Assembly (NCBI RefSeq): GCF_002024165.1
Contig: NZ_MWQN01000001.1
Coordinates: 6,200,001-6,264,000 of the forward strand
DNA length: 64,000 nt
Reading direction: 5' to 3'
Origin: Embleya scabrispora
GTDB lineage: Bacteria; Actinomycetota; Actinomycetes; Streptomycetales; Streptomycetaceae
Both the position numbers and the translations under genes were made by a program. Below, piece by piece: positions 1-64,000 of this stretch (positions are counted from its first letter, which is position 1; the number at the start of each line of letters is the position of its first letter). The notes under the pieces are model-generated. The model made no database searches. It was not told the origin of the DNA and saw only the letters and a program-made list of their open reading frames with translations.

Positions 1-912
1 GGCAACGTCTTCGGCTGGACAGCCGATCAGGACGAATCCTTCGCCGTCATGGACGCCTACGCGGAAGCCGGCGGAAATTTCATCGACACGGCGGACTCCT
101 ACTCCAAATGGGCACCGGGAAATTCCGGCGGAGAGTCCGAAGAGATCATCGGGAAATGGATGAAGGCCCGGGGAAACCGGGCCGATATGGTCATCGCCAC
201 CAAAGTCGGAGCGCACCCCGAATTTACCGGCATCGCACCCCGGGTCGTCGCGGGTGCCGTCGAGCAATCCCTCCGGCGCCTGCAAACCGACTACATCGAT
301 CTCTACTACACGCACAACGATGATCCCGGGGTACCCGTGGAGGACTTCCTCGGAGCCCTGGACCGCCTCGTGGCGCAGGGAAAAGTGCGCCACATCGGCG
401 CATCGAACATCTCCGCCGAACGCCTCACCGCTGCCTTGGCCGCCTCCGAGCGCGACGGATCGGCGAGTTATGTCGTTCTGCAGCATCACTACAACCTCAT
501 GGAACGCGACCGCTACGAAGGCGGGTTGCGAAACGTGGTCGCCGCGCACGGACTGGCGACCGCGCCGTACTACGCCCTGGCCGGGGGATTCCTCACCGGC
601 AAGTACCGGCCGGGAACGACGGTGGACAGTCCACGATCGGCGTCCGCCGTCGCGTATCTGAACTCGAGCCGCGGTGGACGGGTGCTGGCGGCTCTGGACA
701 CCGTGGCCAGGGCCCACGGCGCGAGTGTGACCGCGGTGGCGCTCGCCTGGCTCGCGGCACAACCGACCGTGACCGTGCCCATCGCAAGCGCCCGCGACAC
801 GGCGCAGTTGGCCGACCAACTCGCCTTTCTCGACATCGCCCTCGAAGAGGCGGAGGTGCAACTCCTGTCCGCGGCCTCCGAGGCCACCGACTCCCCGCAC
901 GACGACGCGTGA
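1..912 (+). CDS. Aldo/keto reductase, 5' end outside window
   Basis: NAD(P)H-dependent aldo/keto reductase, expected to reduce a carbonyl substrate in the cytoplasm; the substrate cannot be told. The frame is open back to base 1, so only the first few residues are missing. Family landmarks visible are FIDTADSYS (catalytic Asp and Tyr), VIATKVG (catalytic Lys), LYYTHNDDP (active-site His) and the late IASARDTAQL segment of the cofactor-binding part. The first in-frame ATG (base 49) lies inside the conserved fold and is not the true start. About 303 residues are present, close to the usual 310-330. No downstream gene is coupled to it. Confidence 0.9.
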   Translation, partial: GNVFGWTADQDESFAVMDAYAEAGGNFIDTADSYSKWAPGNSGGESEEIIGKWMKARGNRADMVIATKVGAHPEFTGIAPRVVAGAVEQSLRRLQTDYIDLYYTHNDDPGVPVEDFLGALDRLVAQGKVRHIGASNISAERLTAALAASERDGSASYVVLQHHYNLMERDRYEGGLRNVVAAHGLATAPYYALAGGFLTGKYRPGTTVDSPRSASAVAYLNSSRGGRVLAALDTVARAHGASVTAVALAWLAAQPTVTVPIASARDTAQLADQLAFLDIALEEAEVQLLSAASEATDSPHDDA

Positions 913-1424
913 GGCCGACACAGCCGTCGGTGGCGGGCCGCTGCTGTGGACGCCGAGGTGGACGGCGTTGTCAGTGCCCTGCCGAACACGGCGACGTGGA
1001 TGCGGTTGTCGCGGTCGAGGGCCGCGCTCACGCCGCCTTGGCTGCCGTGCCGTCGATGACCGCGCCGACATCGGAGGCGACGTGCGTGGCGTGATTCAGC
1101 TTCACGATCCAGTCGCTGTGACCGGGGACGCGCTCATGGCACACGTGAAGGTTGTCCGTCATGCCCCGACCGCCCATCACGATGCGGCCGAACCGTCCCG
1201 CACCGCGAACAGGCTCCGAAGGTCCGGCCAGGTGTCGTCCCCGGCCCTGACAGGCGAGACGGAGTCACCGCAGGAGCGGGTCGGGCTGCCTCGGCGCGAG
1301 TCGGGCTCGGGGCACAGTGGTCCCCACGCCGCTGACACCCGCCCGGCGGACCCATGCCGCTCGTCCCGTCCCACCCATGCCGACATTCGATGCTCTTTAC
1401 AGCCGACATGCCGTCACCGGTTTG
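913..1424. other. Gene-less stretch
   Basis: About 510 bases between the reductase stop and the stop of the small secreted protein on the other strand. Open frames exist on both strands but none has a ribosome-binding site plus recognisable protein character. Nothing identifiable is seen. Confidence 0.5.
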
Positions 1425-1766
1425 TCAGGCGACTTTGCGACATTTGTAGCCGGACAGGTAGCCCTGTTCGATTACCCCGTAGGCGCCGTTTGCCTTCTTC
1501 TGGTCGCAGACCCACGTGCCCTTCTTGTAGATTCCTACGATCTCGAACGGCTGCCAGATGAAACCCCATCCCGTCTGGGCACCATTTTTGGCCTCGCAAC
1601 GACGCATGTCGTCACCTACATCCCCATCGATGTCCTTGCTGGGGAACTGACACACGTACTGCCAGGTGGAGTCGGCCTCATCCTCCACCGTCCCGGCCAC
1701 GGACGGTGCAGCGGCGGCCAAAAGAAATGCCGATGAGAGGGCGATGGAGAGAAAACCACGTTTCAT
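1425..1766 (-). CDS. Small secreted protein of unknown function
   Basis: 113 residues. The amino end is a clear Sec signal peptide: MKRG, a hydrophobic run FLSIALSSAFLLAAAAP, and a likely cleavage after SVAG. The mature part of about 88 residues has four cysteines (YVCQF, RRCEA, WVCDQ, YKCRK), which could form two disulfides, and aromatic stretches such as WGFIWQPF. An AGGAGGC-type ribosome-binding site lies just upstream on the minus strand. It stands alone, with gene-less DNA on both sides. I do not recognise the family; an extracellular role is the only inference. Confidence 0.75.
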   Translation of the reverse strand: MKRGFLSIALSSAFLLAAAAPSVAGTVEDEADSTWQYVCQFPSKDIDGDVGDDMRRCEAKNGAQTGWGFIWQPFEIVGIYKKGTWVCDQKKANGAYGVIEQGYLSGYKCRKVA

Positions 1767-2852
1767 TCGTGCCTCCTGCTCGGATGCAACCCGCGCTCAC
1801 AGCCGACGGCTCAGCGCATTCGCCACACAGGTGTTGTGTGCAGCCCACCCACGCCTTCCCACGACGCCCGCCGAGCAGTACTCCACCGAGGCGGATTCAC
1901 CACATCAGGTGACCGAGCGAGTACCAAGTCCGGGCCGAGGCTGCCGGAGAAATGCAGCGAAGTGCCCAACGGTCCGGCCCGATGACGGGAAGGCCGATGC
2001 GCGCAACGCGGCGCCCATGCGGCGCAGGCCGGGACGGCAGTCCGCTTCGTGCTACCGGTGGAGGCCCCCCGCCCCGCCGGCGGCGGTCTGGCCCGGATCA
2101 GGCGCGGTCGGTGATCGCCCCGGAGCAGATTTTGTGTACCCGGAGCTTCCAAAAATCTGTGGTGGCTGGAGTAGACATTGGGTGCTGGTGTGGTTATGGT
2201 TTCTCTCGTAGCCCAGAGAGACGGAAGGGCCTGGCAGAGACGAACTGCCGGTCGCAGTACACGTAGTCGAAGTTTGCAGGACGGTGCGCTGGTGGAGCCC
2301 CGAAGCCAGGGTTGTCGCAGGACGGCGACGGGACTGACGGCCGCATCGGGTGAGCGATGTCGCAAGTGCAGTGCGCAGTACCCGCAGTAGAAGTAAGTGA
2401 GCAGCACCTCGGTGAAGGCGTCGACTGCGGACGCGCGCACCGGGAGGTTCGGCGGTGGGGTTCCAAGCCAGAGCAAGCGAAGAACGGGCGATCGGGGCCG
2501 GCCGTCGAAGGAGTGGCGCAGTCACAGGCCACCGAGCAGTACGTGTCACCGGCAGTATGCGGAACCGATAGAGCAACACCGGCATTACGCAACCGAGGAA
2601 ACAACGAAGGAGTGGAAGCGCCATCGGGATCGCCCGGGCGGAAGTCTCGAGCCCGGGTACCGCAGGACATCGTCAGTGAGGTGGTCTCCGGTCAAGCAAC
2701 CGCGATCCCCACGCCCCCGATGCCAATCCGGTCGGGTCCGCGGAATCAATAGGCCGGCGCAACGTCAGGGCCGGCAGGTGGTGTAGCAGTTCCTTCGGGG
2801 CCCTGGATGCCGAACGGCACCAGGGCCCCTCCACGTTCCACAGAGAGGCGCG
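1767..2852. other. Gene-less stretch with a lower-GC core
   Basis: Nearly 1.1 kb with no protein-like reading frame. The part from about 2130 to 2430 is less GC-rich than its surroundings and contains runs such as TTATGGTTTCTCTCG. Long frames on the minus strand here are a by-product of GC content. It may hold a long leader, a small RNA or a decayed gene; nothing specific is recognised. Confidence 0.4.
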
Positions 2853-3191
2853 ATGACAGCAGACAACTCGTACGGCCGTCTCGACGACGACGACTACCCC
2901 GCCTACACCACGGGCCGGGCCGCCGAGATCCTCGGCACCACCCAGGGCTTCCTCCGCGCCGTCGAGGGAGCCCGCCTGATCACCCCGCTGCGCTCCGAAG
3001 GCGGCCATCGCCGCTACTCCCGTCGACAGCTTCGTATCGCGGCCCGTGCTCGGGAACTCGTCGACCGCGGGACCTCCATCGAGGCCGCCTGCCGCATCGT
3101 CGTCCTCGAGAATCGGCTGGAGGACGCCCGGCGCGGCAACGCCGAAGGCCGCCGATCCGCGGTATCGGTGAGCCCCACCGCCGTGGCCTGA
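2853..3191 (+). CDS. MerR-like helix-turn-helix regulator
   Basis: 112-residue DNA-binding protein with a MerR-type winged helix at residues about 17-65 (YTTGRAAEILGTT, then LITPLRSEGGHRRYSRRQL). A short helical tail follows (RIVVLENRLEDARRGN) that could dimerise; there is no effector domain or metal-binding cysteine pair. Proteins of this kind commonly stand beside cold-shock and RNA-helicase genes in Streptomyces, as here, so a role in stress gene control is likely but inferred. GAGAGGCGCG precedes the ATG. Codon use matches the neighbours. Confidence 0.85.
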   Translation: MTADNSYGRLDDDDYPAYTTGRAAEILGTTQGFLRAVEGARLITPLRSEGGHRRYSRRQLRIAARARELVDRGTSIEAACRIVVLENRLEDARRGNAEGRRSAVSVSPTAVA

Positions 3192-3534
3192 GACGACCGA
3201 GATCCGCAATCCCCGAGAACCTCTCGGCCACCGCCCACACACGCCGGCCGCGAGGCACAGCATTCGACCGGGCACGTCTCCTGATCGACCCCATGACAGG
3301 GTGCGCATGGCCGCCCGGAGACCGGTAGCGCGCTGTCGTTCGTGGCCCATGAGGTTGCTTGCGAGCAGATGCTCCGGACATATGCCGTTGCCGGAATCCG
3401 CCGAAGCGCGCGTGCGTCCGGCTTGCGCCGGCGAGGTGTCCGGGACGGCGAACGGCCCCGGAGAACCGGCCGCACGCTCGCCCGACGGCGAGCGCGTGGC
3501 CGGTCCTTCGAGGCCGGGGTGTCGCGGGTGCGGG
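3192..3534. other. Convergent intergenic stretch
   Basis: 343 bases between two convergent genes. No gene, and no clear terminator hairpin that I can defend. A long plus-strand frame starting at 3301 is the antisense shadow of the helicase. Confidence 0.4.
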
Positions 3535-5085
3535 TCAGGCTGCGGTGACGGCGCGAGGTGCGGGGCGGGTGGTGGGGCCGGAGCGGCGGGCCTGGGCGGA
3601 GCCGCTGCGGCGTCCGCGCGAGGAGGAACCGCTACCGGTGCGGCGGGGGCGGTCGACCACCGGTGCGGTGATGACGACCGGGATGCCGGAAGGTACCTGG
3701 GCGCCGGTGATCCGGGTCAGTTCGGCCTCGCCGGAGCGGACCTGGGTGGTTTGCGGTGTGATACCGGCGTCGGACATCAGGCGGATCATCTGGCGGCGCT
3801 CGCCGGGCAGGACCAGGGTGACCACGCTGCCGGACTCGCCGGCGCGGGCGGTACGGCCACCGCGGTGCAGGTAATCCTTGTGGTCGCTGGGCGGGTCGAC
3901 GTTGACGACCAGGTCGAGGTTGTCCACGTGGATGCCGCGCGCGGCGACGTTCGTGGCGACCAGGACGGTGACGTGGCCCGACTTGAACTGCGTGAGCGTA
4001 CGGGTGCGTTCGGGCTGCGACTTGCCGCCGTGCAGCGCCGCGGCGCGGACACCGCTGTTGAGCAGGTGCGCGGTGAGCCGGTCGACCGCGTGCTTGGTGT
4101 CGAGGAACATGATCACCCGGCCGTCGCGGGCGGCGATGTGCGTGGTGGCGGCGTTCTTGTCCGAGCCCTGGACGTGCAGCACGTGGTGTTCCATTGTGGT
4201 GACCGCGCCGGCGGAGGGGTCGACCGAGTGCACGACCGGATCGTGCAGGTACTTGCGCACCAGCAGGTCCACGTTGCGGTCCAGGGTGGCCGAGAACAGC
4301 ATTCGCTGCCCGTCGGGGCGTACCCGGTCCAGGAGTTCGGTGACCTGGGGCATGAAGCCCATGTCCGCCATCTGGTCGGCCTCGTCCAGGACCGTGACGC
4401 CGACATCGGTCAGTACGCAGGCGCCGCGGTCGAGCAGGTCCTTGAGCCGGCCGGGCGTGGCCACGACCACCTCGGCGCCGGCGCGCAGCGCGCTGATCTG
4501 GCGGCCGATCGGCATGCCCCCGGTCACCGTGGCCATCCGCATCCGCAGCGAACGGGCGTACGGGGTCAGCGCTTCGGTGACCTGCTGGGCCAGCTCACGG
4601 GTGGGCACCAGCACCAGCGCGAGCGGGTGCCCGGGCTCGGCGCGCCGGCCGGCGGTACGGGCGAGCAGCGCCAGGCCGAAGGCCAACGTCTTGCCCGATC
4701 CGGTCCGGCCACGGCCCAGCACATTGCGGCCGACCAGCGAGTTCGGCAGCGTCGCCGCCTGGATCGGGAACGGCTCGGTCATACCCAGACCGGTCAGCGT
4801 CGCGAGCAACTCGGCCGGCATGTCCAACTCGGCGAACGAGGTCACCGCGAGCAGCGCAGGGGTGATGGTCTCGGGAAGCGCGAACTCCCTCTGCACACCG
4901 GAGGAGCGGCGGCCGTAGCTGCCGGAACCGCCCGCGCGGCCGTAGCCGCCGGAGCGGCCCGAGGAGCCGGAACGGCCGTAGCCACTGCCGCCGGCGGCCG
5001 AGCGGGTGTAGCCGCCGGTGCCGCCGCTCCGGCCGCGGGAAGAGGAACTGTACGAAGAACTGGTGGAGCGGGCGTTCGGGTTCAC
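3535..5085 (-). CDS. DEAD-box ATP-dependent RNA helicase
   Basis: 516-residue RNA helicase that unwinds structured RNA using ATP, probably for ribosome assembly or mRNA turnover in the cold. Residues 1-65 are a low-complexity Ser/Gly/Tyr/Arg tail. The core follows in order: Q-motif region near 105, motif I GRTGSGKT (126-133), PTREL (161-165), TPGR (210-213), DEAD (234-237), SAT (265-267), then the second RecA domain with VLVATNVAARGIHVDNLD and HRGGRTARAG. The carboxy tail is basic and Ser/Arg-rich, a likely RNA tether. It lies downstream of the cold-shock gene on the same strand, an arrangement common in Streptomyces. Confidence 0.95.
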   Translation of the reverse strand: MNPNARSTSSSYSSSSRGRSGGTGGYTRSAAGGSGYGRSGSSGRSGGYGRAGGSGSYGRRSSGVQREFALPETITPALLAVTSFAELDMPAELLATLTGLGMTEPFPIQAATLPNSLVGRNVLGRGRTGSGKTLAFGLALLARTAGRRAEPGHPLALVLVPTRELAQQVTEALTPYARSLRMRMATVTGGMPIGRQISALRAGAEVVVATPGRLKDLLDRGACVLTDVGVTVLDEADQMADMGFMPQVTELLDRVRPDGQRMLFSATLDRNVDLLVRKYLHDPVVHSVDPSAGAVTTMEHHVLHVQGSDKNAATTHIAARDGRVIMFLDTKHAVDRLTAHLLNSGVRAAALHGGKSQPERTRTLTQFKSGHVTVLVATNVAARGIHVDNLDLVVNVDPPSDHKDYLHRGGRTARAGESGSVVTLVLPGERRQMIRLMSDAGITPQTTQVRSGEAELTRITGAQVPSGIPVVITAPVVDRPRRTGSGSSSRGRRSGSAQARRSGPTTRPAPRAVTAA

Positions 5086-5460
5086 GGGGAACCTTCCTCG
5101 ACACGGGACGTACCGCGGAGACCCGGCAGCCGAAAGCCGCGCAAGGCATCACGAGAACGAGCCGAAATGAAAAACAGAAACGAAGTGGGGCGAACGAATT
5201 CGCGCGAGCACACTTCGAAGAGGCGCGGCGCCGCGAAAACGGCGGCCGGCTCGAATGGACTGCGAAGTCCGGGGGCGGTGGGCGGTGCGCGGTCTCAAGC
5301 CGTCGGCTGCCGCCTACCGGGCGGGGATACTGCGTCGCGTGCCGTCGTCACGACCTCGGGAAAAGAGGGGCGAGCGGCCTGCGGTGAAAATACGAACTTC
5401 GCACCAGGGCCCGCGACCTCACGGTGGGGCGAGCCCTGGTACGAGGGCGCCGGAAGGGCG
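5086..5460 (-). other. Intergenic leader of the helicase gene
   Basis: 375 bases between the cold-shock gene and the helicase, on the transcribed minus strand. Part of it (about 5160-5230) is less GC-rich than the genes. A long 5' untranslated region for the helicase is plausible, as is usual for cold-induced messages, but no specific element is identified. Confidence 0.35.
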
Positions 5461-5670
5461 TCAGGCGGGAACGATGTTCTCGGCCTGCGGGCCCTTCTGG
5501 CCCTGGGTGACGTCGAAGGAGACCTTCTGGCCTTCCTGGAGCTCACGGAAGCCCTGGGCGGCGATGTTCGAGTAGTGGGCGAAGACGTCGGGGCCGCCGC
5601 CGTCCTGCTCGATGAAGCCGAAGCCCTTTTCCGCGTTGAACCACTTCACGGTGCCAGTGGTCGATGCCAT
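5461..5670 (-). CDS. Cold-shock protein (CspA family)
   Basis: 69-residue single-stranded nucleic-acid-binding OB-fold protein, an RNA chaperone. The family signature is intact: RNP1-like KGFGFIEQD and RNP2-like DVFAHYSNI, preceded by [10 protein letters not shown]. The start at 5670 is chosen because GGAGAA sits nine bases upstream and the protein begins exactly at the conserved MASTTG; the longer frame to 5778 is leader. Length is typical of the family. It precedes the helicase on the same strand, and its leader contains a strong hairpin with a T-tract, which suggests regulation in the untranslated region. Confidence 0.97.
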
Positions 5671-5762
5671 GTCGTTCTCCTTCGATTGGGGGCAGTACCG
5701 GAATCCACGTTGTGCGATTCCGCGTCGCCGCAAGGAGCCCATCCCGGAGATGACCGGCCAAA

Positions 5763-5800
5763 CAAAAAATGCACCCACGGATCACGCCCGTCAGGTGCAC
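5763..5800 (-). terminator. Hairpin with T-tract upstream of the cold-shock gene
   Basis: On the minus strand TGCACC pairs with GGTGCA, with an inner ACGG/CCGT stem, followed directly by six T residues: a textbook intrinsic terminator, unusual in such GC-rich DNA. It lies about 95 bases upstream of the cold-shock start codon. It may end an upstream transcript or act as an attenuator in a long cold-shock leader. Confidence 0.6.
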
Positions 5801-6039
5801 ACAAAGTTCATGGGTACCACAACTGCAACTGATACCAACGTAGCACGGATAGCGACGGCATCGCGGACTTTGACGATCAACAGCCCCCGATGCCGGGTAG
5901 TGCGGGGGCCGGCAACGCGGCCCACCTCCCGACTCGTTGCTGTCTCCCGCAAGAAAACCCGCCGCAGGCCCCGGCCCCGGTTGCAGCCGTGCGAACGACG
6001 ACGTACTCCCGATGCCCGCCCACCGTCGTGCGCCACCGG

Positions 6040-6220
6040 CGCGCGCGTGGGGGGCGATCAGGCGCTTGAGTTCCTTGGTGACCGTGCTCGACTGGAGCCG
6101 GGAGCCGTCCTCGCGGGTGAACAACGGCCCGGAGACGACCCAGGCGGCACTCGCGGCCGTGCGCTAGGCGTGCCGGCGCTTGCGGTGGGCGTGCTTGTCG
6201 ATCGCGAGTGTGTGCGTGCC
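6040..6220 (-). pseudogene. Tyrosine recombinase (integrase) remnant
   Basis: A short minus-strand piece reads THTLAIDKHAHRKRRHA, stop, RTAASAAWVVSG, then LFTREDGSRLQSSTVTKELK. This order (a Leu-Ala-Ile-Asp strand, an Ala-Ala-Trp helix, then the FTREDG loop) matches the middle of the catalytic domain of actinomycete phage-type integrases. An internal TAG and the absence of the downstream HxxR and Tyr motifs show it is dead. It marks an old integration event. Confidence 0.6.
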
Positions 6221-6399
6221 GCTGACCCGCCGATGCTCGAGGCCGGAGTGGTGGAGCCTGGAAGCGATGACAGGCCAACGAGGTGTCCTCTCGCGTGGGA
6301 TTGTTGGCGGTCATCTTCTGCGTCACGAAAAAGCAACCGTCGCGTCTTGTCCATCTATGACGCCCTGCGGGCTTGATTCGTCCGATCATCGAGCAGGAT

Positions 6400-6895
6400 C
6401 ATGGATCTGGAGGTCGGGCGGCGCGAGTCCCTGGTTGTAACCGAACTGGTCGCCTTGGCCCAGGCGTTGGGGGTGCCGGCGATCAGCCTCCTGTTCCCCG
6501 TGGGCGAGGTCGCCACCGTTTCGCCGACTCCTGGCGCCGTCGTCGTTACGTGGGATGCGCTTGCGGCCTTCGCGGGGGAGAGGGCGGCGTCCGAGTTGCC
6601 GCCGTCGGATTCGCCGCGTACGCGGCTCGAGGCGTCTCGCCATCATGCGGTTGCCGTCGAGGCGGCCGGCGCATGATCGGCGTCGGCTTGCGACCGTGAA
6701 CCTCGATCCGGCCGAGCACGAGCGGGTGGGGCAAATCGCGGCGCAGTACGAGCGGTTGACGTTCGAGGACATCCTGGGCTGCGTGATCTGCGGATGCGGA
6801 TGCGGATGCGCGCTCGGGGGCTGAAGCCGCCCATTCTTCCCGCTCGGCTCGCTCATGTTGACGATGGCACCGCGACGGAGGTGTCCAACGCCTGA
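6400..6895 (+). pseudogene. XRE-family regulator remnant with two frameshifts
   Basis: Carboxy-terminal two thirds of a helix-turn-helix regulator of a type common in actinomycetes. The reading is DLEVGRRESLVVTELVALAQ, then TWDALAAF in one frame; RRLATVNLDPAEHERV and YERLTFEDILG in a second; and RARGLKPPILPARLAHVDD in a third, ending at a TGA at 6893-6895. The three pieces are collinear, so at least two indels have occurred. The DNA-binding amino end is missing. A short tandem repeat of GCGGAT lies near the second shift. Confidence 0.6.
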
Positions 6896-7259
6896 AAGGC
6901 CTGGCGTGCCGACGCCGTTGCGGGGGGTGTTCCGAAGAGGACCGGACTCCCGGAGTTCGTGGGCTACGCCTGCGGTTGCCGTGCGAGGGACGGTCGGTCT
7001 CGGTGTGACGCTGGGTTTCCCCGAGGGCAGCGTGCGCAGCGCACCGCGAAAGAGCCTCGTGGCTCATGAAGCTCGCCTCGGTCGACGACTTGAGCGATCG
7101 ACCGGATCGATGGACTGAAGCGCAGGCCACCTCAGAGACAGGCATCGATAACTGGCCGATGCCAAAACGACCAGTACGGGCCGGGGGGTGACGGTGCGTC
7201 ATCTGCATCGGACGCCGATACGGCCGGAAAGCGCGGAGCGGGACATCGCCGGGGCGGGG
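6896..7259. other. Gene-less stretch
   Basis: About 360 bases between two pseudogenes. No supported coding sequence or RNA element is visible. Confidence 0.4.
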
Positions 7260-7462
7260 ATGTTGGAGGGCGGCTGGTATTCCACCGAGGAGGTGGCCGA
7301 GTTGCTCGGGGTGGATCCGTCGTCGCTGCGGAGGTGGCGGATCGAACGCCCGGTGCGGGGGCCGCCGCCCGTGCCGCTGTCGGCGCGGACGACGGTGTAC
7401 AGGTGGCGGATGTGGAGGCGTGGTTGGCGGGCCGTCGGGTGGATCCGCAGGTGGCTGCCTGA
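7260..7462 (+). pseudogene. Excisionase-like helix-turn-helix gene, frameshifted
   Basis: Small MerR/excisionase-type DNA-binding protein, as encoded next to integrases in actinomycete integrative elements. The first frame gives GGWYSTEEVAELLGVDPSS and LRRWRIERPVRGPP up to RTTVYR. A one-base shift then gives ADVEAWLAGRRVDPQVAA and a TGA at 7460-7462, which is the normal ending for this family. GGGGCGGGGA precedes the ATG at 7260. A single indel would repair a protein of about 67 residues, so a sequencing error is possible. Confidence 0.65.
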
Positions 7463-7639
7463 TGCCACCGCCTCGAATACCGGCCGTGGGCCTCAACCTG
7501 TCCTCCGATATCGAGTTTCGTGAGGGCGGCTGAAGAAGTCGGCCGTAGCGGGCGTCGATCCGGCGATGGCCGTGATGCCGTTGGGCGAATACAGCGACCT
7601 GGTCACGGTTGTCGCCGCGCAGGGCTACGAGATGGCGTG

Positions 7640-7658
7640 TGGTCCACATCTGGTCCAC
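7640..7658. repeat. Paired TGGTCCAC repeat (arm-type site copy 1)
   Basis: TGGTCCACATCTGGTCCAC: two direct copies of TGGTCCAC spaced by three bases. The same 19-base arrangement occurs beside two of the tRNA-Pro att sites (10334-10352 and 49898-49916). It is interpreted as an integrase arm-binding site left by a lost element. Confidence 0.55.
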
Positions 7659-7884
7659 ACGTACCGAACCCATTCCGAGGCGGTGCCCGGCCACCGGGAT
7701 GCCACGGCCGATTCGCGCCTGTACCGGGATCCACGTCGCGGGCGAACCGCCCCTCCGTCAGCGCCCCTGATACGCCCCCGTACGCCCCCTCGCCACCCTT
7801 GAGCATCCCGGGAGCAGCGCGATGAAGTGGTGCGCGGACGGTGGGCCGACCGGGCCTCCGTCCGCCCGACGATCGGGGATCGGC

Positions 7885-9348
7885 ATGACGGACGCGGACA
7901 AGGGCAGCTCGGCACCGGGTACGAACGCCGACACGAATCCGGGCAAGCGCACGAGGGCGGCCCGGGCCGGTCGGGGCTGGGGGCGCGCCGTGGTGATCGG
8001 TGGCGGCTACGCGGGCCTGCTGGCGGCCCGGGTCCTGGCCGACCACTTCGACGAGGTCCTGGTGCTGGAGCGGGACGTCGTCGACCGCACCACGGGTGCA
8101 CATCCGAGCGCGCCGCAGTCGTATCACGCGCACGCGATGCTGGCCAGGGGTGCCCAGGCGCTGGAGGTGCTCTTCCCGGGCCTGCGCGCGGAGTTGGAAC
8201 AGCTCGGCGCGCCCGTGTACGACTACGGGGAGCGGATCAGCTTCCTGCTGCCCACCGGCTACGCCGTGCGTGCCACCACCGGAGTGCGGATCCAGTCCTT
8301 CACTCGGGACGAGCTTGAACGCCGGATCCGGGGCCGGGTGCTCGACCTGGCCCGGGTTCGGCTGCTCGACGGGGCCCGGGTCCGTGGCCTGGGCAGGGGC
8401 GCGGACGGCCGGATCAACTCGGTCCGATACCGGACCGAGCAGGGCGGGGAGCAGGAGGCCACGGCCGACCTGGTGGTGGACGCCTCCGGGCGTACCACCT
8501 CGATCGACGACTGGCTGACCGAGGCCGGGTTGCCGGTCTCGGCGAAGAACACGGTGAAGGCGAAGATCACCTACACCACGATGGTTTTCGACCGCACCCC
8601 CGAAGAGAAGGACTACGACGTCGCCTACCAGATGAGCTTCGCCCCCGCGGTGCGCCGCGGCGGTGCCATGCTCGCGGTAGAGCACGGCCGCTGGGTCTGC
8701 TCGCTGTTCGGCTTCGAGCAGCAGCCGCCCACCGACCCGGACGGCTTCCTGGACTACGCGCGCAGCCTGGACAACCCCCGGCTGGCCGAGCAGATCGCAC
8801 GCCGCAGCGGCCACGACGAGTTGCACCGCTACACCAACCCCGGCAGTACCTGGCGCCTGCACCACCGCAACCCCGGCTGGCCGGAGGGACTGATCGCGAT
8901 CGGCGACGCGCTCTGCGTCTTCAACCCGGTCTACGGCCAGGGGCTGACCGTGCCCGCCATCCAGGCCGAGGCGCTCGGCTCGCTGCTCCGTCGCCGCTCC
9001 ACCGGTACGGGCCCGACCGGCCTGAGCCGCGAATACCTGCGCGCGGCGGCCGAGATCATCAAGGTGCCGTGGTCGCTGTCCACCACCTCGGACCTGATGT
9101 GGAGCCCGTCCGGCCAACCGCCGGCCGCCCGCTTCGCGCACTGGTACAACAAGCAGGTTTTCGCGCTGGCCCGGCACGACGCCGATGTCTGGACGCGCTT
9201 CGTCAAGGTGGCCAACATGACCGGCCCGTCCTCACTGCTGACGCACCCCACGGTCCTCGCCAAAATCGCCCGACAGGCCGTCACCCGCCGCCCGAACCCC
9301 GGCGCCGACGACGCCCCGTACGCGGATCGGCGGGACGGAGCTGCCTGA
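7885..9348 (+). CDS. FAD-dependent oxidoreductase/monooxygenase
   Basis: 487-residue flavoprotein. It has an amino-terminal Rossmann dinucleotide site (VVIGGGYAGLLAARVLADHF) and the second FAD motif LIAIGDALCVFNPVYGQG, as in aromatic hydroxylase-like and polyprenyl hydroxylase-like oxidases; a conserved ADLVVDASGR lies between. The substrate is unknown. The start at 7885 is chosen because GGGGAT precedes it; an alternative ATG at 7822 with GGGAG would add 21 low-complexity residues. It is the only intact gene between decayed mobile DNA on both sides, so it may be cargo or a chromosomal survivor. Confidence 0.85.
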   Translation: MTDADKGSSAPGTNADTNPGKRTRAARAGRGWGRAVVIGGGYAGLLAARVLADHFDEVLVLERDVVDRTTGAHPSAPQSYHAHAMLARGAQALEVLFPGLRAELEQLGAPVYDYGERISFLLPTGYAVRATTGVRIQSFTRDELERRIRGRVLDLARVRLLDGARVRGLGRGADGRINSVRYRTEQGGEQEATADLVVDASGRTTSIDDWLTEAGLPVSAKNTVKAKITYTTMVFDRTPEEKDYDVAYQMSFAPAVRRGGAMLAVEHGRWVCSLFGFEQQPPTDPDGFLDYARSLDNPRLAEQIARRSGHDELHRYTNPGSTWRLHHRNPGWPEGLIAIGDALCVFNPVYGQGLTVPAIQAEALGSLLRRRSTGTGPTGLSREYLRAAAEIIKVPWSLSTTSDLMWSPSGQPPAARFAHWYNKQVFALARHDADVWTRFVKVANMTGPSSLLTHPTVLAKIARQAVTRRPNPGADDAPYADRRDGAA

Positions 9349-9625
9349 CCACACATGACGGCAATCCGGAGACGCGCGGCAACCACCGCCACCGGATCCT
9401 GACTGCGCCCACATACGGATACGTCCGGTCCAACAGGCCGCATAGCGCTCGGCATCCCGCAGCACCCAGGCGTGGGCGGAGGATGATGCGGGTTCGACGG
9501 AACTCGGGGGCACGGGTGTGCCTTCCGGCGGTGCTCAGCTCCGCCGCAGCGACGAGTGGGTTCGTCATGAAGTGACCACAGGTTGGCGTGGCCGACGCCT
9601 CGGTCGACGAATTCCCCGCCCCGAC

Positions 9626-10000
9626 CACCTGGAGCGCCAGGTCCACGGCGGCATCCGCGACACCACCATACTTCCCGGGACCATCGGAGAGACCGGGACC
9701 TTGGCGTACTTCCACGACGCCGAGCAGCACACGATCCGCGCGGCCGCACGAGCGGGAGCACGGACCTGCACGACGGTCGATGTCCACACGACGGCGCCGG
9801 ACATGCACGCGCTGCGGATCACCCGGGTGTGCGAGCGAGAAGGCCTCGCCCCGTCCCGGCTGTACTTCTCCCACCGCGACGAAGTCCTGGGTCTCGGCTA
9901 CCACCGACAAGTCCTCGAACAGGGCTCGACCATCGGATCCGACACAAGGACCATCGACCAACTCGTCCTCAACCACGACGACCACGTCACCCTGCGCCCC
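9626..10000 (+). pseudogene. Phosphotriesterase-family remnant
   Basis: One frame reads LPGTIGETGT, IRAAARAGA, TTVDVHT, LRITRVCEREGLAPSRLYFS and HRDEVLGLGYHRQVL. This is collinear with the second half of the metal-dependent phosphotriesterase/lactonase barrel: GxIGEIG, the strand with a metal-ligand His, then a GH-type loop followed by a Tyr-His helix. The amino half is missing and the reading stops making sense where the integrase tail begins near 10011. It is a fragment with no function. Confidence 0.5.
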
Positions 10001-10010
10001 GAGGCCCCCG

Positions 10011-10166
10011 TCGAATCGGTTGCGCCCACATCGCGACCACGCGGCCTGGCTGCGACACCTGTTCAAACCGCTTTACACAGCCGCGGCCGCGGGCCGTTCG
10101 CTCGTGAGCCCTAAAGCCGAGCGCCGGTCGTGCGACCACACTGGGGCCACCAAGCCCCACATCTGA
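10011..10166 (+). pseudogene. Integrase carboxy-terminal remnant
   Basis: Reads NRLRPHRDHAAWLRHLFKPL then RRSCDHTGATKP before a stop. It is clearly paralogous to the tail of the integrase at 59372-59962 (LRPHRDHPARLRDLSKPLY, RRPCDHTATT). The catalytic part is absent. It sits immediately left of a tRNA-Pro att core, the expected place for the 3' end of an integrase gene. Confidence 0.65.
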
Positions 10167-10239
10167 GAAGACGGCCTCCGACCTGCGTAAACGCTGGTCG
10201 GGACGACAGGATTTGAACCTGCGCCCCCTTGACCCCCAG
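10162..10239. repeat. att site A: partial tRNA-Pro(GGG) 3' half
   Basis: Bases 10198-10239 are, on the minus strand, the anticodon-loop-to-acceptor half of a tRNA-Pro with a GGG anticodon. The 36 bases to the left are shared with att site C, and the right flank with att site B. No 5' half of the tRNA is present, so this is an integration core duplicate, not a tRNA gene. Left arm plus core plus right arm together look like an attP. Confidence 0.75.
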
Positions 10240-10333
10240 CAAGGAGATGGGGCATTTCCGCAGGTCAGAGGGGGTTTAGCAGCCGATATGACGTTTGATT
10301 TCCATCGTATTGTGCCACCTCGTGCATGGCGTG

Positions 10334-10352
10334 TGGTCCACAACTGGTCCAC
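10334..10352. repeat. Paired TGGTCCAC repeat (arm-type site copy 2)
   Basis: TGGTCCACAACTGGTCCAC, identical to the copy at 49898-49916, and about 95 bases right of the att core in both places. Similar intervening sequence (TTTGATTTCCA..) supports a shared attP arm. Confidence 0.65.
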
Positions 10353-10392
10353 GCGGCGGAGTCTCTCGGGCGTCCGTTGGCATACTTGACGC

Positions 10393-10716
10393 ATGGACAC
10401 ACGAGTGCGGTACGCGGATGTCCGGCCGTACTCGGTGCCGGACAGCTTCGCCGAGTTGGCCGGCCCGGTCGAGGGTGTCGTCGTGTTGCCCACGTCGCTG
10501 GATTGGACCCCGAAGCGGTCGTACGACCTGGCGGACGACGCCGATGTGCGTCTGCTGTACGAGACGGTGCTTCGTGAGGCGATGCATGCCGAGGAACTCG
10601 GTCGTCACGTGAACGGGGACCTGCCGGCGCACGTGTGGTCGCGGCTGTGGCTGCCGCTGCGCCTGCGGGTGATGTGGGAGTCGAGGTTCCCGGACCTGGT
10701 GCCCGCCGCCGCATAG
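10393..10716 (+). CDS. Conserved actinomycete protein, partner of AbiEii-like gene
   Basis: 107-residue soluble protein with the pattern LAGPVEGVVVLPTSLDW, YDLADDADVRLLYETVLREA and a Trp-rich end (WSRLWLPLRLRVMWESRFP). In actinomycetes proteins of this type are repeatedly found just upstream of nucleotidyltransferase-toxin genes, which is the case here with a ten-base gap. It is likely the non-toxin member of a two-gene unit; its biochemical role is not known. The start is an ATG at the beginning of the conserved region. Confidence 0.75.
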   Translation: MDTRVRYADVRPYSVPDSFAELAGPVEGVVVLPTSLDWTPKRSYDLADDADVRLLYETVLREAMHAEELGRHVNGDLPAHVWSRLWLPLRLRVMWESRFPDLVPAAA

Positions 10717-10726
10717 CATTCCGGCC

Positions 10727-11132
10727 GTGGATCCCCTGCACGCCAGGCTCGCCCGCGTCGGCCTTGCCGCCGCTGCGTCGTACGGTTTCGTCCTGGCGGG
10801 CGGCTACGCGGTCCAGGCCCACGGCTTCCTCGAACGCGTCTCGGACGACGTCGACCTGTTCACCGACGTCACCGACCCCACGGCGTTCGCCGAGGCGGTG
10901 GATCGTGTGGCCGCGGCCTACCGGATGGACGGCTTCACGGTCGACGTCGAACTCCTCGGGGACGTGCTCGCCCGCTTCACGGTGATCGACGAGACGGGCC
11001 GCGCGGCGAAGGTGGAGATGGGCTGCGACTGGCGATCCCACCTACCGGCACACCTCGACATCGGCCCGGTCCTGCACCCCGACGACGCGGTCGCCAACAG
11101 GGTCACCACACTGTTCGGCCGAGCCGGCAGGA
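10727..11132 (+). pseudogene. AbiEii/AbiGii-type nucleotidyltransferase toxin, 3' truncated
   Basis: Begins with GTG ten bases after the previous stop. The first 135 residues carry the nucleotidyltransferase hallmarks FVLAGGYAVQAHG and SDDVDLF (Gly-Gly, then Asp-x-Asp metal ligands), then KVEMGCDWR and VLHPDDAVANRVTTLFGRA. Family members run to about 230 residues with a conserved helical end. Here the reading changes to Gly/Arg-rich sequence after about 11132 and the frame stays open to 11542 across the terminator and antisense to the next gene. The toxin is therefore probably truncated and inactive, or it makes an abnormal fusion tail. Confidence 0.65.
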
Positions 11133-11162
11133 GGGGCCCCGGGACCGACGCCCGCGCCTGTC

Positions 11163-11200
11163 GAGGGAGCGGCCACCGTGTCGACGGTGGCGGCTCCCTC
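11163..11200 (-). terminator. Terminator of the alpha/alpha-barrel gene
   Basis: GAGGGAGC..GCCACCGT pairs with ACGGTGGC..GCTCCCTC around a GTCG loop, a 17-base stem with one bulge. It begins seven bases beyond the stop codon of the minus-strand gene at 11207. Confidence 0.8.
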
Positions 11201-11206
11201 GTCTGG

Positions 11207-12304
11207 TCAGGGTGTGGTGGGGCAGTGCAGTTCGGGGGCGTTTCGACGGGCGCCCGCACTACTCAGGTCGGCGAAGCCGGTGCCGGCCAGGCCGAGAACC
11301 GCCTGAGCGGTGGCCCTGGTGGCGGTGGCCGGGTTGTACCCGCCGGTGTCGTAGGCGATCGCGCCTCGCGTGGCCGTGGATGCCGAGCAGCCGACCTGAC
11401 GTTCGGTCAGGAAGTGCCGGGCGGTCAGGCCCGGTATCACGCGCCAGGACGAGAGCAGGGCCTGGGCGGCCAGGCCGGTGCTGTTGGCGTTCGAGGTGGT
11501 GGCGCCCACCGTACCGAAGCCGCCGTCGGAAAGCCGGTGTGAGGCGAGCCAGTTCAGGCCGGCGGCCGCTTCCTGGTGGCGCCCGGTGGCGGCCAGCGCC
11601 TGCACGCTGATCGCGGTCGAGTCGGCGTCGCTGGTGCAGGTGGACAAACCGTAGTTGAGGGGGAATCCGCCGTCGGCGCAGTGTGCGTCGGCCAGGAAGT
11701 CCACCGCGGCGGCGGGGGCGCCGGCTGGAGTGCGATCCAGCGCGAGGAGTGCGAGGGACTGGCTGAAGGCGTTGCTGTAGTCGCCCCATGGCGAGGTGTC
11801 GGTGAAGCGCCCGGAGGGCTGTTGCAACGAGCGCAGCCGGGTCGGCAGGTCCACGCCGCCGAACGAGGTGGGGTCGACACCGCGTACCTCGGCGGCGAGG
11901 AGGGTCTTGGCGGTGGCTCCGGCGTAGGCGTTGGTGGTGCCGTCGCCGATGTAGCCGGACAGGATCTCCGGGCGGGCGAGCCACGTGGTGGCCTTGGCCC
12001 CGTTGTCGTCGGCGACCCCGGCGGCGGCGAACGCGAAGATCGCGTCGATGGTCAGGCCCTGGTCGGGGTAGGTCACTCCGTCGAAGGTGGTCTCGAAGCG
12101 TTCGCCGTCGACGAGTTGCCGAGCCAGCCATCCCGCCGCGGCCTGGGTGCGGTTGCCGGAGAGTATGGACACGTTTGCCTGGGGCGTTGTGTCGGTCGTC
12201 GGCGGTGCCGCCGCGGCGGTGGACGGGATCATGGCGGCCGTACCGGCGAGCGCCAGTCCGCCGAACAGCGCGGCGATCCGGCGTCCGGGGCGGGTGAGAG
12301 TCAT
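11207..12304 (-). CDS. Secreted alpha/alpha-barrel (transcobalamin alpha-domain-like) protein
   Basis: 365-residue secreted protein. Residues 1-33 are a signal peptide (MTLTRPGRR, hydrophobic run, AAAAP). The rest is a prenyltransferase/terpene-cyclase-like toroid with repeated QSLALLALDRT, DGGFPLNYG, STAISVQALAATG, DGGFGTVG and STGLAAQALL motifs. The same fold forms the cobalamin-capping alpha domain of transcobalamin and intrinsic factor. It has no sortase motif or membrane anchor, so it should be released. A cobalamin riboswitch lies in its leader, which points to B12 capture. The start at 12304 has GGAAAGG upstream. A paralogue with an anchor is at 26260. Confidence 0.8.
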   Translation of the reverse strand: MTLTRPGRRIAALFGGLALAGTAAMIPSTAAAAPPTTDTTPQANVSILSGNRTQAAAGWLARQLVDGERFETTFDGVTYPDQGLTIDAIFAFAAAGVADDNGAKATTWLARPEILSGYIGDGTTNAYAGATAKTLLAAEVRGVDPTSFGGVDLPTRLRSLQQPSGRFTDTSPWGDYSNAFSQSLALLALDRTPAGAPAAAVDFLADAHCADGGFPLNYGLSTCTSDADSTAISVQALAATGRHQEAAAGLNWLASHRLSDGGFGTVGATTSNANSTGLAAQALLSSWRVIPGLTARHFLTERQVGCSASTATRGAIAYDTGGYNPATATRATAQAVLGLAGTGFADLSSAGARRNAPELHCPTTP

Positions 12305-12439
12305 CACGGTGCCTTTCCGGGCCCATGGCACGGCGAACCCGGAAGACCCGGCGGCCGAGCGGGCACACCGACGGCGGCACCGCCCCGACGCACGGGTCGC
12401 TGGGGCTCCGTCCCGCGGACCACGACGGGGATGGGAGAC

Positions 12440-12580
12440 GAACACTCCGGCGACGGGCATTCGGGCTCGCCGTCGGGAGGGACGGACCACCGCTGCGGGT
12501 CAGCGCCGGATTCACACCGGACTTCCCCCGTCGTCGGAACTGCTGCGGGTCGTCGCACAAGACGATCGAGACAGATGGAG
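12440..12580 (-). promoter_or_regulatory. Cobalamin riboswitch 1
   Basis: On the minus strand the core reads GGGGAAGTCCGGTGTGAATC, then GCGCTGACCCGCAGCGG (12490-12532), matching the class signature GGGAA..GGTG..AATCC..CCCGC. A B12-box-like GAGCCCGAATGCCCG follows at about 12452-12468. It lies about 140 bases upstream of the alpha/alpha-barrel start codon, in the right orientation to control it. Binding of adenosylcobalamin normally lowers expression. Confidence 0.85.
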
Positions 12581-13399
12581 ACGCCCGGAATCGGAACGTC
12601 GACTGGTCAGACCTGCAGATCCCGCACTCTACGGATCGCTCGCTCTGGAAGGAACTCTCTTTCCGGCCAACAAGATCGCCTGCACATGAAGGATGGAGTC
12701 GGTACCGGGCCGAGACCAGCGCGAAGTTCTCGCCCTGCGAGGGCGCTTGGTGAGAGCCATCGTCTGCGGGACGGACCGTCGCGGTCGCATTGAGCACCCT
12801 GGCGATCGATCCGATGCCAGTTCGTTCACAACATCCGTCGTGTCCGACACAAGCTTTGGCGGCCTGCTCCACGACGCACATGACACCGATTCGACTCACA
12901 CGAGCGGCGATCAGTGTGCTCGACGCGGAACCCGGAAATCCTCCTTGAGGCTTCAGGACCTGCCTGCAGGCCGACCTGGGGTGCGACGGTCTCAGTACGC
13001 GCGACAGGTTGATCGACACCGTGGCATGTCGAAGGGGTGGTCGGCGTCCGAGGCGGGTTTCGTGACGGTGTTCCCGGCGCTTCGAGCGAATCCGGTCGCT
13101 CGCCAAGGACTTGGGGACGGCGGTGCGCGTTTGCTCTGGCGAGCTCTCCACACGTTTCGGGGAGCGATCCTCGGCCCGGGAGCATCTACTCCGATGACGG
13201 CCGATAGTAGTCACACGCCGCCTCTTGACCGGGGTCGGCGTGGGGGCGGGCACTGAGGAAGCGGCGTAGCGACCGAGCGGTGTCGGGCGCGGCGCGGCCC
13301 GTGTGTCGGTGGGTGGCGCCGATTCGGAGACGCCGCACGTGTGTGGTCCGCCCCGGTCGAGCAGGAGTGCGGTGCCCGCGGCAGGAGGTCCCGGGTCTG
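12581..13399. other. Divergent promoter region between two riboswitches
   Basis: About 820 bases between leaders transcribed in opposite directions, so it must hold both promoters. No coding sequence is supported. Long frames on both strands lack protein character. No -35/-10 pair is clear enough to name. Confidence 0.4.
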
Positions 13400-13600
13400 G
13401 TCTGGTGCCGGCGAGGACCGCGTGTCATGCTATGGCCTGCTGTGCGACGGCAAAGCCGAGGAAACCGGTGTGATTCCGGTGCGGTCCCGCCACTGTGATC
13501 GGGGAGCGACTCCCGTCGAGGCCACGGCCCCGCCTCGGGGTTGGAAGGCCGGGGGAAGTGTCGATCCGAGAGCCAGGAGACTCACGTCGTCGCCACCTCG
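13400..13600 (+). promoter_or_regulatory. Cobalamin riboswitch 2
   Basis: Core GAGGAAACCGGTGTGATTCC then GTCCCGCCACTGTGATCGGGG at about 13458-13504, with a B12 box GAGAGCCAGGAGACTCAC near 13568-13585. All hallmarks of a cobalamin riboswitch are present. It ends about 45 bases before the adenosyltransferase start codon. Confidence 0.93.
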
Positions 13601-13644
13601 ACACAACCGGGGCGGATTTCCCCGAGAGAGGCCGGTGGTTCGCC

Positions 13645-14238
13645 ATGTCTGTGGTGCTGAGCCGTATCTACACTCGCACGGGAGACGCGGGCACGACCGC
13701 GTTGGGCGACAACTCCCGCGTCCGCAAGACCGATCCACGGATCGTCGCCCATGCCGACACCGACGAGACCAACGCCGCCATCGGTGTGGCGCTGGCACTG
13801 GGTTGCCTGGACGCGGAGTTGCGGAACGTCCTGGAAGGCATCCAGCACGACCTGTTCGACGTCGGCGCGGACCTGTGCGCTCCGATCCGCGACGGAGACG
13901 AACGCCTGCGGGTCCGTGAGGAGGACGTGTCCCGCCTCGAGCGTCTGTGCGACACGTTCAACGAACGACTCGAGCCCTTGCGGTCGTTCGTACTGCCGGG
14001 CGGTACGCCCGGCGCGGCGCTCCTGCACACGGCGCGGACGGCCGCCCGACGGGCGGAACGCTCGGCGTGGGCGCTGATCGACACGGACACGGAGTTGTCC
14101 GGCGGGGAGGCGGCGACGGTGAACCCGGTGTGCGTCCGATATCTGAACCGTCTGTCGGACCTGCTGTTCATCCTCGCGCGGTTGGCCAACGATGGCGGGC
14201 GCGGCGACGTGCTGTGGAGCCCGGGCCGCAACCGCTGA
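13645..14238 (+). CDS. PduO-type ATP:cob(I)alamin adenosyltransferase
   Basis: 197-residue enzyme that attaches the adenosyl group of ATP to cob(I)alamin, giving coenzyme B12 for enzymes such as methylmalonyl-CoA mutase. Family motifs: SRIYTRTGDAGTTALG (ATP binding), DTDETNAAIG, SFVLPGGTPGAALLHTARTA, ARRAERSAW and LNRLSDLLFILARL. The start at 13645 matches the conserved amino end; upstream frame is riboswitch leader. Length is typical. Its riboswitch couples it to the B12 uptake genes around it, and its product is what the propionyl-CoA route needs. Confidence 0.95.
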   Translation: MSVVLSRIYTRTGDAGTTALGDNSRVRKTDPRIVAHADTDETNAAIGVALALGCLDAELRNVLEGIQHDLFDVGADLCAPIRDGDERLRVREEDVSRLERLCDTFNERLEPLRSFVLPGGTPGAALLHTARTAARRAERSAWALIDTDTELSGGEAATVNPVCVRYLNRLSDLLFILARLANDGGRGDVLWSPGRNR

Positions 14239-15124
14239 CATCGCGCCGCCACCGCTCCGCCGGCGATATCGCACCGGTTCTCGACAGGTGTGGCGGCACG
14301 AAGGACTCGCTCGGGAGACAACCCGAATTGCGTTCCCGGACTTGCCACCCGGCCGCCGCCGCGGCGGGGTAGCGAGGCAGCGGTCGCGGCGACCGGATCC
14401 CGCGGTTTCGGTGGCGGCCGAAGGCTCCGAGGAGCTTTCTCCATGCGCTCCTGTGCGCTCCTGCGCGGGCACTTGCCCCCGGCCGACCCGGAACATCTCC
14501 GTGTCGGCCGGCGTCGCCGACACACAACGCGCATCCGACGCGCCCAGGTCGGACGCGCATCGCGGGGTTCCACGCCCATCGTCGAGACACGTCGCCCTAT
14601 GAGGTGCTCCACCGGTTCATGGGCAGCTCGCGCCCGGTATCCGGGCAGCGGCTCGGCCGTCCTGTCCGGAATCGGTGCAGGATGCTCCAACAGGCTCCAT
14701 CGGCGACGCCCGGGCGAGCGCGTCGCGGACACGCCGTCCGCCTTGTGTGCGGGAGGCCAAGAGGCGCACGTTCGGTCCAACCTGCCGCCTGCGGTCCAGC
14801 GGCGGTCGGCTTCGAGGCGGGTGGTCTCGCGGCGACTGTTCACTCGTCCGTTGTTATGCCCCGCCCGGCGTTGGTTCGCCGTCCCGGTGCGAGGCAGGGG
14901 CATCGGGCGGCGTGGCCGATGAACGCGATGGCGCCCTGTCGGTCCGGGAGCGCAGATCCACCAGGCCGGAGCGTGCGAAGCGGAAGTCGGGGCGGCGAAG
15001 GCGCAGGCCGAACGAGAGTGCCGGCGGGGCTCCACGAGCGGTCGGCGGCCGCATCGGCGACAGGTTGTCGGCGCGCGGCGACGGGCGTTGGTTCCGGACA
15101 TGTACTCGCGGTCGCGGGCGCTGG
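14239..15124. other. Gene-less stretch
   Basis: Almost 900 bases between the adenosyltransferase and riboswitch 3. Overlapping long frames exist on both strands, one antisense frame reaching over 500 codons, but all are Arg/Pro/Ala-rich GC artefacts with no start signals or motifs. Probably decayed DNA plus the promoter of riboswitch 3. Confidence 0.45.
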
Positions 15125-15315
15125 ACTTACTAGGACGTCCGACTATATCGTCCTGAACTACAAGGTCCGCGGTGCAGGGAAGCCGGTGTGAATCCGGCAT
15201 GGTCCCGCCACTGTGACCGGGGAGTGCGCTGTCGTGCACCACGCCACTGGCGAAAGCCGGGAAGGCGGGCAGCGTGTGTCGATCCGGAAGTCAGGATACC
15301 GGCCGCGGGTATATC
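15125..15315 (+). promoter_or_regulatory. Cobalamin riboswitch 3
   Basis: The core has GCAGGGAAGCCGGTGTGAATC and GTCCCGCCACTGTGACCGGGG (15174-15222). A second stem includes GCCACTGGCGAAAGCCGGGAAGG, and the B12 box is CCGGAAGTCAGGATACCGGCC at about 15283-15303. This is the most canonical copy in the window. The next good gene, mmsA, starts 213 bases after its end. Confidence 0.95.
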
Positions 15316-15331
15316 CGTGTTGTCCACGAGG

Positions 15332-15412
15332 ATGGAGCAAACACGCATGACACCGGCCCGCGCCCTTGCCCCGGATGTTCCTGCACGCGTCGAAGCCATC
15401 AGGATTTCCTGA
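15332..15412 (+). CDS. Possible leader ORF after riboswitch 3
   Basis: 26 codons starting with ATG 17 bases after the riboswitch (MEQTRMTPARALAPDVPARV and six more residues, ending EAIRIS). It is where the riboswitch-controlled gene would be expected to begin. It could be the surviving amino end of a lost small cobalt/B12-related membrane protein, a leader peptide, or chance. No family is recognised. Confidence 0.25.
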   Translation: MEQTRMTPARALAPDVPARVEAIRIS

Positions 15413-15527
15413 CCACTTCGACGTAGACCCGAGCCGTCGCCGACCACGCGCGCGCCCCCGCGCCGCAGCCGGCTGCTTCGGTCATGCCTCCCCCTCCGGA
15501 TCGCACCTGACGAGAGACAGGTCGTTC

Positions 15528-17027
15528 ATGGTCCGCGAGCTTTCCCACTTCATCGGCGGCAAGCACGTCACTGGCACCTCCGGCGTGTTCGGCGACGTGT
15601 ACGACCCCAACACCGGACAGGTACAGGCCCGCGTTCCTCTCGCGGATCGCGCCGACACCTTGACGGCGATCGCCGACGCCGAACGGGCGCAGCCCGAGTG
15701 GGCCGACTGGAATCCCCAGCGGCGCGCCCGGGTCCTGGCCCGCTTCCTGCAACTGGTCGAGCCCGAACGCGAATCGCTCGCCCGGCTGCTGTCCGCCGAA
15801 CACGGCAAGACCATCGCGGACGCCCATGGTGACCTGCAACGCGGCCTGGAAGTCGTGGAGTTCGCCACCGGCATCCCACACCTGCTCAAGGGGGAATTCA
15901 CCGACAACGCGGGCAGCGGGATCGACGTGCACTCGCTGCGCCAACCGCTCGGCGTGGTCGCCGGCATCACCCCCTTCAACTTCCCCGCGATGATCCCGCT
16001 GTGGAAGATCGCTCCCGCCATCGCCTGCGGCAACGCGTTCGTGCTCAAGCCGTCCGAGCGCGACCCCTCGGTGCCGCTGCGCCTGGCCGAGCTTTTCCTG
16101 GAAGCCGGTCTGCCGCCCGGCGTGCTGAACGTGGTCCACGGCGGCAAGGAGAGCGTGGACACGCTCCTGGAGGACCCGCGCGTCCAGGCGCTCGGCTTTG
16201 TCGGCTCGACCGCGATCGCCGAGTACGTGTACACGACCGCCACCGCGAACGGCAAGCGCGCCCAGTGCTTCGGCGGCGCCAAGAACCACCTGATCGTGAT
16301 GCCGGACGCCGATCTCGACCAGGTCGTCGAGGCCCTGATCGGGGCCGGGTACGGCTCCGCGGGCGAGCGCTGCATGGCCATCTCGGTGGCGGTTCCCGTC
16401 GGCGCCGAGACCGCGGACGCGCTGGTGGACAAGCTCGTCGCCCGGATCGCGACTCTGCGGGTGGGCCCCTCGCACGACCCCGAGGCCGACTTCGGCCCGC
16501 TCGTGGGCCGGGACGCACTCGACCGGGTGCGCGGCTACCTGGACATCGGTGTGGCCGAAGGCGCCAAGCTGCTCCTCGACGGCCGGGACCTGCGGGTGCC
16601 GGGCCACGAGGACGGCTACTTCGTCGGCGCGTCGTTGTTCGATAACGTGACGCCCTCGATGCGGGTGTACCGCGAGGAGATCTTCGGCCCGGTGTTGTCC
16701 GTGGTCCGCGCGGCGTCCTACGAGGACGCGCTGGGGCTGGCGAGCGGGCACGAGTACGGCAACGGCGTGGCGATCTTCACCCGCGACGGCGACACCGCCC
16801 GCGACTTCTCCCGCCGGGTGAACACCGGCATGGTCGGCATCAACGTGCCCATCCCGGTGCCGGTGGCCTACCACACCTTCGGCGGCTGGAAGAGGTCCGG
16901 ATTCGGCGACCTGAACCAGCATGGCCCGGACTCGATCCGCTTCTACACCCGTACGAAGACGGTGACCTCGCGCTGGCCGTCGACCGCGCGCGAGAGTGCG
17001 AACTTCGACATTCCGACGATGGACTGA
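15528..17027 (+). CDS. mmsA: Methylmalonate-semialdehyde dehydrogenase (CoA-acylating)
   Basis: 499-residue aldehyde dehydrogenase that converts methylmalonate semialdehyde plus CoA and NAD to propionyl-CoA, the last step of valine degradation. Landmarks: LGVVAGITPFNFPAMIPLWK, NAFVLKPSERDPS, FVGSTAIAEYVY, and GSAGERCMAIS with the catalytic Cys; the end has FGGWKRSGFGD. These distinguish the MmsA/IolA branch. The start at 15528 has GAGAGACAGG upstream and matches the family amino end (HFIGGKHV). It is first in a five-gene operon whose members touch or overlap. A cobalamin riboswitch precedes it, at unusual distance. Confidence 0.95.
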   Translation: MVRELSHFIGGKHVTGTSGVFGDVYDPNTGQVQARVPLADRADTLTAIADAERAQPEWADWNPQRRARVLARFLQLVEPERESLARLLSAEHGKTIADAHGDLQRGLEVVEFATGIPHLLKGEFTDNAGSGIDVHSLRQPLGVVAGITPFNFPAMIPLWKIAPAIACGNAFVLKPSERDPSVPLRLAELFLEAGLPPGVLNVVHGGKESVDTLLEDPRVQALGFVGSTAIAEYVYTTATANGKRAQCFGGAKNHLIVMPDADLDQVVEALIGAGYGSAGERCMAISVAVPVGAETADALVDKLVARIATLRVGPSHDPEADFGPLVGRDALDRVRGYLDIGVAEGAKLLLDGRDLRVPGHEDGYFVGASLFDNVTPSMRVYREEIFGPVLSVVRAASYEDALGLASGHEYGNGVAIFTRDGDTARDFSRRVNTGMVGINVPIPVPVAYHTFGGWKRSGFGDLNQHGPDSIRFYTRTKTVTSRWPSTARESANFDIPTMD

Positions 17028-17030
17028 CCG

Positions 17031-18173
17031 ATGACCGCGCTCACCGTAGACCAGATCGCCATCCTCGAAACCACCCGCGACTTCGCCCGCGAACACCTCG
17101 CCCCACACGCGATCGAGTGGGACCGCACCGGACACTTCCCCGTCGACGTCCTGCGCAAGGGCGCCGAACTCGGCCTCGGCGGCGTCACCGTCCGCGAGGA
17201 CGAGGGCGGTTCGGGACTCGGCCGACTGGACTCCGTACTCGTCTACGAGGCCCTGGCCGGTGGTTGCCCGACCATCGCCGCCTACTATTCCATCCACAAC
17301 ATGGTCGCCTCGATGATCGACCGGCACGGGACGCCGCACCAGCGCTCCCGCTGGTTGCCGGGTCTGTGCTCGATGCGCGACCTGGCCAGCTACTGCCTGA
17401 CCGAACCGGGCGCCGGATCGGACGCCGCAGCCCTGACCACCCGCGCGGTCCGCGACGGGGACGACTATGTCCTGCGCGGGGTCAAGCAGTTCATCTCCGG
17501 CGCCGGCTCGTCCGCGGTGTACGTGGTGATGGCGCGCACCGGCGGGGACGGCGCCGACGGGATCTCCGCCTTCGTGGTGGAGGCCGACACCGACGGGCTG
17601 TCCTTCGGGCCGAACGAGCGCAAGATGGGGTGGCATGCCCAGCCCACTCGCCAGGTGATCCTGGAGAGCGTGCGGGTGCCTGCCGCTCATCGTCTCGGCG
17701 CCGAGGGCGACGGCTTCAGGATCGCCATGGCCGGCCTCAACGGCGGTCGGATCGGTATCGCCGCCTGCTCGCTGGGCGGCGCGCAGGCGGCACTGGATGC
17801 CGCCGTGCGTCATCTCACCGACCGCGAGGCGTTCGGTGCGCGGCTCATCGACGCACCGGCCCTGCGGTTCCAACTCGCCGATATGGCCACGGAACTGGAG
17901 GCCGCCCGCACGCTCGTGTGGCACGCCGCGTCCTCGCTCGACGAGGACGACCCCAGGGCGCCCCAACTGTGCGCGATGGCCAAACGGTTCGCCACCGATA
18001 CCGCCTTCTCGGTGGCCGACCGCGCGTTGCAACTGCACGGCGGATACGGCTATCTCGCCGACTACGGCATCGAGAAGATCGTCCGCGACCTGCGGGTGCA
18101 CCGCATCCTCGAAGGAACCAACGAGATCATGCGCGTGATCGTCGCGCGCGCCCTGATCGGAGCGGCCCGATGA
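17031..18173 (+). CDS. Acyl-CoA dehydrogenase, probable isobutyryl-CoA dehydrogenase
   Basis: 380-residue FAD flavoenzyme. Shown by YCLTEPGAGSDAAALTTRAV, the KQFISGAGSS loop, RVPAAHRLG, LQLHGGYGYLADYGIEKIVR and LEGTNEIMRVIV, which carries the catalytic Glu. The context (mmsA, hydrolase, mmsB, hydratase) makes isobutyryl-CoA to methacrylyl-CoA the likely reaction; 2-methylbutyryl-CoA is an alternative. It starts three bases after the mmsA stop and overlaps the next gene by four bases (ATGA), so translation is coupled. Confidence 0.93.
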   Translation: MTALTVDQIAILETTRDFAREHLAPHAIEWDRTGHFPVDVLRKGAELGLGGVTVREDEGGSGLGRLDSVLVYEALAGGCPTIAAYYSIHNMVASMIDRHGTPHQRSRWLPGLCSMRDLASYCLTEPGAGSDAAALTTRAVRDGDDYVLRGVKQFISGAGSSAVYVVMARTGGDGADGISAFVVEADTDGLSFGPNERKMGWHAQPTRQVILESVRVPAAHRLGAEGDGFRIAMAGLNGGRIGIAACSLGGAQAALDAAVRHLTDREAFGARLIDAPALRFQLADMATELEAARTLVWHAASSLDEDDPRAPQLCAMAKRFATDTAFSVADRALQLHGGYGYLADYGIEKIVRDLRVHRILEGTNEIMRVIVARALIGAAR

Positions 18174-19255
18174 CCACCCCCACCACCGAACACGACCAGC
18201 CCGTACTGACCCACCGGCAGGGTGCTCTGGGCCGGATCGTGCTCAACCGGCCCGCGGCGCTCAACGCGCTCACCCACGACATGGTCCGCCGCATCGACGC
18301 GGCGCTGACCGCGTGGGAATACGACGACGGCGTACGGCTGGTGGTGATCAGCGGCGCGGGCGAGCGCGGCCTGTGCGCGGGCGGCGACATCCGCGCCATC
18401 CATGCCGACGCCGTCTCCGGCGGCACCGCGAGCCTTGACTTCTGGCGCGACGAATACCGGCTCAACGCCCGCATCGCCCGCTATCCCAAGGCCTACGTCG
18501 CCGTCATGGACGGCATCGTGATGGGCGGCGGTGTCGGCATCTCCGCGCATGGGAAGGTGCGCATCGTCACCGAGCGCTCGACGATCGCGATGCCCGAGAC
18601 CGGCATCGGCTTCGTCCCCGACGTCGGCGGCACCCACCTGCTCGCCCGAGCCCCCGGCGAGTCGGGTACGCACCTGGCGCTGACGGGCTCCGCGATCAGC
18701 GCGGGCGACGCGATCGCCTGCGGCCTCGCCGACCACTTCGTGCCCTCGCACCGCCTGGACGCGGTGATCGAGGCGTTGGCCACCGGGACGCCGGCCGACG
18801 TCCTCGGCCGCTTCGCAGACCCGGCGCCCTCGGGCGAACTCGCCGAGCGCCGCGCCTGGATCGACACGTGCTACGCGAGCGACAACGTCGAGGAGATCCT
18901 CGAACGACTGGAGGACAGCGGCGAACCGGCGGCCAAGCAGGCCGCCGAACAGATCCGCGCGAAGTCGCCCACCGCGCTGAAGGTGACCCTGGCGAGCCTG
19001 CGCCGCGCGCGTGAACTCGACTCTTTGGAAGCCGTGTTGGAACAGGAGTATCGGGTGTCGAGTGCCGCACTGACCGCACCCGACCTGGCCGAGGGCATCC
19101 GCGCCCAGGTGATCGACAAGGACCGGACACCGAACTGGTCGCCCCCGACGCTGGACGCCGTGCGGCCCGAGGACGTGGGCCGCTTCTTCCGGGCACCGGC
19201 CGAGGGAGCCCCGCGCCTGGACTTCGCGTCCGTGACCACGGAGGTGAATCGATGA
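18170..19255 (+). CDS. 3-Hydroxyisobutyryl-CoA hydrolase (crotonase fold)
   Basis: 361 residues, the length of hydrolases of this branch rather than of simple hydratases (about 260). Crotonase features: VLNRPAALNALTHDMVRRID, GLCAGGDIRAIHA (oxyanion hole), MDGIVMGGGVGISAHGKVRI, then MPETGIGFVPDVGGTHLLAR. It would release 3-hydroxyisobutyrate from its CoA ester in valine degradation. The start overlaps the dehydrogenase stop by four bases and its own stop overlaps mmsB by four. Enoyl-CoA hydratase activity is the main alternative. Confidence 0.88.
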   Translation: MTTPTTEHDQPVLTHRQGALGRIVLNRPAALNALTHDMVRRIDAALTAWEYDDGVRLVVISGAGERGLCAGGDIRAIHADAVSGGTASLDFWRDEYRLNARIARYPKAYVAVMDGIVMGGGVGISAHGKVRIVTERSTIAMPETGIGFVPDVGGTHLLARAPGESGTHLALTGSAISAGDAIACGLADHFVPSHRLDAVIEALATGTPADVLGRFADPAPSGELAERRAWIDTCYASDNVEEILERLEDSGEPAAKQAAEQIRAKSPTALKVTLASLRRARELDSLEAVLEQEYRVSSAALTAPDLAEGIRAQVIDKDRTPNWSPPTLDAVRPEDVGRFFRAPAEGAPRLDFASVTTEVNR

Positions 19256-20187
19256 CGACGACCCGCACCGTCGCGTTCGTCGGATTGGGCAATATGGGTG
19301 GTCCGATGGCTGCCAACCTGGTCACGGCCGGACATGTCGTCAACGGATTCGACCTGGCCCTCGAGGCCTTGGAACAGGCCCGGCACAAGGGTGTCCGTAT
19401 CGCCGGATCCCCTGCGGAAGCCGCCGTCGACGCGGATGTGGTGGTCACCATGCTGCCCGGCGGGGCGCATGTCCTGGACTGTTACCGGGGCCCGAACGGA
19501 CTCCTGGCCGCGGCCCCGGCCGGGGCGTTGTTCGTCGACTGTTCGACGATCGACGTCGCCGACGCGCACGCCGCGCACGCCGCTGTGCGTGCGACGGGTC
19601 GTCGCGCGCTGGACGCGCCGGTGTCCGGGGGAGTGGTCGGCGCGGTCGCCGGCACGCTCACATTCATGGTCGGCGCCGACGATGAGGACTTCGCCACGAT
19701 CGAACCCTTGTTGACCGCGATGGGGCGTCGCGTCGTGCACTGCGGTCCGGCCGGTGCCGGGCAGGCCGCGAAGATCTGCAACAACATGATCCTGGGCGCC
19801 ACCATGATCGCGGTCAGCGAGGCGTTCGTACTCGGCGAGCACCTCGGGCTGTCCCACCAGGCGCTGTTCGATGTCGCCTCGGCCGCTTCCGGCCAGTGCT
19901 GGGCGCTGACCACGAACTGCCCGGTTCCCGGCCCGGTCCCGGCGAGCCCGGCCAACCACGACTACCGGCCCGGCTTCGCCGGCGCCCTGATGGCCAAGGA
20001 CCTGCGGCTGGCCGCCAACGCGATCCGCGCGGGCGGGGTGGCGGCCGAACTGGGCCTGCACGCGGCCGAGATGTACGCGGCGTTCGCCGAGAACGGCGGC
20101 GCGAACCGGGACTTCTCCGCCGTCATTCACACCATCAGGGACCACGACACCGACACCGTCGCAGGCGAAGGGAACGCCCCCGCATGA
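19252..20187 (+). CDS. mmsB: 3-Hydroxyisobutyrate dehydrogenase
   Basis: 311-residue NAD-dependent beta-hydroxyacid dehydrogenase that oxidises 3-hydroxyisobutyrate to methylmalonate semialdehyde, the substrate of MmsA. Landmarks: [20 protein letters not shown] (nucleotide binding), [29 protein letters not shown] (substrate loop), [15 protein letters not shown] with the catalytic Lys, and [14 protein letters not shown] near the end. It sits between two crotonase-fold genes with four-base overlaps on each side. Confidence 0.94.
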
Positions 20188-20960
20188 CCGAGTACGAGAC
20201 CATCCTGGTCGAACGCCACGATCGCACCGCGCTGATCACGCTCAACCGACCCAAGGCACTCAACGCCCTCAACCTCACGGTGATGGCCGAGGTGGTCGAC
20301 GCCGCGACCACGCTGGACCGCGACCCCGACGTCGGCGCACTGGTGATCACCGGCTCCGCGAAGGCGTTCGCCGCCGGCGCGGACATCAAGGAGATGCAGC
20401 CCAACGGCTACATGGACGTCTACCTCTCCGACTGGTTCTCCGCCTGGGACCGCCTCGGCGAGGTCCGCAAGCCCACCATCGCCGCGGTCTCCGGCTACGC
20501 GCTCGGCGGCGGATGCGAACTCGCCATGATGTGCGACATCCTCCTCGCCGCCGACACCGCGGTGTTCGGCCAGCCCGAGATCAAGCTCGGCGTGATCCCC
20601 GGCATCGGCGGTTCGCAGCGGCTGACGCGGGCGATCGGCAAGGCCAAGGCGATGGACCTGTGTCTGACCGGCCGCACGATGAACGCCGACGAGGCCGAAC
20701 GCGCCGGCCTGGTCTCGCGCGTCGTCCCCGCCGCGGACCTGCTCACCGAGGCCCTGGCCACCGCCGCGACCATCGCGGGCATGTCGACGCCGATCGCGAT
20801 GATGGCGAAGGAGAGCGTCAACCGCGCCTTCGAGACCACCCTCGCCGAGGGCGTGCGCTTCGAACGACGCCTGTTCCACGCCACGTTCGCGACGGTCGAC
20901 CAGAAGGAGGGCATGGCGGCGTTCACCGAGAAGCGCACACCGTCGTTCACCCACCGCTGA
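20184..20960 (+). CDS. Enoyl-CoA hydratase
   Basis: 258-residue crotonase that adds water to an enoyl-CoA, here probably methacrylyl-CoA. Motifs: [51 protein letters not shown] with the first catalytic Glu, and [20 protein letters not shown] with the second. Both catalytic glutamates are kept. It is the last gene of the valine operon; a strong terminator follows eight bases after the stop. Together the five genes cover isobutyryl-CoA to propionyl-CoA without a gap. Confidence 0.94.
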
Positions 20961-20967
20961 GCCCACC

Positions 20968-21003
20968 GGGACGCCGGGCGGCTGCCCAGCCGCCCGGCGT
21001 CCC
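20968..21003 (+). terminator. Terminator of the valine operon
   Basis: GGGACGCCGGGCGGCTG pairs perfectly with CAGCCGCCCGGCGTCCC around CC. It lies immediately after the enoyl-CoA hydratase stop and also faces the cobF remnant coming from the other side. Confidence 0.9.
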
Positions 21004-21056
21004 GATCGCATGCCCGCACCGAAATCCGCGATCCAACGTGTTCCGGCCGACGTGGC

Positions 21057-21446
21057 TTATCCCTCTCCCCGCAGACGCAAGAGGTAGGTGTCCATGATCC
21101 AGCCGTGCCGGGCTCGGGCCTCGGCTCGCAACCCGACGATGCGATCGGCGACTTCCGACAGTCGTCCGGAGACCAGGATCTCGTCCGGAGTTCCTACGTA
21201 CGCGCCCCAGTAGATCCACAGATTCTCGCCCGCGAGATGGGTGAAGGTCTGGTGCGCGTCGAGCATCACCACGATGTCTCCGCTCCCGTTGGCGAAGTCC
21301 GCGAACCCCTCGGCGAAATACCGTCCGGGAGTGATGTGCAGCGGCCGGCCCACTTGCGTGAGAGCGATCCGATGACGCGCCGCCAGGGCCGAGACGCTGC
21401 TGATTCCGGGGATCACCTCGAAGTCGAAGTCCACTTCCGCGCCTGC
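21057..21446 (-). pseudogene. cobF: Precorrin-6A synthase (CobF) 3' remnant
   Basis: 129 residues matching the carboxy half of the deacetylating precorrin-6A synthase of aerobic B12 biosynthesis: DFDFEVIPGISSVSALAARH, IALTQVGRP, VVMLDAHQTFTHLAGE, IYWGAYVGTPDEILVSGRLS and a last segment HGWIMDTYLLR. The amino half with the methyltransferase glycine loop is missing; upstream the frame is antisense-like junk inside the ECF S-component gene. No start codon precedes the conserved part. It is a stump that now abuts, and overlaps out of frame, the 3' end of the ECF operon. Confidence 0.85.
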
Positions 21447-22297
21447 GTAAGGCTGTTGTCGGCTGGGGCGGGTTCGAACACGATCGGTGCCTCGAACGCG
21501 GCCTTGCGGGATGCGCGCCGCAGGGCGGCCAGTACCGCCGGGCCGACGAGGACGATCGCGACGCAGTTGGTGATGGCGCGGCCGGTGTCCCATCCGAAGG
21601 TCGAGGTGAGCACGGTGAACACGAAGAACCGGCGCAGGTTGTCCAGGATGCCGTCGCCGGGGACGAAGGCCGGGCCGACCATGGATTCGGAGTCGGCGAG
21701 GAACGGCCAGAACCACATGTTCATGAGGAAGCCGAACGCGTAGGCGGCGAAGGCGCCGTAGCAGGCGAGCATGACGATCTCGCGCCGCCCCCGGACGCGT
21801 CGGGGCAGCAGCCCCGCGCCGAGTCCGACCCAGGCCGAGGCCAGCATTTGAAACGGCAGCCACGGTCCGACGCCCGCGGTCAGCAGGGCGGACGCGAACA
21901 ACGAGGTACAGCCGAGCACGAACCCGAAACCGGGGCCGAATACGCGTCCGGCCAGGACGAGCATGAAGAACACCGTCTCGATCCCGGCCGTGCCGGCGCC
22001 GAGCGGGCGCAGCGCCGCGTTGATCGCGGAGAGCACGCCGAGCATGGCCAGCGCCTTGGAGTCGAGCCCACCACTGGTGAGTTCGGCCAGCACCACCGCG
22101 ACCACGAACGGCAGCGTGACGGCGAAGATGAGCGGTGCGTCACCCGAGTGCGCGGCCGATTCGGGGGAGGGGGAGGCGAACAGCGGCCACAGGAACATGG
22201 CCAGGCCCGCGATCGAGGCGATGGTGAGCACGATCGCGGTCCGCGCGGTGATCCGGATCGCGTTGACGCGTTTGCGCGTGTCGGTGACGGTCGTCAT
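21413..22297 (-). CDS. ECF transporter S component, probably for cobalamin
   Basis: 294-residue integral membrane protein with about six hydrophobic segments (e.g. TAIVLTIASIAGLAMFLWPL, FVVAVVLAELTSGG, FGPGFGFVLGCTSLFASALL, YGAFAAYAFGFLMNMWFWPF). This is the substrate-binding part of an energy-coupling-factor importer. The specificity is inferred from the riboswitch at the head of its operon and the transcobalamin-like neighbours. The start at 22297 overlaps the ATPase stop by four bases. The last dozen codons run into the cobF stump in another frame, so the natural carboxy end may have been replaced by RKWTSTSR. Confidence 0.88.
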   Translation of the reverse strand: MTTVTDTRKRVNAIRITARTAIVLTIASIAGLAMFLWPLFASPSPESAAHSGDAPLIFAVTLPFVVAVVLAELTSGGLDSKALAMLGVLSAINAALRPLGAGTAGIETVFFMLVLAGRVFGPGFGFVLGCTSLFASALLTAGVGPWLPFQMLASAWVGLGAGLLPRRVRGRREIVMLACYGAFAAYAFGFLMNMWFWPFLADSESMVGPAFVPGDGILDNLRRFFVFTVLTSTFGWDTGRAITNCVAIVLVGPAVLAALRRASRKAAFEAPIVFEPAPADNSLTQARKWTSTSR

Positions 22298-23994
22298 CCG
22301 GTGGGCTCCCTGTCTGCGGCGGATGCGCGAGCGTCGCGTGCGGTCGGGACGCCGTCCTCGGAGGCGGACTCCCGGTCGCTGATGTCCGTATCCGCAAGGG
22401 CGTTGCCGACGTCGGTGACGGTCAGCCATTCGGCCGGTGCGAGGATCTTGGCCACCTGGGGTGCGAACGCGGGCGAGGAGACGACGACTTCGGCGGTCGG
22501 ACCGTCGGCGACGATGTCGCCCTCGGCCATCACCACCACGCGGTCGGCGACCTGTGCCACGAACTCGACGTCGTGTGTGGCCAGTACGATCGCCCGCCCC
22601 GCGTCGGCGAGTTCGCGCACCACTCGGACGAGTCGCCGCTTCGCGTGGTAGTCGAGGCCGCGCGTCGGTTCGTCCAGCAGCATTACCTGTGGCGCGGCTA
22701 CCAGTTGGATGGCAAGCACCAGGGCGAGGCGCTGCCCCTCGGAGACATCGCGCGGGTGCAGGGTGCCGTCGATCCCCGGCGCGATGCGATCGAGCAGCGC
22801 CCGGCACGCACCGGGTTCGGCGCCGGATTCCCGGTCCGCCTCGGCGCATTCGGCGTCCACGGTCTCCAGGTAGAGCAGGTCGCCAGGAGTCTGCGGGACC
22901 AGACCGACCAGTGCGCGAGCCCGCTTCGGCTCGGCCCGGCCCGGATCGGCGCCCGCCACGTCCACGGTGCCGCCCTGGCGGGGACCGGAGCCCTGGAGGG
23001 CCCACAGCAGCGAGGATTTGCCGGAGCCGTTGCGGCCCATCAGGGCGGTGACCTGCCCGGCCGGCAACTCCAGGTCGAGGCCGCGTACGGCGATCACGTC
23101 GCCATAGCGCACGATGATGCGCCGCGCGGTCAGCAGCGGGGCGGCCGTGGAATGGGCCGATCGTGGTCCGGGCGGGGTACGGTCCGCCAACCGCGCCCGC
23201 AGTGGTGCGGCCAGGCGGCGGGCGTCGCGGACCGACAGCGGCAGCGGCGACCAGCCGGCGAGCCGCCCGAGTTCGACCACGGGCGGGGCGATGTCGCAGG
23301 TCTCCAGGATTTCGGCGGGCGCGCCGTCGCGGACCGTGCGGTCGCCGGGCAGGTGGACGAGCCGGTCGGCGTACTGCACGACCCGTTCCATGCGGTGTTC
23401 GGCGACGATCGCGGTGATCCCGAGGTCGTGCACGAGCCGGGTGATCGCGGCCAGGACGTCCTCGGCGGCGGTCGGGTCGAGTGCCGAGGTCGGCTCGTCC
23501 AGGACCAGCACCCGGGGATGCGCGGTCAACACCGCGCCGATCGCGACCCGCTGCTGCTGGCCGCCGGAAAGCGTACGCAGCGGACGATGCCGCAGCTCGG
23601 CGATACCGAGCAGGTCGAGGGTTTCCTCGACACGTTTGCGCATCACCGCCGACGGGATGGCCAACTGCTCCATCCCGTAAGCGAGTTCTTCCTCGACCGT
23701 GTCGGTGACGAAGCCGGCGAGCGGATCCTGACCGACCACGCCCACCAGGTGCGCGAATTCGCGCGGCGGTTGCGAGCGGGTCTCGATCCCGTCGACGAGC
23801 ACGCTGCCACGCAGGGTGCCGCCGGTGAAGTGCGGGACCAGGCCGTTGATCGCCCCCAGCAGGGTTGACTTGCCCGCCCCGGTGCGACCGACGACCAGAC
23901 ACAACTCCCCTTCGGGAATGGTCAATTGCACGTCGCGCAGGGCGGGGGCCGGTGCGTCGGCGTAGGTGATGGTGACGTCGCGGAATTCGATCAC
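22294..23994 (-). CDS. ECF transporter ATPase, two fused ABC domains
   Basis: 566 residues. Domain 1 (about 1-250): Walker A GRTGAGKST, signature LSGGQQQRVAIG, Walker B VLVLDEPTSALDP. Domain 2 (about 275-520): Walker A GRNGSGKSS, degenerate signature VSEGQRLAL, Walker B VMLLDEPTRGLD. Two ATPases in one chain is a common actinobacterial form of the ECF A and A' pair. It starts with GTG overlapping the T-component stop (GTGA). It powers uptake together with the T and S proteins on either side. About 45 Asp/Glu/Ala-rich residues follow the second domain. Confidence 0.93.
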   Translation of the reverse strand: MIEFRDVTITYADAPAPALRDVQLTIPEGELCLVVGRTGAGKSTLLGAINGLVPHFTGGTLRGSVLVDGIETRSQPPREFAHLVGVVGQDPLAGFVTDTVEEELAYGMEQLAIPSAVMRKRVEETLDLLGIAELRHRPLRTLSGGQQQRVAIGAVLTAHPRVLVLDEPTSALDPTAAEDVLAAITRLVHDLGITAIVAEHRMERVVQYADRLVHLPGDRTVRDGAPAEILETCDIAPPVVELGRLAGWSPLPLSVRDARRLAAPLRARLADRTPPGPRSAHSTAAPLLTARRIIVRYGDVIAVRGLDLELPAGQVTALMGRNGSGKSSLLWALQGSGPRQGGTVDVAGADPGRAEPKRARALVGLVPQTPGDLLYLETVDAECAEADRESGAEPGACRALLDRIAPGIDGTLHPRDVSEGQRLALVLAIQLVAAPQVMLLDEPTRGLDYHAKRRLVRVVRELADAGRAIVLATHDVEFVAQVADRVVVMAEGDIVADGPTAEVVVSSPAFAPQVAKILAPAEWLTVTDVGNALADTDISDRESASEDGVPTARDARASAADREPTG

Positions 23995-25226
23995 CGGACG
24001 GACTTCTCCCTGATGGTGGTACCGGTACCGGCCGGGCCCGCCCTCGGCGCGACGGCCGACGTATCGGGTGCGGGCGCGGTGTCGCCGATGCGAGGCGCGG
24101 TGAGCGGTGGCGGCGGCGCCAGCCACGCGGGCAGCACGCCGACGAGCAGCGCGAGTACCGGGAGCGGGGCCAGTTCGGGCCAGGCGAGCGGGCTCAGCGA
24201 CGGGTACAGGTTGCCCGCGTCGATCCGGCTGGTCAGGTAGAGCAGCGCGCCGGTGCCCAGACCGCAGCCGGCGACCGCGAATTCGGCCGGGCGCCAGCGG
24301 TCGGGGAGGTAGATGCTCCGGTTGATCCGCCGGCCGGTGAGCACGAAGCCGATGCCGGCGATCAGGAGGCCGCCGGGCAGCATCGTGGCGCCCAAGTAGC
24401 GGGGTGTGCTTCCGTCGAGGAGCGCGTAGACGCCGACGCACACGCCGATCAGCCCGACGAGGGTCAGGACGCCGGTCAACAGTCGGATCGCGCGTGGTAG
24501 ATGCCGATTGCGGCCGTATCCGCGCGAGTCCATCGCGGCGGCCAGTGCCAGCGAACGATCCAGCGCGTCCTGAAGGACCGGGATCGCGATCGACCGCAAC
24601 GCCCGCATGCCCTTTTGCGCCCCGCCGCGCAGTCGGCGGGCCCGGCGTACCCGCTGCACGCTCTCGACCAACTGCGGCGCGACCGACAGCGCCACGACCA
24701 CCGCCGCGCCCACCTCGTACAGCGCCGCCGGCACCGCCTTGAGCATGCGCTTGGGACTGGCCAACGCGTTCGCCGCGCCCAGGCACACGATCATCGTGGC
24801 CAGCCGCAACCCGTCGTAGAACCCGCCCAGGACGTGTTCGAGCGCGACCGGCCCGAACAGGTGGATGCCCGCCGCCCACGCGGGCAGCGGGATCTCCGGC
24901 AGGTCGACGAGCACATGCCCGCTCGCCGCGCCCGCGCCGAAGACGATCCGGAACAGCACCCGCATCACGATGATGAACAACCCAAGGAACAGGTACATCC
25001 GAAACGCCAGGGCCCACGGGGCGTCGCTGCGCCGGTTGGCCACGACGAGCCCAGACACGGCCAGGAGCAGCGCGAGCAGCAGCGGGTTGGTGGTCCGGCT
25101 GGCGGCGGTGGCCAGCCCGAGCGCCCACAACCACCACGCGCCGGGGTGCACGGTGCGGGGCAGCCGGCCGCCGCCGCGGCGGAGCGCCGCAGCGGTCGGC
25201 GACGGTTTCGGGTGGGGCACGTTCAT
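23991..25226 (-). CDS. ECF transporter T (coupling) component
   Basis: 411-residue membrane protein that links ATPase movement to the S component. Hydrophobic segments are followed by the coupling helices typical of EcfT, with two Ala-Arg-Gly-like motifs recognisable in the cytoplasmic part (QRVRRARRLRGGAQKGMRAL and AAAMDSRGYG). It is longer than the usual 260-280 residues because of an extra carboxy half with further membrane segments (LLTGVLTLVGLIGVCVGVYA, LAPLPVLALLVGVLPAWLA). The start overlaps the DUF4430 gene stop by four bases. Confidence 0.9.
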   Translation of the reverse strand: MNVPHPKPSPTAAALRRGGGRLPRTVHPGAWWLWALGLATAASRTTNPLLLALLLAVSGLVVANRRSDAPWALAFRMYLFLGLFIIVMRVLFRIVFGAGAASGHVLVDLPEIPLPAWAAGIHLFGPVALEHVLGGFYDGLRLATMIVCLGAANALASPKRMLKAVPAALYEVGAAVVVALSVAPQLVESVQRVRRARRLRGGAQKGMRALRSIAIPVLQDALDRSLALAAAMDSRGYGRNRHLPRAIRLLTGVLTLVGLIGVCVGVYALLDGSTPRYLGATMLPGGLLIAGIGFVLTGRRINRSIYLPDRWRPAEFAVAGCGLGTGALLYLTSRIDAGNLYPSLSPLAWPELAPLPVLALLVGVLPAWLAPPPPLTAPRIGDTAPAPDTSAVAPRAGPAGTGTTIREKSVR

Positions 25227-26263
25227 CCCGATCCGTCGGCGCGCGTCCGGCGGCGCCACGTGGTGAACCCGGCTGCCGCGCAGATGGCCACGAGCAGGGC
25301 GATGCCGACGATGGTCATGGTCGGGATGCCGTCCCGCTTCTTCGTGGCCAACTCCTCGCCGCCGGTCCAGGTCTGGCCCTGCGGGGTGACGCCGGAGGGC
25401 TGCACGGACGGCGCGGCCGACGCGGGCTCGGGCGCCGCGGACCCGGTCGGGGCGGTGGAGGGCACCTCGCTCGCCGGAGCGGCCGGTGGGGGTTCGGACT
25501 CCATCGGATTTCCGGAGACGCCGGGCCCGGGGGCCAGTGGGTCGGTACCCGAAGTGGTGGTCCCGCCGGCCCCGTTCGAGCCGGACCCGGTCGACGCGGT
25601 GCCGCCTCCGGCTCCGGCCGGTTTGCCTCCCGGTCCCGCCGACGTCGTGCCGTTGCCGGAATTGCCTCCGTTGCCGGCCGGCGGTTGCGGGTTGTTCGTC
25701 CTGGGCGGCGGGTCCTGGGTGGCGGGTGTGGTCGGGCGGGACGGTGCCACGCGCGGCGAGGGGTTGGTGGTCTCGGTCTTGTTCTTGGAGAACGACCAAC
25801 CCTCGAAGCTGCCGAGCGGCGGCTTGCGGTTCATTACGCCCCACTGGCTGTACGTCCACGAACCGCCGTTGGGGGAGTGCCAGTACGACCAGTACGCGCT
25901 CGCCGGCGGCGTGTCGATGCATGCCTCGGAGTTGGCCCCCGGCTTGCCCTCGATCCGGCAGATGAAGGACTCGCCCCAGCGGGCAACGCCGGCGATCTCG
26001 ATGCCGGCGTTCTTGAGCGCGGCATGGCCGGTGGCCTGATCGCCTCGTGCGCAGCGCACGATGGTCGTGCCGCCCAGATCCTGGAAGTCGATCACGACCG
26101 TCACACCGTTGCCGTCCGGGCAGTAGCCGGGCGTGCCCTTGGACGTGTCGACCGCGCGCGCGGTCGGTGCGGCGACGGTGAGCTGGGCGGTGGCGGGCAG
26201 GGTGAGCAGGGCCAGGACGGCGACCAGGCGGGCCATTCGGCCTCCGCGGCCGAGGCGCCTCAC
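25223..26263 (-). CDS. Membrane-anchored DUF4430 protein (transcobalamin beta-domain-like)
   Basis: 346 residues: signal peptide (about 1-37), a cysteine-containing DUF4430-like domain at about 45-155 (GVTVVIDFQDLGG, GESFICRIEGKPG, SAYWSYWHSPNGGSWTYSQ, PPLGSFEGWSF), a long Pro/Gly/Ser/Thr linker at 160-310, one membrane helix (MTIVGIALLVAICAAAGFTT) and a short basic tail. DUF4430 is also the carboxy-terminal beta domain of animal transcobalamin and intrinsic factor. The protein is held at the outer membrane face by its helix. It starts with GTG overlapping the upstream barrel gene, so the two are made together. Confidence 0.85.
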   Translation of the reverse strand: MRRLGRGGRMARLVAVLALLTLPATAQLTVAAPTARAVDTSKGTPGYCPDGNGVTVVIDFQDLGGTTIVRCARGDQATGHAALKNAGIEIAGVARWGESFICRIEGKPGANSEACIDTPPASAYWSYWHSPNGGSWTYSQWGVMNRKPPLGSFEGWSFSKNKTETTNPSPRVAPSRPTTPATQDPPPRTNNPQPPAGNGGNSGNGTTSAGPGGKPAGAGGGTASTGSGSNGAGGTTTSGTDPLAPGPGVSGNPMESEPPPAAPASEVPSTAPTGSAAPEPASAAPSVQPSGVTPQGQTWTGGEELATKKRDGIPTMTIVGIALLVAICAAAGFTTWRRRTRADGSG

Positions 26264-27746
26264 GTGTGCCGTCCGTTCTTCCGGCGCGCACCCGCGCGGA
26301 CGGCGAAGCCGGTACCGACCAGGCCGACCGCGAGCAACACCAATCCGCCGACCTGGGCACCGGTACGGGCGAGGCTGCTGCCGCCCCCGTTCGCGGTGCC
26401 GCCGGCGCCGGATATCGAGCCGCCCGTGCCGGCCTGGTTCGTGTTCGTCGCGGACGCGGACGAAGACGCGGAGATCGACGCGCTAGCGGTCTGGCTGAGC
26501 GAGGTGGTGGGCGACGTTGAGGCCGATGGGCTCGCGGATTCGGTGTGGGTGGCCGAGCCGGTGGGCGCGGGAGTGTGGGATCCGGTCGGCACGGTGGTGC
26601 TTGTGGCGGTCCCGGTCGGCTCGGTCGGCGCCTTACCCAGGTCGCCGAGCGGGACGCCCGCGAGTACGAGCAGGGCCTGCGGGGTCGCGCGGCGCCACTG
26701 GTCGCGCTGGAAGTCGGGGATGCCCTCCGCCTGCGCCGAGGTCAGCGCCTCCTCGTTGTAGGCGATCGTGCCGACGTCCTTGGTCGCGGCGCCTGCGTTG
26801 TCGGCGGTGATCTGGTGCTTGGCCACCCACGCGGCGGCCTTGTCCGCCTCGGCCGAGTAGCCGACCGCGCGCAGCGCCTGACCGGCCAGGCCGGTGCTGT
26901 TGGTGTTCGAGGCCGCTGTGGGCCCCGAACCACCGAACGAACCGTCCGCGCGCTGCCGGGACTTCAGCCAGTCCGCACCCTTTTTCGCGGCCGCCGCAGC
27001 GCCGGTCGACCCGTTCTCCGCCGCCGCGGACAGCAGTGCCTGCACGGCCATCCCGGTGGAGTCCGGATCGAGGACGGTGGTCGGGGTGTCCTGGCAGACC
27101 GGCCCGGTGCTGCCCAGCTGCCCCGGGAACAGTCGGAAGCCGCCGCTGGGGCACTGCTGCTTGATCAGGAAGTCCACCGCACTCTGCGGGACTCCGCCGC
27201 TGCGGGCCAGGCCCAGGACGGCGAGCGACTGCCCGAAGGCGTTGCCGGAGTCCGGGCTGCCGGTGAGCTTGTCCCGGACCCGACCCACGTCGTCGCCCGC
27301 GTCCGGGCCGGCGACCAGATCGAGGGTCTCCGCCCGCATGTCCAGCCCGCCGAACGTGGCCGGGTTGCGGCCGGCCACGACCGAGGCGAACAACACCTTC
27401 GCGGTCGCCCCGGCGATCCGCGAGCCGGGCATGCCCCACTCCTCGACGCTGTTGTACTTGCGGATGTTGGCCGCCACGGCGTCGGTCGCGGCCTTGAGCG
27501 CCGCAGGCTCCGAACGGGTGGCCGCCAGCGCCATGACGGTGTCGATGGTCAGGCCCCAGTCCGAACCGGAGAACCCGGGTATCCCCCGTCGACCAGCTCC
27601 CCGGCCTGCCATTTCGCCGCCGCAGCGGCCTGCGTGGCATACGGGTTCGCGGCGTCGGCCGACGCGGAGAAGACAGGGGAGGCCGCGACCAGAATCGCGC
27701 CGCAGACCGCGACCGCGCCGGTCTTTCGCACAGTGAGCCAGGACAT
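26260..27746 (-). CDS. Sortase-anchored alpha/alpha-barrel protein, frameshifted
   Basis: Secreted toroid protein paralogous to the one at 11207: signal peptide MSWLTVRKTGAVAVCGAILV.., then repeats such as FGQSLAVLGLARSGG, PSGGFRLFPG, STGMAVQALLSAA, DGSFGGSG and STGLAGQALRAVG. A Ser/Thr linker follows, then LARTG, a membrane helix and RRKNGRHT: the LAxTG signal of class E sortases. A one-base deletion in a run of five G (27583-27587) separates ELVDGG from PGFSGSDWGLTID; one extra G restores the frame. About 495 residues if repaired. It heads the ECF operon behind riboswitch 4. Either a sequencing error or a recent mutation. Confidence 0.8.
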
Positions 27747-27854
27747 CGGTGGAACCCTTCCGAGACCGACGCGTCCCGGGGCCCGCCGACGACACGACGC
27801 CGGTCGGGCGGTCCGGGCTTCAGCGTGTAGTCCACGACAGCTGGAGCCGACAAA

Positions 27855-28010
27855 ACTCGTACGCACCCAGGTATTCCGACTCGCGGCGGCCTTGCGGCCA
27901 CCGCCTACGGTTGCGGGTCAGCGCCGGATTTCGACCGGCTTCCCCTGGGTTTCGAACTATGGAATTGGAATGCCGATACGACTCGGCGTGCGGAGCATAC
28001 GGAACATTCC
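27855..28010 (-). promoter_or_regulatory. Cobalamin riboswitch 4 (ECF operon)
   Basis: Minus strand: GGGGAAGCCGGTCGAAATCC, GCGCTGACCCGCAACCG, a GC-rich stem, then B12 box GAGTCGGAATACCTGGGTG (27863-27882). It lies about 110 bases before the barrel gene start. It is nearly identical to riboswitch 5, including sequence outside the aptamer (GTCCACGACAGCTGGAGCC). Confidence 0.92.
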
Positions 28011-28321
28011 GACCGTCGGACAACAGGATGAGCGCGGAATCCCTCGTGCCGTTCGTCACGATGATGGACATCAGACAACGGGATGGGGGCCGGAGGGTCG
28101 GCGGCGGCTCCAGTCTCGGCGCGTTGGTGCCGGTGAAGGCCAATCCGCCGCCACCATGTCCACGGCCCAACCCGCCGCCGGACGAACCACCCTCACTCGC
28201 CGCGGTGTTCGTCGGCGTGGCGGTGCCTCTCGGGCCCGGCCCGGGGTTGGTGCGCGGGTCGCGAATCAGCGTCGCGAAAGAGAAGCCCACACTGCCAGTC
28301 GAGTCAACGCGTTGGGCTGGT
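28011..28321. other. Gene-less stretch with a possible anchor-motif remnant
   Basis: Between riboswitch 4 and the metE terminator. On the minus strand around 28129-28240 a frame reads TNTAASEGGSSGGG .. GGGGLAFTGTNA, which looks like the end of a LAxTG-anchored surface protein, but no membrane helix follows. Probably a decayed gene end. Confidence 0.3.
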
Positions 28322-28353
28322 CGCCGGGGTGGGAGCATGCTCCTACCCCGGCG
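28322..28353 (-). terminator. metE terminator
   Basis: CGCCGGGGTGGGAGCATG pairs with CATGCTCCTACCCCGGCG, a near-perfect palindrome of 32 bases starting nine bases after the metE stop codon on the minus strand. Confidence 0.88.
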
Positions 28354-28361
28354 AGCTCAGG

Positions 28362-30686
28362 TCAGAAGGTCGTGTTCGGCAGCGTCGCGCGCACCTCCCG
28401 GGCCGCCGCGACCAGGTTCTCCAGCGAGGTGCGAACCTCGGGCCAGCCGCGGGTCTTGAGGCCGCAATCGGGGTTGACCCAAAGACGTTCGGCGGGGATC
28501 GCGGCAAGTCCCTTGCGGAGCAGGCCCACCACCTCGTCCGTGCTCGGGACGCGCGGAGAGTGGATGTCGTACACGCCGGGTCCGGCCTCGCGCGGGTAGC
28601 CGTGGGCGGCGAGTTCGCCGGCGACCTGCATGTGCGAACGGGCCGCCTCCAGGCTGATCACGTCGGCGTCGAGGTCGTCGATGGCCTGCACGATGTCGCC
28701 GAACTCGGCGTAGCACATGTGGGTGTGGATCTGGGTCGCCGCGCGTACGCCGGACGTGCTCAGGCGGAATGCCTCGGTGGCCCAGGCCAGGTATTCGGCG
28801 TGGTCCACGGCGCGCAGCGGCAGCGTTTCGCGCAACGCGGGTTCGTCCACCTGGATGACCGAAGTCTCGGCCGCCTCAAGGTCGTTGACCTCGTCGCGCA
28901 GCGCGAGCGCGACCTGTCGGGCGGTGTCGCCGAGCGGTTGGTCGTCGCGGACGAAGGACCAGGCGAGCATGGTCACCGGTCCGGTCAGCATGCCCTTGAC
29001 GGGTCGGTCGGACAACGACTGGGCGAACGAGGTCCAGCGCACGGTCATCGGTTCGGGACGGGAGATGTCGCCGGCCAGGATCGGCGGGCGTACATACCGG
29101 GTGCCGTACGACTGGACCCAGCCGTGTCGGGTGGCCACGTATCCGGTGAGCTGTTCGGCGAAGTACTGGACCATGTCGTTGCGTTCGGCCTCACCGTGCA
29201 CCAGGACGTCGATGCCGGCCTTCTCCTGGAAGGAGATCACGTCGCGGATCTCGGCTTCGATGCGCTCCTCGTACCCGGCGCCGTCGATGCGTCCCGCGCG
29301 CAGGTCGGCGCGGGCGGCGCGCAGTTCGGCGGTCTGCGGGAAGGAGCCGATGGTGGTCGTGGGCAGCAACGGCAGGCCCAGGTGCGCGCGCTGGGCCTCG
29401 GCCCGTTCGGCGTACGGCTTGCCGCGGCGCGCGTCGGCTTCGGTGACCGCGGCGGCGCGGGCGCGTACGGCGGGGTCGTGGGTGAGTGCGGAGGCCTTGC
29501 GCGCGGCCAGGTCGGCGCGGTTGGCGGCGAGGTGGGTCGCGATGGTGTCGGTGCCCTGGCTCAGACCGCGGGCCAGGGTGACGATCTCCTCGGTCTTCAG
29601 CCGGGCGAAGGCGAGCCATCGGGCGATCTGGGGGTCGATGTCGCGTTCCGCGTCGGCGTCCAGCGGCACGTGCAACAGCGAGCAGGAGGCGGCGACGTCG
29701 ACGCGGTCGGCCAGGCCCAGCAGTATGCCGAGCGTGGTCAGCGACTTGCCGAGGTCGTTGATCCACACGTTGCGGCCGTCCACGACGCCGGCGACCAGAC
29801 GTTTGCCGGGCAGCCCGCCGACGGCGGCCAGCGCGTCCAGGTTGGCGGCGGCGGAGCCGGTGAAGTCCAGTGCCAGGCCCTCGATCGGGGCCTTGGCCAG
29901 GGTGGGCAGCGCCTCGCCGAGCCGGTCGAAGTACGAGGCCACGAGGAGCTTGGGCCGGTCGGTCAGTCCGCCGAGGTCGCGGTAGACGCGGGCTGCGGCG
30001 CCCAGTTCGGCGAAGCTGCGGTCCTGCACCAGCGCCGGCTCGTCGAGTTGTACCCACTCGGCCCCGGCTCCGCGCAGGTCGGCGAGCAACCGCGCGTACA
30101 CCGGAAGCAGCCGGTCCAGCAGGGTCAGCGGCTGGAAGTCGGCCGCTACGCCCGGTGCGGGCTTGGCCAGTAGGAGGTAGGTGAGCGGGCCCACCAGCAC
30201 CGGCCGGGCGGTCAGGCCCAGCGCGACGGCCTCTCGGAACTCGGCTACCTGCTTCGTGGAGTTCGCCTCGAAGACGGTGTCCGGCCCGAGTTCGGGGACG
30301 AGGTAGTGATAGTTGGTGTCGAACCACTTGGTCATCTCGAGCGGCGCGACGTCTTGCGTGCCGCGGGCCATGGCGAAGTAGCCGTCCAGGGCGTCGGCTT
30401 CGACGGCGGCGCGATGCCGGGCCGGGATGGCGCCCACGGCGACGGTGGTGTCGAGGACGTGGTCGTACAGCGAGAAGTCGCCGGTGGGCACCTCGTGGAT
30501 GCCGGCCTCGGCGAGGCGTCGCCAGTTGGCGAGGCGCAGTTCGGCCGAGGTGTCCCGAAGCGCCTGTGCGTCGATGCGGCCGGCCCAGTAGCCCTCGACG
30601 GCCTTCTTCAGTTCCCGGTTCGGGCCCTGACGGGGATAGCCGTACACGGTGGCACGGGCTGCCGCGGCTGCGGTCTTGGTGGTCAC
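28362..30686 (-). CDS. metE: Cobalamin-independent methionine synthase
   Basis: 774 residues; transfers the methyl group of methyltetrahydropteroyl-triglutamate to homocysteine without B12. Amino domain: YGYPRQGPNRELKKAVEGYW; carboxy domain begins LPTTTIGSFPQT. Zinc and substrate motifs are intact: IHTHMCYAEF (His and Cys ligands), the DADVISLEAARS Glu, and WVNPDCGLKTR (Cys ligand). Length is normal (about 750-770). GTG at 30686 is chosen: GGAGAG precedes it and TTKTAAAAARATV leads straight into the conserved start. Cobalamin riboswitch 6 in its leader would switch it off when B12 is available, the classical arrangement. Confidence 0.97.
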   Translation of the reverse strand: MTTKTAAAAARATVYGYPRQGPNRELKKAVEGYWAGRIDAQALRDTSAELRLANWRRLAEAGIHEVPTGDFSLYDHVLDTTVAVGAIPARHRAAVEADALDGYFAMARGTQDVAPLEMTKWFDTNYHYLVPELGPDTVFEANSTKQVAEFREAVALGLTARPVLVGPLTYLLLAKPAPGVAADFQPLTLLDRLLPVYARLLADLRGAGAEWVQLDEPALVQDRSFAELGAAARVYRDLGGLTDRPKLLVASYFDRLGEALPTLAKAPIEGLALDFTGSAAANLDALAAVGGLPGKRLVAGVVDGRNVWINDLGKSLTTLGILLGLADRVDVAASCSLLHVPLDADAERDIDPQIARWLAFARLKTEEIVTLARGLSQGTDTIATHLAANRADLAARKASALTHDPAVRARAAAVTEADARRGKPYAERAEAQRAHLGLPLLPTTTIGSFPQTAELRAARADLRAGRIDGAGYEERIEAEIRDVISFQEKAGIDVLVHGEAERNDMVQYFAEQLTGYVATRHGWVQSYGTRYVRPPILAGDISRPEPMTVRWTSFAQSLSDRPVKGMLTGPVTMLAWSFVRDDQPLGDTARQVALALRDEVNDLEAAETSVIQVDEPALRETLPLRAVDHAEYLAWATEAFRLSTSGVRAATQIHTHMCYAEFGDIVQAIDDLDADVISLEAARSHMQVAGELAAHGYPREAGPGVYDIHSPRVPSTDEVVGLLRKGLAAIPAERLWVNPDCGLKTRGWPEVRTSLENLVAAAREVRATLPNTTF

Positions 30687-30841
30687 GGAACTCTCCTTCG
30701 CGAGCCTGTCGACAAGATCCCGGAGATGGATCGCAGGCACGAAGGGATGGCAAACCACACGGGCCACGTCGGCGTACTCGCGCGCACATACGTGTCCCAC
30801 CGGTTGTCCGCCGACCCGCCCACGAGGTCACCGAGCTCTCC

Positions 30842-30860
30842 GTGCGCTGCGACAGCGCAC
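30842..30860 (-). other. Small hairpin between riboswitch 6 and metE
   Basis: GTGCGCTG and CAGCGCAC pair around CGA. It lies directly downstream of the B12 box on the transcribed strand and may belong to the switching (expression) part of the leader. There is no T-tract, so control of translation or Rho-dependent termination is more likely than intrinsic termination. Confidence 0.45.
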
Positions 30861-31070
30861 GGGCAGTGGCAGGTCTTCGGACTCGCGGGCACATCCACCA
30901 AGGGTGGACACCTACTGGCCGTCGCTTCCCGGATCCGACACGGATCCAGTGCTGTTGACGGCGGTCGTTCCCACTCACCGCTGCGGGGCAGTCCCGGATT
31001 CTCACCGGGTTCCCTCTTGCGACGCGCCTACCCGGATGGCAGGGCGAACCGACTGCGTGCGACAGCTTAG
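30861..31070 (-). promoter_or_regulatory. Cobalamin riboswitch 6 (metE)
   Basis: Minus strand: AGAGGGAACCCGGTGAGAAT, GGGACTGCCCCGCAGCGGTG (about 30979-31018), and the B12 box GAGTCCGAAGACCTGCC at 30868-30885, with a longer variable arm between. It lies about 180 bases upstream of the metE GTG. Confidence 0.92.
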
Positions 31071-31297
31071 ACGTACAAGAGGCACCCGGGGGAGCCCGGT
31101 GCACGCGCCCGAGGGCAAGAGCACGCCTCGAAGGCGTGGACGCAGCCGGCGTCGTTGCGATCGAGTCGGTGCTCGTGACGCGTTGCCGCGTTCGTCCCGG
31201 GCGGCCTGCCCCCACAGGGGGTGATCCTGTTGGAACGAACGCGGTCGCGACCTCGAGGCCGAGCCTGCCTCGGGGTCACCGGCGGATCGGATCGGCG

Positions 31298-31831
31298 CTA
31301 CGGGCGCGTCGGGGCCACGCGCGGCGGCGGATTGGTGGTGTCCGTCTTGTCCTTGGAGAACGACCAACCCTCGAAGCTGCCCAGCGGAGGCTTGCGGGCG
31401 CTCGCGCCCCACGAACTGTAGGTCCAAGTGCCGTTGTTGGGCGCGTGCCAATAAGACCAGTAGGCGGATGCCGGCGGGGTGTTGACGCACGGTTCGGTGT
31501 CGACGCCGGGCTTGCCCTCGATCCGGCAGATGAACGCCTCGCCCCAGCGGTTGGTGCCCTGGATCTGGAAGCCGGCGTTCTTCAGCGCGGCCAAGCCCGT
31601 GGCCTGGTCGCCGGGCGCACAGCGAGTGAGCGTCGCCCCGCCGAGTTCCTGGAAGTCGACGATCACGGTGACGCCGTTGGCGTTCGGGCAGACGCCGGCG
31701 GAGCCCTTGGTGGGGTCGATGGCGTAGGCGGCCGGGGCGTTCACGGTGATCTGGGCGGTGGCGGGCAGCACGAGCAGGGCGAGCGCCCCGACCATCCGAC
31801 CTATTCGAGCCTTGTTTCCACGAATCTTCAC
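31298..31831 (-). CDS. Secreted DUF4430 protein without anchor
   Basis: 177 residues; paralogue of the first 160 residues of the protein at 25223. Signal peptide (RIGRMVGALALLVLPATAQ), then GVTVIVDFQELGG, GEAFICRIEGKPG, SAYWSYWHAPNNGTWTYSS, PPLGSFEGWSF and SKDKTDTTNPPPRVAPTRP, ending exactly where the paralogue enters its long linker. No membrane helix or sortase motif, so it should be free or rely on a partner. GTG at 31831 is chosen because AAGGGA precedes it. Controlled by riboswitch 5, a near copy of the one on the ECF operon, so gene and switch were probably duplicated together. Confidence 0.85.
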   Translation of the reverse strand: MKIRGNKARIGRMVGALALLVLPATAQITVNAPAAYAIDPTKGSAGVCPNANGVTVIVDFQELGGATLTRCAPGDQATGLAALKNAGFQIQGTNRWGEAFICRIEGKPGVDTEPCVNTPPASAYWSYWHAPNNGTWTYSSWGASARKPPLGSFEGWSFSKDKTDTTNPPPRVAPTRP

Positions 31832-31999
31832 GCGCGGATCCCTTCGTGCGACGGGCGTCGGCGCGAGCGGCGAGAGCGATGCCGACCGGGCCGAGCGATG
31901 TTCCTCTCGGGACCGCGCACCCCCGGTATCCACCGACAAGACATCGCCGGACGTGAAATCCGGGCCTCAGCGTGCAGTCCACGACAGCTGGAGCCTCTA

Positions 32000-32150
32000 A
32001 CTCGTACGAATCCAGGTGTTCCGACTCGCGGTGGCCTGCCGGCCACCGCCTACGGTTGCGGGTCAGCGCCGGATTTCGACCGGCTTCCCCTGGAATCCGA
32101 ACTATGCGGTTGTCGCCGACCTGAAGAGAGCCAGCTTGCGGAGCGTACGA
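32000..32150 (-). promoter_or_regulatory. Cobalamin riboswitch 5 (free DUF4430 gene)
   Basis: Minus strand: GGGGAAGCCGGTCGAAATCC and GCGCTGACCCGCAACCGTAG (32043-32092), B12 box GAGTCGGAACACCTGGATTC (32009-32028). Matches riboswitch 4 at almost every position of the core. About 170 bases before the start codon of the gene at 31831. Confidence 0.92.
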
Positions 32151-32364
32151 GATGCCCTGTTCTTCGGACAACGGGTCATACGACGAATCCGCGATGTCGT
32201 TCGTCACCTTCTTGGGTGCTCAACGCTGGTTTGCACAACGGCGGTTCGGTCAGCCGGGCCGCACTGGGCCCCACGACAGGGGGCAACGGCGCGTTTCGAC
32301 GAGCAAGTTCGAGGAGCACGCGATGCCGGCGACAGGGCGCGTCGGCCCGCCGGTGAACCGGTGG

Positions 32365-33309
32365 TCAGCCGCGTGTCGTCTCCGCGCCCGCGTCGCCCGG
32401 CAGTCGTCGCGCCTCGGCGTGGGTCACCGGCGCACCGGCCGTGACGTCGTGCAATACCCATGCGAGCACCTCGGCGCCGCGCACCACACGGGGGCCGGGG
32501 CGGTTGAAGTACGCCGGTCCGTCGAGCACCCACACCCGCCCGGACCGCACGGCGGGCAGGTCCGACCATCCCGGCAGAGACGTCAGCAGGCTCGCCTCCG
32601 ATTCGGTGCGCTCGGGCGCGAACCCGCACGGCAGCACCAGGATCACATCCGGCCGGGAGTCTCGAACCGCAGCCCACTCCACGGCTTTGGTGTGTTCGCC
32701 GGGCGCGGCGAGCAGCGGTTCGCCGCCGGCCAGGGCGATCTGCTCGGGGACCCAGTGCCCGGCGGGCCACAGCGGGTCGAGCCATTCGATGGCCGCGACC
32801 CGGGGCCTCGGCCGCCCCGCGACCGCCGCGGCCACGGCCGCCATGCGGGCCCGCAACTCCCGCAGCCGCGCGGCTGCGACGTCCGCGACTCCCAGCACCG
32901 CACCCACGTGGGTCAGTGTGTCGAGGACGTCCGGCAGCGTGCGCGGTTCCAGACTGACCACGCGCGGACCGGTGTCCAGAACCCGAACCGTCTCGGAGAC
33001 CGCCGTGTACGACACCGCGCACACCGCGCACAGATCCTGCGTGAGGACGACATCGGGCGCCAACTCCGCGAGGCGCTCGGCGTCCAACGTGTACAGCGAC
33101 GAACCCCGGTGCGCCGCACCGCCGACGGCCTCGGAGATCTCCCGACTGCTCAGCCGATCCGCATCGAACTCCGCACGGGTGACCACCGGCACCCCGGCGA
33201 CATCCCCCGGCGGCCAGTCGCATTCGTGGGTGCGGCCTACCAAGTCGCCCACGAGTCCGAGTTCGGCGACCAGATCGGTGGCTGCGGGCAACAACGAGAC
33301 GATGCGCAT
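32365..33309 (-). CDS. Cobalamin-binding, BtuF-like protein
   Basis: 314-residue protein of the periplasmic-binding-protein type 2 fold used by BtuF and ferric-siderophore binding proteins: [81 protein letters not shown] and [18 protein letters not shown]. It has no signal peptide, as is usual for the actinobacterial 'cobalamin-binding protein' branch, so a cytoplasmic role (binding or salvage) is likely. The GRTHECD-type motif is characteristic. There is no BtuC/BtuD permease beside it; the start at 33309 is where similarity begins. No riboswitch is seen in its own short upstream region. Confidence 0.85.
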
Positions 33310-33548
33310 CCAGCAAGCGTAGGTCGCACGCGACGGCACGGGGCCCACAGCCGGCGGGGACCGCGATGTGACAGCGTCGGCGCGACCTTCGGTCAGCGCA
33401 CCGTGTCCGAGGTGCGGATGGCCTCTCCTCGGCGCGGAATCTCGCCGATAGCTTTATTGCCATGTCCGTCGGAATCATCTCGCCCCGGAGACCGGGCCTC
33501 GGCTCGGCCCGAACCACGGCCATCCACGATCACAGTGAGCGCTGAGCC

Positions 33549-34331
33549 GTGATCGGTGGACAGGTGATGCTTCCCGCGGCGGATCGCCTGCGCGATGTCC
33601 TCGGCGGTCTGATCGAGATCGGTCCGTTCTTCGCGTTGGCTACCGGACCCCGTGCCGACACCGCCGGGTTCCGTCTCCTCGGCGATCTTTATCGCGCACC
33701 GGATCTGCTCGCCCACCATGTCCACGACGTCGGTGTGCGATTGGGCACGGACGAGGTCCGTGTCGCGGCGTCGATCGTGCATCTGGGCATCGCCGCCCGC
33801 CTGTGGTCGGTCGCTCTCGGTGCCGTGGCGCAGGCCCACGTGGTTCCCGACCTCGATCCCGACCGCGTCATGTGGCGGCTTGTACCGCCGGGCCCGGCGG
33901 AGCTCTGGGCCGACCCTCCTCCGCAACCCGCCGGGCCGCTGGACGGAGGCGAGGACAACCTCGCGGACGCGCTGTACGAGGTGGTGGCCGAGGGCCACCT
34001 GGCTCCCCTTGCTCAGGCGATCCGCCGGATCACGCCGGTCTCGGAACGTCTGCTGTGGGGCAACGCGGCTTCGGGCCTGGTGGGTGCGTGGCGGGTGCTG
34101 GACCGATACCTGCATCCCGACGATCCCGCGCGAGCCGATACCGCGATGCGGATCGCCGGCACGGTGCAGTCTCGCGGGCATTTGCGGGGCACCGGGACGT
34201 GGTCCCGGGCCGCGTTCCGCCGGACCACCTGCTGCCTGTATTACCGCACGCCGCAGGGCGGTGTGTGTGGCGACTGCGTGTTCACCGCAGCCCCCGCACG
34301 CCACCGCGCGCCGGGGGACAGGCCACGGTGA
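33549..34331 (+). CDS. FhuF-like [2Fe-2S] ferric reductase
   Basis: 260 residues. The end carries TTCCLYYRTPQGGVCGDCVF, the exact Cys-Cys-x10-Cys-x2-Cys pattern that binds the unusual [2Fe-2S] cluster of FhuF, which reduces ferric siderophores in the cytoplasm. The middle is helical with GIAARLWSVALGAVA, as in that family. Start taken at GTG 33549; ATG at 33567 is an alternative. It is divergent from the BtuF-like gene and has no siderophore genes beside it, so iron removal from an imported siderophore is family-based inference. Confidence 0.85.
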   Translation: MIGGQVMLPAADRLRDVLGGLIEIGPFFALATGPRADTAGFRLLGDLYRAPDLLAHHVHDVGVRLGTDEVRVAASIVHLGIAARLWSVALGAVAQAHVVPDLDPDRVMWRLVPPGPAELWADPPPQPAGPLDGGEDNLADALYEVVAEGHLAPLAQAIRRITPVSERLLWGNAASGLVGAWRVLDRYLHPDDPARADTAMRIAGTVQSRGHLRGTGTWSRAAFRRTTCCLYYRTPQGGVCGDCVFTAAPARHRAPGDRPR

Positions 34332-34359
34332 GCCGGGCTCTGCGGGCGATTCGCGGTCG

Positions 34360-35818
34360 CTAGTGCGTCGAACGCACCTGGTAGGGCGCTGCGGTGGTGC
34401 GGTCCTCGTCGACGGCGAGGCGGTTACCGGCGGTGGGGTTGGCGCGTTGCGTGCAGTCGTGGCGCTCGCAGACGCGGCAGCCCATGCCGATCGGGGTGGC
34501 GGCGCGGGGGTCGTCGAGGGCGTGGCCGTCGGCGTAGGTGAGGCGGTGCGCGTGGCGGAGTTCGCAGCCGAGGGCCACGGCGAAGGTCGCGCCGGGGGCG
34601 TTCCAGCCGGGGAGGCCGCGGGTGACGGTTCGGGCGATCCAGAAGTAGGAGCGGCCGTCGGGCATGGTGGCGATCTGGGTCAGGATGCGGCCGGGGGAGC
34701 CGAACGCCTCGTACACGGTCCACAGGGGACAGGTGCCGCCGAATCGGGAGAAGTGGAAGTCGGTGGCCGATTGGCGCTTGGAGACGTTGCCGGCGCGGTC
34801 GACGCGCAGGAACGCGAAGGGGACGCCCGCGGCGTTGCGCCGTTGCAGGGTGCTGAGCCGGTGGCAGGTGGTCTCGAAGCCGACACCGTAGCGTGTGGCC
34901 AACAGGTCGATGTCGTAGCGCAGTTCCTCCGCGTCGCGGTGGAACGCGGTGTAGGGCATGACCAGGGCGCCGGCGGCGTAGTGTGCCAGGCCGACACGAG
35001 CGAGGGTGGGGGCGTCGGGTCCGGTGAGACCGGCGCCCGCGACGATGGTGTCGATGAGGTCCCGGAACTCCAGGGACGCGAGTTGCACCGCCGCCTGGAA
35101 CGCCCGCTGCCCGGGCGTGAGATGCGCGGCGAGCCGCAGGGTCGCGCTCTCGCGGTCGAATCGGCGCGGGTCCTCAGCGACGACGGCGCGGCCGCGCGGC
35201 GCGGTGACGACCACACGTACCCCGTGCCCGTCCGCGAGACGGGTCGTGAGCGCCGCCTCGGCCGCCCCGGGCACGATTTCGGTGGTTTCGGCGAGGGCCT
35301 CGGCCGCGGCGTCCAGCGCGGCGATGTGGTTGCGCTCCGCCGCGAAGAAGTCCCGCACTTCGTCGTGGGGTTCGGCCAGTCCGAGGGATTCCGGGTGGCC
35401 GGCGAGGACGGCCGCGCGGTCGGCGGCCTCGCGGTAGCGGCGATGCAACGCGACGAGCGCGCGGGCGGCGTCCGGGAACTGCCGGACCAGTTCCCGGATC
35501 TCCTCGCCGTCGGCGGCCTCGACCCGGTGTCCTCCGGCCGCCTCGTCGGCAAGCGCCGCGCGTACGTCCGCGCCGAGCCGCAGCCGATCCGCGTCGGCGA
35601 AGAAGTCAGGGGCGACGCCCAGGGTCTCGGTGACGCGCAGCAGCACCGGCACGGTCATCGGCCGTCGGTCGTGCTCCATCTGATTGAGATAGCTGGGCGA
35701 GATCTCCCAGGCGGCGGGCCAGATCGACCTGGCTGAGCCCGTGCCGGCGGCGGAGTTTGCGCAGCGCGGGACCGGCGTACATCTGCCGATCGCCCGGCGG
35801 ACGCCCGCGTTTCGCCAT
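34360..35818 (-). CDS. PrpR/RamB-type regulator (XRE plus ScfR), frameshifted
   Basis: Transcription regulator of short-chain acyl-CoA/propionate metabolism. The amino part (from ATG 35818) reads GRPPGDRQMYAGPALRKLRR and RHGLSQVDLARRL, a helix-turn-helix. The reading then shifts: EISPSYLNQMEHDRRPMTVP continues in another frame for 439 residues, with the family's carboxy domain (FGGTCPLWTVYEAFGSPG) and Cys-rich MGCRVCERHDC. The break is at about 35722 in CTGGGAGATC; the total length is one base off a whole number of codons. It lies divergent to prpD, as PrpR does in actinobacteria. Broken or a sequencing error. Confidence 0.82.
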
Positions 35819-35860
35819 CACTCGCTCCTCTGCCGTCTTCGAGGTCGACCGTCGCCGAGA

Positions 35861-35937
35861 TTGGCAAAGGTATCAAGTCGGAATTAACAAGATTGGCCAT
35901 GGGCCGCGAGAACTTGGCAGAAGTTGGCAGATTGGCT
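35861..35937. promoter_or_regulatory. TTGGCA-type repeats, candidate PrpR operators
   Basis: TTGGCAAAG at 35861-35869, then TTGGCAGA at 35914-35921 and 35924-35931, and TTGGC at 35933-35937, in the 190-base divergent region between the PrpR-type gene and prpD. RamB/PrpR sites in other actinobacteria contain TTTGCAAA-like halves, so these are good candidates for autoregulation and prpD control. Confidence 0.45.
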
Positions 35938-36010
35938 TCCTGGTGAGGCGGGGATCAGCGTGTGAGCCTGATCGGCACAGGCAGACATCAGCTCACCTCC
36001 AGGACGTGCC

Positions 36011-37537
36011 ATGACCGAATACCGCGTACGTGTCCGCCGCAGTGCGGAGGCCTTCCCCCGTACCGAGGAACTCGCTCACAGGATCGCCGAGCTGGCCGCC
36101 GGGACGACCGAGGCCACGATCACCGACGCCGTCCGCGACATGGTGATCAACCGCGTGATCGACAACGCGGCCGTCGCGATGGCGTCGCTGCGTCGTCGAC
36201 CACCCGCCGTGGCCCGAGTACAGGCGCTGCGCCACCCGGTTTCCGCAGGTCGTGCGGGTGCCACCGTGTTCGGCGGCGACGTGCGCGTGTCCCCGGAGTG
36301 GGCGGCGTGGGCGAACGGCACCGCGGTCCGGGAACTCGACTTCCACGACACCTACCTCGCGGCGGACTACTCCCACCCGGGCGACAACCTCCCTGCGATC
36401 CTGGCGGTCGCCCAGCACACCGGCCGCTCCGGCGCCGACGTGATCCGAGCCGCCGCCACCGCGTACCAAGTGCAGGTCGCGCTGGTGACCGGGATCTGCC
36501 TGCACAAGCACCGCATCGACCACATCGCCCACCTCGGGCCCTCCGTCGCTGCCGGACTCGGCACCCTCCTCGACCTGCCCGTCGAGGTGATCCGCGAGGC
36601 GGTCGGTCAGGCGCTGCACACCACGACCGCCACCCGGCAGTCCCGCAAGGGCGCGATCTCCTCCTGGAAGGCGTTCGCCCCCGCGTTCGCCGGCAGGGCC
36701 GGCATCGAGGCGATCGATCGCACGATGCGCGGCGAGGGCGCGCCGGCACCGATCTACGAAGGCGAGGACGGGGTCGTCGCGAGGCTGCTGGACGGCCCGC
36801 GGGCCGAATACACCGTGAACCTCCCGGGCCCGGGTGAGTCCCGCGACGGCATCCTGCGCACCTATACCAAGGAACACTCCGCCGAATACCAGGCGCAGGC
36901 GCTCATCGACCTGGCCCGGCGCCTCAACGCGCGGCTCGGCGACGAGGGCATCGCCCGGATCTCGGACATCGTGCTGCACACCAGCCACCACACCCATCAG
37001 GTGATCGGCTCCGGTGCCAACGACCCACAGAAGTACGACCCGACCGCGAGCCGCGAGACGCTCGACCACTCGATCCCGTACATCTTCACCGTCGCGCTCC
37101 AGGACGGCGCCTGGCACCACGAGGACTCCTACCGGCCCGAGCGCGCGGCCCGCCCGGACACGGTCGCGCTGTGGCACCGGGTCACCACGCTCGAAGACCC
37201 CGAGTGGACCCGCCGCTACCACTCCGAGGATCCGGCGGAGAAGGCGTTCGGCGCGCGCGTGGTGATCACGTTCGACGACGGCAGCACCCTCGTGGACGAG
37301 ATCGCGGTGGCGGATGCCCACCCGCTCGGCGCCCGCCCGTTCGCGCGCGAACAGTACGTCGCCAAGTTCCGCACCCTGGCCGAAGGCGTCCTCGACAAGG
37401 CCGCCCAGGACCGATTCCTCCTCGCCGCCGAACACCTCGCCGATCTGGACGCGGCCGGTATGGCCGACCTGTTCCCGACCGTCGACCCCGCCCACATCGC
37501 CGACATCGACGCCACCCTGCCGAAGGGGATCCTGTGA
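36011..37537 (+). CDS. prpD: 2-Methylcitrate dehydratase (MmgE/PrpD family)
   Basis: 508 residues; dehydrates 2-methylcitrate to 2-methylaconitate in the methylcitrate cycle, which disposes of propionyl-CoA. Family landmarks: [89 protein letters not shown] and [15 protein letters not shown]. The gene is complete. It is followed without a gap by what is left of prpB and prpC, so the cycle enzymes that should act with it are not encoded intact here. Confidence 0.95.
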
Positions 37538-37894
37538 TGTTGCACGCCCGTACCACTGCGGCGGCCAGGCGCCGGGCCTTTCGCGACGGCCTTGCCTCCG
37601 GCACGCTCCAACGCATCCCCGGCGCGTTCAACCCGCTCACCGCCCGGCTGATCCAGGACATCGGCTTCGAGGGCCTGTACGTCTCCGGCGCGGTCGTGTC
37701 CGACCGGCCCTGCGTACCACCTCATGGGCTTCGACATCCCCACCTTCACCCCCATCTTCGTGATGAGCCGCATCACCGGCTGGACCGCACACATCACCGA
37801 GCAACTCGCCGCCAACGCACTCATCCGCCCGCTGGGGGCCTACACCGGGCCGGTCCAACGCCCTGTCCCGCAGCCGGCGGCCCGACTGACATGA
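37537..37894 (+). pseudogene. prpB'-'prpC deletion scar
   Basis: The ATG at 37537 overlaps the prpD stop and begins the methylisocitrate lyase start: RRRAFRDGLASGTLQRIPG, FNPLTARLIQDIGFEGLYVS, GAVVSD. At about 37705 this joins, in another frame, the end of 2-methylcitrate synthase: AYHLMGFDIPTFTPIFVMSR, ITGWTAHITEQLAANALIRP, ending at TGA 37892-37894. The central parts of both genes (about 2 kb) are gone. The junction is abrupt with no inserted sequence. Neither fragment can be active; the first would make a peptide of about 56 family residues. Confidence 0.9.
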
Positions 37895-38319
37895 CCGGTA
37901 CCGAAGAACGGGCGCACACGCATGAAGCCGCCGCGCAGATCGCGGACTTCGTACTGCCGCCCATGCTCAACCACCACGGCACGCTGTTCGCGGGCATCGG
38001 GCTGCAACTCCTCGTCAAGGCGGCGGTGGTCGCCGCGAGCAGGCGGGCACGGGGCGATGTGGTGATGGCCTCCTGCCGCGACGTGGCCTTCATCCGGCCG
38101 GTACGCGGCGGGGAACTGGTGACCGTATCCGCGTTCGTCAGGACCCAGGGCCGCACATCGCTCGACGTATGGGCCCAAGCGGTCGCCGAGGACCCCACCC
38201 GAGGCAGGTGCTACACCGCGATTGAAGGCCTCTTCCGCTTGGTGCGCGTCGACGACACGGGTCGCCCGAGCCCACTGCCTGCCCACACGGCGGACGCCGC
38301 GCTCGCGGGTACCCGGTAG
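37891..38319 (+). CDS. Acyl-CoA thioesterase (hot-dog fold)
   Basis: 142 residues of the YciA/acyl-CoA hydrolase type: VLPPMLNHHGTLFAGIGLQL (substrate loop with the conserved Asn-His-His-Gly-Thr), then DVVMASCRDVAFIRPVRGGE and SLDVWAQAVAEDP. It would release acids from CoA esters. The ATG overlaps the stop of the prpC remnant (ATGA), so it was coupled to prpC and is probably part of the propionate operon. Translation may now depend on its own start site. Confidence 0.88.
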   Translation: MTGTEERAHTHEAAAQIADFVLPPMLNHHGTLFAGIGLQLLVKAAVVAASRRARGDVVMASCRDVAFIRPVRGGELVTVSAFVRTQGRTSLDVWAQAVAEDPTRGRCYTAIEGLFRLVRVDDTGRPSPLPAHTADAALAGTR

Positions 38320-38845
38320 CGCCCGGCAGACCGAGTAGCCCACAACAGCTTGCCCAAGCGCCGCCGGCGAGCAGCATGACCAGGATCGTGCTTCTGGCCC
38401 AGGGGAGCCGACTGAGCCTCTGCCGAGGTTTCCACAGCTCCGAGACCTGCAAGGACTTCTGATCACCTCCATCTGGGTCGACATCGCGGCTGACGTGCAT
38501 AGGCCGATTGCTGCCGTTGTGTGGCGAACGCGGGTGATGAGCCTTTGCCGGCCGGCGTGACCCCACGCACTTTTGGCCGACGAGATCGACGCACCCACGT
38601 CGATCAAGGTGCCATCTTGTTCCACGACGGAATCTCGTCGTGGTCGTGGTCGTGGTCGTGGGCCGCGGTACGGGCGAGATGTGCCCCCGCCACAGCGATG
38701 AGGGGTCGGGCTGTGTATGGCCGAAGGGTCCGGGCGGCTTGCGCGGGCGATCGATTCCGGACGGTCGCCCGCCGCGGACGAAACAGGGTTCACCGGGAAC
38801 TGACCCCCGTCGAGTTCCGACTCCTTTCTCGAAGCGAGGGGTGCA
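38320..38845. other. Gene-less stretch with a GTGGTC microrepeat
   Basis: About 525 bases with no supported gene. At 38640-38661 the hexamer GTGGTC is repeated about four times. A low-GC patch near 38440-38530 contains no recognisable motif. No Zur-type palindrome was found before the transporter genes. Confidence 0.4.
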
Positions 38846-39484
38846 ATGGACGACGGGTCGGACATACGGATGCGCGGGGTGGGGTGCCGTCATGGTCGCG
38901 TGGAGGCGGTGGCCGGGGTGGATCTCGATGTGGCGGTCGGGGAGCGGGTGGCGCTGACCGGTACGAACGGGTCGGGCAAGACCACATTGCTGCGGGCGGT
39001 GCTTGGCCTGCACCGCCTGTCCGAGGGCCGGATCACAGTGGGTGGTCGGGACGCGCGGACGGCGGCCGAGTGGGCGTGGCGCAGGAGGGCGTGCGCGTGG
39101 GTTCCGCAGAAGCCGGCGTCCGGCCGGTTTCCGCTGCTGGCGCGTGAGTTGCTGGCAAGTGGTGGCGTGGCGGCCGAGGCCGGTCGGGCCGCCGAGAAGC
39201 TGGGCGTCGCCATGCTGGCGAACCGACCTGTGCATTCCTTGTCCGGTGGTCAGTTGCAGCGGGTGTATCTGGCGCGGGCGGTCGGCTGCGTCGCCGCCGG
39301 TGCCGGAGTGTTGTTGGCCGACGAGCCCACGGCGGCGCTGGATTTCGCGGGCCAGGAGGAGGCCGCCGACCTGCTCCTGTCGCTGCCGGTGACGGTCGTG
39401 GTCGTCACGCACGATCGAGCGCTGGCCGAGCGCTGCGATCGGGTGCTGGAGATGGCCGCGGGTCGGTTGCGGTGGGTCGGGTGA
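38846..39484 (+). CDS. Metal ABC transporter ATPase (zinc/manganese type)
   Basis: 212-residue ABC ATPase: Walker A TGTNGSGKTTLLRAVLGLHR, Q-loop WVPQKP, signature SLSGGQLQRVYLARAV, Walker B GVLLADEPTAALD, and VVVVTHDRA with the switch His. Size and the two following genes (metal-type permease and cluster A-I binding lipoprotein) identify it as the ZnuC-like energiser of zinc or manganese uptake. The ATG at 38846 has GAGGGG upstream. It overlaps the permease start by four bases (GTGA). Confidence 0.92.
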   Translation: MDDGSDIRMRGVGCRHGRVEAVAGVDLDVAVGERVALTGTNGSGKTTLLRAVLGLHRLSEGRITVGGRDARTAAEWAWRRRACAWVPQKPASGRFPLLARELLASGGVAAEAGRAAEKLGVAMLANRPVHSLSGGQLQRVYLARAVGCVAAGAGVLLADEPTAALDFAGQEEAADLLLSLPVTVVVVTHDRALAERCDRVLEMAAGRLRWVG

Positions 39485-40350
39485 CCGCCCTGGCCACGGC
39501 GGACGTCGGGGAACTCCTGCGGCTCGTGCCCGTTCAACGGGCCGGCTTTGCCCTGTTGTTGGCGGCGGTGGGCCTGCCGATCGTCGGTGTGATCATCGTC
39601 GGGCTGGACATCATGCCGGTGCGGTTCGCGATGATGCATGTGGCGTTGCTGGGCATCGCGGTGGGTCTGTGGACCGGTGTGGACCCCATGCTGTGCGCGC
39701 TGTGCGCGTGCGCCCTGGCCGGCGCGGGAGTCGCTCCGCTCGCGCGCAGTCCGGAGGGCCTGTCCGGGGCGATGAGCCTGCTCATGAGTCTGGCGATCGC
39801 GGCGGCCCTGCTCGTGCTCTCCCTTTCCGGGGTCAACGCGGCGGGCGCCTTCGCGCTGTTGTGGGGCTCGATCCTGTCCGTGGGCGAGGCCGACCTGTGG
39901 GTGCTGGGCGCCCTCGCGGTGGTCGTACCGCTGCTGTTTCGGTGGCGCCGCCGCGATGTCGCGTTGCTGTTGTACGACCGCGAACTCGCGGTGGCCTCGG
40001 GAGTGCGCGTGAACGTGCTCACCCCTTTCTTGCTGGTCCTGGTCGCCGTGGCCGTCGCGGGGGCGATCAAGCTGACCGGCGCCTTGCTCGTCGACGCGCT
40101 GACCCTGTTGCCGGCGCTCGCCGCCCGCCGGCTGGGCACCTCGTTGGGATCCATCACCGCCTGGGCGGTCGGTATCGGCGTCGTGGTCAACCTGTCGGGA
40201 TTTTTTGTCGCGCTGTGGCTGGACCTGCCGCCCGGTCCGGTGCTCGTCCTGACGGCCGGGGTCCTGGTCCTGGTCGTCCATCTCATACCCGAACGGAGAA
40301 TCGGCTCATGGCGCGCATCCGCGTGCGTTTCATTTCCCTCCTCGCATTGA
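39481..40350 (+). CDS. Metal ABC transporter permease
   Basis: 289-residue membrane protein of the ZnuB/MntB family with about eight hydrophobic segments (FALLLAAVGLPIVGVIIVGL, MSLLMSLAIAAALLVLSLSG, FLLVLVAVAVAGAIKLTGAL). The coupling region is RELAVASGVRV, followed by the conserved GALLVDALTLLPALAARRLG. GTG at 39481 overlaps the ATPase stop. Its last 14 codons overlap the start of the binding-protein gene in another frame, a long overlap for this family but compatible with coupled translation. Confidence 0.92.
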   Translation: MTALATADVGELLRLVPVQRAGFALLLAAVGLPIVGVIIVGLDIMPVRFAMMHVALLGIAVGLWTGVDPMLCALCACALAGAGVAPLARSPEGLSGAMSLLMSLAIAAALLVLSLSGVNAAGAFALLWGSILSVGEADLWVLGALAVVVPLLFRWRRRDVALLLYDRELAVASGVRVNVLTPFLLVLVAVAVAGAIKLTGALLVDALTLLPALAARRLGTSLGSITAWAVGIGVVVNLSGFFVALWLDLPPGPVLVLTAGVLVLVVHLIPERRIGSWRASACVSFPSSH

Positions 40351-41111
40351 GCGTGGGCCTGGCATTGACCGCGACCGGTTGCGGCGACGATTCCTCCGAC
40401 GACAAGGGCGGTGGCAAGGGCAGTGGCAAGAAGGGGCCGGCCGTCGTGGTCACCACCACGTGGGAGGGTGCGTTCGCCAAGGCCGCGGGCGCCGAGAACA
40501 TCAAGGTGATTGTGCCCTCGTCGGTGCAGCACGCTCCCGACTACGATCCCAAGCCGTCCGACCTGGCGGCCGTGGCCGACGCGGACTTCGTGCTCTACGC
40601 GCCGTTCGAGCCGTACGCGAAGAAGATCAAGGACGCGGCCGGGTCGAAGGCCAGGCTCGTCGAGGTCGGGCTCGACAACGACGCCGACAACGTGACGGCC
40701 GAAGTCACCCGCCTGGCCGATCTGTTCGGCACGCAGACCGCCGCCACCACGTGGAACGCGGCCTTCCGGACCGAATACGACACGCTCCGGAACGACCTGA
40801 AGGGCGCGTGGCCGGGCGGCAAGGCCCCCGCGGTCGTCGCCCAGGTCTTCTCGGTGTGGGCGGCGAAGCTGGCCGGGGTCGAGGTCCGCGGCACCTACGG
40901 GCCCGAGGCGGTGGCGGCGTCGCAACTGTCGGACCTGGCAAAGAAGGCACCCGCCCTGGTCTTGGACAACGCCCACATGACCACGGGAAAGGTCCTGCCC
41001 GACTCGGGTGCGCGGCAGGTCGAGATCGTCAACTACCCGGGCAAGGATCTGGACCTGTTGCCGGTGTACCGCGACGCCGCGTCGACGCTGCGCAAGGCGA
41101 TGGGCGGCTGA
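40308..41111 (+). CDS. Metal-binding lipoprotein (ZnuA-type cluster A-I)
   Basis: 267-residue extracytoplasmic binding protein. The amino end is a lipoprotein signal with lipobox ATGC (MARIRVRFISLLALSVGLAL, then TATGCGDD), followed by a Lys/Gly/Asp linker. Candidate metal ligands: His in SVQHAPDYDPKPSDL, Glu in YAPFEPYAKKIKDA, and His in LDNAHMTTG. The fold hallmark of a long central helix is compatible. It is shorter than many ZnuA proteins and lacks a His-rich loop. Third gene of the transporter, followed by a strong terminator. Zinc is likelier than manganese, but this is inference. Confidence 0.88.
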   Translation: MARIRVRFISLLALSVGLALTATGCGDDSSDDKGGGKGSGKKGPAVVVTTTWEGAFAKAAGAENIKVIVPSSVQHAPDYDPKPSDLAAVADADFVLYAPFEPYAKKIKDAAGSKARLVEVGLDNDADNVTAEVTRLADLFGTQTAATTWNAAFRTEYDTLRNDLKGAWPGGKAPAVVAQVFSVWAAKLAGVEVRGTYGPEAVAASQLSDLAKKAPALVLDNAHMTTGKVLPDSGARQVEIVNYPGKDLDLLPVYRDAASTLRKAMGG

Positions 41112-41135
41112 ACTACCCGAGCCACGGATGATTTC

Positions 41136-41178
41136 GGCGGTGTGGGCCACCCGCCCTACGGGCGGCCCACACCGCCGC
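41136..41178 (+). terminator. Terminator after the metal transporter operon
   Basis: CGGCGGTGTGGGCCACCCGC pairs with GGGCGGCCCACACCGCCG around CCTAC. It begins 25 bases after the lipoprotein stop. Confidence 0.88.
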
Positions 41179-41317
41179 TTCGTGTCCGGGGTGTACCGCA
41201 GCAACGACGCCACCCACAACCGCGCGACGGCACCTGTGGCCGCGACGCGCCCGCCTTTCGACGCGCCGATACCACGACACCCCTGCCGCCCCGGACTCGT
41301 CTGCGGAAGGGTCGGTG

Positions 41318-42973
41318 TCAGCCCGCCGCTGCCGGAGGTTGCTCGTGCGCCCGGTCGGCGAGGCGTGCGCGCAGCAGTGCCCGGTCCGGCTTGCCCGCCG
41401 GGGTCAGGGGCAGGGTCTCGATCGTCAGCAGGTGTTCGGGGTGTTTGCGGCGTTCGAGGCCCCGGGCGTCCAGGTGCGCGCCCAGTTCCGGGTGGGGGTG
41501 CGCACGTCGCGCGTCACGACGCAGGCGGCGAGTCGTTCCCCCATCAGCGGGTCGGGGACGCCCACGCACACCACGTCGCGCACGAGCGGGTGGGTGGCGA
41601 GGTGGATCTCGACCTCGGCGGGGCTGATGTTGGCGCCGCCTCGGATCACCACGTCCTTCAGGCGTCCGACGATCCGCAAGGCGCCGCTTTCGTCGAGCAG
41701 GCCCAGGTCGCCGGTGCGCACCCAGCCGTTGGCGGTGCGGTAGCGGGCGTCGAGGTCGGGGGCCGCGACGTAGCACAGCGGGGTCATCGGGCCGCGAGCG
41801 ACGATCTCCCCGATCGTCCCGGCGGGGACTTCCTCCATGTGTGCGGTGTCGGGGACGGCGATGCGGATGTCGGCGACGCGCGGGTCGGGGTGGCCGGCGA
41901 GGGTGCCTCGTCCGTCGTCGTGCGGGGGTTCTCCGGTGAGGCCGGTGTGGCAGTTGACGCCGTCTGCCGAGCCGTAGAGGTTGACGATCGGGCAGCCGAA
42001 CGCGAGGCGTGCCTCTCGGGCGGTGGCCTCGTCCAGGGGTGAGCCTCCGATGATCACGGCGGTGGGCGGGGTGAAGGCCGGGTGCGCGCCGGTGGCCATC
42101 CGGTCGAGCATCATCCGGATCATCGTCGGCACCCCCAGCATGTGGGTCGGTCGGTGGGCGGCGAGCGCGTCCAGCGCGGCTTCCGGGGTGAAGTGGTCCA
42201 GAAGGACGAGGGTTCCGCTGTGGCGGGCGGGTGACCGCGGTGCCGTTGCTGCCGAACGCGGAGGCCAGAGGCACCAGGAACAGGCAGCGGGGCGGCTGCT
42301 TGTCCGGGATGAGGGAGGCGAGGAAGTTGCCGCGGCCGCCGGCCAGGGCGTTGTGGGAGTAGGCCACCATCTTGGGTTCGGCCTCCGAGCCGGAGGAAAC
42401 GAGGGTACGGGCGGCGGAGTCGGGGTCGGGCCGAGCGGGGGAGAACGTCTTGGCGTCGGTACGCATCAGTTCGGCCAGGGCGATGGTGCCCTCGGGGGCA
42501 CGGCTGGGGCCGGCGGCGATCACCGCGCGCAGCCGGGGCAGGTCGGGCGCCCGGTCGAGCAGGTCGGCGGCGGGGTACTCGCCGATAGTGATCACGGCGA
42601 CCGCCTGCGATCGATGCAGCAGCATGGCGGTCTCGCGCCCGCTGCGGCCGATCGGAACCGGCAACCCGACGGCCCCCAGCGCGGCCGTGGCGAGGTCGGC
42701 GATGACGGCGAGGCGGTTGTTGGGCAGTTGTAGTCCCACCACGTCCCCGACGCCGATGCCTCGCGCGGCCAAACCGGCGGCCAGACATCGCGCCTTGCGG
42801 TCCAGGGCCGTGTAACACAGCGTCCCCTTGGCGTCCACGACCGCCGTGTGGTGCGGGTCGGCGATCTGACGGGCGCGTTGGAGGCTGGAGAGGTCCAGAT
42901 CCGGACACGTGCCCTCGACCGCCCAGGTACGACGCAGTACGGCGGGCAGCAGATCGCGCAGTTCGACGCTCAC
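41318..42973 (-). CDS. Acyl-CoA synthetase (AMP-forming), two frameshifts
   Basis: AMP-dependent acid-CoA ligase. Start GTG 42973 with GGAGG upstream. The first part reads HHTAVVDAKGTLCYTALDRK, GVGDVVGLQLPNN and TLVSSGSEAEPKMVAYSHNA (the P-loop-like Thr/Ser/Gly motif). Near 42230 the frame changes; the middle has MLGVPTMIRMMLDRM, VIIGGSPLDEA, LYGSADGVNCHTG, RTGDLGLLDESGALRIVGR and DVVIRGGANISPAEVE. Near 41495 it changes back and ends with LPLTPAGKPDRALLRARL, which holds the adenylate-forming Lys. Total length is a whole number of codons, so the two indels compensate. Otherwise all catalytic motifs are present. Confidence 0.8.
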   Translation of the reverse strand: MSVELRDLLPAVLRRTWAVEGTCPDLDLSSLQRARQIADPHHTAVVDAKGTLCYTALDRKARCLAAGLAARGIGVGDVVGLQLPNNRLAVIADLATAALGAVGLPVPIGRSGRETAMLLHRSQAVAVITIGEYPAADLLDRAPDLPRLRAVIAAGPSRAPEGTIALAELMRTDAKTFSPARPDPDSAARTLVSSGSEAEPKMVAYSHNALAGGRGNFLASLIPDKQPPRCLFLVPLASAFGSNGTAVTRPPQRNPRPSGPLHPGSRAGRARRPPTDPHAGGADDDPDDARPDGHRRAPGLHPAHRRDHRRLTPGRGHRPRGTPRVRLPDRQPLRLGRRRQLPHRPHRRTPARRRTRHPRRPPRPARRRHPHRRPRHRTHGGSPRRDDRGDRRSRPDDPAVLRRGPRPRRPLPHRQRLGAHRRPGPARRKRRLADRRTPEGRGDPRRRQHQPRRGRDPPRHPPARARRGVRGRPRPADGGTTRRLRRDARRAHPHPELGAHLDARGLERRKHPEHLLTIETLPLTPAGKPDRALLRARLADRAHEQPPAAAG

Positions 42974-42975
42974 GT

Positions 42976-43217
42976 GAACCTCCAGGGGGCGGGGACGGCC
43001 GGCGCGCCGTGGGCGCCCCCGAGGAATCGGCGCGCAACCACAGCAGCCCCGCCCAAAACCCGCCGGTCCACGAACCGCGCCCGGTTGTCGTCCACAGGCC
43101 CGTGTCCGCAGCCGCGAACAACGGGAAACGTTCGCCGACTTCGGCACGAGTGACCCCCACCCGGTCCAGGATCGACGCAAGGGCCGGGCGCACCCACGCC
43201 GGCGCCCGGGGGGTCAT
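42976..43217 (-). pseudogene. Amino-terminal stump of a glycoside-hydrolase-like gene
   Basis: ATG 43217 overlaps the MFS stop (ATGA). The frame reads PALASILDRVGVTRAEVGER, FPLFAAADTGLWTTTGRGSW and TGGFWAGLLWLRADS, the opening of a family of six-hairpin (GH88-like) proteins of some 350-400 residues. After about 75 residues the protein character stops and the ribosome-binding site of the ligase follows. Internal deletion has removed most of the gene. The frame continues as a shadow of the ligase. Confidence 0.55.
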
Positions 43218-44416
43218 GCGCGACCCGCCGAGCGCGCCTCGTGCACCGCCCACACCACGGCCACGACGCTCGCTCCGGTGAACTCACCGGCGACCAGCAG
43301 CCATCCAGACCCGTTGTGACCGGCGTCGGCCAACGCCCCGAACAGCGGCGGCCCGACCGCGAACCCGGCGAAGAATCCCGCCGAGACCAGCGCCGAATCC
43401 TGCCCCGCCCGGCCCGGGGCCGCGCGCTGCATCACCAACACCATCGACACCGCGTTGGCCGACACCGCGAACACCCCCATCCCACCGGCCGCGACCCACA
43501 CCAGGGGGGTCGCGGACGCGGACAACGCCAACAGCAGCGCCGCCCCCACCGCGCCGACAGCCAGCACACCCGGCAACCACCGGGAGCGACCCGGTCGGGC
43601 GGCCACTCGCGACCACCCCATCCGCCCGACGACCCCGGCCACGCCCAGCACCTCCACCAGCACCCCGGCAGCCGTGAATCCCAACCCCAGCCGCTCCGTG
43701 CCGTACAGCGCCAGGTACGTGTTCACCGAAGCGATACCGCCACCCAACAACACGGAAAACGACGCCAACCACGCGACCATCCCGCGCGGTACCCACACCG
43801 CAGGCACCGGTTCCATCGGTGGATCGACCGGCAGCACACGAACCGCCCACACGGCCGCCAACAGGGCAACACCCGCAGCAGTCCACACCGCTCCCCGCCA
43901 ACCCGCGACGGGGGCCAGCGCCGCCAACGGCAACCCGGCCGCGAACGCCCCCAACTGCACCCCGGACTGCTTCATCCCCGTCACCGCCTCGCGCCGCGCC
44001 GCCGGGACACCGGCCAGGATCGCCTTGTTCGTGGCGGGATTGGCCAGCGCCTGCGGCAACCCGCCCAGCGCAACGGTTCCCAACAACAAACCGGCACCCG
44101 GTGCCGATTCGATCAGCGCCAACGCGAGCGCCGACACGACCAGCAACGCGACCAGACAGCGACGCGGACCCAGCCGATCGACCACGCGCCCGCCCACCGG
44201 CGACAACACCGCCGCCACACCGAACCCCACCGTCGTCGTCAGGCCGAGCGCCGCCGGTGAAACCCCCAACTCGTCGACGATGCGCGGGCCCAGCGCTCCG
44301 ATCAGGAACAACTGCAACATCGAGAAAGCCATGGCGCAGGTCAACAGCCCCGTCACCGCACCGGTCGCCCTCCACCCGTCGGCACCGGCCGCCACCGCAC
44401 CCGATTCCACCCTCAT
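43214..44416 (-). CDS. Major facilitator superfamily transporter
   Basis: 400 residues with about twelve hydrophobic helices. The MFS signature between helices 2 and 3 is GGRVVDRLGPRRC; other features are the paired halves with GAVWTAAGVALLAAVWAVRV at the end of the first half and MVAWLASFSVLLGGGIASVN at the start of the second. Start ATG 44416 has AAGGGG seven bases upstream. It is followed, with a four-base overlap, by the hydrolase stump and then the ligase, so a three-gene operon is likely. Substrate unknown; drug or metabolite export are options. Confidence 0.9.
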   Translation of the reverse strand: MRVESGAVAAGADGWRATGAVTGLLTCAMAFSMLQLFLIGALGPRIVDELGVSPAALGLTTTVGFGVAAVLSPVGGRVVDRLGPRRCLVALLVVSALALALIESAPGAGLLLGTVALGGLPQALANPATNKAILAGVPAARREAVTGMKQSGVQLGAFAAGLPLAALAPVAGWRGAVWTAAGVALLAAVWAVRVLPVDPPMEPVPAVWVPRGMVAWLASFSVLLGGGIASVNTYLALYGTERLGLGFTAAGVLVEVLGVAGVVGRMGWSRVAARPGRSRWLPGVLAVGAVGAALLLALSASATPLVWVAAGGMGVFAVSANAVSMVLVMQRAAPGRAGQDSALVSAGFFAGFAVGPPLFGALADAGHNGSGWLLVAGEFTGASVVAVVWAVHEARSAGRA

Positions 44417-44738
44417 GGACGCCCCTTCGTCCGGCCGTCACACCCCGAAGGCACCGCGCCCCGCGAAAGTCGTCGGGCCACACACAGGGCAAGTTCCGTC
44501 TCCCGTACGTGAACCGGCTCACAACGAATGGCGGACTCGGGCAACGCCTTCGCAGATCTCTCTTGACCGAGCGCCGCGCCGAGTCGCTCGGCGTAGGGGA
44601 AGGCGGTCCTCCAGGAACTTCGTCGCGGGTACGACCCCGGAGGACCGGGTCTCGATCCTGCGGTCTCTGCGGGATCCGGTACCGGGCCGGGGGCCGCGGC
44701 GGGGCCGGAGCCGTGCCCGTTGCGTTCCCCGCCAGGGA
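44417..44738. other. Intergenic stretch
   Basis: About 320 bases between the alanyl-tRNA synthetase stop and the MFS start, both on the minus strand. It probably contains the MFS promoter. No hairpin or regulator site is clear. Confidence 0.4.
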
Positions 44739-47384
44739 TCAGCGGTTGCCGACGAGGCGTGGCAGATCGGCGAGGGCGTCCGTCAGGCGGTCCGCGGCGA
44801 GGCCGCCACCTTGGGCGAGTTGTGGGGAGCCGCCACCACGGCCGTTCAGGATGCGCTTGATCAGATCGGAAGCGCTCAACCCGGCTTCGTGAGCGGCTCG
44901 GTTGACCGCGATGACGACGACGCCCGTGGGTTGGGCGACGGCGACCGCGCCGGGAACGGTGGCGGGAAGGCGTTCGCGCACGGCGACGGCCAGGGCCCGG
45001 GCATCGTCCGCTCCGGCTTCGACGATGGCGGTGACGAGCAGGGTGCCGCCCGCGTCGACCGCCCGGCCGGCCAGTTCCGCAGCGTGGACGGTGGTGGCCT
45101 GTTGCCGCAGGCGCGCGTTTTCCTTGTCGGCGGCCTTGAGGCGGTTCAGCAGGCCGGTGATGCGTTCGAGGAGTTCGGCGCGCGGGGCGCCGAGTTGCTC
45201 GGCGATCCCGGCGACCAGGTCCCGTTCGCGAGCCAGGTAGGCGAAGCCCTCGATGCCGACGGCGGCTTCCAGGCGTCGCATGCTGGCACCGACGGACACT
45301 TCCGAGGTCAGGGCGATGGTGCCGATCTGGGAGGCGTGTTCCACATGGGTGCCACCGCAGAGTTCGCGCGACCACGCGCCACCGATCTCGACGACGCGGA
45401 CCCTGTCTCCGTAGGTCTCGTCGAACAGTGCGAGCGCGCCCAGCTGCTTGGCCTCGGGGGTAGTCATCCACCGCACGCCGACGGGCAGGTCGCTGCGCAG
45501 GGCCCGGTTCGCGGCGCCTTCCACCTCGTTGCGGATCGGGTCGGAGAGCGCTGCGCGCCAGGGAAAGTCCAGGCGCAGGTAGCCGGGTCGGTTGTAGGAG
45601 CCGGCCTGGAGGACGGTCGGGCCCAGGATCTCGCGGAGGGCGGCGTGCAGGACGTGGGTCGCGGAGTGGGCCTGGCGCGCGCCGAGTCGCCATTCGGGGT
45701 CGACGGCCGCGTGCACGGCGTCACCGGTGGCGAGTTCGCCCGCGGTGATCCGTACCTGGTGGGCGATCAGGCCGGGCAGTGGTCGCTGGACGTCCAGGAC
45801 CTCACCCTCCACCGACGTACCGGACAGGATGCCGGCGTCGCTGTCCTGGCCGCCGGACTCGGCGTAGAAGGGGGAGCGGTCCAGGACCACGGTGACGATG
45901 TCCCCGTCCCGGGCGACCGGCATCTCCCCCTGGGCACCTAGGAGGGCGAGGACGCGGGACTCGGTGGTCAGGGTTTCCCAGGCCGCCCAGTCGGTGGGGC
46001 CGTGCGCGTCCAGGACGGACCGCAGGTCAGAGGTGTCGACGGCGGCGCCGGACTTGCGTGTGCGGGCATCCGCGCGGGCCCGTTCGCGCTGGGCGTTCAT
46101 CAGTGCGGTGAAGCCCTCCCTGTCGACCTCCACGCCCTGCTCGGCGGCCATTTCCAGGGTGAGGTCGATGGGGAAGCCGTAGGTGTCGTGGAGCAGGAAC
46201 GCCTGGGCGCCGGGCAGGGATCGCCCGCCATCGGCCTTGACCCGGGTGACGGCCGTGTCCAGGACCGTGATGCCCTGCTTGAGCGTGCTGCGGAAGGCGT
46301 CCTCCTCGCCGTATGCCCGGTCGGCGATCCGGGCGAAGGACTCGGTGATCTCCGGGTAGCCGGGGGCCATGCAGTCCCGGGCGACGGGGAGCAGTTCGGG
46401 TAGGGCGGGGTCCCGGTGGCCGAGTTGGCGCATGGAGCGGACGGCGCGACGCAGGATGCGGCGCAGTACGTAGCCGCGGCCCGCGTTGCCGGGTACGGTG
46501 CCGTCGGCGAGAAGCATCAGGGCCGTGCGGACATGGTCGGCGACGATGCGCAGCCGCACGTCGGCCTCGGTATCGGCGCCGTAGCGGACCCCGGCCAGCA
46601 GTGCCGCCCGGTCGAGGACGGGGCGGGTCTCATCGATTTCGTAGAGGTTGTCCTTGCCCTGGAGCAGGGTGGCCATGCGTTCCAGGCCCATGCCGGTGTC
46701 GATGTTGCGGCGCGGGAGTTCGCCGAGGATCGGATAGCCGGACTTGCCGGGTCCCTCGCCGCGTTCGTACTGCATGAAGACGAGATTCCAGAACTCCATG
46801 TAGCGGTCCTCGTCCACTGCGGGGCCGCCCTCGCGGCCGAGGCCGGGGCCCCGGTCGTAGTACAGCTCGGAGCAGGGTCCGCACGGTCCGGGGACGCCCA
46901 TGGACCAGAAGTTGTCCTCGTCGCCGCGGGCGACGATCCGCTCGTCGGGCAGGCCGGCGACACGCCGCCAGATGTCGCGCGCGTCGCTGTCGGAGTGATG
47001 GACCGTGACCCAGATCCTGTCCGCGTCGAGTCCGTATCCCCCACCGGCCTGTGCGGTGGTCGACAACTCCCAGGCGTAGGCGATGGCTTCCTCTTTGAAG
47101 TAGTCCCCGAAGGAGAAGTTCCCGTTCATCTGGAAGAAGGAGCCGTGACGGGTGGTGCGGCCGACCTCCTCGATGTCCAGGGTGCGTACGCACTTCTGCA
47201 CGCCGGCGGCCCGTTGCCAGGGCGCGGCGACCTCACCGGTCAGGTAGGGCTTGAAGGGCACCATGCCGGCGTTGACGAACAGCAGCGTCGGGTCCGGAGT
47301 GGGCAGGGGCGCACTGGGGACGACCGTGTGGCCGCGTTCGGCGAAGTAGTCGAGGAAGATGCTCCGAATGTCGGCGGTACGCAA
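44739..47384 (-). CDS. alaS: Alanyl-tRNA synthetase, stand-alone copy
   Basis: 881 residues, full family length. Catalytic core: ERGHTVVPSAPLPTPDPTLL, GSFFQMNGNFSFGDYFKEEA, MEFWNLVFMQYERGEG, PRRNIDTGMGLERMATLLQG. Editing/zinc domain: ARQAHSATHVLHAALREILG and SRELCGGTHVEHASQIGTI. The carboxy domain ends GGGSPQLAQGGG. TTG at 47384 with GGAG nine bases upstream fits the conserved start (RTADIRSIFLDYF). The usual actinomycete alaS neighbours (rpsD, yqgF, mltG, aroE) are absent. It is therefore probably a second copy, which in other bacteria can confer resistance to an inhibitor; whether it does so here is open. Confidence 0.93.
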   Translation of the reverse strand: MRTADIRSIFLDYFAERGHTVVPSAPLPTPDPTLLFVNAGMVPFKPYLTGEVAAPWQRAAGVQKCVRTLDIEEVGRTTRHGSFFQMNGNFSFGDYFKEEAIAYAWELSTTAQAGGGYGLDADRIWVTVHHSDSDARDIWRRVAGLPDERIVARGDEDNFWSMGVPGPCGPCSELYYDRGPGLGREGGPAVDEDRYMEFWNLVFMQYERGEGPGKSGYPILGELPRRNIDTGMGLERMATLLQGKDNLYEIDETRPVLDRAALLAGVRYGADTEADVRLRIVADHVRTALMLLADGTVPGNAGRGYVLRRILRRAVRSMRQLGHRDPALPELLPVARDCMAPGYPEITESFARIADRAYGEEDAFRSTLKQGITVLDTAVTRVKADGGRSLPGAQAFLLHDTYGFPIDLTLEMAAEQGVEVDREGFTALMNAQRERARADARTRKSGAAVDTSDLRSVLDAHGPTDWAAWETLTTESRVLALLGAQGEMPVARDGDIVTVVLDRSPFYAESGGQDSDAGILSGTSVEGEVLDVQRPLPGLIAHQVRITAGELATGDAVHAAVDPEWRLGARQAHSATHVLHAALREILGPTVLQAGSYNRPGYLRLDFPWRAALSDPIRNEVEGAANRALRSDLPVGVRWMTTPEAKQLGALALFDETYGDRVRVVEIGGAWSRELCGGTHVEHASQIGTIALTSEVSVGASMRRLEAAVGIEGFAYLARERDLVAGIAEQLGAPRAELLERITGLLNRLKAADKENARLRQQATTVHAAELAGRAVDAGGTLLVTAIVEAGADDARALAVAVRERLPATVPGAVAVAQPTGVVVIAVNRAAHEAGLSASDLIKRILNGRGGGSPQLAQGGGLAADRLTDALADLPRLVGNR

Positions 47385-47689
47385 GGTTCGATGCTCCGGG
47401 GACTCGGTCGGGCTGGGCGCGTTGACGATGCCCGCGGGCGGTGGCGACCGAGCAGTGCCGCGTTGTCGAATGCCCTCCGATCGGGACGAGTGGCCCGGGT
47501 TCCACCGAGACGCCCGCGACCGCGGCGCGAGCGAGCAGCCACCTGCCCGGCGCCGGTTGGGCACCCCGCTCCTCCGCACGACGACTCGTTCTTCGCCACC
47601 GCCGGAGTCCATCGCAGCCCCTTTGTGCATTCGACCCGCAATTGCGACCTACTCGCAATAAAGTACCTCGACGAACGTCGAACGCCGGA

Positions 47690-47985
47690 TTGCGCAGCGT
47701 CGTAGAGGGAGCCGGCGATCGAGGCGGCCGTGTCCGGTCCGATCAGGCCGGCGAGCCTGAGCGGACCCATGAGGCGGGCGCAGCCAGGTTCATGCCGGTG
47801 TCGATGTCGGCGGCGGTGGCGATGCCCGACTTCGCCATGCGGATCGTGGCGAGCAGGTAGGGGACGAACAGGCGTTGACGACGAGGCCCGCCAGTTGTGG
47901 GAGCGGGTAACGTTCTCGCCCAGGCCGGTGACGAAGCTCTCCACGAGGGCGATCGTCTCCACGGTCGACAGGCTGTGGGAGGCGA
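47690..47985 (-). pseudogene. 3-Hydroxybutyryl-CoA dehydrogenase remnant
   Basis: Collinear pieces in three frames: STVETIALVESFVTGLGENV, then LVVNACSS / YLLATIRMAKSGIATAADID, then RLMGPLRLAGLIGPDTAASI. This is the end of the NAD domain and the start of the helical domain of 3-hydroxyacyl-CoA dehydrogenase. The nucleotide-binding amino end is absent. Several indels in 300 bases show real decay. Confidence 0.65.
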
Positions 47986-48142
47986 CACGCGCCCTGCTGA
48001 GGTCCGTCGGCAGTCCGGGGGACGCCCACCCAACGCGCATGGTGCCCGACGGTCTGTCCATTCCGTTTGCCGGACGCCGCCGAGCCCCTGGAACAGATCG
48101 TCGTCTCCCGGATCATCTTCGTGTGATGGCCGCGCTCCGGCG

Positions 48143-48646
48143 TCACCAGCGGGCGACGAGTGTCTCTTGTGCACCCCGGTTGCGGTACAGCCAGGTGGTG
48201 CCTGGTGCGATGGCCTCGGTCAGATAGCCAACGATGGGTTCCCGTTGGGTCGCGCTGCTCAGTTCACAGAGCAGCTTCAGGGCATCGGGCAGAGGGAAGA
48301 AGGCGGCTTGTTCGATGTCGTCGTCTTGTGGCGCGAGCTTCCCGGTCCACTCGTCGATTTCGAAGGCGGCGGCGAATGCCGAGGGATGTTGCTCGGAGTC
48401 GATGTGCATGAGGAACGCGGTCCGCACAGGGTCGCCGACCAGTAGTCCGGTCTCCTCTCGGAGTTCGCGCCGGAGCGCTTCGTGGAGAAGTTCACCGTCC
48501 TTGACCCCGCCGCCGGGTAGTGACCAGAGCATCTCGCCGCCGGTGCCGAGACCCTCCCGCACGAGCAGGATCTCGTCGTCTCGGCGGATGATGCCGATGA
48601 CAAGCTGCACCCGGGGTTTGGGGGCCTTCACATCTCCTGTTGTCAT
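48143..48646 (-). CDS. NUDIX hydrolase
   Basis: 167-residue pyrophosphohydrolase. The Nudix box GGGVKDGELLHEALRRELRE continues to ETGLLV and fits the Gx5Ex7REUxEExGU consensus with all catalytic residues. Preceded by VQLVIGIIRRDDEILLVREG. Substrate cannot be told; similar proteins hydrolyse nucleoside diphosphate derivatives. Start ATG 48646 (MTTGDVKAPKPRV). It stands between two pseudogenes, with no operon partner. Confidence 0.9.
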   Translation of the reverse strand: MTTGDVKAPKPRVQLVIGIIRRDDEILLVREGLGTGGEMLWSLPGGGVKDGELLHEALRRELREETGLLVGDPVRTAFLMHIDSEQHPSAFAAAFEIDEWTGKLAPQDDDIEQAAFFPLPDALKLLCELSSATQREPIVGYLTEAIAPGTTWLYRNRGAQETLVARW

Positions 48647-48661
48647 TCCGCAGACCGTACG

Positions 48662-49428
48662 TCATGGCCGGTTGTGCGCTCGGTCGACCGTCTTGAGCCG
48701 GCGGACGGGCAGGACGTACTCGGCCACGTCGGGATCGCTCTCGTCTCCCGGGTGGCGGTAGCTCTCGACGAGCCGCTGTTCGGCCAGGCGGACCGAGTCG
48801 TCGCCGACCATTGCCTCGGCGAACCAAGTCCGATCTCCACACCCTTCGCCGATGCCCACATAGCCGACGTGGGGATGTAGGCGTTGATCCGATGCCGGCT
48901 GCGGTCGGCGCAGGCCCTGGGAGAACCACTTGCCGCCGCCGGCGGAGACGAACCCGAACCGGTGGGCGTCGTCCCAGGAGCGAGTGGAAGCAGATGGCGT
49001 TGACCGGGACGCCGAGGTCCGCGAGGTGGCCCACGATTCGTTCGGTGGCCTCGTCCAAGCGTGCGGCGACAATCGTCACGCGATGCCGTCACTGCGGTAG
49101 CCCGCGAAGAGTCTCAGGATGCGCGCGTGGGAGAGCGACACCGCCCAGGAGGCGTAGTCCAGAGCCTGGGCGATACCTCGCGTGCCCCTCGGCCGCGCTT
49201 GAGTTCCAGGACGCGCAGGCAGCCCTCCCCGTCGACGGCGAGGAGATCGACGAACCCACCGTTAGCGGTGGGGACCTGGCGGCCGATCAGCAGGACGGGC
49301 TCACCGAGGATGTCCGGATCCGCCTTGATCGCGTCCTCGAGGTCACGCTCCAGAGGCATCGCGGCCGGTCGCATGCGCTGCGGCCGTCCACCCTCGTCCA
49401 TCCGCCAGATTGCGACCTCGGTCGGCAT
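48662..49428 (-). pseudogene. DUF91/NucS-like endonuclease gene, several frameshifts
   Basis: From ATG 49428: PTEVAIWRMDEGG, then DLEDAIKADPDILGEPVLLI and GGFVDLLAVDGEGCLRVLEL. This is the NucS-like nuclease core with the Asp..Glu-x-Lys metal motif (LELKRGR). Then MTIVAARLDEATERIVGHLA, VPVNAICFHS in another frame and RFGFVSAGGGKWFSQG to the end in a third. About 255 codons in total, the size of the family. At least three indels; probably inactive. Confidence 0.7.
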
Positions 49429-49710
49429 GCACCTCCAGCCCGTCGAATCCTTGTCCCAGGCGCAACTGCGGCATGCTGCGGATTTGTTCCGCCACCGACA
49501 GGATCGATGCCACGATGGCGCGCCGGAATCGGTGACGCGCGGGACAATGGCTTCAAACCCGGCGGGTCGACGGGAGCCGGTGTCGGTATCTGCATCCCGA
49601 ACTGCGGTTGGTGACCAGTGCGTCGGAGGCGCTTCAGGTGCATTTGGACCCTGGTTGGTCCCCAAGAGGTTTTCGGGACCTCTTCCAACCGGTAAGTGGT
49701 CTAAACCAGC

Positions 49711-49752
49711 AAGAGGCGCTGACCTGGGCTTTTGCCCTGGTCAGCGCCTCTT
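49711..49752. terminator. Strong hairpin beside att site B
   Basis: AAGAGGCGCTGACC pairs with GGTCAGCGCCTCTT around TGGGCTTTTGCCCT, which itself folds (GGGC/GCCC). On the minus strand it lies just after the acceptor end of the tRNA-Pro 3' half, as a native terminator of a tRNA-Pro gene would. This suggests the left flank of site B is the original chromosome. Confidence 0.75.
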
Positions 49753-49760
49753 GAACACCG

Positions 49761-49802
49761 TCGGGACGACAGGATTTAAACCTGCGACCCCTTGACCCCC
49801 AG
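49761..49802. repeat. att site B: partial tRNA-Pro(GGG) 3' half
   Basis: Same 42-base core as site A and site C (two mismatches with A), with the right flank of site A (TCAAGGAGATGGGG..) and the chromosomal-looking terminator on its left. It is interpreted as one end of the 10.2-kb element reaching to site C. The tRNA 5' half is absent. Confidence 0.78.
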
Positions 49803-49897
49803 TCAAGGAGATGGGGTCTTTCCGCAGGTCAGGGGCATTTTGGTGCCCAATACGACGTTCGATTTCCAGTATATCGTGCCGTTTCGCGCATGCCGTG

Positions 49898-49916
49898 TGG
49901 TCCACAACTGGTCCAC
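49898..49916. repeat. Paired TGGTCCAC repeat (arm-type site copy 3)
   Basis: TGGTCCACAACTGGTCCAC, identical to the copy at 10334-10352, about 95 bases inside the element from att site B. Confidence 0.65.
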
Positions 49917-50039
49917 AGCGTCCGAGCGTTGGTGCCGTGCGTTCGTCTGGGTGCAGCGGTTCCGCATCGGAGTTCGACGACCCGAGTAGGGCCTACCGAA
50001 AACCGCGGTTCGGGTTGCGCGGCGTGACGTTGCCGAAGT

Positions 50040-50960
50040 CTTCGAATCACGCGAGGTTTGGCGTCACCGATGTCGAGTGCCTGGTTGAGCGGATGGGATG
50101 GGGTTTCGACGCCGGTGAACTTGGAGTTGTAGAACCACAGGACCTCGTGGTCCTGGAAGAGGAACTCGGAGCAGGCAGCCCAGTCGTAGTCGTCCTCGTG
50201 TTGGGGCATCGGGATGCTGCCGCCACCGCGACTACTGGCGTCGATGAGATCAGGTGCGTTTTCGAGGGCGGGGTGGAAGACGATCTCCTCCGCCGTGCAG
50301 GTGGCTTGCGGTCAGTTGCCGTTTTTGATGTCGCCTGTCAGGTCGTCGCAGGCCCGGGCGACCTGTTTGCGCCATGCCCTGTTCTGGCGCCGGGTGATGC
50401 GTGTGAGGCGCCCGAAGAACTCGTACTCTTCGTCTTCTTCTGCGGTGATCGGCGCGTCGTTCAGTTTCTCGGTGTCTTCGTAGGCGGAGTCTGCGGGCCG
50501 GCTCAGGGCCGTGTGCAGAACGTCAGCCGTGCGCGGTGTCAGTTGCCAACCGCACTCCTCGCTTTCCTCGTCTTCACACCGATGAGCAGTCAGCGGGAAG
50601 AGCGCGACGAAGTCCATGGCTTGCTTGTCGACGCCCGGGTGGGCCTTGGCCGGTGTGATCTCGTCGGGCAGCCGCCGGCCGGTGCCGAAATCGGCCCGCA
50701 CGGAGCCGTGGGCCAGTTGGCGACTTCGTCGCCGTGCGCGAACAGCAGTTCCGCGGCCTGCTGCGCGTCGGCCGATCCGCCCCCGGTAACTCGTCACCGT
50801 TCGTTGCCGCGAACGTCAAGGCACCGACCAAGTCCTTCGGGTCGTCGTCGGGCTCTTCGATCGGCAAAGGCGTCCGGGGAGTTCCGCCAGGCGTGTCTCG
50901 CTTGGCGTACGGATGACGGCTATGGGGAGTTCTTTCGGGTGGTCGTTCACATCGCTCGGG
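50040..50960 (-). pseudogene. Uncharacterised gene with frameshifts and a stop
   Basis: Protein-like pieces in order: LPIEEPDDDPKDLVGALTFA; ITPAKAHPGVDKQAMDFVAL, GWQLTPRTADVLHTALSRPA and EEDEEYEFFGRLTRITRRQN; then a TGA at 50312-50314 followed in the same frame by TAEEIVFHPALENAPDLIDA, EDDYDWAACSEFLFQDHEVL and WFYNSKFTGVETP. Together they suggest one acidic protein of about 300 residues, now broken. I do not recognise the family. It is the first gene inside the element next to att B. Confidence 0.5.
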
Positions 50961-51079
50961 CGAGTGGATCGTCGGCGGGCCATCGGAAGAGAGCGGGAGC
51001 GAGACCGGGCTACCCCCCGCTGGGTGCCTGGGCCAGGGCCTCATGGAGCGAGGCCGCCGGTGCACCGGGTAGCGCCGAG

Positions 51080-51472
51080 TCAAAGTGACTTGCGACGGCT
51101 TGCCGGTAGCGATTCAGATCCCTGGTTCAGTGTCAGGGTTCGCAGCAACGCGGCTGCGTGCTGGGCGAGTGTGGCGTCCCGACAGGTGAGTACCGCCTGT
51201 AGCGAGGAGGGCCCGTCCGGGCGGGCCAGGAGAATGAGGACACGGCTTTTGTTCGCACCGTGTTCGCAGAAGAAGTTGCGGGGACCACCGGGGTGGTCGT
51301 TGGGGTATTCATAAGCACGCCCCAGTGGGAAGAAGGCAGTTGTGATGGACTGCGCTCCGGTGAGAATGCCGCTGGATGGACGCGGTGCGAGCGCGTCTCC
51401 GGAAGACGAAGAGGATTGAGGTGACTGGTGCCGTCGCTGCAAGCGGCGGCCCGGGTCGACTCGAGTGCCCAC
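51080..51472 (-). CDS. Hypothetical protein
   Basis: The last 85 residues look protein-like: TTAFFPLGRAYEYPNDHPGG, RNFFCEHGANKSRVLILLAR, SLQAVLTCRDATLAQHAAAL. The first 40 are Ser/Gln/Arg-rich and may not be translated. No clear start codon with a ribosome-binding site is visible in the conserved part. No family is recognised; it lies head-on to the large caspase-like gene. Confidence 0.4.
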   Translation of the reverse strand: MGTRVDPGRRLQRRHQSPQSSSSSGDALAPRPSSGILTGAQSITTAFFPLGRAYEYPNDHPGGPRNFFCEHGANKSRVLILLARPDGPSSLQAVLTCRDATLAQHAAALLRTLTLNQGSESLPASRRKSL

Positions 51473-51792
51473 GTCGGCGCGCGACGTGCTCCGGCATCAC
51501 GTGTTTGAGGTGAGGCAGTCAACCCGCGTGGTCGTGGTGTACCGCAGAGACCTCTGTCGGTGGTTGCGGTCCAAGGGGCTGCGGTACAGCCGACGGTGTC
51601 GAGGACCTTGCGGTTCAGGGTCTCGTTGTCCCGAGTTTCCCGCTCGGGGTTGGAAGCTCCGGAGTGGGTCGGGATGACCCCCGCCCCGGAACTCGATCCC
51701 GGCGTAGTCTAAGCGGCTTGTGCCTGTGGCGTCGCTCGTGTTCGGCGATGTGATCGATCCTAACCTGGCACGTTGGTCGCTCTGTCCGGGAG

Positions 51793-54700
51793 TTGGGAGT
51801 GTGGGTCGGCGTGGGGCGTGCGTTGGTGGTGGGGATCGGCCGTTTCGATGCGGACGCCTCGGGTGACGAGGTCGCGGTCGGTGCTTCGGCGTGGTCGGAG
51901 TTGCCATTCGTGGACGAGGTGGTACCACCGGTCGTTGCGGCGCTGAACCGGCTGGGTTACGCCACCGATGTGCACAGGGATGTCGGTGCTGCCGCGTTGC
52001 GGGCCGCGGTGGACGAGGCGTTGGGGTCGGCGCGGGTGGTGTACGTCGCCTCGCACGGGGATGCGAGCGCCGACAATCCATATCGGGTGGACGTGGTGCC
52101 GGCGGACGCGTGTGTGGGGCGGGGCACAAACGTTGCGGAGTGGGTCGACGACGCACACCGACTGGGGAATCCGACACTGTTCCTGCTCGACCTGTGCAGG
52201 TCGGGACGCGCGACGTCGCTGCCGCACATGGTCCACAGTTCGGACGCGCCGGCAAACGCATGGGTGATCGCAGCGTCGAGCAGGCGCGAGGACGCCTACG
52301 ATGGGCGGTTCAGCATCGCGGTGACCGAGGTGCTTGAGGAGGTCGCTCGCACCGGGTTGGATACCGACCCGGCGCGGTCGCACGTGCCGTTCTCGGTGGT
52401 GGCCCGCAGAATCCGCAGGCGAGTGGAGCGGATGCCCGGGGTGGTGCAGAACGTGCAGAGCACGGCGATGGTCCTGGCCGAGGACGAGCCGGACCTGCCG
52501 TTCTTCCCCAACCCCGCCCACAATCCGGACGCGGCCCGTTTGGCCGCAGTGGACCCGGCCTTGCGGGTGTTCCTCGACCCGTCGGACGCGCGTCACTTCA
52601 CTGACAAGGCCGGTACCCGGTTTACCGGGCGACGTTCGCAACTTCGCCTGCTTGCGCCTTGGTTGGACGATGTCGATGCCGGTGGCCTGCGGGTGGTAAC
52701 CGGCAATCCCGGGGTGGGGAAGTCGGCGCTGCTGGGGGCGCTGGCGTGCGCCGCGCACCCCGAGTTGGTGGCGGTGGCCCCGCACGTGCGCGAACGCCTG
52801 GATGCCCGTGACGCGTCGGCCTGCCCCTCGGTCAACGACCTATTGGCTGCTGTCCACGCCCGTGGCCGTCCCTCGGCCGAGGTGTTCGCGTCCATGGCAT
52901 GCCAACTCGGACTGAACGAAGGGTTGGGGACGCCGATCGACGTCGGAATGTTCATGGGCATGATGCCCCAAGCGGGTGAGGTGCCGGCGGTGATCGTAGA
53001 TGCCCTGGACGAGTCGTCCGACCCGGCGGCGCTGTGCGCGGATCTGGTTCGCCTGGCCCACGCCACGCGCCCCGACGGTACGCCGGCGGTGCGGCTACTG
53101 GTGGGCACACGGCCGTGGCCGATGTTCACACCCCTGCTCGATCTGGCGGGCATCACCGGTGACCTGGTGAACCTGGACGAAGCCGACCCGGACGAGGTCC
53201 GCGACGACGTGGCCGATCACATCAACGCCTGCTTGGCGGACGTCTCCACCTACGCTCCGCCGAGCCGCCGCACGATCCGTCACCACCTCGCCCGCGCGAT
53301 TGCCGAACAACTCACACCGCACCGCGAACAACGGGCGGCGTGGGGGGCGTTCCTGGTAGCCGAGGTCTTCACCCGATACGTTGAACGGGTTCCCGTCCCC
53401 AACGACGTGGACGCAGCCCGCGCATTGGGTCGCTCGGTACCCACCACGCTCCCGGCAGTGCTCGACCTGGATCTGGCCGGGCGCTCGGACGGCCCCGGCA
53501 TCCGCGCCGTCCTGTCGGCCTTGGCCCAGGCCCGAGGCGAGGGCATGCCCCTGGAAGTGGCCCTGCCCATGGCGGAGCTATTCGCCGACCTCGATCCGGA
53601 CCGCGCCCGATCCCTTCTGCCCGATGCCCTGTTCTACCTCCGCGCCGTTCCCGACCACGACGGCACGCTGCTATACCGCCTCTTCCACCAAGGCCTCGTC
53701 GATCACCTCACCCGACAACCCACGAACGACACCAGCACCCCCACTCCCGGCAACATTCTGGACCACCTCCTTTCCGTCCACACCAACCTCGACGGCCACA
53801 CCCGCACCTGGGATATCGCACCCCCCTACCTCCTGCGTCACGCCCCTGCGCACGCTGAAGCCGCAGGGCGCCTCGACGAACTCCTGCTCGACACCGAGTA
53901 CCTCGTTCACGGCGACCCGGCCGCACTCGTTACCTCGTTCCCCCGCGTTCACACCGACGACGCGCTGCTCGCCCGCGCCGTCTACCGCACCTCCATCGGC
54001 GTCCACCGCCACTCCGACATTGCCACCCGCCGACGACTCCTCGCCATGGACGCGACCCGCCACGATGCCACGATCCTCGCGCAGGCCCTTGCCGAGAGGA
54101 CCAAGCCGGGCACGTGGACGGTCGTCGCCGCGACGGGCGGACTCATCAACCCTGCATGTCGCGACACCTTCACCGGACACTCCGATCAGGTGAACGCCGT
54201 GGCGTGCACCATGTTGGACAGGCGGCCGGTAGCCGTTACCGGAGCGGGGGGCAACAGCGTGTGGATATGGGACCTGGCCACGGGCAGTCCACGCGGCGAA
54301 TCCCTCACCGGACACACCGGCGCGGTGCTCGCGGTGGCTTGCACTGTGCTGGACGGGCGGCCGGTAGCCATCACTGGGGCCGGAGACCACACCGTGCGCC
54401 TGTGGGACCTGACCACGGGGCAACAGCGCGGCAAACCCCTCACCGGACACACCGGCGTGGTGCACGCCGTGGCGTGCACCACGCTGGACGGGTGCCCGGT
54501 CGCTGTCACCGGAGCCAGTGACAACACCGTGCGGATATGGGACTTGACCACGGGGCAACAGCGCGGCAAACCCCTTGCAGGACACACCGATTGGGTGCGT
54601 GCCGTGGCGTGCACTGTCCTGGACGGAAGGCCGGTGGCCGTTACCGGAGCCGACGACCACACCGTGCGCCTGTGGGACCTGACCACCGGCAGCCCGCGCG

Positions 54701-56088
54701 GCGAACCTCTCACCGGGCACACCGGCTGGGTGAACGCGGTGGCGTGCACTGTCCTGGACGGAAGGCCGGTGGCCGTTACCGGAGCCGACGACCACACCGT
54801 GCGCCTTTGGGACCTGACCATAAGGCGACAGCAACACGGCACGCCCATCAAGGGCCACTTCGGCGCAGTGCGTGCCGTGACGTGCACGGTCCTGGAAGGA
54901 CGACCCGTCGCCGTCACCGGAGCCGACGACAACACTGTGCGGATATGGGACCTGACCACGAGACGACAACACCGCGAACCCCTCACGGGGCACACCAGTC
55001 ACGTGAAAGCCTTGGCCTGCACCATGTTGGACGAAAGGATCGTCGCTGTCACCGGAGCCCACGACCGAACCGTGCGTCTGTGGGACCTGGCCCTGGGAAA
55101 ACCGCGCAGCGTGCCCCCCACCGGACACACTGGCATGGTGCGTGCCGTGGCATGCACCGTCCTGAAAGGACGACACATTGCCGTCACCGGAGCCGACGAC
55201 CACAGTGTGCGCCTGTGGAACCTGACCACAGGGCAATCGGGCCGCAAACCCCTCACCGGACACCGCGACTTGGTGCGCGTCGTGGCGTGCACCCTCCTCG
55301 AGGGACGCCCCGTCGCTGTCACCGGCGCCGATGACACCACGGTGCGTGTGTGGGACCTGGCAACCGGGAGACCATACGGCGACCCCCTCACCGGACATAC
55401 CGGCTGGGTGCGCGCTGTGGCCTGCACCACGCTGGATGAACGGATCGTCGCCGTCTCCGGAGCCAGCGACAACACCCTGCGGATATGGGACTTGGCTACA
55501 GGGGGACAGCGCGGCTGGCCCCTCACCGGACACACCAGTTGGGTGAACGCGGTGGCGTGCACCACTCTGGACGGGCGGCCGTTCGCCGTCACCGGAGCCG
55601 ACGACCACACCGTGCGCCTGTGGGACTTGACCGCGGGACGACAACATGGCGAACCCTTTACCGGGCACACCGGTGAGGTGAACGCCGTGGCGTGCACCAC
55701 GCTGGAGGGGCGCCCGGTCGCTGTTACGGGAGCCGACGACCACACCGTGCGTATCTGGGACCTGAACACCGGACGACAGCGTGGCGCCCCTCTCATCGGG
55801 CACATCGGCGCGGTGCGGGCGGTGGCATGCACTGTCCTGGACGGGCGGCCCGCCGCTGTCACGGGAGCCGACGACCACACCGTGCGTATCTGGGACCTGA
55901 CCACGAGAACTCACATCGACAGGATCCCCCTGCCCGCACCGTGTAGCGGGCTCGCTGTGGGCAACAAGGAACGCCTGTTCGTCAGCTTCGGCGTGGACGT
56001 TGCGCTCCTAAGACGTATGCCGCGCCGACCCTCGGCAGGATGGACACGGAACCCCGCCAACACAGCCACCGTCCAGGAGCATTCGTGA
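51793..56088 (+). CDS. Caspase-like/STAND ATPase/WD40 protein, likely conflict-system sensor
   Basis: 1431 residues. Residues 1-230: caspase-like peptidase fold, with YVASHGDAS (His88) and FLLDLCRSG (Cys135) as the catalytic pair. Residues about 275-560: STAND/NACHT-type ATPase, Walker A GNPGVGKS (304-311), Walker B VIVDALDESSDP (400-411). Helical region to about 790. Then 13 near-identical 45-residue WD40 repeats and a last weak one, enough for two seven-bladed propellers. This architecture (protease effector, ATPase switch, repeat sensor) is that of bacterial programmed-death and anti-phage proteins. Its stop overlaps the start of a hydrolase gene. Confidence 0.9.
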   Translation: MGVWVGVGRALVVGIGRFDADASGDEVAVGASAWSELPFVDEVVPPVVAALNRLGYATDVHRDVGAAALRAAVDEALGSARVVYVASHGDASADNPYRVDVVPADACVGRGTNVAEWVDDAHRLGNPTLFLLDLCRSGRATSLPHMVHSSDAPANAWVIAASSRREDAYDGRFSIAVTEVLEEVARTGLDTDPARSHVPFSVVARRIRRRVERMPGVVQNVQSTAMVLAEDEPDLPFFPNPAHNPDAARLAAVDPALRVFLDPSDARHFTDKAGTRFTGRRSQLRLLAPWLDDVDAGGLRVVTGNPGVGKSALLGALACAAHPELVAVAPHVRERLDARDASACPSVNDLLAAVHARGRPSAEVFASMACQLGLNEGLGTPIDVGMFMGMMPQAGEVPAVIVDALDESSDPAALCADLVRLAHATRPDGTPAVRLLVGTRPWPMFTPLLDLAGITGDLVNLDEADPDEVRDDVADHINACLADVSTYAPPSRRTIRHHLARAIAEQLTPHREQRAAWGAFLVAEVFTRYVERVPVPNDVDAARALGRSVPTTLPAVLDLDLAGRSDGPGIRAVLSALAQARGEGMPLEVALPMAELFADLDPDRARSLLPDALFYLRAVPDHDGTLLYRLFHQGLVDHLTRQPTNDTSTPTPGNILDHLLSVHTNLDGHTRTWDIAPPYLLRHAPAHAEAAGRLDELLLDTEYLVHGDPAALVTSFPRVHTDDALLARAVYRTSIGVHRHSDIATRRRLLAMDATRHDATILAQALAERTKPGTWTVVAATGGLINPACRDTFTGHSDQVNAVACTMLDRRPVAVTGAGGNSVWIWDLATGSPRGESLTGHTGAVLAVACTVLDGRPVAITGAGDHTVRLWDLTTGQQRGKPLTGHTGVVHAVACTTLDGCPVAVTGASDNTVRIWDLTTGQQRGKPLAGHTDWVRAVACTVLDGRPVAVTGADDHTVRLWDLTTGSPRGEPLTGHTGWVNAVACTVLDGRPVAVTGADDHTVRLWDLTIRRQQHGTPIKGHFGAVRAVTCTVLEGRPVAVTGADDNTVRIWDLTTRRQHREPLTGHTSHVKALACTMLDERIVAVTGAHDRTVRLWDLALGKPRSVPPTGHTGMVRAVACTVLKGRHIAVTGADDHSVRLWNLTTGQSGRKPLTGHRDLVRVVACTLLEGRPVAVTGADDTTVRVWDLATGRPYGDPLTGHTGWVRAVACTTLDERIVAVSGASDNTLRIWDLATGGQRGWPLTGHTSWVNAVACTTLDGRPFAVTGADDHTVRLWDLTAGRQHGEPFTGHTGEVNAVACTTLEGRPVAVTGADDHTVRIWDLNTGRQRGAPLIGHIGAVRAVACTVLDGRPAAVTGADDHTVRIWDLTTRTHIDRIPLPAPCSGLAVGNKERLFVSFGVDVALLRRMPRRPSAGWTRNPANTATVQEHS
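54169..55925 (+). repeat. Thirteen tandem WD40-coding repeats of about 135 bases
   Basis: Unit begins TGHTGxVxAVACT, then LDGRPVAVTGADDHTVRLWD and a variable LTTGxxRGEP. Units are 45 codons, one has 46. Identity is high in the DNA as well (for example CTGGACGGAAGGCCGGTGGC in adjacent units). Variation is concentrated at a few surface positions. Confidence 0.95.
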
Positions 56089-56933
56089 CACAGTCCATCG
56101 TGGGGGTCCACGGCATAGGGAACTTCCGCCGCGGCGAGACTCCCGACGAAGCCGCCCGAACGCTGGGGCAGGTCTGGCACACCAACCTCGCGACCGCCTT
56201 GTACCGCGCTGGAGCCGCCGCGTCGCCGCCTGACGTGTCCGTCGCCTATTACGCCGATCTGCTCCGCAAACCCGGCAAACAAAGCGGCGACGACGGCCTC
56301 GACGACCTCGACCCCTCCGAGTCCGAATTCGCACGCCAGTGGTTGGGCACGTTCGACCTTCCCAGAGGGGTCGCCGCCGGCGAATGGACCATCGGACTAC
56401 GCCAAGACGTCGAAACCCTCGCCCGCAAACGCTTCTTGGGGCCGCCCGCGACGAAGTGGTTTACCGCGACCTTCTGTCGCGAGGTCCCCGCCTACCTCAA
56501 GAATCCCGACAGCCCTGCACGCGCCGCGGCCCGCAGTCGCGTCACCGACACACTCGAAACCACCGGCGCCCGCATCGTGATTGCCCACTCCCTCGGCTCC
56601 GTCGTCGCCTACGAAGCCCTCTGGGCCCGGCCCGACCTCAACGTCGACCTCCTGGTTACCCTCGGCTCCCCCCTCGCCTTGCCCCACGCCGTCCTGCCTC
56701 GCCTGCGACCTGCACCCGTCGATGGCCGCGGTGCACGACCACCCGGCGCCGCCCGCTGGGTCAACCTCGCCGACCCCGGCGACATCGTCGCCATCCCCAA
56801 AGGCGGGATCGGCCGCACTTTCGAAGGCGTCGACACCGACGAACACACCCTCATCCACGCTTTCGACTTCCACCTCGCCAAGAATTACCTCGCCCACCAA
56901 CGCCTCGGCGAAATCCTCCGCGACATGCTCTGA
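56085..56933 (+). CDS. Alpha/beta hydrolase, partner of the caspase-like protein
   Basis: 282 residues with a serine-hydrolase layout: IVGVHGIGNFRRG (oxyanion strand), IVIAHSLGSVVAYEALW (nucleophile elbow, Ser in AHSLG), VNLADPGDIVAIPKGG (acid) and LIHAFDFHLAKNYL (His). It resembles lipase/esterase-type proteins. GTG 56085 is chosen because AGGAG precedes it and it overlaps the upstream stop (GTGA). Strict coupling to a STAND protein suggests the hydrolase is a second effector or a substrate of the caspase; the target (lipid, ester or peptide) is unknown. No signal peptide. Confidence 0.85.
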   Translation: MTQSIVGVHGIGNFRRGETPDEAARTLGQVWHTNLATALYRAGAAASPPDVSVAYYADLLRKPGKQSGDDGLDDLDPSESEFARQWLGTFDLPRGVAAGEWTIGLRQDVETLARKRFLGPPATKWFTATFCREVPAYLKNPDSPARAAARSRVTDTLETTGARIVIAHSLGSVVAYEALWARPDLNVDLLVTLGSPLALPHAVLPRLRPAPVDGRGARPPGAARWVNLADPGDIVAIPKGGIGRTFEGVDTDEHTLIHAFDFHLAKNYLAHQRLGEILRDML

Positions 56934-57564
56934 GAGAGCGAGTCGAAACCGGATCCCGAGGCTCCGAAGAACGGCTCCCCTCCGAGCCGACCTGCGGTTT
57001 TTTCTCGCGTCGTGACCACGGCGCCCCAAGCGATCCGGGTTCGTCAACTCCACCGCCCGACATGCCCACCGAAGCCACCCAGCCCACCCGGGAAGACTCT
57101 CCGAGAGCCCGATCCGACCGCCCTCCCTACCCACGATCCAGGCCAACCCCGAACCACCCCATGCAGGGCGCGCACCACCATCGATGGGCTGCCACCGTCT
57201 CGATTTCACGGGCCTGATTCGAGTGGCCCCAGATCCAAAGACGAGGCGGAGAGCGCCAATCTCGCGGCATGTGTGTGGTCGGCGGCTCCAGGAGGTTCGG
57301 TTGTCGAAAACGGAATCGTTCGATACTCGTTGCCAGGGCGACGAGACCGGTTCACGCGTCAAGAGGGATTGCATTCTTGGATCATGAACACTGCGGCAAC
57401 CAAATACCGAATAATCAGTGATGATTGCCCGAATCGGGCATTGAAGACCTTTTTATAATCTGCGACCCTGTGTTGACTTCGATCAGTTCCGGCCGGCTTC
57501 CTTGTTGAAGGGCCGATCGGGAACTTGAATCCCGGGCTCCGGAAAGACGTCGACAGGAGGACCA
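56934..57564. other. Gene-less, lower-GC stretch before the Tat operon
   Basis: 630 bases with no supported gene. GC content falls towards 57400. The promoter of the following three-gene set probably lies here (see 57426-57459). Confidence 0.45.
57426..57459 (+). promoter_or_regulatory. Hairpin and TATAAT box, candidate promoter
   Basis: TGCCCGA pairs with TCGGGCA (57426-57440), and a perfect TATAAT follows at 57454-57459, about 105 bases before the start codon at 57565. No convincing -35 box at the right spacing, so an activator may be needed; alternatively, the hairpin plus TTTTT acts as a weak terminator. Confidence 0.35.
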
Positions 57565-57879
57565 GTGGATCATCCGAGTCCGAGCACCGGACGTCGATCA
57601 TTCTTCAAGAAAGCCCTGCTCGGAATGGGGATTGCCATTCCGGCTCTGGGGGCCATCGCGACACCGGTCAAGGCGGACCCGCCTCACCGCCACTGCGTGT
57701 CCACCTACGAAAAATTCAAACGCCTGCGCTGTGTCCGGGGGATGTGGGTGGAGGATGTAGGCATCTACTGCTCGGTCTGCCTCGGTGAATGCAGTACGCG
57801 ATCGACTCTGACCGGGCAGGCGTGCGACGGGGAAGGTTGCCTCACGGTGTCCGATCCACGCGCCCTACGGTGCCCGTAG
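57565..57879 (+). CDS. Tat-exported cysteine-rich small protein
   Basis: 104 residues starting with GTG. A twin-arginine signal is clear: GRRSFFKKALLGMGIAIPAL, ending near VKADPP. The mature part (about 65 residues) has eight cysteines (HRHC, RLRC, IYCSVCLGEC, QAC, GEGC, ALRC), enough for four disulfides. Tat export implies folding, perhaps with disulfides or a cofactor, before secretion. It recalls the methylamine dehydrogenase small subunit in layout, but its tryptophan cofactor motifs are not seen. Next to it are a small soluble protein and a MauE/DoxX-type protein. Function unknown. Confidence 0.8.
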   Translation: MDHPSPSTGRRSFFKKALLGMGIAIPALGAIATPVKADPPHRHCVSTYEKFKRLRCVRGMWVEDVGIYCSVCLGECSTRSTLTGQACDGEGCLTVSDPRALRCP

Positions 57880-57909
57880 CCGCGTCACGAGAACAACGAG
57901 GAGCCGTCC

Positions 57910-58182
57910 ATGCGGTCATCAGTGGAAATCGAGGAAGTCGCGTTTGCCGAGGCCCGCGCTGCAGGTGGGCCCCACGTGGCAAAGCTTGCCGATCTCGTCG
58001 AGAGGTTCGGCGGATACGAGTTCGACCTGCCGGCGGCGGAGCCCCAGTTCGGCGCGGTGCACGTGTCGCTGGAGCCTTGGCGTGATCGAGACCCGGAGAC
58101 CACCTACCTCACGGTCCGGATCCACCAGCACTACACCCAGGAGGAAGCCGCCACGCACGGGCTGAGGGCGGACAGGGACTAG
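57910..58182 (+). CDS. Hypothetical protein in the Tat/MauE operon
   Basis: 90 residues, soluble and acidic: VEIEEVAFAEARAAGGPHVA, LADLVERFGGYEFDLPAAEP, VHVSLEPWRDRDPETTYLTV. GAGGAG lies nine bases before the ATG, and it is 30 bases after the previous stop, so it is likely co-transcribed. No family is recognised; there are no cysteines and no signal peptide. Confidence 0.7.
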   Translation: MRSSVEIEEVAFAEARAAGGPHVAKLADLVERFGGYEFDLPAAEPQFGAVHVSLEPWRDRDPETTYLTVRIHQHYTQEEAATHGLRADRD

Positions 58183-58264
58183 ATCTCGGGGCCTCGGCGG
58201 GCCCGTCTCGAGTAGGGAGGTGAGCTGCCGAGGCCCGCACCGCCCGCGCGCCGGAGGGAGGCCC

Positions 58265-58813
58265 ATGATTCGGGCCATTGCCGTCGATGTCATCGCGTTC
58301 CATTTATCCATCTCGCTTCTGGCACCCGCTCTCTCCAAAGCTCTGAACTTTCATATGACCAGGCATGAATTATCTGTCTCCTTTGCCGTCAAGGTGATCC
58401 CGGCCACGGTCTGCGCCCTGCTCTTGATCACGGTCGAAGTGACGCTGGGCATCCTCATCGGAACGGGGGCATTTGCGGTGGCAGTGAATTCGGCGACGGT
58501 TGGGCTTTTCCTTGGGTTTCTCGTCCACCGGATACGTGCTGCGCGAAAAGGGATCGCCTGCGGTTGTGTCGGTGATTCGAACTCGCAATCACAACCGACT
58601 GCCAGATCGTCGACATCCGAGTACTCGTTCATGATCGCCGGCTCGGTCGGATTTCTGGCCTTGGCTCTCACGAACCTGCGTTTGGTGATCGCCGGTGAAC
58701 GACCGTCCCCGACGTCGGGGGCTCTTGCGGTTGCCTGTGTTGGGGCGGCTCTCGCTCTGCGCGTCTGGAGGGCCGCCCGCTCCGTGCCGTCGAAGACCAC
58801 GACGGGACGTTGA
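58265..58813 (+). CDS. MauE/DoxX-type redox membrane protein
   Basis: 182 residues with four to five hydrophobic helices (VIAFHLSISLLAPALSKALN, VKVIPATVCALLLITVEVTL, FAVAVNSATVGLFLGFLVHR, FMIAGSVGFLALALTNLRLV). The loop GIACGCVGD has the Cys-x-Cys pair typical of MauE-like proteins, which help form disulfides in exported partners. Start ATG 58265 has GGAGGG upstream. It follows the Tat-exported eight-cysteine protein, so a role in maturing that protein is a natural inference. Confidence 0.8.
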   Translation: MIRAIAVDVIAFHLSISLLAPALSKALNFHMTRHELSVSFAVKVIPATVCALLLITVEVTLGILIGTGAFAVAVNSATVGLFLGFLVHRIRAARKGIACGCVGDSNSQSQPTARSSTSEYSFMIAGSVGFLALALTNLRLVIAGERPSPTSGALAVACVGAALALRVWRAARSVPSKTTTGR

Positions 58814-58934
58814 AGCGCGTGTCCTTCGTATGTTGGGGAAGTTGGTGACACTTCTGCGGCGTGGGAGCGTATGCGGTCCGCGAGGGCGGGCCGTGGAGCC
58901 TGCCGCTGGAGGACCGGGCCCTGCTGGTTGCGGC

Positions 58935-59371
58935 AAGCTATACCGGCACCACGCAAGTACCCCAGATGAGCTGCGGGAACGGGCGATCCGGGAGGTACGT
59001 ACCTCCGGGCGTCCGGTCGCCCATGTCGCCCGGGACCTGGGTACCCACAACGAGGACCTGCGGAACTGTGTCCGCCAGGCCGAGGCCGACGCCGGGGAGC
59101 GGGCCGACCGCTCGACCACCGCCGCGTCGCAGGAAGTGAGGCAACTCCGCAGGAAAAACCCCGAGTTGCGGCGGACCAACGAGATCCTCAAGGCCGCCTC
59201 GGTGTCTTCTGCGCAGAAGATCGACCGTCCCCGGACGAGGCCGAGCAGGTGATCGACCACCTGCCCGACAAAAGTCTCGGGGTCGATCCCGTATGCCGGG
59301 TGCTCGATCTGTCGCCGTCGACGTACTTGGCGCGCAAGAAGCGTCCCAAGTCTGCTCGGCAACCGCGCGAC
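58935..59371 (+). mobile_element. IS3-family insertion sequence remnant
   Basis: OrfA-like part: DELRERAIREVRTSGRPVAH and EVRQLRRKNPELRRTNEILK, the helix-turn-helix and leucine-zipper region of IS3 transposases. The start of OrfB follows at 59249 in another frame: GVDPVCRVLDLSPSTYLARK and KRPKSARQPRD. Both then stop abruptly at the integrase fragment. The catalytic DDE domain is missing and several substitutions hit conserved positions (Asn-Glu-Asp for Lys-Glu-Ala). Confidence 0.75.
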
Positions 59372-59962
59372 GTGTTTGCGCGAGCGGCTTGCGCCGAGTG
59401 GACCCTGCCGATCCGTTCACCGGTCTCGTGTTCACGCGTGAGAACGGTCCGCCGTTGCGGCCGCAGGCCCTGCTGGACCGCTTCCCGCCACTGGTCCGCC
59501 CAGGCGGGGGTTCCACAGTTCACGATGCACGACCTGCGGCGCGTGGCGGCGACGTTGACGATTACGGCGGGCGTGCCGTTGACGGTGGTGTCCAAGACAT
59601 TGCGGCACTCGACGTTGTCGACGACGGCGAACATCTACGCCCATCTGACCCGGCAGGCCGCCCACGATGCGGTGGACGCCATCGAGGCGGCCCTCGTCGG
59701 CGCCGAAGGCGAGGACGCGAGGATCGACCTGCCGAGTCGGCTGCGACCACACCGCGACCACCCGGCCCGGCTCCGCGACCTGTCCAAACCGCTCTACGCC
59801 GCTGCGATAAGGGGTCGTTCGATGATGTGGCTCGGGGGCGGTCGACGGCCGTGCGACCACACTGCGACCACCAGCCCTCGAAATGCGGAAAAGGCCGCCT
59901 TCCCATTTCTGAGAAGACGGCCTCCGACCTGCGTAAACGCTGGTCGGGACGACAGGATTTGA
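59372..59962 (+). pseudogene. Integrase (tyrosine recombinase), 5' truncated and frameshifted
   Basis: Starts after the IS3 piece. One frame reads DPFTGLVFTRENGPPLRPQA; a shift near 59510 leads to FTMHDLRRVAATLTITAGVP (first catalytic His-x-x-Arg), VVSKTLRHSTLSTTANIYAH (His and Tyr) and LTRQAAHDAVDAIEAALVG. The tail runs to 59962 inside att site C. The arm-binding and core-binding domains are gone, so this element cannot move on its own. The gene orientation (ending at att) fits actinomycete integrative elements. Confidence 0.82.
59892..59922 (+). terminator. Hairpin inside the integrase tail
   Basis: AGGCCGCCTTC pairs with GAGAAGACGGCCT around CATTTCT with small bulges, just before the att core. 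Part of it is shared with the left flank of att site A. Confidence 0.45.
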
Positions 59963-59987
59963 ACCTGCGACCCCTTGACCCCCAGTC
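59908..59987. repeat. att site C: integrase end plus tRNA-Pro 3' half
   Basis: Core at 59944-59987, with the most complete tRNA match of the three (no mismatch in the T-arm and anticodon loop). The 36-base left flank is the same as at site A; the right flank differs from A and B and is not the tRNA 5' half either. It marks the right end of the 49.8-59.9 kb element and the left end of a second element. Confidence 0.78.
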
Positions 59988-60079
59988 ACAGAAACGGCGT
60001 CCGTGACGTCCATGTGTTCCGGGGGAGCGGCGGAACGTGCGCCCGGAAGGGCCTTGAGAGCAGGGAGTTCACGCAGATC

Positions 60080-60180
60080 GTGAGATGGATGTGAGACGTC
60101 GAGCCCCGGCGGGACGAGTTCGTCGACCCGCCGGGGCTCGGCATTTCCGGGCGGGCTTGTGAGACGAATGTGAGACGGTC
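60080..60180. repeat. Paired GTGAGAnG..ATGTGAGAC repeats (arms of second element)
   Basis: GTGAGATGGATGTGAGACGTC at 60080-60100 and GTGAGACGAATGTGAGACGG at 60159-60178. Each is itself two GTGAGAC-like halves. Position beside att C parallels the TGGTCCAC pairs beside A and B, so these are candidate arm sites for a different integrase. Confidence 0.5.
60101..60139. terminator. Hairpin between the GTGAGAC repeats
   Basis: GAGCCCCGGCGGG pairs perfectly with CCCGCCGGGGCTC around a 13-base loop. Strong bidirectional terminator, probably ending transcription at the element boundary. Confidence 0.75.
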
Positions 60181-60354
60181 GAGAGGGGAAAACCCCACGT
60201 GGGCGGGCGGGTTCGAGGCTTCGAGAAGAGGTGGGATCCGTGCCCTGCTCCGAGAGGCGGTCCGACCGGGGAGCCCCGCGCGGCTGCCGCAGCGGGGGTC
60301 GAAGCGACGCCCGCCCCCTCCCCGTAAGGGGGCACGCGTCACGTCGGTTCCGGA

Positions 60355-60594
60355 TTACGAGGCCATGGTCGAGAGGGCCGTCGAGACGAACCGCACGATC
60401 TCGGCGATGTCGTTGATCCGGTTCCGCGAGTTGAGCTGCTGCTCGATCTCTGCTGCGAACTCTGCTGCGTTGGCGCCGATCCTAGATTCGAGGACCCAGA
60501 TGACATAGACGGGGTGCGTGGTGTCGACGATGACGTCGACGCCTGCCACGGTCGTGGGAAACCTCTCTACCTGTCCGACTCGTACCCACTGCAC
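60355..60594 (-). CDS. Hypothetical protein of the second element
   Basis: 79 residues, protein-like: RFPTTVAGVDVIVDTTHPVY, VIWVLESRIGANAAEFAAEI, LNSRNRINDIAEIVRFVSTA. Not recognised. The ATG at 60594 lies in a locally less GC-rich patch. Nearby genes on the right are regulators of an integrative element or prophage. Confidence 0.5.
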   Translation of the reverse strand: MQWVRVGQVERFPTTVAGVDVIVDTTHPVYVIWVLESRIGANAAEFAAEIEQQLNSRNRINDIAEIVRFVSTALSTMAS

Positions 60595-60738
60595 TGTACG
60601 TGCGCCCCCCCAACCCGAACGGAGCCGCCGCTACCGGGAACGTTCATGACAGCACACCGGGGAGACACATGTTGGTCGTTCAAGTCGAAAACAAGCCAAA
60701 AACACGTTACGAATCTTCTTGATCACTACCGGTTAGGT

Positions 60739-61287
60739 TCATATTGCGCTTGCGTGCCTCCAACTCGGACCACAGCGCGGTGCCGGATGCCAGTTGATCG
60801 TCGGAGACCTCCGCCCCCTCGGGGCCATCAGTAGGACGACGACCTTGAGGCCGTCGACCTCGATGATCGTGCTGTCGACGACCTGGTTGTCCTGGCCGAG
60901 TTGTCGTTCCACGCGCAACGGCATGCCGCGGGCGAGCGCCGGCCGGGAGGGCGGTGACCCCGAGCCCTCGCCGGCGGGTTTCCGATATGCCTGGGACTTG
61001 CTCTTGCGTCGCCCGCTGACCTGGATGGCGACGGGGGTCGAGACCAGGGGCGGGGGGCTCCCACCGTCCGCTATGCGGCGGGCGTCGTTCATTGGGTCTG
61101 GCCAGCCGAGCACCGCGCCGACGTCCTCGATCGTCGTCGGGATGCGGGTGTAGGTGTACCCGCCCTCGAGGTTCGTGATGGTCGTGCGTCGCACGTCGGC
61201 GCGCACGGCTAGTTCGTCCTGGGAGAGCTTCATATGCTCACGTGCCTTGCGGATGGCGTTGGCTACGGGTGCCCAGACGAGAGTCAT
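60739..61287 (-). CDS. XRE-family regulator (divergent)
   Basis: 182 residues with an amino-terminal helix-turn-helix: WAPVANAIRKAREHMKLSQD, ELAVRADVRRTTITNLEGGY. The remainder is a variable region and a short beta-rich end (VDSTIIEVDGLKVVVLLMAP). The start at 61287 is chosen because GAGG precedes it and the HTH begins there; the frame further upstream overlaps the operators. Divergent from the gene at 61489, like a phage repressor/anti-repressor pair. Confidence 0.8.
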   Translation of the reverse strand: MTLVWAPVANAIRKAREHMKLSQDELAVRADVRRTTITNLEGGYTYTRIPTTIEDVGAVLGWPDPMNDARRIADGGSPPPLVSTPVAIQVSGRRKSKSQAYRKPAGEGSGSPPSRPALARGMPLRVERQLGQDNQVVDSTIIEVDGLKVVVLLMAPRGRRSPTINWHPAPRCGPSWRHASAI

Positions 61288-61297
61288 GGCCTCATGA

Positions 61298-61313
61298 TGC
61301 CTAACTTTTGGCA
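61298..61313. promoter_or_regulatory. Palindromic operator candidate
   Basis: TGCCTAACTTTTGGCA, 11 bases upstream of the start at 61287. Its half TGCCAAAA on the minus strand equals the unit of the three iterons at 61426-61460, so one regulator could bind both. Confidence 0.5.
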
Positions 61314-61425
61314 TCACGCACGAGTTTTCGCATGTGATTTGGCCGGGAAACCGGCGGGACTTGGCGCGTTTTTGGGCAGACGTGACCCCGTTCGGGCTAC
61401 CCCGCGCGCCCCGGCTGCGATCTTG

Positions 61426-61460
61426 TGCCAAAAAAGCTGCCAAAAAAAGTGCTCAAAAAT
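61426..61460. promoter_or_regulatory. Three 12-base-spaced iterons
   Basis: TGCCAAAAAAGC, TGCCAAAAAAAG and TGCTCAAAAATC start at 61426, 61438 and 61450, exactly 12 bases apart, directly upstream of the promoter of the gene at 61489. Helical phasing of about one turn fits cooperative repressor binding. Confidence 0.6.
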
Positions 61461-61461
61461 C

Positions 61462-61490
61462 TTGTGTTGACCTCATCTTGCGCATCTAAT
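61462..61490 (+). promoter_or_regulatory. Candidate leaderless promoter
   Basis: TTGTGT (61462-61467), 17-base spacer, TCTAAT (61485-61490). The GTG at 61498 is eight bases past the -10 box and no ribosome-binding site is present, as for leaderless messages of actinophage repressors. Confidence 0.5.
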
Positions 61491-61770
61491 GGTCCCTGTG
61501 ACGCCGAACGGGACGAAGATCAAAGCCCTGAGAACGGCACGCGGGATGACCCTGCGCGACCTTGCCGCAGCCACCGGCCTCGACAACGGAAACCTGTCGA
61601 GGATCGAGCGCGGTACGCGTGGTGTACGCCCCAAGACGCTCGCCACTCTCGCCGACTTCTACGGGACCACGATCGACGCTCTCCGGCTCAGGCGGCCTCC
61701 GACCCGGCGGCACCCGGACCGCAACGGCGGCCCGACCCGCCACACGATCGACGCCCGCCGAGCACGCTGA
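61489..61770 (+). CDS. XRE-family regulator (Cro/cI type)
   Basis: 93 residues, almost entirely a helix-turn-helix: TKIKALRTARGMTLRDLAAA, TGLDNGNLSRIERGTRGVRP, KTLATLADFYGTTIDALRLR. ATG 61489 or GTG 61498 could be the start; the latter fits a leaderless transcript. Iterons and a promoter sit directly upstream, so it is likely autoregulated and helps decide the state of the element. Confidence 0.85.
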   Translation: MVPVTPNGTKIKALRTARGMTLRDLAAATGLDNGNLSRIERGTRGVRPKTLATLADFYGTTIDALRLRRPPTRRHPDRNGGPTRHTIDARRAR

Positions 61771-61950
61771 TCCACGCGGACGCGAACCCGTCCGCAGCAC
61801 CCGATACGCGAAAGCCCCAGGCCCCGCCGGGGAGCCGGCAACAGCCGTACTCACACGCGGAACCACGCATCGAAAAAGGGCGACCCGTGCCGTCGAACCC
61901 GGGCCGCCCGTGACCCACCACCACACACGCATGCAGAGAGGTGGCAGGCA

Positions 61951-62319
61951 GTGACCCACGCTACCCCGAACACAGGACGGGGACCCACCCCCGCTATCGA
62001 CCACAGGCTCGCCGACGACTACACGGCGATCCGCGCGATAACGGCGGACGACGAGCGCCGGACCGGTCGAGCCCTCGTTACCGCGGCCCTGGCCTCCTCC
62101 GGACCGGGCCGGTCCCGCCGGGACCTCGACCCCGACACCCGCGCCGCCATCGTCGACGTCCTCCAGATGGTGGGCCTCATGCGGTGCCCCGAGATCGAGA
62201 ACCGGGGTGTTCACGGCACGACCCGTCGATTCGACGCCGGCTGCCTCTGCGCACGGTGCACCGAAGCCGGCGCGGCCCGGGACGCCCGCGCGGCCACACG
62301 CGAGGGAGTACTGCCATGA
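61951..62319 (+). CDS. Hypothetical protein, element early gene 1
   Basis: 122 residues from GTG 61951. Segments: HRLADDYTAIRAITADDERR, LDPDTRAAIVDVLQMVGLMR and a Cys pair CLCARCTEAG that may bind metal. First of a chain of overlapping small genes; its stop overlaps the next ATG (ATGA). AGAGAGGTGG lies upstream. Not recognised. Confidence 0.7.
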   Translation: MTHATPNTGRGPTPAIDHRLADDYTAIRAITADDERRTGRALVTAALASSGPGRSRRDLDPDTRAAIVDVLQMVGLMRCPEIENRGVHGTTRRFDAGCLCARCTEAGAARDARAATREGVLP

Positions 62320-62714
62320 CTCTCCTGAGCCTTCTGCGCACCCTCGCCGAGGACGCGGCGGACGCCGCCGACGTCCGAGCGAACGACGACACGGCCGAGG
62401 TCGTCGCGCAGGTGCGCGCCGATTTCCTCAAGCACGCCGATTCGCTCGCGGCCAAGACCCTCGGAGCGATTCCCGCCGACGCCCTCACCTGGGTCTACGA
62501 CGAGTTCGCTCCCGAGGGCGTCGAGGGCGCGGATGTGTGGCTCGGCGACCGCACCCGCCTGCGGTACGAGTACCGCGACGACACGGAACGCACAACGTTC
62601 CGGCTGATCCGCGAATGTGTGTGCTGCGGAGGCACGGCCGTAGTGAACGTCACCTGCCTCGCCGACCTCACAGGCCACCTCAACGACGAATGCTGGACGG
62701 GGGAGAACCCGTGA
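62316..62714 (+). CDS. Hypothetical protein, element early gene 2
   Basis: 132 residues: helical start (LLSLLRTLAEDAADAADVRA), LTWVYDEFAPEGVEGADVWL, RLRYEYRDDTERTTFRLIRE, then CVCCGGT and a late ECWTG, a possible zinc-binding Cys set. Overlaps neighbours on both sides by four bases. Not recognised; phage or integrative-element accessory gene by context. Confidence 0.7.
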   Translation: MTLLSLLRTLAEDAADAADVRANDDTAEVVAQVRADFLKHADSLAAKTLGAIPADALTWVYDEFAPEGVEGADVWLGDRTRLRYEYRDDTERTTFRLIRECVCCGGTAVVNVTCLADLTGHLNDECWTGENP

Positions 62715-63019
62715 TCTTCGGCATCGGGCGCAGCGACGAAGCCGTCAACGCCCCCGAAATCCTCCGTGAGCGCGTACACGCCATCGCCCCGAAAGCGGTA
62801 CGCGTCCAGTTGAGCCGGCCCGCCTTCGCCCCGAACCCGTTCCTGTGCTCCCGTCGCGAGATCACGGTGATCGACCAGCACGGCCGCGAACTCGACGGCA
62901 TGCACATCGTCTACGGCGGTCGGGACGAACTCCGCAGCCGACTGGAGCGCGCACTCCCGCGCGGATGGCCGGACGTCGAGTACGACGTCCACGCCCGGAC
63001 GCTCTCCCCGATCACCTGA
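62711..63019 (+). CDS. Hypothetical protein, element early gene 3
   Basis: 102 residues from GTG overlapping the previous stop. Segments: APEILRERVHAIAPKAVRVQ, SRREITVIDQHGRELDGMHI, YGGRDELRSRLERALPRGWP. Soluble, beta/alpha mix. No family recognised. Confidence 0.68.
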   Translation: MIFGIGRSDEAVNAPEILRERVHAIAPKAVRVQLSRPAFAPNPFLCSRREITVIDQHGRELDGMHIVYGGRDELRSRLERALPRGWPDVEYDVHARTLSPIT

Positions 63020-63141
63020 TCCACCGCGCGGCCACGGCCGCGCCCCTCGAACCGCCGGCGGCGGCGCGCGTGCCCACCCCACCCCCCCGGGAGGGCACCC
63101 CGCCGCCGGCACCCCAAACACCGCCCGGAGGCACCGTTCGC

Positions 63142-63768
63142 ATGAGCATCGACAACACGTCCAACCTCGACCCGACCATCGCCTACGGCATGCTCCTGGC
63201 CGCCAGGTCCGCCGAGCCGACGATCAGCGCCGTATCGACCGCGTTCATCACCGACATGGAGGCGCAGGGGCAGCGCCAGCTCGTCGCCTCCGACCTGCTC
63301 CCCACCGAGTGCGACGACGACGCAACCCTGGAAGCGCTCGGAATCACGCTCGGCGAACCCCTCGCCGACGACCCGCTGTTCCGTCCCGCGACCCTGCCCG
63401 ACGGCTGGAGTCGCGAGGCGAGCACCCACGACATGCACAGCCACATCCTCGACGAACACGGCCGCCGACGCGTCCACGTCTTCTACAAGGCGGCGTTCTA
63501 CGACCGCAAGGCGTGGATGGGCGCGGAGAGCGTGTTCTCCTACGTGACCCACTGCGTGGGTCGGCACGTGAAGCCGATTCCCGACGACGCTTGGGCCACT
63601 CCCGAGGCCCTGCACGATGCGGCGAACCAGGCGGCGGAACGGTGGGCCCGTCTGGCCCGCACCGCTCGCAGCCACGGCGCCGCCGACGAGGCACGCGAGT
63701 ACGACACCGAGCGCACCGCGTACCTCGCGATCGCCGAGCGCTTCGCACCGTCCGGAGGTGCGGCGTGA
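63142..63768 (+). CDS. Hypothetical protein, element early gene 4
   Basis: 208 residues. Segments: NLDPTIAYGMLLAARSAEPT, RPATLPDGWSREASTHDMHS, RRRVHVFYKAAFYDRKAWMG, VGRHVKPIPDDAW, then a helical end with DAANQAAERWARLARTARSH. ATG 63142 is chosen because the 120 bases before it are Pro-rich and not protein-like. Stop overlaps the next start by four bases. Similar genes occur in actinophages and integrative plasmids, but no function is known to me. Confidence 0.7.
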   Translation: MSIDNTSNLDPTIAYGMLLAARSAEPTISAVSTAFITDMEAQGQRQLVASDLLPTECDDDATLEALGITLGEPLADDPLFRPATLPDGWSREASTHDMHSHILDEHGRRRVHVFYKAAFYDRKAWMGAESVFSYVTHCVGRHVKPIPDDAWATPEALHDAANQAAERWARLARTARSHGAADEAREYDTERTAYLAIAERFAPSGGAA

Positions 63769-64000
63769 GGAACCCGTTCACCGCCCGCCGGCGCAGGTTC
63801 GTCGCCGCGACGATCGCCGCAGCCGAGGCAACCGCCGACGAACGGGCCCAGGACATCGCGGCGACGTGGATTCTCGACGCGGACCGCCGCGCCGCAGAGG
63901 CCGAGCACCGCGCGGTCGACCTGCGAGCCGCACTCGATCAGGCACACGAGGACCTGCGGCGGGCCCACGCGGACACCGAGACCAGAACGGCCGCCCTCGC
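63765..64000 (+). CDS. Coiled-coil protein, 3' end outside window
   Basis: 78 codons visible from GTG overlapping the previous stop: RNPFTARRRRFVAATIAAAE, then AEHRAVDLRAALDQAHEDLR and RAHADTETRTAAL. Heptad-like Ala/Leu spacing with many Glu/Asp/Arg predicts a long coiled coil. The gene continues beyond base 64000. Confidence 0.7.
   Translation, partial: MRNPFTARRRRFVAATIAAAEATADERAQDIAATWILDADRRAAEAEHRAVDLRAALDQAHEDLRRAHADTETRTAAL

What the first reader, a model, noticed from the sequence alone, without database searches (positions are those of the whole stretch)
21413..33309. Split transcobalamin-like cobalamin capture system feeding an ECF transporter
Seen: secreted alpha/alpha-barrel and DUF4430 proteins lie in one operon with ECF T, A and S genes, four-base overlaps throughout, behind a cobalamin riboswitch. 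Established: animal transcobalamin and intrinsic factor consist of an alpha/alpha-barrel domain (Cobalamin_bind) followed by a beta domain annotated as DUF4430. Inference: here the two halves are separate surface proteins that together clamp cobalamin and pass it to the ECF S component, a bacterial counterpart (possibly an ancestor) of the animal carriers.
Basis: partly seen in the sequence, partly recalled or inferred. Interest (0 to 1): 0.92.

Follow-up and report, generated by a model that had tools for sequence, protein, structure and literature searches.

The report
Split transcobalamin-like vitamin B12 uptake system
Soil actinobacteria appear to catch vitamin B12 with two separate exported proteins that resemble the two halves of the human B12 carrier transcobalamin, and to pass it to a dedicated membrane importer whose genes sit behind B12-sensing RNA switches.

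Summary
On the minus strand a cobalamin riboswitch is followed by an alpha/alpha-barrel gene, a small beta-domain gene and ECF T, A and S genes; all four junctions overlap by 4 bases. Pfam's DUF4430 model misses the beta protein, but its AlphaFold model (pLDDT 87.6) has transcobalamin/intrinsic-factor beta domains as its top 14 PDB matches. The barrel is a confident toroid, not specifically transcobalamin-like. The order recurs across Actinomycetota: 106 of 114 testable loci have the riboswitch directly upstream, and ten ORFs fuse the halves. Of 40 genomes tested, 22 lack CbiC (de novo B12 synthesis). Best reading: corrinoid capture by two separate halves that clamp the vitamin, then ECF import. 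Binding was not tested. The general idea was published for low-GC Gram-positives (Burroughs et al. 2007). New to my knowledge are the split actinobacterial form and a second tier: 34 of 135 loci, this window included, also encode an unanchored barrel and an unanchored beta protein. 'Ancestor of the animal carriers' is not supported. The window's operonic barrel gene is one base short in a G run, perhaps a sequencing error.

The parts
27870..27944 (-). cobalamin riboswitch core ahead of the barrel-beta-T-A-S operon
   Evidence: RF00174 36.3 bits, gathering 31.5; own model R1 84.7 bits (this sequence was in the model's training set)
26260..27746 (-). alpha/alpha-barrel protein; signal peptide (by eye) and C-terminal LARTG-TM-basic tail; frame broken (one base short near 27583)
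   Evidence: NCBIfam SCO2321_fam E 1.5e-19, 70 bits, cut-off 300; frames; intact orthologue alignment
25223..26263 (-). transcobalamin-beta-like (SLBB/DUF4430-type) protein; signal peptide (by eye), long linker, C-terminal TM
   Evidence: AlphaFold pLDDT 87.6; top 14 PDB hits transcobalamin/intrinsic factor; NCBIfam SCO2322_fam E 8.1e-7, 29.5 bits, cut-off 85
23991..25226 (-). ECF T component (CbiQ family)
   Evidence: PF02361 33.9 bits, cut-off 25
22294..23994 (-). ECF A component, two ATPase domains in one chain
   Evidence: PF00005, two stretches
21413..22297 (-). ECF S component
   Evidence: PF12822 38.8 bits, cut-off 30.7; no solved S component found by sequence
30851..31069 (-). cobalamin riboswitch ahead of metE
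   Evidence: RF00174 98.3 bits
28362..30686 (-). metE, B12-independent methionine synthase (start chosen by eye)
   Evidence: TIGR01371 1017 bits, cut-off 930
32015..32089 (-). cobalamin riboswitch core ahead of the unanchored beta protein
   Evidence: RF00174 36.0 bits, gathering 31.5
31298..31831 (-). unanchored (no C-terminal TM) transcobalamin-beta-like protein
   Evidence: 64% identical to the operonic one; no C-terminal TM by hydropathy
12435..12569 (-). cobalamin riboswitch ahead of the unanchored barrel
   Evidence: RF00174 45.3 bits
11207..12304 (-). unanchored barrel protein; signal peptide (by eye)
   Evidence: SCO2321_fam E 2.8e-38, 132 bits, cut-off 300; barrel profile E 1.6e-108; no C-terminal TM by hydropathy
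13425..13596 (+). cobalamin riboswitch ahead of the PduO-type adenosyltransferase
   Evidence: RF00174 90.1 bits
13645..14238 (+). cob(I)yrinic acid a,c-diamide adenosyltransferase (PduO type)
   Evidence: TIGR00636 167 bits, cut-off 108

Best explanation
This is a vitamin B12 (corrinoid) scavenging system of Actinomycetota. When intracellular cobalamin is low, riboswitches let the genes be expressed. An exported barrel protein and an exported beta-grasp protein, which correspond to the two domains of animal transcobalamin but are made as separate chains, close on one corrinoid between them. The operonic pair is held at the cell surface: the barrel by a sortase-like or TM tail, the beta protein by a C-terminal TM. 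It delivers the ligand to the dedicated ECF S component, and the T component with the double ATPase drives import. Shown: gene order, riboswitches, beta fold, barrel fold, C-terminal anchors (by hydropathy), conservation and natural fusions. Inferred: corrinoid as ligand (from riboswitches and fold), the two-protein clamp (by analogy with human TC-alpha and TC-beta), the direction of riboswitch control, and hand-off to S.
For: Riboswitch directly upstream in 106 of 114 testable loci, and over the Rfam gathering score before the operon, metE and the stand-alone beta gene here. The loci were gathered with the beta domain alone, yet 125 of 139 (window included, three duplicates included) have a T-S pair beside it; of the other 14 most are short or cut contigs. 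Beta-domain model: top 14 Foldseek hits are transcobalamin or intrinsic factor, including the isolated beta domain with cyanocobalamin bound (5np4); probability 0.96-1.00, then 0.21. Toroid in a model of a natural fusion, pLDDT 91.6. Ten ORFs hold both halves, in either order. 22 of 40 genomes lack CbiC, so cobalt for de novo synthesis is not a general substrate. C-terminal TM with basic tail in 114 of 119 beta proteins next to T. Separate human TC halves assemble only with cyanocobalamin (PMC5599065, passages).
Against: No binding or transport data. Foldseek E-values for the beta domain are only 5.6e-3 to 5.5e-2, none at or below 0.001, one core strand is reduced to two residues in the model, and profile-profile probability is 42%. 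The barrel's best structural and sequence matches are squalene-hopene and terpene cyclases; transcobalamin ranks 25th by Foldseek and is absent from the profile search at E up to 10. S has no sequence match to any solved S component, CbrT included. The host itself has CbiC, so it probably makes B12. The operonic barrel is frameshifted in this assembly. Eight of 114 loci show no riboswitch by the walk used, and 15 of 125 loci with a T-S pair show no barrel on the same strand within 9 kb. Model R1 was built from cores of the window and of 16 of these loci, so one search is not independent of Rfam.
Confidence: 0.76

Rival explanations
1. A cobalt importer: T is CbiQ-like and B12 riboswitches also control cobalt uptake, so the surface proteins would bind cobalt or a cobalt chelate.
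For: T matches PF02361 CbiQ; riboswitch control is shared by both functions (recalled).
Against: S matches ECF_trnsprt and ECF-ribofla_trS, and CbiM is not among its Pfam hits at E up to 1; 22 of 40 genomes with a beta-domain hit lack CbiC; the beta fold is the corrinoid-binding domain of transcobalamin.
Confidence: 0.07
2. The ligand is mainly cobinamide, another cobamide or a corrinoid precursor rather than cobalamin; the mechanism is otherwise the same.
For: Human TC-beta binds cobinamide (PMC5599065, passages); L. delbrueckii ECF-CbrT takes up both cobalamin and cobinamide (PMC5997447, passages).
Against: Nothing found here separates the two; riboswitch specificity was not tested.
Confidence: 0.3
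3. The barrel is an enzyme (terpene-cyclase-like or glycan-acting) and the beta protein a surface adhesin, with B12 control reflecting some other B12-dependent need.
For: Best barrel matches are squalene-hopene and terpene cyclases, then glycosidases among others; SQHop_cyclase_C matches 61 of the 95 rows of A4 at E up to 1 (73 rows hold a barrel).
Against: The barrel has a signal peptide (by eye) and often a wall or membrane anchor (61 of 77 operonic barrels), shares an ORF with the beta domain in ten loci and lies on the same strand within 9 kb in 110 of 125 loci with a T-S pair; PF01122 Cobalamin_bind matches 22 of the 95 rows, best E 1.4e-5.
Confidence: 0.07

Closest known systems
Bacterial transcobalamin-like SLBB proteins with alpha/alpha toroid and CbiO/CbiQ genes (Burroughs et al. 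2007, PMC1796856; passages and sections 8 and 10 seen)
   Same: Secreted or surface beta-grasp domain with hairpin insert, combined with a toroid on either side, encoded with CbiO-like ATPase and CbiQ-like membrane protein; B12 scavenging predicted. Stand-alone beta domains and a second SLBB paralogue in the operon are mentioned too.
   Different: That text places the clade in low-GC Gram-positives, planctomycetes and less often euryarchaea, and holds neither 'Streptomyces' nor 'riboswitch' (term search of the main text; figures and supplements not seen). Here: Actinomycetota, barrel and beta as separate genes, beta domains below Pfam's reach, riboswitches and S component documented, plus unanchored copies.
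Animal transcobalamin, intrinsic factor, haptocorrin
   Same: Beta-domain fold and a toroid partner; two halves acting on one ligand is the proposed mechanism.
   Different: Animals use one chain, barrel then beta; here usually two chains, and nine of the ten fused ORFs read beta then barrel; delivery to an ECF importer instead of endocytosis.
ECF-CbrT of Lactobacillus delbrueckii (PMC5997447, passages)
   Same: An ECF-type importer for corrinoids.
   Different: CbrT shares a common ECF module (group II); here T, A and S are dedicated in one operon, S shows no sequence match to solved CbrT, and surface capture proteins are added.
NCBIfam SCO2321 / SCO2322 families (NF053823, NF040672)
   Same: Streptomyces proteins over the SCO2322 cut-off stand beside the same T-A-S genes with a barrel ahead.
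   Different: Named only by locus tag; window proteins score below both cut-offs; the two halves of the SCO2322 model match in swapped order in G000 and G134.
Bacteroidetes BtuH surface B12 binder (PMC8941943, passages)
   Same: Surface B12 capture ahead of an importer.
   Different: Different phylum and envelope; relationship to the present proteins not tested here.

Membership tests
Transcobalamin-like SLBB clade | beta-grasp fold with a beta-hairpin inserted after the helix | tested here: met
   DSSP order E19-25 E33-39 H45-51 E56-59 E63-70 E89-96 E119-126, one core strand only two residues long; top 14 PDB hits TC/IF
Transcobalamin-like SLBB clade | match to Pfam PF14478 (DUF4430) | tested here: not met
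   0 matches in own genome; 0 of the 75 rows of A3; canonical DUF4430 domains do occur in the same cluster in L101 and L106
Transcobalamin-like SLBB clade | fused to or paired with an alpha/alpha toroid, with CbiQ/CbiO genes nearby | tested here: met
Transcobalamin-like SLBB clade | conserved aromatic residue in the hairpin insert | tested here: inconclusive
   a Trp at position 62 of the modelled domain, in the hairpin, is at 90% or more in A3 but is replaced in the more distant rows of A1; the feature is named in PMC1949818 (passages)
Transcobalamin-like SLBB clade | binds B12 | not testable with these tools
   no assay; ligand inferred
Animal transcobalamin family | one chain, barrel followed by beta domain | tested here: not met
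   separate genes in the window; barrel-then-beta order seen in one of ten fused ORFs, L086
Animal transcobalamin family | barrel detectable as PF01122 Cobalamin_bind | tested here: inconclusive
   not listed for the window's two barrels at E up to 1 and 0.1; 22 of the 95 rows of A4 at E up to 1, best 1.4e-5; the two seen one by one score 13.5 and 14.0 bits, cut-off 25
ECF transporter with dedicated module | T, two ATPase domains and S in one operon | tested here: met
   Pfam over cut-off for T, A and S; overlaps
ECF-CbrT | S component homologous to CbrT | tested here: not met
   no solved S component matched at E up to 1 with one protein or a 25-row profile; fold not tested
Cobalamin riboswitch regulon | RF00174 over gathering score upstream of the genes | tested here: met
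   window; relatives; extended with R1
Squalene-hopene cyclase | cyclase with intact catalytic motif (recalled) | tested here: inconclusive
   toroid similarity is real; signal peptide and anchors argue against a cyclase; catalytic residues were not examined in a structure

The most novel reading that the evidence does not exclude
A two-tier, protein-based B12 foraging system. Riboswitch-controlled unanchored barrel and beta halves are released, diffuse, clamp corrinoid away from the cell, and are read by a second, surface-anchored pair that transfers the ligand to the ECF importer: a bacterial analogue of serum transcobalamin plus receptor, assembled from split halves. In one search, 35 of 135 loci hold all four kinds of protein; one of them, L069, is a fusion/frameshift artefact, leaving 34, the window among them. 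In 32 of these 34 the unanchored barrel has a riboswitch of its own.
Probability: 0.35. Interest if true: 0.87.

Novelty: new variant of a known kind. Interest (0 to 1): 0.66.

Why it matters
How Gram-positive bacteria catch scarce corrinoids outside the membrane is largely open (my own knowledge). In the one annotated record I looked at (Streptomyces sp. SAT1) these genes are called a hypothetical protein and a squalene-oxidase-repeat protein, yet the beta domain is found in about one in six of 198 sampled Actinomycetota genomes (32, 30). If right, the finding gives a testable function to the SCO2321-SCO2322 gene families, a natural two-protein version of the transcobalamin clamp, and possibly a diffusible B12 carrier made by bacteria, which would matter for B12 exchange in soil communities.

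Tried and rejected
Ancestor of animal carriers: not supported, because PF14478 misses all 75 rows of A3; no tree with animal sequences was built.

Transcobalamin specificity of the barrel: sought with Foldseek, Pfam and a PDB profile search. Transcobalamin appears at rank 25, PF01122 in 22 of 95 rows, and no transcobalamin among the 42 profile hits at E up to 10. I therefore claim only a toroid.

Sequence route from the beta domain to solved transcobalamin failed with one sequence, 12 rows and 75 rows. The relation rests on fold.

Interdomain arrangement of the fused model could not be inspected: a look in the box while that job was running showed no coordinate files, also none for the finished beta model. 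A VIA-align comparison was not available.

Papers: the searches listed no paper that by title or abstract describes this actinobacterial system; the library lacks most subscription journals, and Rodionov et al. 2009 was not held.

Some hits counted as unanchored barrels (for example in L080, L109, L111) look like unrelated toroid genes away from the operon; they do not enter the four-part count. The tiers are not perfectly clean: 21 of 82 beta proteins and 36 of 90 barrels not assigned to the operon also have a C-terminal TM; several are fusions or operon genes that the neighbour rule missed.
Full report
What is in the window. The window lies in a genome of about 11 Mb (8 contigs). The nearest named relative of the beta protein in the scan of named genomes is from Embleya hyalina (92% over the domain). 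On the minus strand, five genes follow a cobalamin riboswitch (27870-27944): a barrel protein (26260-27746), a beta-domain protein (25223-26263), ECF T (23991-25226), a double ATPase A (22294-23994) and S (21413-22297). I read all four junctions: each is a 4-base overlap. T, A and S pass Pfam's cut-offs. metE (28362-30686) sits behind its own riboswitch (30851-31069), and a stand-alone beta protein (31298-31831) behind another (32015-32089). Elsewhere in the window are an unanchored barrel protein (11207-12304) behind a riboswitch (12435-12569) and a PduO-type adenosyltransferase (13645-14238) behind one more. Of 11 cobalamin riboswitches in the whole genome, six are in this window.

Corrections to the observation. 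'DUF4430' is not what the databases say. PF14478 matches nothing in this genome and none of the 75 rows of A3, two of them from the window; Pfam finds only sub-threshold toroid hits for the barrel. NCBIfam gives the Streptomyces families SCO2321 and SCO2322 at sub-threshold scores. The barrel reading frame is broken: the signal peptide and first residues are in one frame, the rest in another. Compared with the intact E. hyalina gene the window is one base short in a G run. A second copy of the system about 75 kb away (L069) has a beta gene that is one base short relative to the window gene, its C-terminal part reading in another frame. Two such single-base gaps suggest assembly error, but this is not proven.

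The beta protein has the transcobalamin beta fold. I predicted the residues encoded at 25757-26161 with the 75-row alignment A3: pLDDT 87.6, pTM 0.82, strand-strand-helix-hairpin-strand-strand, with one core strand only two residues long. A hairpin after the helix is what Burroughs et al. (PMC1796856; passages and sections 8 and 10) give as typical of the transcobalamin-like clade. Against the PDB, the first 14 of 219 hits are all transcobalamin or intrinsic factor, among them the isolated human beta domain in apo and cyanocobalamin-bound form. Probabilities are 0.96-1.00 and the next hit falls to 0.21; E-values are 5.6e-3 to 5.5e-2, so modest. Profile-profile comparison with eight canonical DUF4430 domains aligns most of the domain collinearly (columns 17-124 of 135; E 2.6e-4, probability 42%). 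Canonical DUF4430 genes stand in the same cluster in two relatives, L101 and L106.

The barrel is a toroid, not specifically a transcobalamin barrel. A natural beta-barrel fusion from Allokutzneria (L134) gave pLDDT 91.6, about 97 over most of the barrel, pTM 0.74. Foldseek puts squalene-hopene and terpene cyclases first, with glycosidases and others, and transcobalamin at rank 25 (E 1.2e-4); a sequence profile finds cyclases and complement-type toroids, not transcobalamin. PF01122 Cobalamin_bind matches 22 of the 95 alignment rows (73 of which hold a barrel), weakly in the two I saw one by one. Across the barrel rows there are conserved polar positions and a near-invariant cysteine pair (72 of 73 each).

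Conservation. I collected relatives by the beta domain alone: SCO2322 model in 32 of 198 Actinomycetota genomes, eight of them over its cut-off; window protein in 26 of 61 relatives; and a pattern scan of named genomes giving 272 relatives, of which 78 loci were returned. I fetched 60 stretches around the hits. With profiles for all five proteins and a riboswitch model built from 20 cores (R1; searches), one search prints the order for 139 loci, window included: 125 have a T-S pair, and of these 110 also have a barrel on the same strand within 9 kb. After dropping three duplicate loci (one search finds no others by identical T or S), 114 loci have a T-S pair and enough upstream DNA. In 106 of them the riboswitch is on the same strand, no more than 416 nt ahead of the first barrel or beta match. 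Eight have none by this walk (L069, L078, L104, L115, L117, L121, L127, L162); two of these, L069 and L162, have one farther up. Eight further loci were too short. Of 211 riboswitch hits in 2.55 Mb, 165 lie directly before a barrel or beta gene. R1 was trained partly on these loci. The independent Rfam model gives matches over its cut-off somewhere in 37 of 48 such genomes (list truncated), and I read out RF00174 hits inside 24 of the 60 unnamed stretches, three of them below the cut-off. The loci are related, so these counts are not independent events.

Split, fused and permuted. Beta and barrel share one open frame in ten ORFs: beta then barrel in nine, among them L134, L138 and L140, and barrel then beta in L086. 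In the Streptomyces SCO2322 family the two halves of the beta domain are in swapped order relative to the others: the family model's second half matches ahead of its first half in G000 and G134, and the sequences show the same. This looks like a circular permutation; it was not checked by a structure.

Anchored and unanchored tiers. Of 119 beta proteins directly before T, 114 end in a hydrophobic stretch with a basic tail; of 77 barrels before them 61 do, and 46 carry an LxxTG-like motif. Of the beta proteins not placed before T, 21 of 82 have such a tail. In 35 of 135 loci all four kinds occur (anchored and unanchored barrel, anchored and unanchored beta); one of these (L069) is an artefact of a fusion and a frameshift, leaving 34. 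In 32 of the 34 the unanchored barrel has a riboswitch within 450 nt (not in L187 and L200). The unanchored beta protein has its own riboswitch in five of the 34 (the window, L071, L143, L144, L170), follows the unanchored barrel in 19 (the Micromonospora type), and is an extra gene beside the anchored one in the ECF operon in ten (the Amycolatopsis type) (counted by hand). Anchors were judged by hydropathy only; no signal-peptide predictor was run.

Ligand. The riboswitches, the fold, the neighbouring adenosyltransferase and metE point to a corrinoid. I gave 40 of the 57 genomes that had a beta-domain hit: 22 of the 40 lack CbiC (19 of the 37 that are at least 90% complete and at most 5% contaminated), which speaks against cobalt for de novo synthesis as the general substrate. 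The host itself has CbiC, so here import would supplement synthesis. Cobalamin versus cobinamide cannot be decided. S shows no sequence match to a solved S component.

Mechanism. For human transcobalamin, separately made alpha and beta domains co-elute only when cyanocobalamin is present (PMC5599065, passages). A system that makes the halves as separate chains could work the same way: ligand-dependent closure at the surface, then hand-off to S. This step is inference.

Prior work. Burroughs et al. 2007 already described toroid plus transcobalamin-like beta domain plus CbiO/CbiQ operons in low-GC Gram-positives, predicted B12 scavenging and proposed transfer to animals. Their main text holds neither 'Streptomyces' nor 'riboswitch' (term search); their figures and supplements were not seen. 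My searches listed no paper on the actinobacterial split form by title or abstract; the library is partial. Public annotation of one such operon reads 'prenyltransferase/squalene oxidase repeat-containing protein', 'hypothetical protein', T, A, S, next to metE. I therefore rate it a new variant of a known kind.

Noticed in passing
window 15153-15321 (+) and 15366-17027 (+): A cobalamin riboswitch (90.9 bits) stands before a methylmalonate-semialdehyde dehydrogenase gene (TIGR01722 over cut-off), followed by what look by eye like acyl-CoA dehydrogenase and enoyl-CoA hydratase genes; B12 control of this pathway is unusual to my knowledge.
   Followed up: partly
L069 (G000:C1:6136001-6156000), outside the window: A second copy of the system in the same genome: riboswitch, a very large protein with beta domain, repeat-like middle part, barrel and LPRTG-type anchor, then barrel, a beta gene one base short, T, A and S.
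   Followed up: partly
window near 27583 (-): The operonic barrel gene is one base short in a G run compared with Embleya hyalina; sequencing error or real frameshift.
   Followed up: partly
L117, L109, L110 and other Streptomyces-type loci: Beta domain apparently circularly permuted: the YWSYW half comes first and the strand half with the V-rich motif second.
   Followed up: partly
L101 (4034-4207, -) and L106 (15981-16127, +): Canonical PF14478 DUF4430 domains in the same riboswitch cluster as the divergent beta domain, a possible bridge between the two families.
   Followed up: partly
window 32368-33312 (-): A Peripla_BP_2 (BtuF-like) protein beginning without an obvious signal peptide (by eye) next to the unanchored beta gene.
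   Followed up: no
L138, L145, L188, L195 and others: Some barrel genes carry two barrel domains in tandem.
   Followed up: no
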